A stretch of 35,528 nt of DNA from positions 1 through 35,528 of IMG/VR virus record IMGVR_UViG_3300034980_000253. One strand, written 5' to 3'. Position 1 is the stretch's first letter. Each line of letters opens with the position of its first letter. This DNA comes from a virus. The position numbers were made by a program, and so were the translations under genes. Below the pieces are notes generated by a model. It saw only the letters and a list, made by a program, of their open reading frames with translations, made no database searches and was not told where the DNA came from. Positions 1-35,528 of the stretch are shown piece by piece.

Positions 1-2
1 CC

Positions 3-3000
3 AAGAAAAAGGCCACGAAGAAAAAGGTTAAGAAGAAGAAAAAGGTCTCGGATGAACAGCAGCAAGAGATTCAGGAGTCAAAAACAGATGCGACGATTGA
101 GCGAGGCGATACTGGTCAGCCCAAGTTGTTTGAAGTTGAGGGGCCAGTAGAAGACGCGCTGGACAATAAACAGATTCAGTCGATCCTAGATTTGATAGTC
201 CAGCGGTATAAGGGCAGTGAGTTATTCGGGAGAGAGAAGAATCCGGGAAATATACGAAACGAATTGAAGGGGTATTCTGCCGAGCAACTTTCCCGGTTAA
301 TAAACGAAGAAGCTAAGGGACTTCCGGGCGCTAATTTACGGAAAAGTATTCGGGAGATTGCAAAGATGGCTCCCAACGATCCCCTTCTGTCTGAGGCTCT
401 TGTCTTTAAGCCGAAACCTCCCGTTCCGCAGAGTGCGCGGCTCCAGAGTTGGGTTGATGGGTTCTTTAACAGGATTCAGCCAGTGGTTAATTTTGCGGTG
501 CAGTCAGCCGGGAGTAGTGAGACTGCACGAAAACGTCGACTTGGCGAATCGTCAAAGAGTGATCTCCCTCCAGACAAGATTGGGTTTTTGCGTATGGCGT
601 TGGAAATGGAGACGAATCCAACGCATCAGCGTGCGCTTACGAATGACCTCATGGATCTTCAGCGCAAGGTTTACGAGAAGACCTATCAGCGTGACGCAAT
701 GCTGGACGAGGGGATAAAAGGAAGAGACCGCACGAAATGGGCAGAAGAAATTCTGCGTCTCGACGAGGAGATTCGGTCACTAAACGACATAGGGTCAGTC
801 TTTGTGCATCGACCGCTGCTGGCCGGTGATAGCCGATGGGATCATAAGATTCCGGCTTGGTCTGCCAGGCTTCTTGATCCAATGTTAACAAAAGAGCAAA
901 AGAAACTCGGCGGAGCTTTCGTCCTTGTCGAGAATGGGAAGCTGAAATCTCTCAAGAACCAGTCGAAGTTATTTCAAGCCCTGTATGAGACGGGAAGTAA
1001 AGACCCGAATCGTCGAAATATAAAGCCAGAGGAGCGTGCCTCTATCTTTTTCGCACGGGTAGAATTTTTCCAACAGTGGCAAGCAAATCAGTCCCTGATT
1101 ACTAAAACAGGAAGACTCGTCAAGGCCGTCGAGAAAACCATTAATCAGTGGTCTCGGGGGCGGTTGAATAAGGAGGCTTTGGCGTTACAGCGAAAGCTCC
1201 ACGACGGCGTTCCGCTTTTTGCCAGATGGACGGGCTTGCGGAATCAGTCTGCGTTGACGCTTGCATTGAACAACACGTCGTCCATTCCAGACCACGGTGT
1301 GGTGACGGCCAAGATGGTCGACTCGTTTGTGAAGGAACTCACGGATGAGACGGGGAGCTTTACCTCTGACGAAGCGCAACAGCTTCGGGAATATCTCCTG
1401 CGCGTCTTCATGTCGATTGACTCAAACATTGATTTCTCTGATTTGCGAATTCAGGTGCGTGAGCGCATTGAGAAGAACAAGACTGCTCGTGGGGTGTATT
1501 GGCCGAACTTAGGTCTTATTCAGGTTAAACCGGGGCTTGTCAATACGGTCGCGCACGAGGTGGGCCACTACTTAATGCACAAGTGGTCGCGTGAGTTGAG
1601 CGGTGACGCGAATTGGGAGACGTCAACAAAGCTGGCCGTGCAGGAAGAGAACCTTGTTTATAACAGCGATCAGACGCCTGTGGCCTCAGAGCCTCGGGTG
1701 GAGTGGTTTAACCAGTTTCGTGAGTTCATTACGGATATTACCGAGCGTGCGGACACCCGAAGAACTCAGGAGCAAATTCAACTACAAAAGAATAAGAACA
1801 AGCAGTCGGTTCTTGAGAATAAAAAGATTGAAGCCTTTGCGAGGTTTGTTGACTGGTTCACTGAAAAGACACAGGCGGATGCAGCGCCGGGGTCAACACT
1901 GGGCGGAGCCGTTGGAGAGCGCACCAAGGTGAAGACGGAGTTTCGGGATAATTTTACAGAGGAGGACTTTACCTCATTTGTAAACTTGATCCAGTCGAAA
2001 CAGGGTCTGGACAGAACGGATCACAATCCGTTCGGAACAGAGTATGACCGCATCGACACCCCATATAACTCGTCATGGTTAACGAAGCTCCCTGATGCGA
2101 TTCTCGCGCAAGCGGCGAGGATGGGGGCGGTTATTTTGGATAACGCCGAGTCTCCAAAACTGAGATTAAAGACGACAGAGAGAGTTCCTAAACTCACAGA
2201 CACCGAGTTTAATGTGGCGTTTCTTGAACTGCTGGGTCAGCCACATAGGAATGCATGGTGGGATGAAAACAAAGGGGCGTTTCTCGACACGCAGCAACAG
2301 AAAACATATACGGAGTTGCGCGACAAGATGTATGGCGTCCAGTCAGGAAAGTATGACAAATCGAGACTGACTGAAGATGAGGCGAGTCAATACGACGAGC
2401 TTGAGCGAATGATCGCCGTGTCTCAAGGGTGGACGTCATCGAGCATGCCGTCACATCCTGCGAGGGTGGCGTATGCCATTTCTCAACACTTGCCCCTGAT
2501 TCGTGAAAAAGCCGAGCAGATGCTGCCCAGTGTGCGAAACGATATTACGCTCAGTCTCGGGACGACTGCGCCGATTGAAAAGGTTGAGCGCCCGGACGGA
2601 AGCGAGGGGCTGCTTGTGTCAACGCGGGTACCGCGAGGGCTGGCGCTGGTTACGGATCTACGTCGTCGGAATGCAGCCACGGGCCTGTGGGAGACAGTGG
2701 ACGCAGAGGAGCGAGACCGCATTAAGGACACGCGGTTAGACGCTGTAGACATTCCTCTCAACATGGTGGAGCGTGTCGTTGGGACGGGCGCATTCAGAGC
2801 TACGCATCCAGACGCCAGAAAGAAAGGCGCAACGGGGATCATATATCCTCCGTCACCGCTGTTGACGATGAAGGAGATTGACGACTACGCGCAGGGGAAA
2901 TTTAATGGCAAGACATTCGATCAAACTGAGCTTGACCACAAAATAACAGAACGGGTGATAGAGGTTGGAAAAGGAAACCTTCGGTATCTCTTAAAAGCCT

Positions 3001-6000
3001 ACGATGCCGACTTGAGCAAGGAAGCGATGAAGTGGTATGAGGGCGCGAACAAGATTGCCCTTCGACTGGCAGAAATAATTAACCCAGGCGCATCAAAGGA
3101 GAATCTCAACCGGGATCAGGCGGCAGCAATACTTGCGTCTCTTTCTCCACAGGCGGAATGGAACCAGAACATCGCCCGTGCGTTCAGGTTGGTTCAGATA
3201 TATAACCACTTCCAGTCAAATCCTGACGCTGTGTTTTCCGAGGAAATGTTCAAGTGGTGGGTGAAAAAAGTCCCTAAGACTGAGAAGGCCAACTACAGAA
3301 AGACGCTTAAGGACATTCAAGAGCGAGGGCTTTCCAAAAAACGACAGCTAGAGGAAGTTCAAAAAGCAAAGGACTTGCTTCGTGACAACCTTGATCAAAT
3401 GGAGCATCTGTCGAGGCTGGATGGAGTTGATGCTACCTTTCGTGAGACCTTCACGGGTGATGACGTCGATGTGACCGCTGAATACAAAGACTCGTTTGCG
3501 CCGAGGTCGTGGCGGCAGATGACGGGCAGATCCGGTGTGGCTGAGAAGGCGAGGATGATTCGGGCGTATGAGGAAACACAGTATGAAGATGACCTTGGGG
3601 CGCAGAATCCCGCTCTCAAGGGTCAGGTGCTTCCGAAGAAGAGTCGCAAGTATGTGGTGTATCAGCCTGATGGCGTTACCGGTGGAGTGCTGGCGCTGAA
3701 CGAGAAGAGCGGCAATCCTGCGTCCATGACGTGGGGAAGTTGGCCTGAAATTGAGAGTGCGCTGTCAATTCTAATGGACGGGTCAGCGTCGAATATCTCG
3801 GAACAGCTTGGGCTGGGGCACAAGGTGCGAAGTTTCTTTAATAACATCAACGTCCCGAGCGATGAGCGGTCGGTCACGATTGATACGCACGCGGTTGCTG
3901 CGTTTTACTTCTCTCCCTACGGATCGAACGACCCTGAAGTCGTTGGAACATTTGGTGGGCCTGACACGGTGTCGACGGGGCACACCGGGATGAACCCCAT
4001 GATTGCGGAAGCCTACTTCCAGCTTGCTGAAGAATTAGGGGTTTCGCCGCGTGCGCTTCAGTCTGTTGCATGGGAAGCCATGCGTGGGTTGATTCCATCG
4101 ACGCAGAAGCAGTCCCGTATGGTGACACCGAAAAAGGCGAGAGACGCCGCAGCGAAGGCGGGTACGGCTGTGCCTCGCGGGATCAAAACTACGGAGGGTG
4201 AGATTCCGCCCGAAGGCACCGTGTGGGACGACTACCAGCAGGGGAACCTTACGATTGAAGCGGCTCGTGCTGAAATTCATCAGCGGAGCATTGACGAGGG
4301 ACTTGCAAAAGCGGAGGAGAGCGATGGACAGGCCAGCTACCACAACGGGTTCCGAGATCCTGATTGGGCGGATGAGAGCTTTCGACTTTCCAATGACCAA
4401 AGCCGGGTACCTGAGGGCGTATCAACTGGACAACCCACTCGACTTTCCCCTGAATATCGATCTGATACAGGCGGTTCCGCTCTGGTTGGACGGCGAGTTA
4501 CCGCAGACGTGGGAAGAGTTCTTAGCGACGATGAGCTTCGGCTAGGAGAGGAGCAGGATCGACCGTGGGTGTGGGAGCCACGTCGTGACTATCACACGCA
4601 GTTCATTAGGGAAGCGCAACTCTTTATCAATACCTTCAGGGCGTCTGCGGATGCGTCCGAGGGTGTGGCCCCGCCCTATTACAGTGAGGTTGCGGAAGCA
4701 ATTCGTCGTGGATATAGACAGAGAGGAGTGCAGAAGCAGAAAAACCCTGCACTTCAGACTCCGGGTGTTATTCGTGGCTGGATTAGTGGGATAGACCAGA
4801 ACAAGGGTGAGTTGGACTTTCTTGGGCTTGACGACTGGCTCCAGAATGATGCGCCACGGTATAACGCCGATGGCACGCGGATGTCAGCGGAGGCACCGCT
4901 TACTGGGAAGCAAAAGGCATTCTCTAAGGTGTCCGTCGAGGACGTGCTGTCGTTTATCGGGCATAAGCAGTTAGAGATTGTGGAGTTTATTAACCAGCCC
5001 CTTGATCACCTGCAAAATGAAGGAGACATTGGTGTGACTGGCACTCCGTTTCCCGTTGCTGTCAGGCAATGGCCCGTGTCAGAGATGCCGACAGAGGCAT
5101 GGCGGGAGAGGGTGCGAGATCGTGGCGAGGTTGCGGATCATCGGATCAAACTGTTTCAGTTTCCTAAACATACAGAGCATTCGGCGTCGGGTGGCTATAA
5201 CCATCGAACCCTAGTGTTAGTGGCGCGTCCGCCACAGGCTGAAATGTCGATGGACGAACGGAGTGAGTCGGGGGCACAGTTTCTTGATGAAGTTGCTGAA
5301 CACGAAATGTATGACACTGATGCTCACCGCGACAGATTGTGGTGGTTGCGAACCCAAGAGCATGTGCCAATGCGCGACAATGAAAATTTTGCTTCCTTGT
5401 TTACAAGGGGTGACCGGCTTGAGATTACAAAGGTGTTGCAAAATTTTCGAGAGCGTGGCTTACAGCAGAGTCCGGCGAATGAAAAGTTTTACTGGGGAGG
5501 AGACGGCAGCATTGATCTTACTCAAGATAAGGACGATATCGCCGGTCTGACCTCAGGAAAGGAATATGACGAACTAATTGTATCTCCAACATTTGACTCG
5601 GCTGCTGATGCGAGAGCGTGGCTCAACGAGCAGATAGGCGCAGCCACACAGGTCACGCCGTTAAAGAACGTAGTGGCGCACGTTCGCGTGCAGGATCGCG
5701 TGTATCCCACCTATAGCCAGAATCAGGTAGAGGCGCTCTGGCAGAAACTGAGAGACGGTATTTACGCGCAAGGGTTTTTCTCGAAAACGGTAAAAGAGTT
5801 ACAAAAGGCACGAGCCGAGTATGACCAGTTGCACTATGAGGATCGACGAGGTGATATTCCCAAGGAGACGATGGATCGTTTGTCGCGTCGTCGACTCGGT
5901 CTCCTCTCTGAGCTTGGAAGTAAGGAAGCGTATGATACGACGCCGCCGAATGCAGCATGGATGCCGGGGCGATATACGCGGCACTTCGATCCATACCGGC

Positions 6001-9000
6001 CTCTGTTTCAGTTAGGAGACGACGTCAGCTTTTCTCTGACTGACGCTGTTGATCGTGGGATTCTGACAGACCGGGAAGTGACGATGCTGATGCACGAGTC
6101 CGATCTGCGGAGCGGGAGATCCTTATCTAAACATTCTGTCGTGCTGTCAGAGAAGGCCAGGTCGTATGAACTGGAGACCAGACAGTTGTGGGTGGATGAA
6201 GTGCAGTCTGACTGGGGGCAATCAGAGACGGCTGTTTTGGATGCTATTGCCGAGGGGTATGCGTTAAAGTTGATGTATACACTTGAGGAACGCGCACATT
6301 GGAAGCGTGAGCGAACGAAGCTACGAGAGCAGCTTGATTTTGCTAATGCGTTACTGGCGAGGTCGTATGATCGAGACAGAGTAAGTCCTAAGCAACGAGC
6401 CGAATTTGTGGCTGAACAAGAGCTTATCGTTCGTGATCTTAAAGAGTCGCTCAAAATTATCGACGAGAGCATCAAGGCTGTCGGGAAGGGATACATTAGA
6501 AATCCTCAAGGACATCTTGTGCAATGGGATGGGCCGGGAAACTACGATATTCCAGACGATGCGAAGCGACAGATTGAAAGGAATCTCAAAAAGAGGAAGC
6601 GTAACCCGAAAATTCGCCTCGCTGAAGGACTTGACCGGTCGTTGGCTTATTCTTCCGAGGAATACGATGAGCTTCCGAGTGGGATGGGGAACCAGTTTCG
6701 CATGACGCAAACTGGGTGGCAGCAACCCTCAAATGTCGACATTGGCGTATATCGCAAGGCTCCGTTTCCTCGTTTAAACTGGAAGTTGGACAGCTTGAAG
6801 CGCGTGATGCGCCTTGCCATCGAAGGCGGCTATGACTCTGTCGGACTCACAGATGCAGCCACGCAACGTCGGCGCTGGGATCGCACGGGACTACGGCTCG
6901 TTAAGGCTGAAGTGGTCTCTCCTAAAGCCCTCCCGAAGCGTCCAATTACAGAGACGAGAGGGAGGAAACAAGTAGGGATTGAGGACTTCGTTCCAAGCGG
7001 GTTGTTGAACGTGCGCCTTGTTGTAGAGTCAAGGTCAATAGATAGCGTGACGTCTGAGACGAGCGCGGCGAAGGACACCTATCTGGTGAAAGTGAACGAA
7101 TTTGGCCGCATTGTCTCTTTAGAGAGCGTCGAAGAACCTTCGACCTACCTTCCCCCTGACATTGTCGGAAAGATGTTTGACTCGGTTGTGCAGAGTCGTG
7201 ATTCAGATGTGAGCATGCTTGAGGCATTAAGGAAAGCTCCCAAGACGCACGCGGATCAGCGGACATATACGCCATCTGAGACCGTTGTCGTTGAAGGTGC
7301 GGCGTATGAAAGCGTCTATGGAGAGAGGACGGAAACAAGTCTGAATAAGTTTTTGAAACCGTGGAATATCCGCATGCGTCCAGTGTCGCTGGGTCTCAGG
7401 GTTAAAGCCGGAGGGCTTGAGAAGAGTGGCGGCACGGTGACGGGAACCAGTCTTCAGATATCCGAGGCCATGCGTCAGGATTTTACCTATAAGGGTATTG
7501 GGGTATGGGAGAAAGAGGTTCTGAACGAGGCGCAGCTTAATGAGAAGTTCCCGAATCTTTCAGGTGAAGAACAAATTGAGGCGGCGGAAGAGGCGGGGTA
7601 CGATGTCATTCGTGACGACCCAATGGAAGGGAAGGTTCCTTCTGCGCCCAAAGGACAGACGCCCCCCAAGAAGCCAGCGTTTGGAACCAAAGAGGAACAG
7701 CTTCTTCCCATCAGCACAATTATCGAGCGCGTAGCGAAGGGACTGGGGAACCTTCAGGTTTCCATTGGGCGCACCAGAGGCTTCCGTGGGCTTTATAAGC
7801 CGAGGCTGGGGTCTATCTGGATGAAGGCGGCGAATGACCTTGAGGTGCTGTCGCACGAGGTTGGTCACCACTTATATGAGAATCTCTTTAAGGTAAAGGG
7901 GAAGCGTTTCGCGCAGGAAGCGTGGACGTCGGAGTTGATTGAACTGTCAGGAGCGAGGCCCAATCTCGTGTCAGAGAACGCCTCGACAACACGTCGTGTG
8001 CGTGAGGGGGCCGCAGAGTTCTTTCGGATCTGGAGTCACGATCCCCGGCGTGCGAAGGTAGCTGCCCCGGAGTTTTACGCTGAGTTTGAGCGTCGAATTT
8101 CAGGAGACCTTGAGCAGACCTTGCGCGACTTCCAGAAAGAATATATTAAGCATTTTGAGGCGAACCCTGCTGATCGATTTGCCGCGCATCTTAATTTCTA
8201 TACTGGTCGTGCAGTCGACTTGTCGGAACCAGACAGGTTTCTTCGCTTTGAAGTCAATTGGTTAAACGAGCAAGCGCCTATTAAAAAGTTTGTGCGTGAA
8301 CTTGTTCGACTTCAGCGGAGCGGCAAGAAGCGGAGCGCAATAGCTGACATCTTTGACGTGAATGATATGCCTGAATTCATTCTGGACGATGCGTTCCGTC
8401 TTGGAGAGATGTCGAAGGGGGCCACGATTAAGGCGAGGAGCTTCTTGCGGATCGGCGTCAGAAAGAGGGACTTTGAAACGGAGCAGCCGATTCGGAACGA
8501 AAAAGGCAACGTCAGGACGAAGGCGTTTCATGGTGGCTTGCGAGAAGCAATGGAACCCGTGGTGAGTGAGTGGAAGTCAAAGGGTGGCAGCTTGCTGAAG
8601 TTGGGACTAGGCGAGGCTGGGAAGAAACGGGATTACTTTAGGGCGTTCAGTATTTATCTGGCAGCGAGACGAACCAAGTCATTGATTGAGCGTGGAGCCG
8701 ATGTGACGCCAGATTCAACGGCATTCGGACGGGGTGGCCCCACGCTGGAAGAGGCTCAAGCATTCATTGACCAGTGGGAAACGCCTGGCTTTAAGGCAGC
8801 AGCAGAGAATCTCTACGACTTTCAGTCATCGCTTCTGGATTATGCCGTCGACAGTGGGGCGCTCTCGCTTGAGGACGTTAATCGCGTGAGGGCGGTATCA
8901 ACAGACTATGTGCCCTTCAATCGCGTGAAGGCGGCGTCAGAGATGATTCTCGACTCCAGAGGTAACAAGAAGTCTCTGGCAAATACGCAGGACATTCTTA

Positions 9001-11159
9001 AAAAGTTTAAAGGGTCTGGCCGAGAAGTCGTTGATCCTATTGAAAGCATCGTGAAAAACACAATGCAGATTGTGCAGCAGGTAGAGTCGAACGCAGCGTT
9101 ACTCGCGCTCGTCCGCCAGTTGAGGGGTTTTAGCTCAAAGGAGATGGAGAGTATCGCGCAGTTCATTGAGCCGGTTCCAGCCAGAATGGAAAAGGTTGTT
9201 TCCAAGAAAAATGTTAAAGACATTCTCAAGATTCTGAGCGATCAAGGTATTGCGTTTAAGGATGGGCAGAAATGGGAGAAGGGTGGCGTTGAGGTTCCCG
9301 ACAGCGTTATTAACGATACCGAAATTTTGATTCAGTCATTTCGCCCAATTACAACGACAACGCCTTACGGGAACGAGATTTCCGTGCTGGAGGATGGAGA
9401 GCGGAAGTATTACAGGGTAAACGACAAGCAACTATTTGATGCGTTAAGCACGGTAACGCTTACTCCAAATCAGGTGCCAGTTATTGCATGGCTAGGGACT
9501 GCCACGCAGATGCTTCGTCAAGCTGCGACGACGACCTTGGAGTTTTTACTTCGGAACCCCATCAGGGACACACTGCAAGCTGCTACCGCAAGCAAGAACA
9601 TCTTTATTCCGGGGTGGACTACGGCGCGTGGGTTGTTTTCAATCCTTGCGGCAACAGATACCGGTCGTGCGCTGAACAAGAAACTCGGACGTGATGCGGA
9701 CACATGGTATGACGAGTTCCAGAATTCACTTGCGGGTGGCTATACGCTGGGATCGCTCAACCGTGATGTCATTATGGAAGAGGTGTATGCGTTGACGCCT
9801 GTGAAGCGTCGAGCCTTCCTAAGCCGGATTGTGCGTGACCCACTCACGGCGCTTCGTCGATTCCAAGAGATGATGGAGAACTCATCGCGTGTTGGTGACT
9901 TCGCGTTGTCGGTCAGGCGGTTGGAGCGCAAGGGACTCTCGCCTGAAGAGTCACGCGCTCAAGCGGCGTATGATGCGGCTGAAGTCACGGTGAACTTCAA
10001 GCGTATGGGTATTTATGGTCGCAACATGAATCAGACGAAGGCGTTCTTCAATGCCAGTATTCAGGGGAAGGCGCGTCTCGCAGAAGTGTTCAAGCGAAAC
10101 CCCGTGAAGTCAACGATGTCGGCGCTGCTTACTATTACGCCTCTCTCGATGGCGTCGTGGTATCTGACTAAGGACGACGAGGAATACGATGAGCTTCTTG
10201 ACTGGCAGAAGAAGGGGTTCTGGTGGTTCCCGCTTGGGAAAGAGAAGGGGCATGAATGGTTCGTAATTCCCAAGCCGTGGGAACTCGCGCATTTCTTTGG
10301 GAACATTCCAGAAGCGGCCCTCAACTATGTGTATAAGGGCGAGGATGGCGAGAGGCTCATTAAGGAAATCTTCCCTGACGAGGATTCCGTGTGGAGCTTA
10401 CTCGGTCAAGGTATTCCCACTTTTATTCTTCCAATGATTGAGGTTGGATTTAACCGATCTCTGTTTCGTCAGGGGCCAATTGTGAGTCCGTTTGACTGGA
10501 ATGTGATCAGTCCAGAGCATCAGTCGAACCGCTATACGTCAGAGACCGCACGGCAACTGGCAAAGTTGATGGACTGGAAGTTTTTCGGCGCGGCACATAT
10601 CGATCATTTACTTCAGGGATACACGGCTGGGCTGGGGGGATACGGGACAGACACAACTGATGCGCTGTTGCGGAAGGAAAAATTTACGATTCCCAAGACA
10701 GATGTAGGGTTTGATAATCCAATAGCGGCACTGATGGCTGGAGAATTAGAGCGCCCCCCAGTGCCAGTAAAAGGGACACCAAAGACCAGACTGTGGGGAT
10801 CACGCGCTCTCTTCCGCCCAAGCGTGGCCGGTGGAGGTGCCCAGTCGTTGCGAGATTTCTACGAAGAAGCCAACGCACTTGCTGGCGTGAAACGGGACAT
10901 GACTATTGAGCTAAAGCGCGGTGATACTGATGCGTGGAGAACCCTGTTTGACGAGCATCGAGACTTACTGGTTCGTGAGGGGCGTATTAGCTCGACGCGA
11001 GAACTACTCTCGTTTTATCGAGGAAGGATCAACCGCCTCTATGAGCAGTTTGATGGAGAGACGGCCCAAGAGCGTGGAGCGAGGGAGCAGGAATACTGGA
11101 ATCGGATGGTAGATACAGCACGTCGACACTTCGGGAAGTCTACGCTGTATCGGGACTAA
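3..11159 (+). CDS. Giant polyvalent (virion/ejection-type) protein, 5' partial
   Basis: The frame is open from the first bases of the window (codon at 3) through TAA at 11157-11159, over 3,700 residues, so the true start lies upstream. A TTG at 126 has no SD and is not a convincing start. The first in-frame residues are very lysine-rich. Visible domains: a zincin-type HEVGH (nt 1554-1568); a region near 3035-3200 with a WYxGANKIA motif and an ALSPQ-like helix motif, followed near 3870 by a TIDTHAV motif, resembling a recurrent phage domain; an EVQSDW motif (6198-6215) with its usual partner APF...W...LKR..RLA.EGGYDS near 6760-6850; a second zincin HEVGHH (7854-7871); and a C-terminal region (about 9500-10400) resembling large-polyvalent-protein C-terminal domains of the LPD38 kind. 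Multi-domain proteins of this type are packaged in virions and are thought to enter the host with the DNA. The role of this one is inferred from architecture; individual domain names are tentative. Confidence 0.9.
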   Translation, partial: KKKATKKKVKKKKKVSDEQQQEIQESKTDATIERGDTGQPKLFEVEGPVEDALDNKQIQSILDLIVQRYKGSELFGREKNPGNIRNELKGYSAEQLSRLINEEAKGLPGANLRKSIREIAKMAPNDPLLSEALVFKPKPPVPQSARLQSWVDGFFNRIQPVVNFAVQSAGSSETARKRRLGESSKSDLPPDKIGFLRMALEMETNPTHQRALTNDLMDLQRKVYEKTYQRDAMLDEGIKGRDRTKWAEEILRLDEEIRSLNDIGSVFVHRPLLAGDSRWDHKIPAWSARLLDPMLTKEQKKLGGAFVLVENGKLKSLKNQSKLFQALYETGSKDPNRRNIKPEERASIFFARVEFFQQWQANQSLITKTGRLVKAVEKTINQWSRGRLNKEALALQRKLHDGVPLFARWTGLRNQSALTLALNNTSSIPDHGVVTAKMVDSFVKELTDETGSFTSDEAQQLREYLLRVFMSIDSNIDFSDLRIQVRERIEKNKTARGVYWPNLGLIQVKPGLVNTVAHEVGHYLMHKWSRELSGDANWETSTKLAVQEENLVYNSDQTPVASEPRVEWFNQFREFITDITERADTRRTQEQIQLQKNKNKQSVLENKKIEAFARFVDWFTEKTQADAAPGSTLGGAVGERTKVKTEFRDNFTEEDFTSFVNLIQSKQGLDRTDHNPFGTEYDRIDTPYNSSWLTKLPDAILAQAARMGAVILDNAESPKLRLKTTERVPKLTDTEFNVAFLELLGQPHRNAWWDENKGAFLDTQQQKTYTELRDKMYGVQSGKYDKSRLTEDEASQYDELERMIAVSQGWTSSSMPSHPARVAYAISQHLPLIREKAEQMLPSVRNDITLSLGTTAPIEKVERPDGSEGLLVSTRVPRGLALVTDLRRRNAATGLWETVDAEERDRIKDTRLDAVDIPLNMVERVVGTGAFRATHPDARKKGATGIIYPPSPLLTMKEIDDYAQGKFNGKTFDQTELDHKITERVIEVGKGNLRYLLKAYDADLSKEAMKWYEGANKIALRLAEIINPGASKENLNRDQAAAILASLSPQAEWNQNIARAFRLVQIYNHFQSNPDAVFSEEMFKWWVKKVPKTEKANYRKTLKDIQERGLSKKRQLEEVQKAKDLLRDNLDQMEHLSRLDGVDATFRETFTGDDVDVTAEYKDSFAPRSWRQMTGRSGVAEKARMIRAYEETQYEDDLGAQNPALKGQVLPKKSRKYVVYQPDGVTGGVLALNEKSGNPASMTWGSWPEIESALSILMDGSASNISEQLGLGHKVRSFFNNINVPSDERSVTIDTHAVAAFYFSPYGSNDPEVVGTFGGPDTVSTGHTGMNPMIAEAYFQLAEELGVSPRALQSVAWEAMRGLIPSTQKQSRMVTPKKARDAAAKAGTAVPRGIKTTEGEIPPEGTVWDDYQQGNLTIEAARAEIHQRSIDEGLAKAEESDGQASYHNGFRDPDWADESFRLSNDQSRVPEGVSTGQPTRLSPEYRSDTGGSALVGRRVTADVGRVLSDDELRLGEEQDRPWVWEPRRDYHTQFIREAQLFINTFRASADASEGVAPPYYSEVAEAIRRGYRQRGVQKQKNPALQTPGVIRGWISGIDQNKGELDFLGLDDWLQNDAPRYNADGTRMSAEAPLTGKQKAFSKVSVEDVLSFIGHKQLEIVEFINQPLDHLQNEGDIGVTGTPFPVAVRQWPVSEMPTEAWRERVRDRGEVADHRIKLFQFPKHTEHSASGGYNHRTLVLVARPPQAEMSMDERSESGAQFLDEVAEHEMYDTDAHRDRLWWLRTQEHVPMRDNENFASLFTRGDRLEITKVLQNFRERGLQQSPANEKFYWGGDGSIDLTQDKDDIAGLTSGKEYDELIVSPTFDSAADARAWLNEQIGAATQVTPLKNVVAHVRVQDRVYPTYSQNQVEALWQKLRDGIYAQGFFSKTVKELQKARAEYDQLHYEDRRGDIPKETMDRLSRRRLGLLSELGSKEAYDTTPPNAAWMPGRYTRHFDPYRPLFQLGDDVSFSLTDAVDRGILTDREVTMLMHESDLRSGRSLSKHSVVLSEKARSYELETRQLWVDEVQSDWGQSETAVLDAIAEGYALKLMYTLEERAHWKRERTKLREQLDFANALLARSYDRDRVSPKQRAEFVAEQELIVRDLKESLKIIDESIKAVGKGYIRNPQGHLVQWDGPGNYDIPDDAKRQIERNLKKRKRNPKIRLAEGLDRSLAYSSEEYDELPSGMGNQFRMTQTGWQQPSNVDIGVYRKAPFPRLNWKLDSLKRVMRLAIEGGYDSVGLTDAATQRRRWDRTGLRLVKAEVVSPKALPKRPITETRGRKQVGIEDFVPSGLLNVRLVVESRSIDSVTSETSAAKDTYLVKVNEFGRIVSLESVEEPSTYLPPDIVGKMFDSVVQSRDSDVSMLEALRKAPKTHADQRTYTPSETVVVEGAAYESVYGERTETSLNKFLKPWNIRMRPVSLGLRVKAGGLEKSGGTVTGTSLQISEAMRQDFTYKGIGVWEKEVLNEAQLNEKFPNLSGEEQIEAAEEAGYDVIRDDPMEGKVPSAPKGQTPPKKPAFGTKEEQLLPISTIIERVAKGLGNLQVSIGRTRGFRGLYKPRLGSIWMKAANDLEVLSHEVGHHLYENLFKVKGKRFAQEAWTSELIELSGARPNLVSENASTTRRVREGAAEFFRIWSHDPRRAKVAAPEFYAEFERRISGDLEQTLRDFQKEYIKHFEANPADRFAAHLNFYTGRAVDLSEPDRFLRFEVNWLNEQAPIKKFVRELVRLQRSGKKRSAIADIFDVNDMPEFILDDAFRLGEMSKGATIKARSFLRIGVRKRDFETEQPIRNEKGNVRTKAFHGGLREAMEPVVSEWKSKGGSLLKLGLGEAGKKRDYFRAFSIYLAARRTKSLIERGADVTPDSTAFGRGGPTLEEAQAFIDQWETPGFKAAAENLYDFQSSLLDYAVDSGALSLEDVNRVRAVSTDYVPFNRVKAASEMILDSRGNKKSLANTQDILKKFKGSGREVVDPIESIVKNTMQIVQQVESNAALLALVRQLRGFSSKEMESIAQFIEPVPARMEKVVSKKNVKDILKILSDQGIAFKDGQKWEKGGVEVPDSVINDTEILIQSFRPITTTTPYGNEISVLEDGERKYYRVNDKQLFDALSTVTLTPNQVPVIAWLGTATQMLRQAATTTLEFLLRNPIRDTLQAATASKNIFIPGWTTARGLFSILAATDTGRALNKKLGRDADTWYDEFQNSLAGGYTLGSLNRDVIMEEVYALTPVKRRAFLSRIVRDPLTALRRFQEMMENSSRVGDFALSVRRLERKGLSPEESRAQAAYDAAEVTVNFKRMGIYGRNMNQTKAFFNASIQGKARLAEVFKRNPVKSTMSALLTITPLSMASWYLTKDDEEYDELLDWQKKGFWWFPLGKEKGHEWFVIPKPWELAHFFGNIPEAALNYVYKGEDGERLIKEIFPDEDSVWSLLGQGIPTFILPMIEVGFNRSLFRQGPIVSPFDWNVISPEHQSNRYTSETARQLAKLMDWKFFGAAHIDHLLQGYTAGLGGYGTDTTDALLRKEKFTIPKTDVGFDNPIAALMAGELERPPVPVKGTPKTRLWGSRALFRPSVAGGGAQSLRDFYEEANALAGVKRDMTIELKRGDTDAWRTLFDEHRDLLVREGRISSTRELLSFYRGRINRLYEQFDGETAQERGAREQEYWNRMVDTARRHFGKSTLYRD

Positions 11160-11207
11160 TCCGACCTTGTCGGCAAGAAAAGCGTAAAATAGGCGAAGGA
11201 TATAGCA

Positions 11208-11897
11208 ATGGCAACAGGAAACGTCATACCAGACCCCATATTTACGGGGCTTGATTCGGATGGGAACCCCCTCAGTGGGGGGAAGCTCTTTGCGTATGCG
11301 GCTGGCACGACCACGCCGCAGGACACCTATACGTCTAGTGCGTTGACGAGTGCGAATGCGAACCCTGTGGTTTTGGACTCAGCAGGTCGAGCCACAATCT
11401 TTCTCTCGTCTGATTCCTACAAGTTTATTCTTAAAACATCGGCTGATGTAACTGTGTGGACGGTGGATAACGTCCAGGCCATTACATTGTCAGCCACGGT
11501 GATTGGTGAGAACCTCCCGTTCTTCGGTGATGCGAGTCAGTCTGTGAACGACACGTCGTATGCCAGCGGAGCTACCGCAGACAAGCTGGCCCCCGGCACG
11601 AAGATTCTGCCGCTCGACTCGGCTGACGTGACTGGAGTGTGGGCCATCAGAGGGATGCTGTTGACTGAGAACGGCAGTCACGCGGCGTCAGCGGCACTCG
11701 TGAACTTAACAGACGGCAGTCCAGACACCGCGATTGTCACGATTACCTCAACGTCAACGACAGGAGCCGTCATCACGAGCGGTGCTGTGACATTCGCCAC
11801 ATCGGGAGCCACGAAAAATTACGGCATCAAACTGAAGAGCGCAAACGCCGCATCGTATGTGCAGGGGTGGGGTTTCGAGTTAGTGAGGACGGAATAG
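11208..11897 (+). CDS. Tail fibre/tailspike protein with head-binding N-terminus
   Basis: 229 residues, preceded by a GAAGGA SD-like sequence. The N-terminus (DPIFTGLDSDGNPLSGGKL, then YAAGTTTPQDTYT and NPVVLDSAGRATIFL) is the pattern of podovirus tailspike/fibre head-binding domains, which attach the fibre to the virion. The rest is Ser/Thr/Ala/Gly-rich and probably beta-structured; no catalytic depolymerase signature is visible. It ends directly at the ATG of the next gene, so the fibre genes form one transcription unit after the giant protein. The adsorption role is inferred from the N-terminal domain. Confidence 0.75.
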   Translation: MATGNVIPDPIFTGLDSDGNPLSGGKLFAYAAGTTTPQDTYTSSALTSANANPVVLDSAGRATIFLSSDSYKFILKTSADVTVWTVDNVQAITLSATVIGENLPFFGDASQSVNDTSYASGATADKLAPGTKILPLDSADVTGVWAIRGMLLTENGSHAASAALVNLTDGSPDTAIVTITSTSTTGAVITSGAVTFATSGATKNYGIKLKSANAASYVQGWGFELVRTE

Positions 11898-12326
11898 ATG
11901 GCGAAAGCAACAAAGCTGAATACCGGATTGCGTATTAACGCAGGGACACCATACAGCCTGACGATGCCCTCGGCTGATGCCGCAGGCAGTCTCACCAGTA
12001 ACGGCTCAGGAACGCTGTCGTTTACCTCGGCGGTCGTGACCTATCTAGCGAAGACGGCTGACTATACGGTGACCACTGGCGATGCCGGCACAGACTGCCA
12101 GATCACGGTCGATGCCAGCGGAGGGAGTCGCACCATTACCCTTTATGCGGCATCAGGAAATTCTGGCCGACAGGTTAAGGTGAAGAAGATTGATTCCAGT
12201 GCCAACACCGTCACGATTGACGGCAATTCATCCGAACAAATCGACGGCGCAACGACACAGGTGATCAGCGCTCAATATACATCTCTGTCGTTGGTCTGCG
12301 ACGGCAGCAATTGGCACATCTTTTAA
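11898..12326 (+). CDS. Putative tail fibre-associated beta-rich protein
   Basis: 142 residues, starting one base after the preceding TAG. The protein is rich in Thr, Ser, Gly and Ala. Its C-terminal half (KKIDSSANTVTID ... SLVCDGSNWHIF) matches the repeating beta pattern seen at the distal ends of many phage fibre and appendage proteins. Without a head-binding segment of its own it may be a separate distal fibre subunit. The function is inferred from composition and from its place between other fibre genes. Confidence 0.6.
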   Translation: MAKATKLNTGLRINAGTPYSLTMPSADAAGSLTSNGSGTLSFTSAVVTYLAKTADYTVTTGDAGTDCQITVDASGGSRTITLYAASGNSGRQVKVKKIDSSANTVTIDGNSSEQIDGATTQVISAQYTSLSLVCDGSNWHIF

Positions 12327-12338
12327 GAGGTAATTGCG

Positions 12339-12608
12339 ATGTCCTATGCACGATCTGTCATTAAGCAAATCCAGACGGGTGGGACGGCGATTTCAGCCGG
12401 AGCCACGAGTGCGACTGCGACGATCACGTCATCGTCCACGTCCAAGAGTCTTGCGACTCTCAGAATGGCTGGCGCATACGCTGCGGCAACCGCTGGTGGA
12501 GACCCGCCGTGGACGGTAACGCTCACGAATGCAACCACGGTGACCGTGACCAAGGTAACTAACAATAATGCAGCGACGGTCTACTGGACTGTTGTGGAGT
12601 ATTACTAA
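12339..12608 (+). CDS. Small structural-type protein, unknown function
   Basis: 89 residues. Composition is dominated by Ala, Thr, Ser and Val in alternating beta-like runs, like the neighbouring fibre genes. A GAGGT sequence lies about ten bases before the ATG. The stop TAA shares one base with the next ATG (TAATG), showing translational coupling. It is most likely a minor tail or fibre component; no family is recognised. Confidence 0.5.
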   Translation: MSYARSVIKQIQTGGTAISAGATSATATITSSSTSKSLATLRMAGAYAAATAGGDPPWTVTLTNATTVTVTKVTNNNAATVYWTVVEYY

Positions 12609-12829
12609 TGTCTCAGAGAAGATTTGTGCAACTGAACGACGCAGATATTGTGATCTCGACACTGCTGTCGGACTCAACGCCGGGAGTAGACCCCGGTGTG
12701 ATTCCCGAGGGTATCATCGAGGTAACGGACTATCCCGACGCAGAGACCATTGTGTGGTTGCCAACCGAGACCACGCAGAAACAATGGAATGGGTCTGCCT
12801 TCGTAGACGTTCCGGTCGAGGGGGAATAA
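12608..12829 (+). CDS. Hypothetical protein in tail-fibre cluster
   Basis: 73 residues, TAATG-coupled to the gene before it and ending one base before the next ATG. It is acidic, with Asp and Pro in its middle and a Trp-rich C-terminal half (IVWLPTETTQKQWNGSAFVDV). The WNGSAFVDV ending resembles short segments in tail proteins. No function can be assigned; the tight packing supports it as a real gene. Confidence 0.5.
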   Translation: MSQRRFVQLNDADIVISTLLSDSTPGVDPGVIPEGIIEVTDYPDAETIVWLPTETTQKQWNGSAFVDVPVEGE

Positions 12830-13924
12830 ATGCCATCACAGTTTCCAAGTAATAATGTCGAAGGTGATCTCAAGGTCACCGGCAAGGTAACAGCAGGATC
12901 TGGGTCTGTAGATATCATCAACTCGACCGGGAAGATTCCTGCCTTGTCCTCAACTTACCTGGCTGACCTGTCAGGCGCGAACCTCACAGGGATCGCATCA
13001 AACAGCATCCCCTACATCACTGCGGCTGTGGGGTCTGACGCGCTCACGATCTCCGTGGTCTCAGCGGCAGCAGCGGCCCCGTCAAGCGGGTCACCGGTCG
13101 ATGTGGTTTTTCGCAACGTCACACCCGCGACAGGCTCACCGGCCACGATTTCGTTGACTGGCGCGACTACGCTGGTTATTCCTAGTGGCGCGACAATGGG
13201 CACATCTAACGGCGTGGCATTCAGACTCTGGATTGTGGCGTTCAATGACGGCGGAACCGTCAGGATCGGCGCAATCAACTGCGCGGGAACCTCATCTATC
13301 TATGCCCTTGGTGGGTGGGGCATCACATCAGCGGCTGGAGTGGGCACTGGCTCTGACAGCGCACAAACGTTCTATGCGTCGGCGGCGGTGACTTCAAAAG
13401 CCTACACGGTGCTTGGCTATGTCACCTATGAAAGTGGGGTGTCCACGGCTGGTGCGTATGATGCGGTGCCAACTAGAGCGCAGACCCTTGGGCCGGGAGT
13501 CGCACTTCCGGGAGCATCATTGCAGCGCATTACGGCAACCCACGCGACAGCAGTAAGTAGCAGTTCATCGACACTCGCTGATACTGGCCTCACCGCTACG
13601 CTGACTCCAAGCTCGGCGGCGAACGGGGTGCAAGTATCAGTGGCAATGGGGCAGATCCAAAAGCATACGGGGAATACCGGAGTAACAACAAAGCTTCTAC
13701 GAGATTCGACGGAGTTGGCAATGCCGACAACGACTGCGCTGACCAATGCAGCAACGGGGCAGCAAAGCGGATCGGGTCCGGCAGTGTCCTATCTCGATCT
13801 ACCAAAAGCAGCATCGGCCTTGGTGTATAAAATGCAGTTTGCATCTCAGGCAAATATCGCCGCCGTGGTCGTGCAACTCGGGAACACCACGAGTTCGATC
13901 TTACTGGAAGAGGTTCAGGGATAG
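12830..13924 (+). CDS. Putative tail fibre protein
   Basis: 364 residues, directly abutting the previous stop. The start (GDLKVTGKVTAGSGSVDII, then LSSTYLADLSGANLTGI) is a typical shaft-type phage fibre motif. The body is low-complexity Ala/Ser/Thr/Gly with beta-strand periodicity, and the C-terminus (YKMQFASQANIAAVVV...SSILLEEVQG) looks like a compact beta-sandwich. It is probably a fibre shaft plus tip that contacts the host or forms a baseplate appendage. No enzymatic motif is seen. Confidence 0.6.
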   Translation: MPSQFPSNNVEGDLKVTGKVTAGSGSVDIINSTGKIPALSSTYLADLSGANLTGIASNSIPYITAAVGSDALTISVVSAAAAAPSSGSPVDVVFRNVTPATGSPATISLTGATTLVIPSGATMGTSNGVAFRLWIVAFNDGGTVRIGAINCAGTSSIYALGGWGITSAAGVGTGSDSAQTFYASAAVTSKAYTVLGYVTYESGVSTAGAYDAVPTRAQTLGPGVALPGASLQRITATHATAVSSSSSTLADTGLTATLTPSSAANGVQVSVAMGQIQKHTGNTGVTTKLLRDSTELAMPTTTALTNAATGQQSGSGPAVSYLDLPKAASALVYKMQFASQANIAAVVVQLGNTTSSILLEEVQG

Positions 13925-13961
13925 GGATGATGGACGTTAGGGTGGATAGAAGGGTAAAAAC

Positions 13962-14375
13962 ATGGAACTAAGACTACGCAGTATCTTACTTGGACTCATC
14001 TTCACGGTTGGCCTTGCAGTTCCGGTCTCGGCGCAGGATACCGAGAACCGAAGCTGGACGGTGACGTGGCTCGATGCGGTCAGCACCGATGAGACAACGT
14101 CGGTCGTTATGCCAGTGAACTCTCAAATTTTCGTCGGCGTTTATGTCCTATGGAGTTCTGGAACAAGTGCTGGACAGGTGGTACTTGAAGAAAGTTATTC
14201 GCCAACCTATACAGGGACTTGGTCTACGATTGGGACGATCAACTGGTCTGCTGCAAGTTCGACCGATGTCTTCCACCAGACTGGCGCATTCCGTTCTCTT
14301 CGTGTGCGCGTGAACACCGCGATTGCTGGTGGAACCGTTACCGTGTATGGCATCGGAAGACCGGCGAGTCAGTAA
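13962..14375 (+). CDS. Exported protein with N-terminal signal peptide
   Basis: 137 residues. The N-terminus is a classical Sec signal: basic MELRLR, a hydrophobic core (SILLGLIFTVGLAV) and a likely signal peptidase site after VSA. The mature part is about 110 residues of Ser/Thr/Val-rich beta-type sequence. An AGAAGGG SD-like sequence lies nine bases upstream. Its stop overlaps the next ATG by one base. A secreted protein between fibre and lysis-region genes could modify the cell surface or exclude other phages; that is inference only. Confidence 0.6.
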   Translation: MELRLRSILLGLIFTVGLAVPVSAQDTENRSWTVTWLDAVSTDETTSVVMPVNSQIFVGVYVLWSSGTSAGQVVLEESYSPTYTGTWSTIGTINWSAASSTDVFHQTGAFRSLRVRVNTAIAGGTVTVYGIGRPASQ

Positions 14376-14617
14376 TGGCTCCCACAAACGGAAACGGTGG
14401 GCCGTGGTATACCAAGTTTATCGCGCAGGTCGGAGTGCCTTCAGCTATCGCACTCTTCCTGGTGTATTTTCTTTCGTCGCAAGTCATGATTGCGATTGAA
14501 GAACACGCATCGTCGAGTGATCGGCTGATGCAGGAACTCCTCTCCGTCTCACGCCAAATCTGCCTCAACACTGCAAGCACAGACTCAGCACGTAGTGGCT
14601 GCATTGGTTCCCGATGA
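14375..14617 (+). CDS. Small single-pass membrane protein (holin/spanin-like context)
   Basis: 80 residues, TAATG-coupled to the exported-protein gene. A short N-terminal segment (GNGGPWYTKF) is followed by one transmembrane helix (VGVPSAIALFLVYFLSSQVM) and then an amphipathic helical C-terminal domain with two cysteines. Small one-helix proteins of this layout are common near phage lysis genes. A holin-like role is possible, but the lysozyme is several genes downstream, so the call stays general. Confidence 0.55.
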   Translation: MAPTNGNGGPWYTKFIAQVGVPSAIALFLVYFLSSQVMIAIEEHASSSDRLMQELLSVSRQICLNTASTDSARSGCIGSR

Positions 14618-14623
14618 TTCCCC

Positions 14624-15760
14624 ATGTCGAAGGCGAAGCCGCTTCTTTGTCCCGTTTGTAAAGTAAACCCTGTCTCAAATCCTAAAGCGCAGCGATGCCG
14701 CTCGTGCTATTACGCACGTACCGGTATTCAGTCTGTTGCGAGGGTGAATGCATGTGCTGATTGTGGCGCAGTGTTGCCAAGCCCCAACGCCAAGCGGTGT
14801 CGAACCTGCCACTTTAAGTATCTTTCTGATGGGCGCGAAGCGCGTCAAGCCGTCAAACAGGCAGAGATTGCTGCCGCTGCCCCACCGATCCGAGAGCCAC
14901 TCGCATCCTATGAGGAAGCGGAGCGGCAGTGGGATCGGTGTATCGGTCGGATGAAGCAGCGCAAGAAGTCTGTTCCTGAAAAACCCAAGGGGCGTGAGCG
15001 CGTGGTGGTGGTACCGGATATCCATGCCCCATTTCACGAGCCAGACATGCTGGCATACATTTGTGAGACAGAGGGGAGAAAGTGTACGAAGGCGATTTTG
15101 TTAGGGGATGCGTCTGACGCTTACGCATTCTCAACTTTCACAAAATACGAAAAGGTCAGCTTTGCTGAAGAGTGGGCGTCCGTTACGCAGGTGATCGACG
15201 CGATCAGTCGCTCGTTCCACGAGGTGGAGATTATTATTGGGAACCATGATGCGAGGCTGGAGAAGCGTCTTGCAGAACGCCTGACGCCTGACATGATCGA
15301 TGCTATTAAATATATGACGGGAGGGATTCTCTGCCCCCTGACAGCCCTTGTGAAGCAATACCCCAACGTCACTATCGCTCGACATGAAACACCGAGTGGG
15401 CACGTCGTGAATTGGTTTACGACAGACGGTGATGTGTGGCTAGGACACCCCGAGAAATTTAGTAAAGTGCCTTCTGCTAGCCTGAGGGCGCTCGATGACT
15501 ACCTGTCTGACAATGAGCTAGCGTTGGGTCTCGACAAATACCGACTGATTGTGATGGGACATACGCACCAGCTTGAAATTATTCCGTGGCGAGGAAACCA
15601 ACTCCTTGTGAGCGCGGGGTGCTTGTGTCAACAGGCTGAATACATGCGAACTCCCCGCATTGGAGGACGGCCACAGAAGCGTGGGTTCATTTGGTACGAG
15701 AAGGACGATGGGAAGGTTGACTTAAATTCGGTGGGCATGCACTGGTTTGATGTCGAGTGA
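14624..15760 (+). CDS. Metallophosphoesterase with N-terminal zinc ribbons
   Basis: 378 residues. Two CxxC...CxxC units sit at about residues 9-28 and 44-62 and look like treble-clef/zinc-ribbon nucleic-acid-binding modules. The catalytic domain follows with calcineurin-type motifs in order: PDIHAPFH (about 131), GDASD (about 161), GNHD (about 206) and GHTH (near 313), which provide the two-metal site. Such enzymes hydrolyse phosphodiesters or phosphomonoesters; phage relatives are often annotated as DNA- or RNA-acting. The zinc ribbons suggest a nucleic-acid substrate. The downstream gene begins with a GTG overlapping its stop (GTGA). Confidence 0.8.
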   Translation: MSKAKPLLCPVCKVNPVSNPKAQRCRSCYYARTGIQSVARVNACADCGAVLPSPNAKRCRTCHFKYLSDGREARQAVKQAEIAAAAPPIREPLASYEEAERQWDRCIGRMKQRKKSVPEKPKGRERVVVVPDIHAPFHEPDMLAYICETEGRKCTKAILLGDASDAYAFSTFTKYEKVSFAEEWASVTQVIDAISRSFHEVEIIIGNHDARLEKRLAERLTPDMIDAIKYMTGGILCPLTALVKQYPNVTIARHETPSGHVVNWFTTDGDVWLGHPEKFSKVPSASLRALDDYLSDNELALGLDKYRLIVMGHTHQLEIIPWRGNQLLVSAGCLCQQAEYMRTPRIGGRPQKRGFIWYEKDDGKVDLNSVGMHWFDVE

Positions 15761-16074
15761 ATAAACGTAGCCCCCTCCTTGTAGACGTTCTCGCCGCCCT
15801 TGGGGATGTACAGATCACGCAGAAGTATCTTATTGATCCAAGCCGGAAGAAGAATTACTTCCTGCATGGGACACAGCAGGGGGCAGAGATTACCATCAAT
15901 GAAGCCCCGGCGATTGTGTCCACGCTGATTCACGAACTCTGTCATTATGTGCGCCCCGACTGGTCGGAGCGCACCGTGCGACGTCAGACTACGATGCTGC
16001 TGCGGCAGATGGGGCACGACGAAGTTAAAGCAATTCATAAGCAGTATCGTGAACGAAAGGTCGACGAGAAATGA
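15757..16074 (+). CDS. Small HExxH zinc metallopeptidase-like protein
   Basis: 105 residues, GTG start in a GTGA overlap with the metallophosphoesterase gene. The core is LIHELCHYVRPDWSE: a HExxH zincin helix with an acidic residue a few positions on that could be the third ligand. The domain is short and resembles small phage metallopeptidase-like proteins. Substrate unknown. Note that the giant virion protein carries two further HExxH sites. Confidence 0.65.
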   Translation: MNKRSPLLVDVLAALGDVQITQKYLIDPSRKKNYFLHGTQQGAEITINEAPAIVSTLIHELCHYVRPDWSERTVRRQTTMLLRQMGHDEVKAIHKQYRERKVDEK

Positions 16075-16355
16075 AGAACCTACTCGTGTTTCGGTTTCGG
16101 AGTCCACAAGATCACGTAGTGTCAATTGTGAATTGGCTCCAGCGAATGATCACGGAGAAGTACCATCTCGGACAGCAAGAGCATGGCGGTGAACTTTGGG
16201 CGAAGCCCGGAGCTATGAAGAACCTAGAAGAAGAGATTTTCGATCTTCCGGTCTACTACAAAACGGCGCGAGACCAACTTAGCCATATGGCCTCGGAGGG
16301 AAAGTCAGCCGCCGAAGCGTATGCGTTTCTCTATGGGAAACCACATGATCAGTAG
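16071..16355 (+). CDS. MazG-like / dNTP pyrophosphohydrolase-like protein
   Basis: 94 residues, ATGA-coupled to the peptidase gene. The middle and C-terminal half (KYHLGQQEHGGELW, then NLEEEIFDLPVYYKTARDQL) resembles small all-alpha nucleotide pyrophosphatase-like phage proteins, where an EEExxD helix coordinates magnesium. Such enzymes clear nucleotides or alarmones. The match is by pattern only and the usual second acidic helix is not obvious, so activity is uncertain. Confidence 0.45.
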   Translation: MKNLLVFRFRSPQDHVVSIVNWLQRMITEKYHLGQQEHGGELWAKPGAMKNLEEEIFDLPVYYKTARDQLSHMASEGKSAAEAYAFLYGKPHDQ

Positions 16356-16584
16356 CTATGTTTTTCTCTTCCTGCGCGGACTGGTTATGGTTGGACTGGT
16401 GTCATGGCAGACACGAGCGATTCAGCTTGGGAACCTGCGTCGAATTGCCGTGGGATCGTTTCTGATTGGCTGCTGTTGGTATACCAATGTGCTTGCGGCG
16501 GTCGAGCAAGTGTCGTATGGGTTTGTGCCATACGCGACTGGCAGCATGTTGGGAGCAGTGTTAGCGATTAAGGTCTCGAAATGA
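16345..16584 (+). CDS. Small multi-pass membrane protein, unknown function
   Basis: 79 residues from ATG 16345 (in-frame ATGs at 16321 and 16333 are alternatives; none has a clear SD). Three hydrophobic segments are visible: YVFLFLRGLVMVGLV, VGSFLIGCCWYTNVLAAV and YATGSMLGAVLAI. Position just before the lysozyme gene, with an ATGA overlap, fits a holin, but similar short phage membrane proteins occur without a proven role. Confidence 0.55.
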   Translation: MISSYVFLFLRGLVMVGLVSWQTRAIQLGNLRRIAVGSFLIGCCWYTNVLAAVEQVSYGFVPYATGSMLGAVLAIKVSK

Positions 16585-17018
16585 AATCACTGGAAGAGAT
16601 GCTCACCCTGCATGAGGGGCTGCGACTCCACGCCTATGACGATGCGACTGGCAAGACGCTGAAGCCTGGCGATACCTTGGTCGGCAATCTCACGATTGGG
16701 ATTGGGCGCAACCTCACGAGTGGAGGGCTGACGCAGCGGGAAGTCTCGACGCTTCTCAAGAACGATATTCAGCGTGCCACAAAAAAGGCCCGGAAGTATA
16801 AATGGTTCGACGGATTGAACGAGGTGCGGAAGGCAGTGATCGTCTCCCTTCTTTTTAACATGGGCAGCATTGATAGCTTCAGAAAGATGCGTGCGGCAAT
16901 TGCAGTGAAGGACTGGGAGACAGGGAGCGCGGAGTTACTCGACAGCCGCTACGCGAGGCAGGTAGGAGACCGCGCCCTTGTGCTGGCCGGTCTCCTACGC
17001 AGCGGCTCGTGGTTATGA
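16581..17018 (+). CDS. Endolysin, T4-type lysozyme (GH24)
   Basis: 145 residues. The N-terminus has the GH24 catalytic signature: Glu12 in HEGLRLHAYDD, Asp21, and Thr38 in LTIGIGRNLT, aligning with E11, D20 and T26 of T4 lysozyme. Family enzymes cleave the beta-1,4 bond of peptidoglycan. A 12-residue insertion (KTLKPGDTLVGN) separates Asp from the TIGIG strand. No signal peptide is seen, so it depends on a holin or membrane disruption. Its 3' end overlaps the convergent minus-strand gene by six bases. Confidence 0.93.
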   Translation: MKSLEEMLTLHEGLRLHAYDDATGKTLKPGDTLVGNLTIGIGRNLTSGGLTQREVSTLLKNDIQRATKKARKYKWFDGLNEVRKAVIVSLLFNMGSIDSFRKMRAAIAVKDWETGSAELLDSRYARQVGDRALVLAGLLRSGSWL

Positions 17019-17357
17019 GAGTTGTTTTTTAGTTTCTGCGATAGCGGTCACCAGTCCTTCCATTCCCTCCTTGTATGGTGAGCGCATCCGGGGCACCAGC
17101 GCGGACACGTCATCTGAAATGATCCCCAAGTAGATCCTAATGGCTCCGGCCTCTTGGTTCCATGCGACAGCGTCCGTGAGGTTTTTGACTTGCTTGTCGA
17201 GTTCATCCATATGCGTTTTGAAGAGCTTCGATTCGGTTGCCGGAAGGAAGGCTCTTGTCCGTGCGAGGTCGGTCATGTGTGATTCCAACCGCTTCGCTAT
17301 CTTCTGTTGCTTTGCCATCTCTTCCAGTGGTTCGTTAATCAGTCTTTCGAGTTCCAT
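17013..17357 (-). CDS. Hypothetical coiled-coil protein
   Basis: 114 residues from ATG 17357, chosen because AAGGAGAG lies just upstream; the open frame extends further 5' without an SD. Long helical heptad-like sequence (EEMAKQQKIAKRLESHMTD ... MDELDKQVKNLTDAV) predicts a coiled coil. Second gene of the short leftward unit. No family recognised. Confidence 0.65.
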   Translation of the reverse strand: MELERLINEPLEEMAKQQKIAKRLESHMTDLARTRAFLPATESKLFKTHMDELDKQVKNLTDAVAWNQEAGAIRIYLGIISDDVSALVPRMRSPYKEGMEGLVTAIAETKKQLS

Positions 17358-17441
17358 CTTTCTCTCCTTGTGAATGCCCCCTACCCCATGTCGAGGGCTT
17401 AGATTCGATCCTGACAACTCAATAGCATGGCGCGAGGTCTC

Positions 17442-17843
17442 TTATGCAGTTTTGGCTTTTCTAATAAACGGCTTGCCGCCGAAGGGTTCAATGCCTTGCG
17501 CCTTGCGTTCAGCCGCCTGTTCTCGACCGATGCGCTTCCGCACCTTCTTGGTCAGCGCGTCACGCTGTCTCGCTATGGCATTCGTTACCTTTGGTGGCAG
17601 GACGACTCTGACGTTGCCATCTTTCGTTGCGACTTCAATGAAGGCGTAGTCACCTTCCTCGTGCGTGCGGATGCTTTCAATGAGGAACGTCGCAACATTC
17701 CCCACTAACGGATCAACATGCCGGACGGTGCTAACACGGGTGCGCGTGACATCGTTCCGCATTTCCATGCCACCCCGTGTTCTGTCGAACATATCGAGTG
17801 TTTGATCGTTGAGGTCTGATTGGTCAATAACAAGTTTTCCCAT
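17442..17843 (-). CDS. Conserved phage-type hypothetical protein
   Basis: 133 residues, start fixed by GAGGAGG seven bases before the ATG. The central part (VATFLIESIRTHEEGDYAFIEV, then VRVVLPPKVTNAIARQRDAL) and a basic tail (KVRKRIGREQAAERKAQGI) look like a recurrent small protein found in mobile elements whose function I cannot name. Basic tail and small beta core suggest nucleic-acid binding. It is the first gene behind the leftward promoter at 17902-17931 and is divergent from the regulator gene. Confidence 0.7.
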   Translation of the reverse strand: MGKLVIDQSDLNDQTLDMFDRTRGGMEMRNDVTRTRVSTVRHVDPLVGNVATFLIESIRTHEEGDYAFIEVATKDGNVRVVLPPKVTNAIARQRDALTKKVRKRIGREQAAERKAQGIEPFGGKPFIRKAKTA

Positions 17844-17901
17844 TCCATGTCCTCCTCGACCTGCGCCATGCTATTCAGTTGTCAAAGATCCTGCTTTAGT
17901 T

Positions 17902-17931
17902 AGTTTAACACGATGGTGCATGCACTGTCAA
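17902..17931 (-). promoter_or_regulatory. Leftward sigma70-type promoter with palindromic spacer
   Basis: On the minus strand TTGACA (17931-17926, perfect) and TAAACT (17907-17902, 4/6) are 18 bp apart. The spacer contains the perfect palindrome GTGCATGCAC (17916-17925), well placed for a repressor operator. It points to the gene starting at 17843. Confidence 0.65.
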
Positions 17932-17961
17932 GTGGGTGCTACTACTGGGAATCACGTCGGG

Positions 17962-17991
17962 TTGACCTCGATGCCTGTTTCACATTAGAAT
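17962..17991 (+). promoter_or_regulatory. Rightward promoter for the regulator, predicted leaderless transcript
   Basis: TTGACC (17962-17967) and TAGAAT (17986-17991), each 5/6, separated by 18 bp. The predicted start point, about seven bases after the -10, falls on or next to the ATG at 18001. Confidence 0.6.
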
Positions 17992-18000
17992 TCTTGCACT

Positions 18001-18252
18001 ATGCCAAATGCCACGCTCACGTCTCACCATGTGTCGACGCTGCGGAAAGAGCCAGCCAGTGCGAATCGGGTTGGAAAGGCGATAGAACTTGCTGGGGTAA
18101 CCCAGCGCACTGTCGCACGCGCTATCGACGTTCCTGAATCCTACGTCAGCGATCTTGTCCGGCAACGCTACCGGGGCATCACTGTGCAAAACGCACGGAA
18201 GGTCTCTCAGTTCTTTGGTTGCTCGATTGAGGATTTGTTTCCGAGTGAATGA
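18001..18252 (+). CDS. Cro/CI-type HTH transcriptional regulator
   Basis: 83 residues. The segment NRVGKAIELAGVTQRTVARA, then VPESYVSDLVRQRYRGITV, then KVSQFFGCSIEDLF is a complete five-helix Cro/CI-type (HTH_3) domain with the recognition helix in the middle. There is no dimerisation or protease domain, so it is Cro-sized. No SD precedes the ATG, and the promoter at 17962-17991 predicts a transcript beginning at the start codon, as for lambda cI from PRM. The likely operator is the palindrome in the divergent promoter. It heads the early rightward module. Confidence 0.85.
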   Translation: MPNATLTSHHVSTLRKEPASANRVGKAIELAGVTQRTVARAIDVPESYVSDLVRQRYRGITVQNARKVSQFFGCSIEDLFPSE

Positions 18253-18259
18253 TAAAAGC

Positions 18260-18294
18260 GGGGGGGGGCCGCATGGCACAAACGAACCCCCCCC
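18260..18294 (+). promoter_or_regulatory. G9/C8 leader hairpin before the ERF gene
   Basis: A run of nine G (18260-18268) and a run of eight C (18287-18294) can pair around an 18-nt loop directly between the regulator stop and the ERF SD (AAGGAGGAAG, 18301-18310). There is no T-run, so it is not a standard terminator; it may modulate ERF translation or transcript stability. Homopolymer length should be treated cautiously. Confidence 0.4.
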
Positions 18295-18311
18295 ATAGTC
18301 AAGGAGGAAGA

Positions 18312-19025
18312 ATGACTGAACAGAGTATACCTGCTACGAACACGACACTCAATATCTCAGCGTCAACTGAAGTTGCACAGTTGCAGTCTGCGCTGGTCTT
18401 GTTTTGGGAAAAGGGGATTGAGTTTCTTGCCCAGTCGACGAACCCACACTTCAAGAGTGCCTATGCCACGCTTCCCTTTGTGTTGCACATGATTAAGAAA
18501 GAGCTTGCGAGTGTTGGGCTGGTTGTTGTGCAGGGCGGTGGTCTTGTAAACGGCCAGTTCTCAGTGACGACAAGGCTCATGCATGTCTCGGGCGAGTGGA
18601 TTGAAACGGTGATGCCTATTCAGCCGAGCGAGAGGGCGTTGGCCGGAAATACGAGTCAGGCGTATGCGAGTGCGATGACTTACGGCAGACGGATTGGACT
18701 CCTGAGCATCTGTGGTCTCGCGCCTGTTGATCCAAAGGAAGAGACGCTGCTTGCAGAATTGTCTGACGATGACGGTAATGCGTCGGTGGACACTGTGGGG
18801 AGTCAAACAGCGAGGGTCGACCAGCTTGCGAAGATGTCGGTAGCCAAGATGTTGGAGGACGACCGGCTCCAGCGTGGATTTACGTTGGTGGGAGAGCAGT
18901 CTAAGCCCCTCACTAAGGCGCAGAAACGTGATGCGATTAAAGGGTGCAGCAATCTCGGTGAGGCGTACATGGCCGTGACGAAATTGGTTGAGTCCGCAAC
19001 AGAGGAAGAAAAGGTCTTTGAATGA
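18312..19025 (+). CDS. erf: ERF-family single-strand annealing protein
   Basis: 237 residues from ATG 18312, chosen for the strong SD AAGGAGGAAG two bases upstream; in-frame starts back to 18249 lack an SD. The segment from about LALVLFWEKGIEF-like hydrophobics through NPHFKSAYATLPFVLHMIKK and the conserved SQAYASAMTYGRRIGLLSICGL is the ERF core, which anneals complementary single strands in phage recombination. The family often carries a variable C-terminus, here about 90 residues. It is ATGA-coupled to a PD-(D/E)XK exonuclease, the usual two-component recombination pair. Confidence 0.88.
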   Translation: MTEQSIPATNTTLNISASTEVAQLQSALVLFWEKGIEFLAQSTNPHFKSAYATLPFVLHMIKKELASVGLVVVQGGGLVNGQFSVTTRLMHVSGEWIETVMPIQPSERALAGNTSQAYASAMTYGRRIGLLSICGLAPVDPKEETLLAELSDDDGNASVDTVGSQTARVDQLAKMSVAKMLEDDRLQRGFTLVGEQSKPLTKAQKRDAIKGCSNLGEAYMAVTKLVESATEEEKVFE

Positions 19026-19696
19026 GTGGAACTCCGAAGCTCTGGTTCGATGTAGGGACGCATACGTATTCGTGGGGGCCAATTCAGGAGCTTGCTGTTG
19101 AGCTTTTGTCTGTCAGCGCGACGATGGGGCATGCAGGGCTGGTCAGAACCGCCTACTTCACACCTGAGTCCCGAGACCGAGGGACAAATGTGCATGCGCT
19201 GACTGAACAGTTTGATTCTGGCCTCGTCGATCTTGACGCCCTGTCCGACGATCCGCTGTTGCCATACATTCAGGCGTGGGCGAAGTTTAAAAAAGACTAC
19301 GTGCCGAAGTTTTCTCGGACGGAGTGGGCCGTCGCAAATCCTGACCTTGGGTACGCAGGAACCATTGACCGTGTGGGCACGCTGATGCTGCCAACGAAGG
19401 GAAGTAGTGCAAATCGGGTTCGACGACGTTGTGTCCTGGACATTAAAAGCGGAGCCAAGACCCCGACGCACCCCGTCCAGCTTGCTGCGTATGCCGCACT
19501 GGTCACGAGAGAGCTTGTGTTGCAGGGTGAGTCTCCTCGTGCAGCCGCGAAGCTCCATCGCATCTGTGTCTATGTCAGCAAAAAGGGCACCTATAAAGTT
19601 GAGGACTACGGCACGGGCGGCGAGGCCGATGTTCTCTGGAATGCTGCCGTGACGGTAGCGAAGTTTCGCCGCTTCCACAAATTAACGGAGGAATAG
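19022..19696 (+). CDS. PD-(D/E)XK exonuclease (RecB/Cas4-like)
   Basis: 224 residues. Motifs in order: RGTNVH (53-58), GTIDRVG (113-119, Asp116), LDIKSG (139-144, Asp140 and Lys142) and QLAAY (153-157), the metal-binding and catalytic set of the PDDEXK_1 group. Such enzymes resect DNA 5' to 3' and hand single strands to an annealing protein. The ATGA overlap with erf supports a stoichiometric pair. No iron-sulphur cysteine set of Cas4 type is visible. Confidence 0.85.
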   Translation: MSGTPKLWFDVGTHTYSWGPIQELAVELLSVSATMGHAGLVRTAYFTPESRDRGTNVHALTEQFDSGLVDLDALSDDPLLPYIQAWAKFKKDYVPKFSRTEWAVANPDLGYAGTIDRVGTLMLPTKGSSANRVRRRCVLDIKSGAKTPTHPVQLAAYAALVTRELVLQGESPRAAAKLHRICVYVSKKGTYKVEDYGTGGEADVLWNAAVTVAKFRRFHKLTEE

Positions 19697-19697
19697 A

Positions 19698-20039
19698 ATG
19701 CCAAATGAACGTGAATCATTTTTAACCGGAGTCTTTCTCAAGAAAAACAAAGACACGGGAGAGCTTGTGCGTGGCGCATCAGGCGCATTTCTTCTGAGCG
19801 GAAACATTACTAAGTCTGCGTTAGTTGATGCCGTTAAGATGGCTGACGATGACTCCTACGACGTGACGCTGTGGCTGGACGTGGAGTCGGTAACGCCCAA
19901 GGCGGCGTCAGACAAACGCCCGACACGGTCTGGTAACGAAGGCCCGGACGGAAGCCTGAAACTTGGCCCAAGGTTCGTGCCGACAAAGCCATCGTCGACT
20001 TCCGTTCCCGTTGCAAAGGATGACGATATCCCGTTTTAA
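19698..20039 (+). CDS. Small protein with SSB-like acidic C-terminal tip
   Basis: 113 residues; the SD GGAGGAA overlaps the end of the exonuclease gene. The last six residues are DDDIPF, the SSB C-terminal peptide that docks onto RecQ, exonuclease I, primase and others. The N-terminal 70 residues (SFLTGVFLKKNKDTGELVRG ... DSYDVTLWLDVESV) are too short for a full bacterial SSB but could be a reduced beta-barrel, followed by a disordered Pro/Ser linker. Place after the ERF/exonuclease pair favours an SSB-like or protein-recruiting role. The OB fold is not proven from sequence. Confidence 0.65.
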   Translation: MPNERESFLTGVFLKKNKDTGELVRGASGAFLLSGNITKSALVDAVKMADDDSYDVTLWLDVESVTPKAASDKRPTRSGNEGPDGSLKLGPRFVPTKPSSTSVPVAKDDDIPF

Positions 20040-20045
20040 GTCCGC

Positions 20046-20071
20046 GACAGTGCGCTCCTAGCCGCACTGTC
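20046..20071 (+). terminator. Hairpin after the SSB-like gene
   Basis: GACAGTGCG (20046-20054) pairs perfectly with CGCACTGTC (20063-20071) across an 8-nt loop, seven bases after the stop codon. No T-run follows immediately. It probably works with the terminator at 20085-20119 or protects the 3' end. Confidence 0.5.
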
Positions 20072-20084
20072 TCCTTGCGGTGTT

Positions 20085-20119
20085 GGCCCGAGCCGTGTGG
20101 AACATCGGGCCGCTTTTTT
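20085..20119 (+). terminator. Rho-independent terminator
   Basis: GGCCCGA (20085-20091) and TCGGGCC (20105-20111) form a 7-bp GC-rich stem, followed within three bases by six T (20114-20119). It would end or attenuate the erf-exonuclease-SSB-like transcript just before the HNH gene. Confidence 0.7.
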
Positions 20120-20485
20120 ATGGTGGACTACAGCAAGTTAATGTTCCCGAAGCCGGAACCGAAGCGTCGGGAAGTACGCAGAAAGCGCATGGACAAAGCA
20201 CAGTTTCAGCGAGAGCAACGCGCCAAAGTTATGGCCCGAAGTCAGGGCCGCTGCGAGATTTGGGAACTCGGATCGCGGTGCGGGTTTCGGGCCGACGAAG
20301 TGCATCACCTGATCGGAGGACACGGGAAACGCAATGTTGGAAAGAGTGCATTGGCCGCGTATCAGATCGGAATTTGCCGAGAGCATCATCGAGACATTCA
20401 CAATGGTCTTGGCTATGTCAGATCGCTGGACGAGGATGACCCGACACGAAGGATTATCTTTGTCAGGCGGAGCGGCACGGAGTGA
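20120..20485 (+). CDS. HNH endonuclease
   Basis: 121 residues from ATG 20120. The core reads C-EIWELGSRC-GF, then EVHHLIGG, then CREHHRDIHNG: cysteine zinc ligands, the first catalytic His pair and the C-terminal HxxH/N helix of HNH nucleases. A very basic N-terminus (PEPKRREVRRKRM) suits DNA binding. The ATG at 20120 follows the terminator T-run and lacks an SD; ATGs at 20141 and 20189 are alternatives. It could act in packaging, recombination or as a free-standing homing-type nuclease. Confidence 0.8.
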   Translation: MVDYSKLMFPKPEPKRREVRRKRMDKAQFQREQRAKVMARSQGRCEIWELGSRCGFRADEVHHLIGGHGKRNVGKSALAAYQIGICREHHRDIHNGLGYVRSLDEDDPTRRIIFVRRSGTE

Positions 20486-20523
20486 TGACGGGTCTTGTCC
20501 TCCCCCCTCACTTTGTGCCGCTC
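20470..20523 (+). terminator. Long hairpin spanning the HNH stop codon
   Basis: GAGCGGCAC (20470-20478) pairs with GTGCCGCTC (20515-20523), and inside it AGTGA (20481-20485) pairs with TCACT (20508-20512), both perfect. The stop codon lies in the stem. ATTTCTT follows, a weak U-tract. It lies just before the SD of the replication gene, so it may terminate, attenuate or set the 3' end of the upstream message. Confidence 0.55.
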
Positions 20524-20544
20524 ATTTCTTAGGAGGACTAGAAG

Positions 20545-21225
20545 ATGGCACGAGGACGAATCATTAGTCGTACGCTGGGAACGAGTCGCAAGTTCGCAGC
20601 CCTGACGGGGCGGTTGGGAGAATTCTCTGCCGCCCTGTTTCCGCTGTTGGTCGCATGGTCTGATGACTTCGGTCGGCTGGAGGGTGATGCGTTTACGGTG
20701 AAGCATCGCGTCTGGCCGACAGCCGTGAGGCCCGAGAAGGACTTTCAGGAGTCTTTAAAAATCTTAGATCGCGTGGGACTCATTGAACTCTACACGGTCG
20801 AGTCTCAGCAGTTTGTTGTCATCACGGCGTTCGATGATCACCAATACTTAAACCGCAAGCGTACGACGTCCAAGTTCCCTGACCCGCCGTCGTTCGTGGA
20901 ATTCCCGGTTGTCCCGAATGGTGCTGGCGCGTCACCCACTGGTGTTTATCTCAAGAAATACCAAGCGTTGTATCGGAAGATTCAGGGACAGCCCTACCTC
21001 GGGAACACGACAACGCAAAAGACGAAAGACTTACACGCTGCCCATGAAATGTGTGAGGCATACCGTGCGGACGATTTGTTGAAGATGACGGAATTTTTTC
21101 TGAACATTGATCCAGAGAAGCATGCGAAGGCGAAGTTCATGGCCGGTCAGCAACGCACGCTGCCCATGATGAAGTCACTGGTTGGTGACATTGCCAAGCA
21201 CTTGAAGATTCGTGCGGTCACATGA
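20545..21225 (+). CDS. Phage replication protein, winged-helix/replisome organiser type
   Basis: 226 residues; AGGAGG eight bases before the ATG. The N-terminal 90 residues (RGRIISRTLGTSRKFAAL, then LVAWSDDFGRLEGD, then RVWP, then LDRVGLIELY and VVITAFDDHQYLNRKR) match winged-helix replication proteins that bind the phage origin. The C-terminal part is helical and probably contacts the helicase loader or helicase. Location two genes before dnaB supports an initiator role. Confidence 0.7.
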   Translation: MARGRIISRTLGTSRKFAALTGRLGEFSAALFPLLVAWSDDFGRLEGDAFTVKHRVWPTAVRPEKDFQESLKILDRVGLIELYTVESQQFVVITAFDDHQYLNRKRTTSKFPDPPSFVEFPVVPNGAGASPTGVYLKKYQALYRKIQGQPYLGNTTTQKTKDLHAAHEMCEAYRADDLLKMTEFFLNIDPEKHAKAKFMAGQQRTLPMMKSLVGDIAKHLKIRAVT

Positions 21226-21983
21226 CAGTGGGGAGTTTGTTCTCTGGTATCGGCGGTCTTGATTTAGGATTGGAACGCGCCGGGATGACCGTGCGCTGGC
21301 AGGTTGAGAACAATCCGTTCTGTCAGCGCGTGCTTGCCAAGCATTGGCCCGACGTCCGTCGCTATGGCGATGTCACGTCGCTGACCGGAGAAGAGCTTGA
21401 GCCTGTTGATTTAATATGCGGCGGGTTTCCCTGTCAGCCACACAGCGTGGCGAATAATCGATCTCGCGGAGGTGTTGATGATGAACGATGGCTCTGGCCC
21501 GATATGCGGAGAATTGTGGGGGCGGTTCGACCGTCGATCATCCTCGTGGAAAATGTCACAGGGATTTTTACCACTATGGGATTCGATAGAATTCAAACTG
21601 ACTTGGCCGAAATGCGGTTTGACTGTCAATGGGACTGCCTACCATCACGATTCGTTGGTGCGCCCCACGAACGTGCCCGAGCGTTCATCGTCGGGACAAT
21701 GGCCGACGCCGACGTCGAGGGACTACAAGGACGGCTGTTTCTGTCCCAACGTACCGGTCAACGCGCTTCTCGGTCGACAGGTCTGGATGGTCGACGCATC
21801 TTCGACGGTGCCATCGGGGGAACCTGGCCGTCTAGCGCCGGAGTTCGTCGAGTGGATGATGGGGTTTCCAGAAAATTGGACAAGGATCGAATCAACAGAA
21901 TCAAGGGGCTAGGTAACGCTGTGTGCGTGCCGCTGGCCGAATGGATTGGACGGCGCATTCTCGCCGTCTATGAGGAGGACTAA
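21222..21983 (+). CDS. dcm: DNA cytosine-5 methyltransferase
   Basis: 253 residues, ATGA-coupled to the replication gene. C5-MTase motifs in order: I FSGIGGLDLGLE (about 7-18), IV GGFPCQPHSVA with catalytic Cys71, VI ENVTGI (about 110), VIII RFVGAPHERARAFIVG (about 143-158) and X LGNAVCVPLAEWIG (about 230). The target-recognition stretch between VIII and X is short, as in many phage enzymes. It probably protects phage DNA from restriction. Codons 87-230 also encode a second, apparently genuine protein in the +1 frame (21481-21912). The stop overlaps the helicase start (TAATG). Confidence 0.92.
   Translation: MTVGSLFSGIGGLDLGLERAGMTVRWQVENNPFCQRVLAKHWPDVRRYGDVTSLTGEELEPVDLICGGFPCQPHSVANNRSRGGVDDERWLWPDMRRIVGAVRPSIILVENVTGIFTTMGFDRIQTDLAEMRFDCQWDCLPSRFVGAPHERARAFIVGTMADADVEGLQGRLFLSQRTGQRASRSTGLDGRRIFDGAIGGTWPSSAGVRRVDDGVSRKLDKDRINRIKGLGNAVCVPLAEWIGRRILAVYEED
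21481..21912 (+). CDS. Nested +1-frame gene inside the C5 methyltransferase gene
   Basis: 143 residues from ATG 21481, with a strong SD GGAGGT (21468-21473) seven bases upstream; ATG 21478 is an alternative. It lies wholly inside the C5-MTase gene in the +1 frame. The translation is not random: RRSSSWKMSQGFLPLW, TWPKCGLTVNGTAY, QWPTPTSRDYKDG, VNALLGRQV and LAPEFVEWMMGFPENW reproduce, in order, the signature of a recurrent phage protein type usually annotated next to or as part of cytosine methyltransferases. The host frame keeps its own motifs VIII and X over the same bases, so this looks like true dual coding. Function unknown; an MTase partner or target-recognition accessory is a guess. Confidence 0.72.
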   Translation: MNDGSGPICGELWGRFDRRSSSWKMSQGFLPLWDSIEFKLTWPKCGLTVNGTAYHHDSLVRPTNVPERSSSGQWPTPTSRDYKDGCFCPNVPVNALLGRQVWMVDASSTVPSGEPGRLAPEFVEWMMGFPENWTRIESTESRG

Positions 21984-23263
21984 TGGAAACCACCTATCCA
22001 CACAACCCTGACTTGGAGCGTGCCATTCTCGGCATGATCCTCACGTATCCAGAGCGTCTCGGTGAGGTGCGTGAGCGCCTGACGGTGGACGACTTCTTTG
22101 TCGCACCGCATGCGGAACTCTACGCCGAGTTTCTTAAAGGGCGCATCTCACCGGTTACAGCGCGAGTCGACGAGATGACGAGTGGTGACATTGCGTCCAT
22201 GCAGGACGGTGTTCCCCGATCCTTTGCCCTGTCCGACGCCTGTGATTCCCTGATTGATTTGAGTGATCGTCGCGCTGTGTCACAGACGCTTCAAGCGGCA
22301 CTGGTTGGCATCGAGGATGCCTCGACTGCACAGGACGTGGCTGAGTCGGTCATTGGGAATATCAGGCAGTCTGTGCGCCTTGCGAGGGCCGGAGGACGAC
22401 CGCTGAAAGATGCCATTGCTGAACTCATGGAGTCGCTCGATCATCCTGTCGACGTGTTGCCTACAGGACTAGCGCCGCTGGATCGCATGGGGGCTGGCTA
22501 TCGCCCCGGCGAACTGACGATTCTGGCTGGTCGACCAAGTTGTGGGAAGTCGGCCCTTGCGATCCAAAGTGCCAAGGCCGTTGCCGAGGCCGGACATCCC
22601 GTCTGGTTTGCCAGTCTTGAAATGACTGCCGCCGCCCTGTCGATGCGATGGATTTCCAACAGCGGTCAGGTGGACTTCGGGCATCTTCATCGGAACGACC
22701 TGAACTCCGTAGAGTATCAGCGCATTTCCGAGAGCGTCGAGTCGCTGTCTGCGCTGCCGATTCAGATTGACGACCGGAGTGGTCTCGGTCTTGGTGACCT
22801 CCGTCGCGCAATGGTGCAGCAGGAGGGTGGACTTTTGGTGGTGGACTATCTCCAATTGCTGAATCCGCCATCGTTCGCACGAGCCTATCGGTCTCGCACG
22901 GCAGAGGTCGGGGCACTCAGTCGCGGCCTCAAGTCGATTGCCCATGACTGTCACGTCTCAGTCTTGGCTCTTTGCCAATTGAATCGCGCCGTCGAAGCGC
23001 GAGGCGGCATGCCCTATCTCTCAGACCTGAGAGACAGTGGAGAAATTGAGCAGGACGCTGACTTGGTCTGGATGCTGGCGAAGATAGAGGATTCGGACGT
23101 GCCTGACCGCACCGTGCTGGCGATTCGGAAGTTTCGGAACGGCCCCCTTGGGGATGTTGATGTTGTATTCCACGGTGAGACTCAGCGATTTCGGGAGCGC
23201 ACCGACACCGATCCGCAGCCCTCGAAAGAGGGATCGATGCGGGAGAAAGTGAGGACGTGGTGA
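21983..23263 (+). CDS. dnaB: Replicative DNA helicase, DnaB family
   Basis: 426 residues; SD GAGGAGG, start overlapping the previous stop. N-terminal helical domain (HNPDLERAILGMIL) for primase or loader contact, then a RecA-like domain: Walker A GRPSCGKSALA (about 183), Walker B LLVVDYLQLL (about 284), QLNRAVE (about 332) and the conserved DLRDSGEIEQDAD (about 348). The ring helicase unwinds DNA 5' to 3' at the fork. At 426 residues it is slightly shorter than host DnaB. The next gene starts in a GTGA overlap. Confidence 0.95.
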   Translation: METTYPHNPDLERAILGMILTYPERLGEVRERLTVDDFFVAPHAELYAEFLKGRISPVTARVDEMTSGDIASMQDGVPRSFALSDACDSLIDLSDRRAVSQTLQAALVGIEDASTAQDVAESVIGNIRQSVRLARAGGRPLKDAIAELMESLDHPVDVLPTGLAPLDRMGAGYRPGELTILAGRPSCGKSALAIQSAKAVAEAGHPVWFASLEMTAAALSMRWISNSGQVDFGHLHRNDLNSVEYQRISESVESLSALPIQIDDRSGLGLGDLRRAMVQQEGGLLVVDYLQLLNPPSFARAYRSRTAEVGALSRGLKSIAHDCHVSVLALCQLNRAVEARGGMPYLSDLRDSGEIEQDADLVWMLAKIEDSDVPDRTVLAIRKFRNGPLGDVDVVFHGETQRFRERTDTDPQPSKEGSMREKVRTW

Positions 23264-23700
23264 CTAAATTTACCAGCGCACAGGACGTGCCTGTGTTTGA
23301 CGCGACACAAGCGTTTGGTCGACCGGGACAGGTGTATGACCGAGAGACCAACACATGGAAACCGAAGCCGGGAACAGCACCCGATCCTGCGCCACCAGAA
23401 TCCCCCTCTGCGGCCCCTGAGTTCGACGGAGCAGCCTATGAGCCGTCGAAGGACAAGGAACGCCTCACAGGGCAGCTAGAGCGGGTCTATGAGGCCGTGA
23501 AGGACGGACGCTGGCTTACGCTGGCCGGGATTGCATCGAGAACCGGTGACCCGGAAGCCAGTATCAGTGCCCAGCTACGGAATCTCAGGAAGTCTCGCTT
23601 CGGCGCATGGGATATTCGCAAGCGTCGGGCGGGGAATCGGTTTGAGTATACGTGCGCCGGGAAACAGAGCGAAAATGATGGGCAGGAGCGCCTGTTCTAA
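23260..23700 (+). CDS. Winged-helix-like hypothetical protein
   Basis: 146 residues; GTG 23260 overlaps the dnaB stop (GTGA); GTG 23257 is an alternative. The N-terminal half is Pro-rich and disordered. The C-terminal half (LTGQLERVYEAVKDGRWLTL, then IASRTGDPEASISAQLRNLR, then GNRFEYTCAG) has the helix-turn-helix and wing pattern of small DNA-binding domains. Possibly a replication accessory such as a loader or regulator. Confidence 0.6.
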   Translation: MTKFTSAQDVPVFDATQAFGRPGQVYDRETNTWKPKPGTAPDPAPPESPSAAPEFDGAAYEPSKDKERLTGQLERVYEAVKDGRWLTLAGIASRTGDPEASISAQLRNLRKSRFGAWDIRKRRAGNRFEYTCAGKQSENDGQERLF

Positions 23701-23999
23701 TGCCTCGTCATGCGGCGAAGGTCGATGCGAATCAGACCGCCGTGATGAAGGCGCTCAGGGGTGCCGGAGCCACAGTCTTTAGCCTGGCTGGGGTTCATAG
23801 CGGCTGTCCTGATCTGTTGGTTGGGATTAACATGCAGACATATCTCGTTGAAGTTAAAGATGGTGACAAGCCGCCGAGTGCCAGACAACTCACCCCGGAT
23901 CAAGTCAAGTTTATCTCGACGTGGGAAGGATCTCCTGTTGTTATTCTAAAAGATGCCGACATTGCCCGAGCGTGGGCAACCCGCATGAGGACGAGGTGA
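23700..23999 (+). CDS. VRR-NUC / Holliday-junction-resolvase-like nuclease
   Basis: 99 residues, TAATG-overlapping the gene before. Motifs: VHSGCPDLLVG (Asp38), YLVEVKDG (Glu51 and Lys53) and LTPDQVKFI: the PD-(D/E)XK fold of VRR-NUC proteins, which cleave branched DNA. The family's usual size is about 100 residues in phages. It probably resolves replication or recombination intermediates made by the ERF system. Confidence 0.85.
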   Translation: MPRHAAKVDANQTAVMKALRGAGATVFSLAGVHSGCPDLLVGINMQTYLVEVKDGDKPPSARQLTPDQVKFISTWEGSPVVILKDADIARAWATRMRTR

Positions 24000-24328
24000 G
24001 CTTTCTTGATCACGCGAAATGGAACGAGGTGCTGCCGCACCTCTACGTGCAGACGGGTGGCGGAGTGAACGGACCACGGCATCGCATCGAAGCTACTGAC
24101 GAGGCGTTAAAGTTTGTCGATATCAAGACAGCTTGTGTGGGGTGCGGACGAACACATTATCCAATTAAACGCCGCGCTCGATGGGGGACCATCTATTTTT
24201 CCGTCACATGCTCCTTCGGAGACAAGCGGTCGATGCAGTGTCGAAATGGGCAAGCCGCGCGTACCGAGGCTGACGCGATTCGTGCGGCGATTCACGGTCA
24301 GCCGTCTGAACCTAATCTTTTTTCATAA
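23996..24328 (+). CDS. Hypothetical protein with cysteine pairs
   Basis: 110 residues from GTG 23996, overlapping the nuclease stop (GTGA), the overlap style used across this module. It contains CVGCG and, about 22 residues later, a second Cys then another (VTCSFGDKRSMQC), which could form a zinc knuckle. Ends just before the SD of the next gene. No family recognised. Confidence 0.55.
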   Translation: MSFLDHAKWNEVLPHLYVQTGGGVNGPRHRIEATDEALKFVDIKTACVGCGRTHYPIKRRARWGTIYFSVTCSFGDKRSMQCRNGQAARTEADAIRAAIHGQPSEPNLFS

Positions 24329-24344
24329 CCGAGAGGAGTTTGAA

Positions 24345-25391
24345 ATGTGGAAACTACTGCAATGGATCGTTCGATTTTTCAGGCCAGAAGAGACTAAGCC
24401 TCACTCGTGTGAGCCACAGGAGCCGGTGATCATTGAAGATATCTCGCCTGAACCGGACTTTGAAACACTTGAGGCTGAAATCGGGACGCCCGTCCAAGCG
24501 AATGGCCTGAGACACAACTGGCGCACCGCAACCGCTCGTTGGTTATATCCCGGACTGGGGAAGTACTGGATCGCCTCGCACCGTATGTGCCAGTGGGACA
24601 CTGAGAAGATCGACGAGTATCTGTCGCATCCCGACATCAAAGACACGACGCATGTGATTATTTGCCCAAACACGGCGGAGCGCGTGTCGACCAACGAGCA
24701 TACATTCGACGGCTTGAAATCTGACGCGAACGAACGAAAAGTGAGAGCGGTTTTTGAACAGGTCATTGCGGCAGACAAAGCTCCCATTCTGTGGTGTATG
24801 TCTCAGGAATTTTTCATTCAAGTTCTAGACCGTCAACACCAGAGGCTGTTGGAATACCTGCAAGAAACGTGTGCGCTCCTGTCGGACCTTTCCCAAATCG
24901 CCGTGCCCATGCGTGAGCTTGGGGATATTTATGGAGGTCGAAACATGAGAGAGCGGAACGCGATGTTCAAGGCGATGCGAAAGGGCGCACCGCAACTGCC
25001 ACTTGCGGAACACGAACGGGCCTTGGAACAGATTCCCGTGGACGACTTTCGGGACGTTGGAGGGACCGTGATCTCAGGTCTTCAGACCGGATTTGGCACC
25101 GCAACAGGCGGTCAAAACCGCCCCGGAGATCGAGTGCAGGTTGGGAATCACACCTACGACGGAGCCTGTGGTTTCCTTCAGGAGAATCACGACAGGATGT
25201 TGGAGTGGCAAGAAAAAGGACGCATGGAGGAGCATGTGAATGCGCTCTTTGAGCATTCACTACCGCTAGTCTATCCCGACCAGTCGTGGGGGCCGACGCG
25301 CACTTTAGAGGAAGCGAAGGCGCGTGGTCGAATCCTTCTCAAGCACGGCGTAGCATTCGACCTGTCATCAGGAGTGCGACTGGGTGACTGA
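24345..25391 (+). CDS. Hypothetical protein, possible TIM-barrel glycosidase-like fold
   Basis: 348 residues from ATG 24345 (SD GAGAGGAG); the frame is open further 5' but only as a shadow of the preceding gene. N-terminal WKLLQWIVRFFRP is amphipathic or membrane-associating. The body (HNWRTATARWLYPGL, APILWCMSQEFF, LLSDLSQIAVPMRELGDIYGG, ISGLQTGFGT) alternates strands and helices and resembles phage glycoside-hydrolase-like proteins. No catalytic residue is certain. Its position between nuclease and methyltransferase genes is unusual for a tail enzyme, so it may be a cargo gene. Confidence 0.5.
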   Translation: MWKLLQWIVRFFRPEETKPHSCEPQEPVIIEDISPEPDFETLEAEIGTPVQANGLRHNWRTATARWLYPGLGKYWIASHRMCQWDTEKIDEYLSHPDIKDTTHVIICPNTAERVSTNEHTFDGLKSDANERKVRAVFEQVIAADKAPILWCMSQEFFIQVLDRQHQRLLEYLQETCALLSDLSQIAVPMRELGDIYGGRNMRERNAMFKAMRKGAPQLPLAEHERALEQIPVDDFRDVGGTVISGLQTGFGTATGGQNRPGDRVQVGNHTYDGACGFLQENHDRMLEWQEKGRMEEHVNALFEHSLPLVYPDQSWGPTRTLEEAKARGRILLKHGVAFDLSSGVRLGD

Positions 25392-25854
25392 CGCTGTGAT
25401 GTTCAAGAGTCAGTCCACCGAGTGGGAAACGCCGCCGGTTCTGTTTGACGCCCTCGACCGACGCTTTCATTTCAGCCTAGACGTCTGTGCGACAAGCGAG
25501 AATGCGAAGTGTGCGTCCTACTATACGGTCGATGACGACGCCCTGTCGCAACCGTGGACCGGGAACGTCTGGTGCAATCCTCCGTATGCCAGAGATATCC
25601 CCAAGTTTCTCGGCAAGGCCAGGAAGGAGCTTGAGGCGCTGCAATGTGATGTTGTGGTGTGTCTGCTCCCGGCACGCACTGACACAAAATGGTTTCACTC
25701 GTATGTATGGGACAACGTGTCGCACCATCCGCGAACAGGTGTCTCTGTCGAATTCCTGTCCGGGCGGCTGCGCTTCGTTGGGGCACCGTCGAGTGCCCCG
25801 TTTCCCAGCATGCTGGTGATTTTACGACCACGAGGGAAAGAGCCATGCTTGTAG
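25384..25854 (+). CDS. dam: Phage DNA N6-adenine methyltransferase
   Basis: 156 residues from GTG 25384 (overlapping the previous stop); ATG 25399 is an alternative. The phage Dam-type family is recognised from STEWETPPVLFDALDRRF, FSLDVCA, the catalytic WCNPPY (NPPY at about 65-68, replacing DPPY), and VCLLPARTDTKWFH. The enzyme methylates adenine N6. With the C5 MTase it gives the phage two independent DNA modifications. Ten-base overlap with the next small gene. Confidence 0.9.
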   Translation: MTDAVMFKSQSTEWETPPVLFDALDRRFHFSLDVCATSENAKCASYYTVDDDALSQPWTGNVWCNPPYARDIPKFLGKARKELEALQCDVVVCLLPARTDTKWFHSYVWDNVSHHPRTGVSVEFLSGRLRFVGAPSSAPFPSMLVILRPRGKEPCL

Positions 25855-26027
25855 CTGACGTTGACAGACTGGTTATCCTTAAAGCCCTCCTTCAAAAAGC
25901 GGACTGGTCTCCCTGTCCGCCAACGGCTACGCCTCTTCCTCCAGCGGACGCCGAGCGACGGAAGGTGGAGCTTCAAGTGTGCTATATACAGCACCGCATG
26001 CAGCGTGAGCGTGGTGATCCGTGCTAA
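25845..26027 (+). CDS. Small hypothetical protein
   Basis: 60 residues, ATG 25845 inside the end of the adenine methyltransferase gene and stop overlapping the next GTG. Helical ends flank a Pro-rich centre (SPCPPTATPLPPADA). The two-sided overlap supports a real translationally coupled gene. Function unknown. Confidence 0.5.
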   Translation: MLVADVDRLVILKALLQKADWSPCPPTATPLPPADAERRKVELQVCYIQHRMQRERGDPC

Positions 26028-26383
26028 CGCCAACCTTCTACGGCACCGTCGAAGACGGACAGGTGCGGTTTGACCATCGTGATCGAATGCTGGCACACCT
26101 TCAGGCACTTGATGGTGAGCGCGTGGTTGTCACGATTGGAAAGGCCGAAACGACACGCACCGTAAACCAGAACCGATACTACTGGTCATGCGTGGTGCGC
26201 CTTCTCAGCAACCACTGCGGCTATAGCGAGGGCGAAATGCACCGCCTTCTCAAGCAGCACTTTGGCGTTACCTCAACGAAGACGTTGACGCTGGAGGAGT
26301 TCTCGGAATACGTCGAGAAGGTACGGGCGTGGGCGCAGACAGAAATGGATGTATCGCTCCCCACGCCAGAGGAGATTCGGTAG
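26021..26383 (+). CDS. NinB-like recombination protein
   Basis: 120 residues from GTG 26021. The order R-T-VNQNRYYWSCVVRLLSNHCGYSE, HRLLKQHF, LTLEEFSEYVEKVRAWAQTE, then LPTPEEI is that of phage NinB/Orf-like proteins, which bind single-stranded DNA and help recombination. It is the last gene of the rightward early module and converges with the leftward operon two bases on, with no terminator between. Confidence 0.7.
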   Translation: MLTPTFYGTVEDGQVRFDHRDRMLAHLQALDGERVVVTIGKAETTRTVNQNRYYWSCVVRLLSNHCGYSEGEMHRLLKQHFGVTSTKTLTLEEFSEYVEKVRAWAQTEMDVSLPTPEEIR

Positions 26384-26384
26384 G

Positions 26385-26543
26385 TTATTGACGTTGGGCC
26401 TCAAGCACCGCATAGAGTGACTCCTGCGTGCGCTTGAGCTTCACTGTCGTCGCGTGTAATTCTTCCAGCGCAATGGACGTGAGCAGTCGATAGGCGTCAC
26501 GTTCCTTTTGCGCTTCAATCAACACCGTGCGTAGCTCACTCAT
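26385..26543 (-). CDS. Small helical protein
   Basis: 52 residues. Start ATG 26543 in an ATGA overlap with the gene upstream. Sequence is almost wholly helical (ELRTVLIEAQKERDAYRLL, then ALEELHATTVKLKRTQESL), predicting a short coiled coil. Last gene of the leftward operon, ending two bases from the convergent NinB-like gene. The gene is supported by the overlap only. Confidence 0.6.
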   Translation of the reverse strand: MSELRTVLIEAQKERDAYRLLTSIALEELHATTVKLKRTQESLYAVLEAQRQ

Positions 26544-26944
26544 TTCGGCTCCTTGCCAGACAGGATATCAGAGATTGATAGAGAGTTCGATTCTATCTCG
26601 CGGCCATTCTTTGTCCATATCGACCGCCCATTGACGACTGAGAATGTCCAGCCCCACGCGAGTAGCGTCTCGCACATACGCTCACGTCGAATCATTCCGC
26701 TTTCGATTTGCCTGTTCTGGCTGGCGAAATACTCGTCCGCCGCCTTGTCCATTTCTTCAGGAGACGGGTCAGGAGGATGCGACGGGTCATCGTCGACTGA
26801 AGGGAAGCCCGTGCCGCAATTCTCGCAAGGCTGACCGTCATACAGTTGAGGGTCTTCAAGGATGGTCTCGCAGGTCGGACAGGCCGCATACTCCGGGTCA
26901 CTCAAACTCGTGGGGCCATGTGATCCGTGGATAAGTTTTGACAT
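26540..26944 (-). CDS. Hypothetical zinc-ribbon protein
   Basis: 134 residues from ATG 26944, placed one base after the upstream stop; longer in-frame starts only shadow that gene. The motif CPTCETILEDPQLYDGQPC-ENCG is a four-cysteine zinc ribbon. An acidic Pro-rich linker and a helical/beta C-terminal half follow. Function unknown. Confidence 0.6.
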   Translation of the reverse strand: MSKLIHGSHGPTSLSDPEYAACPTCETILEDPQLYDGQPCENCGTGFPSVDDDPSHPPDPSPEEMDKAADEYFASQNRQIESGMIRRERMCETLLAWGWTFSVVNGRSIWTKNGREIESNSLSISDILSGKEPK

Positions 26945-26945
26945 C

Positions 26946-27350
26946 TCAATGCACCGTTGGCGTTGATGGCGTGCCGAGAAGCACCATAGCTGTTTCGATA
27001 TCACATTTCACACTGGGATCATCTTCAATCGCTTCCGCAATGCCGAGCTTCTCGCGCTCCTCTCGAAAGAACCCGTCGTCGTCGAGTGTTTGATACTGTT
27101 CGCGTTGCCGCCAGATCAGCTTGTCGAGATAGCCTTGGCTCCGCCCACTGACGAGAATTGCATAGACCATTGCCCGTTGGAAGGACTGGGCTATTACTGA
27201 CATATCGACGCGCCCGATATCAGACTTCATCATGTCCTGCGCGATTTCCAAGAACTGCACCGAGAGGCCGTCTGCATACTTGTCCACAGCTTCGTCGGTT
27301 CGCTCCTTAAAACTCTCCGCCTTTGTCATCATTCGTCGTTTGGAACTCAC
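26946..27350 (-). CDS. Hypothetical helical protein
   Basis: 134 residues from GTG 27350, fixed by AGGAGG (27358-27363) seven bases upstream. Mainly helical, with EAVDKYADGLSVQFLEIAQ and SVIAQSFQRAMVYAILVSG. First gene behind the extended -10 promoter at 27379-27387. No family recognised. Confidence 0.65.
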   Translation of the reverse strand: MSSKRRMMTKAESFKERTDEAVDKYADGLSVQFLEIAQDMMKSDIGRVDMSVIAQSFQRAMVYAILVSGRSQGYLDKLIWRQREQYQTLDDDGFFREEREKLGIAEAIEDDPSVKCDIETAMVLLGTPSTPTVH

Positions 27351-27378
27351 AGTGTGTCCTCCTGTTTTATTACTATGA

Positions 27379-27387
27379 ATTGTAGCA
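27379..27387 (-). promoter_or_regulatory. Extended -10 promoter
   Basis: Minus strand TGCTACAAT: an extended TGn plus TACAAT (5/6). No good -35 is present, as expected for extended -10 promoters. The predicted transcript starts about nine bases before the SD of the gene beginning at 27350. Confidence 0.4.
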
Positions 27388-27421
27388 TGCCCTCTATGCC
27401 GAATGCTCGACATAGAGGGCA
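27388..27421 (-). terminator. 11-bp inverted repeat between leftward genes
   Basis: TGCCCTCTATG (27388-27398) and CATAGAGGGCA (27411-27421) pair perfectly around a 12-nt loop, ten bases after the stop of the gene ending at 27431. No U-run follows in either direction, so it is either a 3'-end stabiliser or an operator abutting the promoter at 27379-27387. Confidence 0.5.
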
Positions 27422-27430
27422 CGATAATAA

Positions 27431-27868
27431 CTACACTTTGGCAGGGGTCTCGGTCGACTGGAGAAGCAGTGACTGGACGTGCGGATCGGGGGGCCGAAGG
27501 TTGCAGAGGTGCCTGACTCTGACGTCGTAGCCTCGGTCAGCCATCCATGCATCGACCTGTGCTGGGTTATCCTTGCTGCCGGTCATGTCTCGATACGTGG
27601 GCGGCTCAGTAAAGCTGTCCCTGTCCTCGTCATCAAACGCAGAGACAAGTACCTGAATCTCCCGGTCGGCAATCCGCTCCGCCTCGGCAAAACTCAGGGC
27701 GTAGTGGTGTACGCGGTTGGTCGGCCCATGCTGGCCTTCGTCTCTGTCCCAGTCGTCCAGGTCGTTATTCTCGCTAGTCACGGTCACCGCAAAGAGCGGT
27801 ACCGTTTCAGGTTGCGTGACCGGTTCGTCTGCAAACTGAATCCTGAGTTCGTTGTGTTCAAATGCCAT
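27431..27868 (-). CDS. Hypothetical acidic protein
   Basis: 145 residues; strong SD GAGGAGG before ATG 27868. Rich in Asp and Glu, with a mixed alpha/beta middle (NRVHHYALSFAEAERIADREI, VLVSAFDDEDRDSF) and a C-terminal VRHLCNLRPPDPHV. Last gene of the ribozyme-separated series, following hammerhead 27942-27997 and a long structured leader. It lacks the covarying SD hairpin. Unknown function. Confidence 0.65.
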   Translation of the reverse strand: MAFEHNELRIQFADEPVTQPETVPLFAVTVTSENNDLDDWDRDEGQHGPTNRVHHYALSFAEAERIADREIQVLVSAFDDEDRDSFTEPPTYRDMTGSKDNPAQVDAWMADRGYDVRVRHLCNLRPPDPHVQSLLLQSTETPAKV

Positions 27869-27892
27869 ACCCTACCTCCTCTTTCTCAAGTG

Positions 27893-27930
27893 CTGCACTA
27901 AATGAAAATATTTGTGACCGTTTAGTGCAG
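27893..27930 (-). repeat. 10-bp inverted repeat in leader of the 27868 gene
   Basis: CTGCACTAAA (27893-27902) and TTTAGTGCAG (27921-27930) are perfect inverted repeats around an AT-rich 18-nt centre, between the hammerhead and the gene. It could fold in the RNA as the new 5' structure after ribozyme cleavage, or be a protein operator. Confidence 0.55.
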
Positions 27931-27941
27931 TAGTGTTACTG

Positions 27942-27997
27942 ACCCTCGTCAGTGCTACCTCAGAGTAGCAGACGGCCCCCGTGGGGCCGTTTCGGGT
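27942..27997 (-). ncRNA. Type II hammerhead ribozyme (HHR-6)
   Basis: Minus-strand order: stem II ACCC (27997-27994), GAAA (27993-27990), stem III CGGCCCC/GGGGCCG with a 3-nt loop, then UC, cleavage between 27971 and 27970, stem I UGCUAC/GUAGCA with loop UCUGAG, core CUGACGA (27952-27946), and stem II GGGU closing on ACCC. All core nucleotides of the CUGANGA/GAAA hammerhead are present. It starts 15 nt after the stop codon at 28013. Confidence 0.93.
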
Positions 27998-28012
27998 TGA
28001 CGCCTATGGCTA

Positions 28013-28597
28013 CTATGTCTTCGTCAGGCTGGCATCGATCTCGTTCTCCAGTGCCCGTGTCTGGCCGTCAGTCAGGCCGTCGATGATGACGTGATCCTTG
28101 CGCCATTTTCTTGTCTTTTTTAAACGCTCTTGGGTCTCCTTCTCAACTTGGCGCATCGCCGTGGTTCGGGCTTCGTCGCTATGCCGTGGATCGGTATCAG
28201 GTAACACCTCCAGTGCTGTTAAGGGAGTGCGAACACCGTGACCTCCGGCCCCGAATGGGCACTCGTCACTGCCGCCCCTGTCGTATGAGACGTACGCGTA
28301 TTTCTTGGTCACCTTTTTAACGGTGCCCACTTCTCCGTTCCCCCATGACGCCCCCGTCAACACCACTCGTAACCCCACTCGGAAAGTGTCTCGCACGGCA
28401 GCAGTCAGTTCATCGTGACGTTTTCTGACTACTGCGCCCAGCTTGTTGACGTGCGTTGCCGCACCCTCCAGTTGCGCTAAGGTTGTTATTCCAGCTACCC
28501 ACGTTTCAAATTCCACACTCGCATAGTCGTCCTGCCACCAACTCGAATATCCGAAGTCCGTTTCAATTAAAACACTCGATGTCATTCGCTCTTTCAT
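28013..28597 (-). CDS. Hypothetical protein with KOW/SH3-like segment
   Basis: 194 residues from ATG 28597; the in-frame extension to 28681 runs through a twister ribozyme and lacks an SD. The centre FRVGLRVVLTG...NGEVGTVKKV...YAYVSYDRGG has the strand pattern of a small KOW/SH3-like barrel, often nucleic-acid or protein binding. The C-terminus is basic and helical. The SD sits in a covarying hairpin (28603-28617). Unknown function. Confidence 0.7.
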   Translation of the reverse strand: MKERMTSSVLIETDFGYSSWWQDDYASVEFETWVAGITTLAQLEGAATHVNKLGAVVRKRHDELTAAVRDTFRVGLRVVLTGASWGNGEVGTVKKVTKKYAYVSYDRGGSDECPFGAGGHGVRTPLTALEVLPDTDPRHSDEARTTAMRQVEKETQERLKKTRKWRKDHVIIDGLTDGQTRALENEIDASLTKT

Positions 28598-28602
28598 GGT
28601 CT

Positions 28603-28617
28603 GTCCCTCCTTGAGAC
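28603..28617 (-). promoter_or_regulatory. SD hairpin for gene at 28597
   Basis: Minus strand GUCUC-AAGGA-GGGAC: a 5-bp stem (one G-U) with the SD purines in the loop and 3' arm. One of nine in the operon with compensated stems. Confidence 0.75.
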
Positions 28618-28625
28618 AAAATGGT

Positions 28626-28686
28626 CGACGGGGTTGTGACCGCCGTTCCGGTTTACTCCGGGCAACCTGCGCCCGGATCACTCACC
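28626..28686 (-). ncRNA. Circularly permuted twister ribozyme (TW-4)
   Basis: Minus-strand order: P2 GGU (28686-28684), GA, P1 UCCGGGC/GCCCGGA, G, UAA, P2 ACC (28652-28650), then a 6-bp P4 capped by U-CACAACC. Pseudoknot T1: GUGA (28681-28678) with UCAC (28639-28636). T2: GG (28649-28648) with CC (28633-28632). Cleavage expected between U28655 and A28654. It starts five nt after the stop at 28692. Confidence 0.88.
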
Positions 28687-28691
28687 ATGCC

Positions 28692-29258
28692 CTACGCTGT
28701 TTGGTGCCGGTCGACGTCGACGTTGATATTCCCTCGGTCGTCGACGTGCAGGTAGGCTGCAACATCCAGTCTCGGGCCAGACACGCGAAACTGATCTGAC
28801 TGGAACTTTTGCAGCACGAGCTTGGCCTGTCCCAGCGTCAGGATCGGTTTGACCAGACCGCCGTCATTCGGATATAGCTGCGTCGACGTGATGGTCTCGA
28901 CGTACCAGCCTGACCTCCGATAGACCAGGACTACTTCAGTTCCGTCGCGTGAGTATTTGTAGCCACTCGACACTGGCTCCCCGGACAGGAATTTGACGCG
29001 CATGCCTACGGAGTGAAGCTTACTGAGACCCAGTCCTTGTCGACGTTCCTCGGCGGTTTCCATGCAGTCGAGAATCTGCCGAGGATATGTGAACGTATGC
29101 TCCGTCGAGCGTCCGTTCACGGCATCGAGAATCGACTGTATTTTGTCCGACACAGACTCGACCAGACACGTATATGGCGGATGCATGCCGCCGCCGACAA
29201 TAGGTCCGCCCTTGCGTGAGACTGTTCGTAGCCTAAACGGTTTCCATGCTTTGATCAT
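28692..29258 (-). CDS. Hypothetical protein
   Basis: 188 residues, ATG 29258 with AAGGAGG presented in an SD hairpin. Mixed alpha/beta; GMRVKFLSGEPVSSGYKYSR then EVVLVYRRSGWYVETI is an SH3-like beta segment similar in style to the neighbour at 28013-28597. C-terminal VAAYLHVDDRGNINVDVD is beta-rich. No family recognised. Confidence 0.65.
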   Translation of the reverse strand: MIKAWKPFRLRTVSRKGGPIVGGGMHPPYTCLVESVSDKIQSILDAVNGRSTEHTFTYPRQILDCMETAEERRQGLGLSKLHSVGMRVKFLSGEPVSSGYKYSRDGTEVVLVYRRSGWYVETITSTQLYPNDGGLVKPILTLGQAKLVLQKFQSDQFRVSGPRLDVAAYLHVDDRGNINVDVDRHQTA

Positions 29259-29261
29259 CGA

Positions 29262-29276
29262 GTTCCTCCTTGGAAC
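29262..29276 (-). promoter_or_regulatory. SD hairpin for gene at 29258
   Basis: Minus strand GUUCC-AAGGA-GGAAC, a perfect 5-bp stem. Two pairs differ from the GUCUC/GGGAC version in neighbours while pairing is kept. Confidence 0.78.
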
Positions 29277-29292
29277 TGTTAGTTAGTGGCTT

Positions 29293-29348
29293 GCCTCATC
29301 AGCGGCAGGGAAGCCATCCCTGCCGGACGCCCCGAAGGGCGTTTCGGC
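29293..29348 (-). ncRNA. Type II hammerhead ribozyme (HHR-5)
   Basis: Minus strand: stem II GCC (29348-29346), GAAA (29345-29342), stem III CGCCC-UUCG-GGGCG, UC, cleavage between 29326 and 29325, stem I of nine perfect pairs (CGGCAGGGA/UCCCUGCCG, loop UGGCU), CUGAUGA (29302-29296), stem II GGC. Complete core; 13 nt after the stop at 29362. Confidence 0.95.
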
Positions 29349-29361
29349 CAGTCGTTGTGGG

Positions 29362-29958
29362 CTAGCCCTCTTTGAGAAGCTCTGCGACTTCTGGCGGCAG
29401 AGCGTCGAACTCGACAGACTCACCGTTATCTGGCGGAGACGGAAGTTCCTCCTCGGTATGGAGATTCGGTGCGCGAAACTCGGTACCGAGCGAGAGGTGT
29501 TCTTCCATCACGGGTACTGACATTGTTGCATCCGTGGGGCGTAGAGAATTCTGGCTAAAGATAGGCACGGTGACTTCCCGTGTGCGGAAGACATATCTTA
29601 TTTTCTCTAGGCGAACAGTCGTCCGGCACTCATCACGAAGCAGCACTTCTGCGATACGAGGAGACTGTTCGTATCCCTTCGCAAACGCGCCGTAGAGATC
29701 CTCTGGGTCGTCCAAGTACCCCTCCTCCTGTTGGACTTGCACCTCCTTGAGAATCCACTCGTCTTTTATTGCCAGTGCTACCTCAAGTGAATCCGCGACG
29801 ACCGATTTTTTTTGGGAAGTTTGACTGCCAAACTCTTGATATATCGTCACTTTCCAAGCGTCCGTGCATCCGGTCTTGATGTCTTTGCGGATGGTGCTAC
29901 AGGCTTCGTCTGCGTAGTTATCCGGTAATACAAGTTCGCCGTGTGTATTCTCTTTCAT
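29362..29958 (-). CDS. Hypothetical protein
   Basis: 198 residues, ATG 29958. Alpha/beta with a long helix (EVALAIKDEWILKEVQVQQE) and an acidic Pro-rich C-terminus ending in a helix (LPPEVAELLKEG). An A8 run in codons for QKKS (around 29806-29813) is a possible slippage site. SD in hairpin 29962-29976. Function unknown. Confidence 0.65.
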   Translation of the reverse strand: MKENTHGELVLPDNYADEACSTIRKDIKTGCTDAWKVTIYQEFGSQTSQKKSVVADSLEVALAIKDEWILKEVQVQQEEGYLDDPEDLYGAFAKGYEQSPRIAEVLLRDECRTTVRLEKIRYVFRTREVTVPIFSQNSLRPTDATMSVPVMEEHLSLGTEFRAPNLHTEEELPSPPDNGESVEFDALPPEVAELLKEG

Positions 29959-29961
29959 ATC

Positions 29962-29976
29962 GTCCCTCCTTGAGAC
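29962..29976 (-). promoter_or_regulatory. SD hairpin for gene at 29958
   Basis: Minus strand GUCUC-AAGGA-GGGAC, followed by CGAU-AUG. Same stem as at 28603 and close to that at 30451. Confidence 0.75.
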
Positions 29977-29988
29977 TTGTTTATGGCT

Positions 29989-30043
29989 CCCTCATCAGCA
30001 TTAAGACGCCACGCCTAATGGACGCCCCGAAGGGCGTTTCGGG
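29989..30043 (-). ncRNA. Type II hammerhead ribozyme (HHR-4)
   Basis: Minus strand: stem II CCC (30043-30041), GAAA (30040-30037), stem III CGCCC-UUCG-GGGCG, UC, cleavage between 30021 and 30020, stem I CAUUAGG/CUUAAUG, CUGAUGA (29998-29992), stem II GGG. Core complete, five nt after the stop at 30049. Stem III is identical to HHR-3 and HHR-5 while stem I differs wholly. Confidence 0.92.
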
Positions 30044-30048
30044 CTTCA

Positions 30049-30447
30049 CTATTGCGACTCGTCAGCATGAACCTGCCAATAAAAAGCAGTTAGTGCCAGT
30101 TCAGCTTTCACCACTCGGAGATACTCTCTCGACGGTGCCATGATTCCACCCAGTGACGCCAGCACCGTCCCGTCGTTATCTCTCAGGGAAACAAACAGTG
30201 TCTCCCACTCATGTGTCGAACCTTCGTGATACTGACACTGCGTATTCTCGCAGTAGCAGTAGGCGCGTTCGTCCTCCTCGACTTTGTAGTTGTCCGCGAG
30301 TCCAACCTCTGAGACCCACGTCTCAGCCTTAGCTAGCTCCAGTGCCCCAAGCGCTTTGGAGCCGACACAATAGCCAGCCTCGCGCATGAAAAACCGCCAC
30401 GATTCTCGGAGCGTTTTCGTACCGCTGGGTAAATCTAAAACAATCAT
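30049..30447 (-). CDS. Hypothetical cysteine-containing protein
   Basis: 132 residues, ATG 30447. The middle contains YCYCENTQCQYHEGSTHEW, three Cys and two His that could bind a metal. N-terminal FMREAGYCVGSKALGALELA is helical. SD in hairpin 30451-30465; upstream element is a twister. Function unknown. Confidence 0.65.
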   Translation of the reverse strand: MIVLDLPSGTKTLRESWRFFMREAGYCVGSKALGALELAKAETWVSEVGLADNYKVEEDERAYCYCENTQCQYHEGSTHEWETLFVSLRDNDGTVLASLGGIMAPSREYLRVVKAELALTAFYWQVHADESQ

Positions 30448-30450
30448 ATC

Positions 30451-30465
30451 GTCCCTCCCTGAGAC
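30451..30465 (-). promoter_or_regulatory. SD hairpin for gene at 30447
   Basis: Minus strand GUCUC-AGGGA-GGGAC; loop AGGGA instead of AAGGA, stem as at 29962. It follows a twister here but a hammerhead at 29962, so the SD module is independent of ribozyme class. Confidence 0.75.
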
Positions 30466-30472
30466 TTTACCT

Positions 30473-30530
30473 GACCGGGATTTGGACCGGTCACTCGGGT
30501 TAACCGGGGCAACAGCCCCGGCCCATCACC
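30473..30530 (-). ncRNA. Circularly permuted twister ribozyme (TW-3)
   Basis: Minus strand: P2 GGU (30530-30528), GA, P1 GCCGGGGC/GCCCCGGU, UAA, CCC, P4 GACCGG/CCGGUC with loop UCCAAAUC. T1: UGG (30525-30523) with CCA (30485-30483). T2: GA (30496-30495) with UC (30480-30479). One C-U mismatch at the first P2 position. Cleavage expected between U30502 and A30501. Ten nt after the stop at 30541. Confidence 0.85.
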
Positions 30531-30540
30531 ACTGTGCTAC

Positions 30541-30834
30541 CTATTGACGTTCGCCATCCCCTGAACATTCATGCACCACTGCTTCAATCCAGTCATGGAA
30601 AGCTGAAAAGCGAATTGCAACTGCGTATTTACCATTCGCCTTCAGGAATGCATACGTGTCTATCACAACCCCATCCTCGTCGGTGCCAGACATCCACAAT
30701 TCGCTCTCCGAGCGAGCCATAAATGCTTTTCGATCCCGAGAGAGTTTGAACGTATAAACCAAAGCGCCTTCTCTCGTTACCCACTCGACTCCAGACTCGC
30801 GAAACAATTGAAACCAGTTAATCTCGTCAGGCAT
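30541..30834 (-). CDS. Hypothetical protein
   Basis: 97 residues, ATG 30834 immediately after the TAA of the upstream gene, AGGAGG before it. Beta-rich (GALVYTFKLSRDRKAFMARS, then GVVIDTYAFLKANGKYAVAI) with a C-terminal helix. No ribozyme separates it from the upstream gene: the pair is translated from one processed RNA. Function unknown. Confidence 0.6.
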   Translation of the reverse strand: MPDEINWFQLFRESGVEWVTREGALVYTFKLSRDRKAFMARSESELWMSGTDEDGVVIDTYAFLKANGKYAVAIRFSAFHDWIEAVVHECSGDGERQ

Positions 30835-31056
30835 TTACTTGTCCTCCTGAGCGAGTGCGAGACGTGTCGAGCGGAGCTTCTGACGCCTCGCTCGACGACT
30901 GGCCTTCCGCCTCGCGTGTCGTCGGTCCCGGTCGACACGCTTGCGTCCTCTGCCTGACAGTGCGCCAGGCTCATCAGTCGTCCCTGTCGAGGGCACCTCT
31001 GGAGCCGGGACGTCCGGCCTGACCGTCTGTATTAGGTTGAAAAATATTCCTAGCAT
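30835..31056 (-). CDS. Small Arg-rich basic protein
   Basis: 73 residues, ATG 31056 with GGAGGT. A hydrophobic start (MLGIFFNLIQTV) and Pro/Thr linker precede a strongly basic C-terminal half (GRGRKRVDRDRRHARRKA, SRRARRQKLRSTR), typical of nucleic-acid binding. It is one of two post-ribozyme genes without the covarying SD hairpin. Role unknown; it could bind RNA. Confidence 0.6.
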   Translation of the reverse strand: MLGIFFNLIQTVRPDVPAPEVPSTGTTDEPGALSGRGRKRVDRDRRHARRKASRRARRQKLRSTRLALAQEDK

Positions 31057-31079
31057 ATTGACCTCCAGTTAAAGTAGTG

Positions 31080-31143
31080 GGTTACCTCATCAGTGTCGGG
31101 ATACCCAGTCCCGGCAGACGCCCCGAAGGGCGTTTCGGCTACC
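31080..31143 (-). ncRNA. Type II hammerhead ribozyme overlapping a stop codon (HHR-3)
   Basis: Minus strand: stem II GGUAGCC (31143-31137) whose UAG is the stop of the upstream gene, GAAA (31136-31133), stem III CGCCC-UUCG-GGGCG, UC, cleavage between 31117 and 31116, stem I UGCCGGGA/UCCCGACA (one C-A mismatch), CUGAUGA (31093-31087), stem II GGUAACC (six of seven pairs). A terminating ribosome would cover stem II. Confidence 0.93.
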
Positions 31144-31768
31144 AGCGTTTCGGACAGGCGTTCCGCCCCTTGGGCGTGATGCTCTTGTTCCGCCGGAGGT
31201 GCTTGGACGCCATCAGTGACGCCACGGCAGCGTCCCAGCGTTCTTGCGTGATACCCATCGTACGGTTCGCTTCGACGAACCGAAGGTTGCTCACGCCTCC
31301 GTAAGACGCCTTGAGAGACCTCGTATGCTCTAGTACGACGATCTGGTCGTCGGACAGGGTCTCAGGCTCTGGAAGGAGCCGTGTCGCGTTCTGAGAGCCT
31401 ATCTTGAGCGTCAGCCCCATATCGTGCCCTTGACAGATCGAGTGCCGCACTACGCCTGTTCCGTCAGGGAGCCTTACGGCGTCAAGTCCTCTGACCGGGA
31501 CGTCCCATGCGGACTGCGACGGGACGCGAGGCGAGACGTCCGTTGTCGCGCCGTCAATCTTTCCGTCAAGCCTCACGAAGTGGAACGTGTCGCGTGAGCC
31601 GCCATCCCAGCTTGACCTCAGATCGAGCGTATCGTCAGCGTCGACGACCTGTATTTTGAAGCTGCGCCCACGGTACGCCGGGAACGCTTTCCGACACAGG
31701 TCGACAACGCCCTGAGACGCTGCGCCCTTGTCGGCTGGGTCAATGTGAATCGGTTCGTTATATGCCAT
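31139..31768 (-). CDS. Conserved phage-type hypothetical protein
   Basis: 209 residues from ATG 31768; a 5' extension runs through the ribozyme HHR-2 and is rejected. The patterns LRSSWDGGSRDTFHFVRL, VRHSICQGHDMGLTLKI and ASYGGVSNLRFVEANRTMGI...W...A.L...LRRN-SITPKGRNA recall a protein type seen in many phages and mobile elements; the last part is winged-helix-like. Function unknown. SD in hairpin 31776-31790. Confidence 0.72.
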   Translation of the reverse strand: MAYNEPIHIDPADKGAASQGVVDLCRKAFPAYRGRSFKIQVVDADDTLDLRSSWDGGSRDTFHFVRLDGKIDGATTDVSPRVPSQSAWDVPVRGLDAVRLPDGTGVVRHSICQGHDMGLTLKIGSQNATRLLPEPETLSDDQIVVLEHTRSLKASYGGVSNLRFVEANRTMGITQERWDAAVASLMASKHLRRNKSITPKGRNACPKRW

Positions 31769-31775
31769 CGTTCGT

Positions 31776-31790
31776 GCCCCTCCTTGAGGC
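31776..31790 (-). promoter_or_regulatory. SD hairpin for gene at 31768
   Basis: Minus strand GCCUC-AAGGA-GGGGC. Relative to GUCUC/GGGAC, a U-A pair is replaced by C-G on both arms. Confidence 0.77.
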
Positions 31791-31792
31791 GT

Positions 31793-31847
31793 GTCCTCAT
31801 CAGTGCTGCCCACTAGCAGCAGACAGTCCCGTAGGACTGTTTCGGAC
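31793..31847 (-). ncRNA. Type II hammerhead ribozyme (HHR-2)
   Basis: Minus strand: stem II GUCC (31847-31844), GAAA (31843-31840), stem III CAGUCC-UACG-GGACUG, UC, cleavage between 31822 and 31821, stem I UGCUGC/GCAGCA with loop UAGUGG, CUGAUGA (31803-31797), stem II GGAC. All stems perfect, core complete; 12 nt after the stop at 31860. Confidence 0.95.
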
Positions 31848-31859
31848 TGGTGTAACTTC

Positions 31860-32276
31860 TTAATCACGGGCAAGACTGGCGTCCACCCGAGTATTGATAT
31901 GACCAAGTCGCTGCAAGCGCATTGTCGTCAAGGCGTCAGCATCATCGGAGTAACGCTCTATGACTTCCTCAGACTTGATCAAAACCTCGTCTGAGCCTGT
32001 GTACGTTAACGTGTCCAGCACTGGGCGGTCAGGCAATTCATAGCGTAAAGACTCTAAATGCGTGACGTCTTTATTTACAGCCAAACAAACGATGCCGTCA
32101 GGCTGCAACACTTCATAAATATCGCTCTTCTCTCGCAGCCACATTTGCGCTGCTACAACTGCCTCGTTCGCATTGTGGGCAATGACATAGATGGTTCGAT
32201 AAGGCTTTGTGGAAACATTATCGGTGTCCAAATCCATCTCGATTGCTTTTGTGTCTATTGCATACAGTCTGTTCAT
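31860..32276 (-). CDS. Hypothetical protein
   Basis: 138 residues from ATG 32276 (the frame extends through a twister to 32357 and is cut back to the SD-supported start). Alpha/beta, with TIYVIAHNANEAVVAAQMWL and SDEVLIKSEEVIERYSDDA. No recognised family. SD in hairpin 32283-32297. Confidence 0.65.
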   Translation of the reverse strand: MNRLYAIDTKAIEMDLDTDNVSTKPYRTIYVIAHNANEAVVAAQMWLREKSDIYEVLQPDGIVCLAVNKDVTHLESLRYELPDRPVLDTLTYTGSDEVLIKSEEVIERYSDDADALTTMRLQRLGHINTRVDASLARD

Positions 32277-32282
32277 ATCAAT

Positions 32283-32297
32283 GCCCCTCCCTGAGGC
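32283..32297 (-). promoter_or_regulatory. SD hairpin for gene at 32276
   Basis: Minus strand GCCUC-AGGGA-GGGGC; shares the C-G version of the stem with 31776 though it follows a twister, not a hammerhead. Confidence 0.76.
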
Positions 32298-32299
32298 GC

Positions 32300-32358
32300 G
32301 GACAGACTTCGGACTGTCCCTGTGGTTTACTCCGGGCAAGCTGCCCGGAGCCGTCACC
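32300..32358 (-). ncRNA. Circularly permuted twister ribozyme (TW-2)
   Basis: Minus strand: P2 GGU (32358-32356), GA, P1 CUCCGGGCA/UGCCCGGAG, UAA, P2 ACC (32326-32324), P4 GGACAG/CUGUCC with loop UCCGAAGU. T1: CGG (32353-32351) with CCG (32312-32310). T2: AC (32323-32322) with GU (32307-32306). Cleavage expected between U32329 and A32328. Two nt after the stop at 32361. Confidence 0.9.
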
Positions 32359-32360
32359 AG

Positions 32361-32807
32361 CTAGCACACTTCGGTTTTGACAAGGTCGAAAATTGCCTTC
32401 ACGGTCTCCGTGTCAAAGTCACTGTGCTTGAGCAAGTCGACCTCGATACTGCCCAGCGATTCTCTCAGGCATTGCTTGCGGAGTGCCTCTGGACGAAATG
32501 AGGTTTGCGTATTGTAGATATGTAGATGGTCTCCACGGCGCAATGCACTCCGTATCCCAAGGGATTTGCCGCGAACCCAACGCTCCCCCACTACGCGCAC
32601 CCTGAGAAACTCCGGCCTTTTGTGGAACGCCCGTGTGACCGCTTCGCAGTCTTCGTCAGACGTGACTGGGCACGCCACGAGAGACCTGCCCTCGCAAATT
32701 TCGCCTGATAGGAACCTGTCCGTGGCTACGACATAGCCAGTGGTCGTCGAGACCTCTTCAGGCGTCCTGTCGTCCGTTACAACTGCTACTGGTAATACTT
32801 GGTTCAT
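32361..32807 (-). CDS. Hypothetical protein
   Basis: 148 residues, ATG 32807. Predicted alpha/beta with ATDRFLSGEICEGRSLVACP, then EFLRVRVVGERWVRGKS and a C-terminal helical region (SDFDTETVKAIFDLVKTE). It follows HHR-1, whose stem II shares bases with its SD hairpin. Function unknown. Confidence 0.65.
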   Translation of the reverse strand: MNQVLPVAVVTDDRTPEEVSTTTGYVVATDRFLSGEICEGRSLVACPVTSDEDCEAVTRAFHKRPEFLRVRVVGERWVRGKSLGIRSALRRGDHLHIYNTQTSFRPEALRKQCLRESLGSIEVDLLKHSDFDTETVKAIFDLVKTEVC

Positions 32808-32810
32808 GTT

Positions 32811-32823
32811 GTCCTCCCTAGAC
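32811..32823 (-). promoter_or_regulatory. SD hairpin for gene at 32807, overlapping hammerhead stem II
   Basis: Minus strand GUCU-AGGGA-GGAC. GUCU (32823-32820) is also the 5' arm of HHR-1 stem II, so the two structures exclude each other. Confidence 0.7.
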
Positions 32824-32876
32824 CTCGTCAGTACCGCCTCGTAGCGGCAGACGTCCCTCTCGGGACGTTTCGGTCT
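32820..32876 (-). ncRNA. Type II hammerhead ribozyme (HHR-1)
   Basis: Minus strand: stem II AGACC (32876-32872), GAAA (32871-32868), stem III CGUCCC-GAGA-GGGACG, UC, cleavage between 32850 and 32849, stem I UGCCGC/GCGGUA with loop UACGAG, core CUGACGA (32831-32825), stem II GGUCU (five pairs). Core complete; ten nt after the stop at 32887. Confidence 0.95.
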
Positions 32877-32886
32877 CAGACTGGAT

Positions 32887-33189
32887 TTAGCGCAAGGTTC
32901 CGTTCCACTCTGCTAAGGCTTCTCTTGCTGCACCTTCAGCCGTCGTCGATTCACCCGTAGCCATCACGAATTGCCGCTCACTCCCAGCCATCGTGCGGTA
33001 GTACCGACCGCCGCGAATGGACCCGACAAATGTGTGTGTCGTCGGGTCACACACTACAGCTATCAAGGTAGCGTTGGAGTGTTTGTCGCGCAGTGTGAAT
33101 TCCTGCACGGCATGACCACGCCGCTCCAATTCATCAATCACTGCGTCAGCGAGTTCTACCGGTGCCCGTTCAAACTTTTTTCCTGTCAT
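32887..33189 (-). CDS. Hypothetical protein
   Basis: 100 residues, ATG 33189, SD AGGAGGA. A helical start (ELADAVIDELERRGHAVQEF) and then a compact beta sheet (SNATLIAVVCDPTTHTFVGS) with C-terminal helix (TAEGAAREALAEW). Nine bases after the upstream stop with no ribozyme, so it shares an mRNA with the membrane protein gene. Unknown function. Confidence 0.62.
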   Translation of the reverse strand: MTGKKFERAPVELADAVIDELERRGHAVQEFTLRDKHSNATLIAVVCDPTTHTFVGSIRGGRYYRTMAGSERQFVMATGESTTAEGAAREALAEWNGTLR

Positions 33190-33198
33190 GTTTTCCTC

Positions 33199-33381
33199 CT
33201 ATTTGTGGTTATCGAAACAGAGAACGAGTGGTGCCACGGTCAGCAGTAGGCAGCCGGTCAGGTAATACGCTTTCCCGGTCTCAAATGCGCCGTCAGACAG
33301 TAGCGCAATTCCGTGGTTGAAGCTGACCGTCCCAGCGGCTATCAGCGTAAGCATGACGAGTGCTAAGTGAATTCCCTTCAT
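33199..33381 (-). CDS. Small two-helix membrane protein
   Basis: 60 residues from ATG 33381; the frame continues through a twister upstream but the SD hairpin fixes this start. Two hydrophobic segments: IHLALVMLTLIAAGTVSF and YYLTGCLLLTVAPLVLCF, separated by a short loop. Probably inserted in the host inner membrane. Function unknown. Confidence 0.62.
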   Translation of the reverse strand: MKGIHLALVMLTLIAAGTVSFNHGIALLSDGAFETGKAYYLTGCLLLTVAPLVLCFDNHK

Positions 33382-33384
33382 ATC

Positions 33385-33397
33385 GTCCTCCTTGGAC
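33385..33397 (-). promoter_or_regulatory. SD hairpin for gene at 33381
   Basis: Minus strand GUCC-AAGGA-GGAC, a perfect 4-bp stem, followed by GAU-AUG. Confidence 0.72.
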
Positions 33398-33398
33398 A

Positions 33399-33457
33399 CC
33401 CGGACTTGGAACCGGGACTGTGGTTTACTACCGCTGAACTCAGCGGCAGTCCTCACC
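33399..33457 (-). ncRNA. Circularly permuted twister ribozyme (TW-1)
   Basis: Minus strand: P2 GGU (33457-33455), GA, P1 CUGCCGCUGA/UCAGCGGUAG, UAA, P2 ACC (33424-33422), P4 CCCGG/CCGGG with loop UUCCAAGU. T1: GGA (33452-33450) with UCC (33410-33408). T2: AC (33421-33420) with GU (33405-33404). Cleavage expected between U33427 and A33426. Five nt after the stop at 33463. Confidence 0.9.
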
Positions 33458-33462
33458 ATGTG

Positions 33463-33675
33463 CTACTCGTCGTCAGGCCACGTCAGACGGCTCTCGTCGA
33501 CGTTCGTGACGCCCTCGCCGTTTACCGGCTTTACACGCCATCGGTCAATGCCGAAGCTGGGCACGTAGTCGATGACCGTGACCGGGATATTGAAGTCGTC
33601 ACTTGAACTCACTCTGATCGAGAGCATTGCCTCGCCGAGTTTCTTGGACGCTTCTATCATCGTAAGGCGTGCCAT
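33463..33675 (-). CDS. Small hypothetical protein
   Basis: 70 residues, ATG 33675 immediately after the TAG of the upstream gene, GAGGG nearby. Helical N-terminus (EASKKLGEAMLSIRV) and a beta C-terminus (DRWRVKPVNGEGVTNVD). No ribozyme separates it from the first gene. Function unknown. Confidence 0.6.
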   Translation of the reverse strand: MARLTMIEASKKLGEAMLSIRVSSSDDFNIPVTVIDYVPSFGIDRWRVKPVNGEGVTNVDESRLTWPDDE

Positions 33676-34065
33676 CTAGTTGCCCTCCGGCACGAACACG
33701 ATGCACATGGGCTTGGAGCCTTTGTGGGACTCGTAGGTGAATGCACCGAGATACTGAAACTGACAATTACGCTCACGCTTCGTCTTGCGGTAGAAGATAT
33801 GCACCGGCTTTTCGCCGTCGATAATCTCTCGGCCCTTCTTCCCTTCAGGCGCGGTCGAGGACTGACTACTCCAGACAAAGTTCCCACTGCGCTTCGGTCC
33901 CTGCTGACATTCATCACTGTAGGCACCGTCACCGGTCACAAAGACACAAACGTCAGCCTTTAAGCTGACTTGACCTTGGTTCCAGTTGCCCTCATTAAAA
34001 ACTTCCCCAAAAAGCTCCGGGATGAGTTTCCGTTTGAACCAATTACCAATTCTTAAATTATTCAT
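33676..34065 (-). CDS. First gene of the ribozyme operon, hypothetical
   Basis: 129 residues, ATG 34065. Mixed beta-rich sequence (VSLKADVCVFVTGDGAYSDE, then KPVHIFYRKTKRERNCQF). Its SD lies in hairpin 34070-34082, about 25 bases after the predicted transcription start, so the SD hairpin is present even where no ribozyme precedes it. Function unknown. Confidence 0.62.
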   Translation of the reverse strand: MNNLRIGNWFKRKLIPELFGEVFNEGNWNQGQVSLKADVCVFVTGDGAYSDECQQGPKRSGNFVWSSQSSTAPEGKKGREIIDGEKPVHIFYRKTKRERNCQFQYLGAFTYESHKGSKPMCIVFVPEGN

Positions 34066-34069
34066 TCTT

Positions 34070-34082
34070 GCCCTCCTTAGGC
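34070..34082 (-). promoter_or_regulatory. SD hairpin for the first gene (34065)
   Basis: Minus strand GCCU-AAGGA-GGGC (one U-G pair). Promoter-proximal member of the nine SD hairpins. Confidence 0.68.
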
Positions 34083-34097
34083 TGATTAACTGTCGCT

Positions 34098-34125
34098 ATT
34101 ATGCATATTCCCATTGTGGCGTCAA
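34098..34125 (-). promoter_or_regulatory. Promoter of the leftward ribozyme operon
   Basis: Minus strand TTGACG (34125-34120, 5/6) and CATAAT (34103-34098, 5/6) separated by 16 bp. It is the only convincing promoter upstream of the array. The leader before the first ATG would be about 25 nt. Confidence 0.62.
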
Positions 34126-34212
34126 GGGCGCTGACGAAGATAGTTACACGTAGTTGTCTGCCGAAGGTGACGCAACGTCCGAGAAACTGCCAGAATGTCC
34201 GCGAATGTCAAC

Positions 34213-34232
34213 GAAGTTCCAGCCTAAGTGAA
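34213..34232 (+). repeat. 20-bp repeat, copy 1 (before terminase gene)
   Basis: GAAGTTCCAGCCTAAGTGAA matches 35084-35103 at 19 of 20 positions. In both places GAAGGGAAG follows within a few bases and a start codon comes later. A shared late promoter element, operator or packaging-related site is possible. Confidence 0.65.
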
Positions 34233-34254
34233 TACGAAGGGAAGATAAGAAAAT

Positions 34255-34833
34255 ATGGCACTAACAGAGAAGCAACTACGGTTCTGCCATGAGTACGCGC
34301 TCGACTTCAATGGCACGCAAAGTTACCTTCGGGCGTATCCTGATAGCAGTGAAAAAGCGGCTGCTGTTAGTGCTTCTCGGCTACTACGGGATGCTAAGGT
34401 CCAGCGCACCCTTGGACGGCTCTTACAGCGACGTCAAGAAGCCGTGGAAGTCTCTGCTGAGAGTGTCCTGACTGAGGTGTCCAAGCTAGCCTTCGCTGAC
34501 GTCAGGGAACTGGTCGACGACGACGGTAATCTACGTCAGCTTCGTGACCTGCCGCCGGAGGTTGCTGCATCCCTTGCTAGCTTCAGCTTGACTGACCGTG
34601 ACGGGCAGACTGCACTGTCAAGCGTGCGCCTCGCTGATAGGACGTCAGCACTGTCTCTACTCGCTAAGCACTTAGGTATGCTGCAAGGTGAGACGCATCG
34701 TCACTTGCACGCAGTAGCAATCTTCACGCCTGACGTCATAGCAACCATGACCGACGCGCAATTGACGCGACTGGAGTCGGCGCAGTCCACGATGGTGGCG
34801 CTGCAAAAGGAACTTGGCCTCGTCAAGTCATAG
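34255..34833 (+). CDS. terS: Small terminase subunit
   Basis: 192 residues. N-terminus LTEKQLRFCHEYALDFNGTQ, then SYLRAYPDSSEKAAAVSASR and LLRDAKVQ, is the HTH and helical region of the Terminase_2 family, which binds pac/cos DNA and activates the large subunit. The middle (VLTEVSKLAFADVRELVDDD) is also typical. Only a weak SD (GGAAG) precedes the ATG. Position next to the operon promoter marks the start of the morphogenesis block. Confidence 0.92.
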   Translation: MALTEKQLRFCHEYALDFNGTQSYLRAYPDSSEKAAAVSASRLLRDAKVQRTLGRLLQRRQEAVEVSAESVLTEVSKLAFADVRELVDDDGNLRQLRDLPPEVAASLASFSLTDRDGQTALSSVRLADRTSALSLLAKHLGMLQGETHRHLHAVAIFTPDVIATMTDAQLTRLESAQSTMVALQKELGLVKS

Positions 34834-34950
34834 GAAACCTGGCTCGATAAGAATGCGCGTGCGCGTGGGCGCGGGGGTGCGTGCCGTTTATTTGGCGCGA
34901 AGCCCCCCCCACTCTCTATAGGCCCCATTCTAAAGTTCGGGTCTGTCAAT

Positions 34951-34980
34951 TTGCGAAACGCGACTGTAAGCGACTACAAT
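34951..34980 (+). promoter_or_regulatory. Possible rightward promoter
   Basis: TTGCGA (34951-34956, 4/6), 18-bp spacer, TACAAT (34975-34980, 5/6), followed by an A-rich start region. It would drive the basic protein and downstream genes. Confidence 0.4.
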
Positions 34981-35062
34981 AAAAACCCTGTGACGACGGA
35001 GAGAGACGTCCTTGAAGTTCCTTTTTTTTCGCGGAATTTCGTATCCCTAAAAAGACTTTCAG

Positions 35063-35091
35063 GGAACTTCCTAGAATTTCCGGGAAGTTCC
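35063..35091 (+). repeat. 9-bp inverted repeat
   Basis: GGAACTTCC (35063-35071) and GGAAGTTCC (35083-35091) are perfect inverted repeats with an 11-nt centre. The right arm is inside the repeated 20-bp element. Confidence 0.6.
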
Positions 35092-35103
35092 TGCCTAAGT
35101 GAA
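35084..35103 (+). repeat. 20-bp repeat, copy 2
   Basis: GAAGTTCCTGCCTAAGTGAA, 19 of 20 identical to 34213-34232; here its left end is one arm of an inverted repeat and its right end runs into the tandem repeat. Confidence 0.65.
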
Positions 35104-35135
35104 GGGAAGTGAAGGGAAGTGAAGGGAAGTGAAGG
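35101..35135 (+). repeat. Tandem 10-bp repeat GAAGGGAAGT
   Basis: Three exact copies (35101-35130) plus a partial fourth, immediately upstream of the small basic protein gene. Could be an iteron-like protein-binding array, for example for the terminase small subunit. Confidence 0.8.
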
Positions 35136-35180
35136 ACGATGTATTCAAACGGCTGGAAAGACGCATTTAGGGAGACAGCG

Positions 35181-35294
35181 ATGCCAAAAGTGGGAAAGAA
35201 GCGATTCAAGAGTGTCAGCAAGGCGAAGGCGGCGGCGAAGAAGTCAGGGAAGAAGCTGACGTATACGAAGCCGAAGTCGTCATACGCGAAGTAG
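35181..35294 (+). CDS. Small lysine-rich basic protein
   Basis: 37 residues from ATG 35181 (GGAGA five bases upstream); an in-frame ATG at 35139 would give 51 residues. About a third of residues are Lys/Arg (MPKVGKKRFKSVSKAKAA, then AKKSGKKLTYTKPKSS). Tiny basic proteins of this kind are common beside portal or terminase genes in tailed phages. Possibly DNA-binding or virion-packaged. Confidence 0.6.
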   Translation: MPKVGKKRFKSVSKAKAAAKKSGKKLTYTKPKSSYAK

Positions 35295-35296
35295 GG

Positions 35297-35528
35297 ATGG
35301 CTGCGATTACGACACCGGTCTGGCGGGATGACATCTTTGATGACCCGGACGCGGTCATTGAGTGGTTACAGCGTGCGGCATCGTTCTCGGTGATTGACGA
35401 GACGTTTAATGTGGCGGCGGTACCGGATTTAATGCGTCAGGTGTTGCGAACGGAAGTGGAGCGGATGATGCCGGTGGTGTATCACGGGCTGTGTTTTGCC
35501 CGATGCTCGACGGCCACGGTGGATACGG
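35297..35528 (+). CDS. Unidentified protein, 3' partial
   Basis: 77 codons are visible from ATG 35297, two bases after the previous stop; the frame runs off the window. Sequence begins MAAITTPVWRDDIFDDPDAV, then helical IEWLQRAASFSVID and LMRQVLRTEVERMM. Position after terS suggests a packaging or head gene, but I do not recognise it. Confidence 0.55.
   Translation, partial: MAAITTPVWRDDIFDDPDAVIEWLQRAASFSVIDETFNVAAVPDLMRQVLRTEVERMMPVVYHGLCFARCSTATVDT

Follow-up and report, generated by a model that had tools for sequence, protein, structure and literature searches.

Organization of the operon

The window, that is, the whole stretch of DNA analyzed here, is the 35,528-nt IMG/VR virus record IMGVR_UViG_3300034980_000253, which encodes a terminase small subunit and a DnaB-like helicase. 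A leftward operon of 14 genes, A to N, occupies positions 27431-34065 of the minus strand, and none of these genes has a PHROG or Pfam match above cut-off among the families searched. A candidate sigma-70-like promoter of the operon (TTGACG-16-CATAAT, 34098-34125, minus strand) has 10 of 12 consensus positions and is a consensus match only, with 3 such sites present where chance alone predicts 4.2. The apparent operon end lies about 9 nt past the stop codon of gene N, where a perfect 11-bp inverted repeat, TGCCCTCTATG...CATAGAGGGCA, is read from the sequence (27388-27421, minus strand).

Three of the gaps between genes are closed or nearly so (A-B and H-I, 0 nt; C-D, 9 nt) and are without a ribozyme. 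Each of the remaining ten, 79-144 nt in length, holds exactly one on the coding strand (10/10 occupied). The earlier note on this DNA had placed six hammerheads and four twisters here, absent only where genes touch or nearly touch, and Rfam cmscan confirms both the elements and their distribution. The order from the promoter is twister, hammerhead, twister, hammerhead, hammerhead, twister, hammerhead, hammerhead, twister, hammerhead, as had been claimed. The distance of 0-15 nt given there between stop codon and ribozyme is nearly exact; the true range is -2 to +15 nt, with nine of the ten stops at 2-15 nt upstream of the ribozyme and the remaining one, the TAG of gene G, overlapping the hammerhead. 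Predicted cuts are spaced by 481-705 nt and would yield eleven products (AB, CD, E, F, G, HI, J, K, L, M and N); the anatomy and the predicted cuts of the earlier note were right.

Identity of the ten ribozymes

The gathering scores of Rfam are 37 bits for Hammerhead_II (RF02276) and 37.6 bits for Twister-P5 (RF02684). The covariance-model check suggested in the earlier note bears out the assignment: nine of the ten elements reach the gathering score (hammerheads 5/6, twisters 4/4), the tenth falls below it with its core intact, and cmscan brings no ribozyme family to gathering score in the remainder of the window or on its plus strand.

The four Twister-P5 elements, all on the minus strand, lie in gaps B-C (33400-33457; 49.2 bits; predicted cut after 33427), E-F (32302-32358; 47.3 bits; after 32329), I-J (30475-30530; 42.9 bits; after 30502) and L-M (28628-28686; 49.3 bits; after 28655). 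Cells of P1, P2, P4, T1 and T2 are in standard pairs in 97% of cases, compared with 22-54% in slid controls, and 12 of the 17 pairs have changed on both sides. The pseudoknots T1 and T2 are 100% paired and covary among the four copies; one P2 pair and one P1 pair are broken. In all four, UAA follows P1 and would supply the UA cleavage site.

The six type II hammerheads, likewise on the minus strand, are in gaps D-E (32817-32875; 31.5 bits; predicted cut after 32850), F-G (31787-31847; 37.0 bits, exactly the gathering score; after 31822), G-H (31076-31140; 46.2 bits; after 31117), J-K (29981-30044; 58.8 bits; after 30021), K-L (29285-29349; 42.1 bits; after 29326) and M-N (27936-27997; 38.3 bits; after 27971). 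The D-E element is the one below the gathering score of 37 bits (E 0.0025 in an 8.5-kb search). The core (CGAAA, GUC and CUGANGAG) is intact in all six, as are the invariant features of Hammerhead_II membership (CUGANGA, GAAA, a UH cleavage site at the junction of stem III with stem I, and an open stem II), and stem III measures 6-8 bp. A pseudoknot of 4-5 bp between loop I and the tail is possible in four of the six: UGGGU/ACCCA in G-H, UGGC/GCCA in J-K, UGGCU/AGCCA in K-L and CUGA/UCAG in M-N, whose bases can alternatively pair with the core in the minimum-free-energy (MFE) fold. The equivalent pairing is of 3 bp in F-G and 2 bp in D-E. Single pseudoknots have shuffle p-values of 0.03-0.88, and the trait is common, not obligatory, in Hammerhead_II. 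The MFE folds of 180-nt contexts, which ignore pseudoknots, miss the full ribozyme fold in several gaps, most clearly M-N, G-H and J-K.

By score, core and fold, the elements of the window are ordinary members of Hammerhead_II and Twister-P5, the sole departure by a single element being the weak score of 32817-32875. Chance matches as the source of the ten are ruled out by the scores, the single strand, the placement in gaps and the covariation.

The Shine-Dalgarno sequence lies in a hairpin with an ANGGA loop in 9 of the 14 operon genes and in 8 of the 10 that are preceded by a ribozyme. The ANGGA motif alone is a weak test for CsrA/RsmA sites, because AGGAGG itself supplies GGA. No CsrA gene is present in this virus record, which rules out a phage-encoded CsrA acting on these hairpins, and such hairpins are not general among the other arrays described below.

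Ribozyme arrays in other viral records

A survey of viral records, in which loci were picked by ribozyme consensus patterns and not by position relative to genes, gives at least 41 viral loci including this window, with 186 ribozymes in arrays of 2-13; its frequencies are lower bounds. Hammerhead pairs also occur in two cultured strains, Marinobacterium litorale DSM 23545 and Desulfoluna limicola. Nearly all of the 41 are without shared DNA, and every array occupies a single strand. An upstream stop codon falls within -25 to +15 nt of the ribozyme 5' end in 89.8% of cases, versus 17.8% at random and 27.4% on the opposite strand; a Shine-Dalgarno sequence and a start codon follow downstream in 87.6% versus 36.7%. 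The stop codon is often inside the ribozyme, within uAGNCGAAA of the hammerhead or GGUGA of the twister. The overlap takes the form TAGNCGAAA at -2 (27 cases in 8 loci) or -1 (24 cases in 12 loci) for hammerheads, and GGTGA at -5 (13 cases in 8 loci) for twisters. Stems and twister pseudoknots covary across the arrays: 95.8% of cells are paired in 35 array twisters, where 19 of the 20 pairs have seen both partners change, and 99.2% of stem cells in 50 array hammerheads, where this holds for 11 of 13 pairs.

The architecture of this operon thus recurs in at least 40 other loci, which rules out a peculiarity of one virus. Searches for relatives by megablast, tblastn and peptide patterns gave none that carries this operon, and a search for a shared leader pattern gave no matches. 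The statement that such ribozymes occur singly or in small numbers was an understatement, as arrays of 10-13 are present in other viral records. A single class makes up the array in 38 of the 41 loci. The three mixed arrays are this window, the most mixed of them, a clear and unrelated case (L185) and a weaker one (L116), and these support the observation that two classes occupy the same slot.

Mean identity within an array is 73% in L247, versus 48% between loci, and 90% in L258. The copies in this window are 55% (hammerheads) and 58% (twisters) identical to each other, versus 48% and 54% to those of other viruses. Recent internal duplication as the origin of the ten is not supported, since these copies are nearly as unlike each other as they are unlike those of other viruses. 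A reading of the arrays as specifically anti-restriction operons is rejected, ArdC-type genes being found in 5 of 41 array records and 2 of 37 comparison records, no clear difference. A DUF932 gene recurs beside the hammerhead arrays L247, L072 and L259 and the twister array L218; its presence beside both classes favors their interchangeability more than it does a function.

Discussion

We consider cotranscriptional self-cleavage into eleven mRNAs with their own ends to be the most likely mechanism, and a reasonably probable one. Transcription of the operon would run leftward, starting at about 34.1 kb. When the 3' end of a gene emerges, the type II hammerhead or type P5 twister behind its stop codon would fold and cut the RNA in cis, so that the polycistron would become mRNAs of one or two genes without the help of protein. 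Upstream products would end 22-42 nt past the stop, where stem III or P1 would form a GC-rich terminal hairpin bearing a 2',3'-cyclic phosphate. Downstream products would start with a 5'-OH, in a stem I hairpin where a hammerhead has cut, and would carry a leader of 42-102 nt with the next ribosome-binding site. Cutting of the ten predicted sites in vivo we infer from the sequence. At a further remove, the benefit may be that each gene gains its own mRNA ends, which would resist 3' exonucleases and RNases that sense a 5'-monophosphate and would uncouple translation and decay, and the catalytic class may be irrelevant provided that the slot is cut.

The Rfam scores and intact core, the occupancy of the gaps, the covariation, and the type II-typical pseudoknots that four of the six hammerheads can form all argue for processing, as do the same architecture in 41 viral loci and the cleavage of a triple phage array of this kind, seen in vitro as well as in E. 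coli cells (PMC3088659). The case is weakened by the sub-cut-off score in D-E, by stabilizing pseudoknots of only 2-3 bp in D-E and F-G, by MFE contexts that in several gaps lack the full fold, and by the lack of a same-operon relative in our searches. Not all ten need be active, as 4 of 18 consensus-conforming hammerheads were inactive in vitro (PMC3088659).

A ribozyme on or against a stop codon would have its 5' strand covered by the terminating ribosome. Cutting could therefore be gated by translation, with only poorly translated or untranslated RNA, or RNA ahead of the first ribosome, being cleaved, as quality control or as a decay switch rather than as constitutive processing. The stops that overlap the ribozyme in many arrays agree with such gating, but only one of ten does so in this window, short spacers are favored anyway in compact phage genomes, and the UGA of the twister belongs to its conserved core, where it terminates whatever frame runs into it; we regard this explanation as unlikely. 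Self-cleavage is often destabilizing in engineered constructs, and this operon, like early regions, encodes small unknown proteins. Cleavage could thus limit or shut off expression, the products decaying fast after a short burst from an early operon. Yet the predicted products would retain the Shine-Dalgarno sequence with its gene as well as hairpin ends, and the cuts fall between genes and never within them, which fits processing better than destruction and makes down-regulation a rather improbable account.

Spread of the ribozymes as cassettes or selfish elements, in which they would be copied along with genes in modules of recombination and would do little for the virus, would suit the prevalence of single-class arrays and the near-identical copies within some (L247 and L258). 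We find it very unlikely for this operon: its copies are hardly more alike mutually than they are to those of other viruses, yet pairing and core are kept, which argues for long purifying selection. Cleavage by hammerheads and twisters leaves 5'-OH and 2',3'-cyclic phosphate ends, the substrate of the ligase RtcB, and circularization of twister-flanked RNA by RtcB is an engineered method. The end chemistry is right in both classes for a host RtcB to close the fragments into circular mRNAs. RtcB is absent from this record and from the 20 further array records examined, and a phage-encoded enzyme is discarded. A search for circular products by Perreault et al. 2011 gave none (PMC3088659), and we hold circular mRNAs to be highly improbable.

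Beyond processing as such, we tentatively propose a general, class-agnostic way of building phage operons, possible though on balance doubtful. A cis-cutting ribozyme on each stop codon, in many cases with the stop inside it, would let one promoter give independent mRNAs, cutting would compete with translation termination, and any fold would serve. The clearest sign of it is the alternation of two folds in this window.

The role of self-cleaving ribozymes in bacteria and phages has been called an open question (PMC6155905). Ten gap-filling ribozymes, with at least 40 further loci of the same geometry, make that role directly testable: a single transcript offers ten sites within it, two chemistries that can be compared slot for slot, and ribozyme-free gaps nearby as controls. 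If processing does occur, this is a protein-free system of mRNA maturation. Such a system would matter to RNA biology and would give a natural template for expressing several genes in insulated form.

Comparison with known systems

RNase III or RNase E sites between phage genes, as in the T7 early region, also cut a polycistron into products with hairpin ends. The predicted outcome in this window is alike in its intergenic cuts and hairpin ends; it differs in being RNA-catalyzed and protein-free, with predicted 5'-OH and cyclic-phosphate ends rather than 5'-phosphate and 3'-OH.

The earlier note knew of no described operon like this one, a statement that has to be corrected. The operon is of an already known kind, clustered phage hammerheads having been described in 2011 (PMC3088659); its novelty lies in the unusual density, in the presence of both classes within a single operon and in the findings of the survey. 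Perreault et al. 2011 report prophage genes, single or in short blocks, that are flanked by multiple hammerheads, including an Agrobacterium triple array around ardA, and propose mRNA processing (PMC3088659). Several close coding-strand ribozymes flank single genes or short blocks of phage DNA here too, known in our case from sequence. That text names the triple array and other tandem arrangements, whereas here ten ribozymes of two unrelated classes leave none of the available gaps among 14 genes empty. Hammerheads and twisters are enriched in each other's vicinity and around genes of Mu-like phages, according to Roth 2014 and Weinberg 2015 as cited in PMC10085705. Both there and here, the two classes lie near the same genes and each other, the class being apparently interchangeable; the association in that account is statistical across genomes, whereas in this window the classes alternate in the same slot of one operon.

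Ribozymes of the operon

The window is the entire IMG/VR record (35,528 bases) and, as this record is classed linear, is possibly a fragment. Comparison of the whole window with all Rfam families (cmscan) returns eight ribozymes above the gathering score. When the region is searched alone, a ninth is found exactly at the gathering score and a tenth below it, so that the covariance-model search called for in the earlier note places nine of the ten at or above this score. Every one of the ten lies on the minus strand, which also encodes the 14 genes of the operon (A–N, 34065 to 27431). The search confirms the six hammerheads (type II) and four twisters (type P5) claimed from the sequence, in the order twister, hammerhead, twister, hammerhead, hammerhead, twister, hammerhead, hammerhead, twister, hammerhead. 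The weakest, the hammerhead between genes D and E (31.5 bits), keeps CCGAAAC, the GUC cleavage site and CUGACGAG, with stems III and I of 7 bp each.

Each operon gap of 79–144 nt holds one ribozyme and a Shine-Dalgarno region and scarcely anything more, the exception being the longer M|N leader. Ribozymes are absent from the A|B (0 nt), C|D (9 nt) and H|I (0 nt) gaps. Measured from the stop codon that precedes them, the ribozymes start at −2 to +15 nt; of the 0–15 nt previously proposed, the upper limit stands and the lower one moves into the stop. Cuts are predicted after 33427, 32850, 32329, 31822, 31117, 30502, 30021, 29326, 28655 and 27971, at spacings of 481–705 nt. They would yield AB, CD, E, F, G, HI, J, K, L, M and N, the eleven products anticipated earlier, with 3′ tails of 22–42 nt beyond the stop and 5′ leaders of 42–102 nt. 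A candidate operon promoter (34125–34098) matches no better than chance for such scans, and a perfect 11-bp inverted repeat (27388–27421) lies directly beyond the last operon gene. The M|N leader itself contains an inverted repeat, GCACTAAA...TTTAGTGC (27880–27935, minus strand), possibly an operator or a second hairpin ahead of gene N.

Conservation of the folds

The pairings are retained while their sequences change. In the four window twisters the first-position pairs of T1 are G-C, G-C, C-G and U-A, and T2 is formed by GG/CC, AC/GU, AC/GU and GA/UC. Over P1, P2, P4, T1 and T2 together, 97% of cells are paired and 12 of 17 pairs have changed on both sides, compared with 22–54% of cells paired in slid-partner controls. 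For 35 twisters of eight arrays the values are 95.8% and 19 of 20 pairs, and for 50 hammerheads 99.2% and 11 of 13. The loop I–tail pseudoknot of type II can form in four of the six window hammerheads with differing sequences (UGGC/GCCA, UGGGU/ACCCA, UGGCU/AGCCA and CUGA/UCAG); in the remaining two this pairing reaches just 3 and 2 bp.

Recurrence in other viral loci

Consensus-pattern scans for hammerheads and for twisters each matched more than 100 viral contigs, although far from all twister-pattern matches are real twisters. The survey loci were defined by Rfam models on full records and two models built in this analysis. At least 41 loci, the window included, carry two or more ribozymes (at least 186 in total). 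Among the largest listed are L251 (13 hammerheads, the maximum), L247 (11 hammerheads) and L248 (10 twisters). L118 packs 10 hammerheads into 2.8 kb (3917–6748, minus strand), in near-strict alternation with small unknown genes, and is denser than the window array. In all 41 listed loci every ribozyme lies on a single strand.

For 89.8% of ribozymes in the listed loci, an upstream frame of 40 codons or more has its stop within −25 to +15 of the ribozyme 5′ end, against 17.8% of random same-strand positions and 27.4% on the opposite strand. A Shine-Dalgarno sequence and start follow 87.6% (36.7% and 11.8%, respectively), and both features combine in 80% versus 8.5%. Stop offsets in these loci peak sharply at −2 and −1 for hammerheads (TAGNCGAAA and similar; 51/117) and at −5 for twisters (UGA of GGUGA; 13/57), in many separate loci. 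Just one pair of the 41 listed loci shares substantial DNA, so descent from a single recent array does not account for this placement rule.

Both classes occur together in three of the 41 listed loci: the window (6 + 4), L185 (ORF-hammerhead-ORF-twister-ORF) and, more loosely, L116. The two built models gave no cross-class match in ~0.95 Mb of other-class loci and, in a further 1.29 Mb, matches in L185 and L116 only. This scarcity also shows that the false-positive rate of these models is low, and with only three mixed loci, arrays are usually of one class.

Proposed cleavage and its alternatives

Each available slot of the operon is thus filled, on the strand of the transcript, by one well-formed ribozyme, ten in all and with structure preserved. 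As the most likely mechanism, we infer that they would cut while the operon is being transcribed and that the cleavage products would be the working mRNAs, whose hairpin-capped 3′ ends and 5′-OH ends may slow decay and uncouple adjacent genes. Rival accounts have the cutting gated by translation or used to shut expression off. A further one takes the ribozymes to spread as cassettes or selfishly. Arrays do grow by local copying in some viruses (L247, L249, L257 and L258); the window copies are barely more similar to each other than to ribozymes from other viruses. Arrays of either class repeatedly have a DUF932 gene at their downstream end, preceded by hammerheads in L247 (1597–2547), L072 (2794–3777) and L259 (6928–7962) and within a twister array in L218 (2759–3682). 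The mixed loci, the divergence of the window copies and DUF932 beside either class fit a cut that is wanted, whichever fold makes it. Cleavage products might also be closed into circular mRNAs, but an RtcB-type phage ligase was not found in 21 records.

Shine-Dalgarno hairpins and neighboring genes

A small hairpin holds the Shine-Dalgarno of nine of the 14 operon genes (A, C, E, F, G, J, K, L and M; 28597–34090, minus strand), with an ANGGA pentaloop (AAGGA or AGGGA) on covarying stems (GUCC/GGAC, GUCUC/GGGAC, GCCUC/GGGGC, AGUUCC/GGAACU, UGUCUC/GGGACA and others). Of the ten genes preceded by a ribozyme, eight have this hairpin, and none of the three after short gaps (B, D and I) does; it is not a general feature of the other arrays compared. 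An ANGGA loop that covers the Shine-Dalgarno is what CsrA/RsmA proteins bind. The hairpins may be a common, CsrA/RsmA-like translational control site, a reading that is a lead only because AGGAGG itself supplies GGA; no CsrA gene is present in the window record. Within the D|E gap (32807–32875, minus strand), hammerhead stem II and the gene E hairpin share sequence: the 3′ strand of the former (GGUC) overlaps with the 5′ arm of the latter (GUCU), making the two folds mutually exclusive until cleavage removes the partner strand.

Gene M (28013–28597, minus strand) matches a phage ProQ C-terminal-like domain weakly and below threshold (E 0.013); if ProQ-like, it would be an RNA-binding protein within the ribozyme operon. 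Elsewhere in the window, a 3677-aa open frame (126–11159, plus strand) is related, at ~25% identity, to the DarB-like antirestriction/virion proteins found in marine podoviruses, Vibrio phage VvAW1 and Pelagibacter phage HTVC034P among them. Near the right end, by the terminase gene, short direct repeats (CTTCCCTTCA) and repeated GGAACTTCC-like palindromes (34980–35110) are possibly an origin or packaging signal.

Relation to known arrays

In L106 (2687–4563) and L108 (7554–8540) hammerheads sit at the ends of ArdC-type anti-restriction genes, an arrangement that resembles the Agrobacterium ardA triple array; such genes are not clearly enriched overall (5/41 array records versus 2/37 comparison records). 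In the literature searched we found no description of an operon fully occupied by ribozymes, of 10–13 ribozymes per virus, of two classes alternating within one operon or of ribozymes docked on stop codons, any of which the primary twister papers (Roth 2014; Weinberg 2015) may contain in part. Co-enrichment of hammerheads and twisters is already known (cited in PMC10085705), and a 2017 review held the role of prokaryotic hammerheads to be an open question (PMC6155905). PMC3088659 (2011) proposes that clustered hammerheads cut phage transcripts into mRNAs of one gene or a short operon, a view supported there by data on a triple hammerhead array obtained in vitro and in E. coli. The window operon is an extreme form of these already described clustered phage ribozymes.
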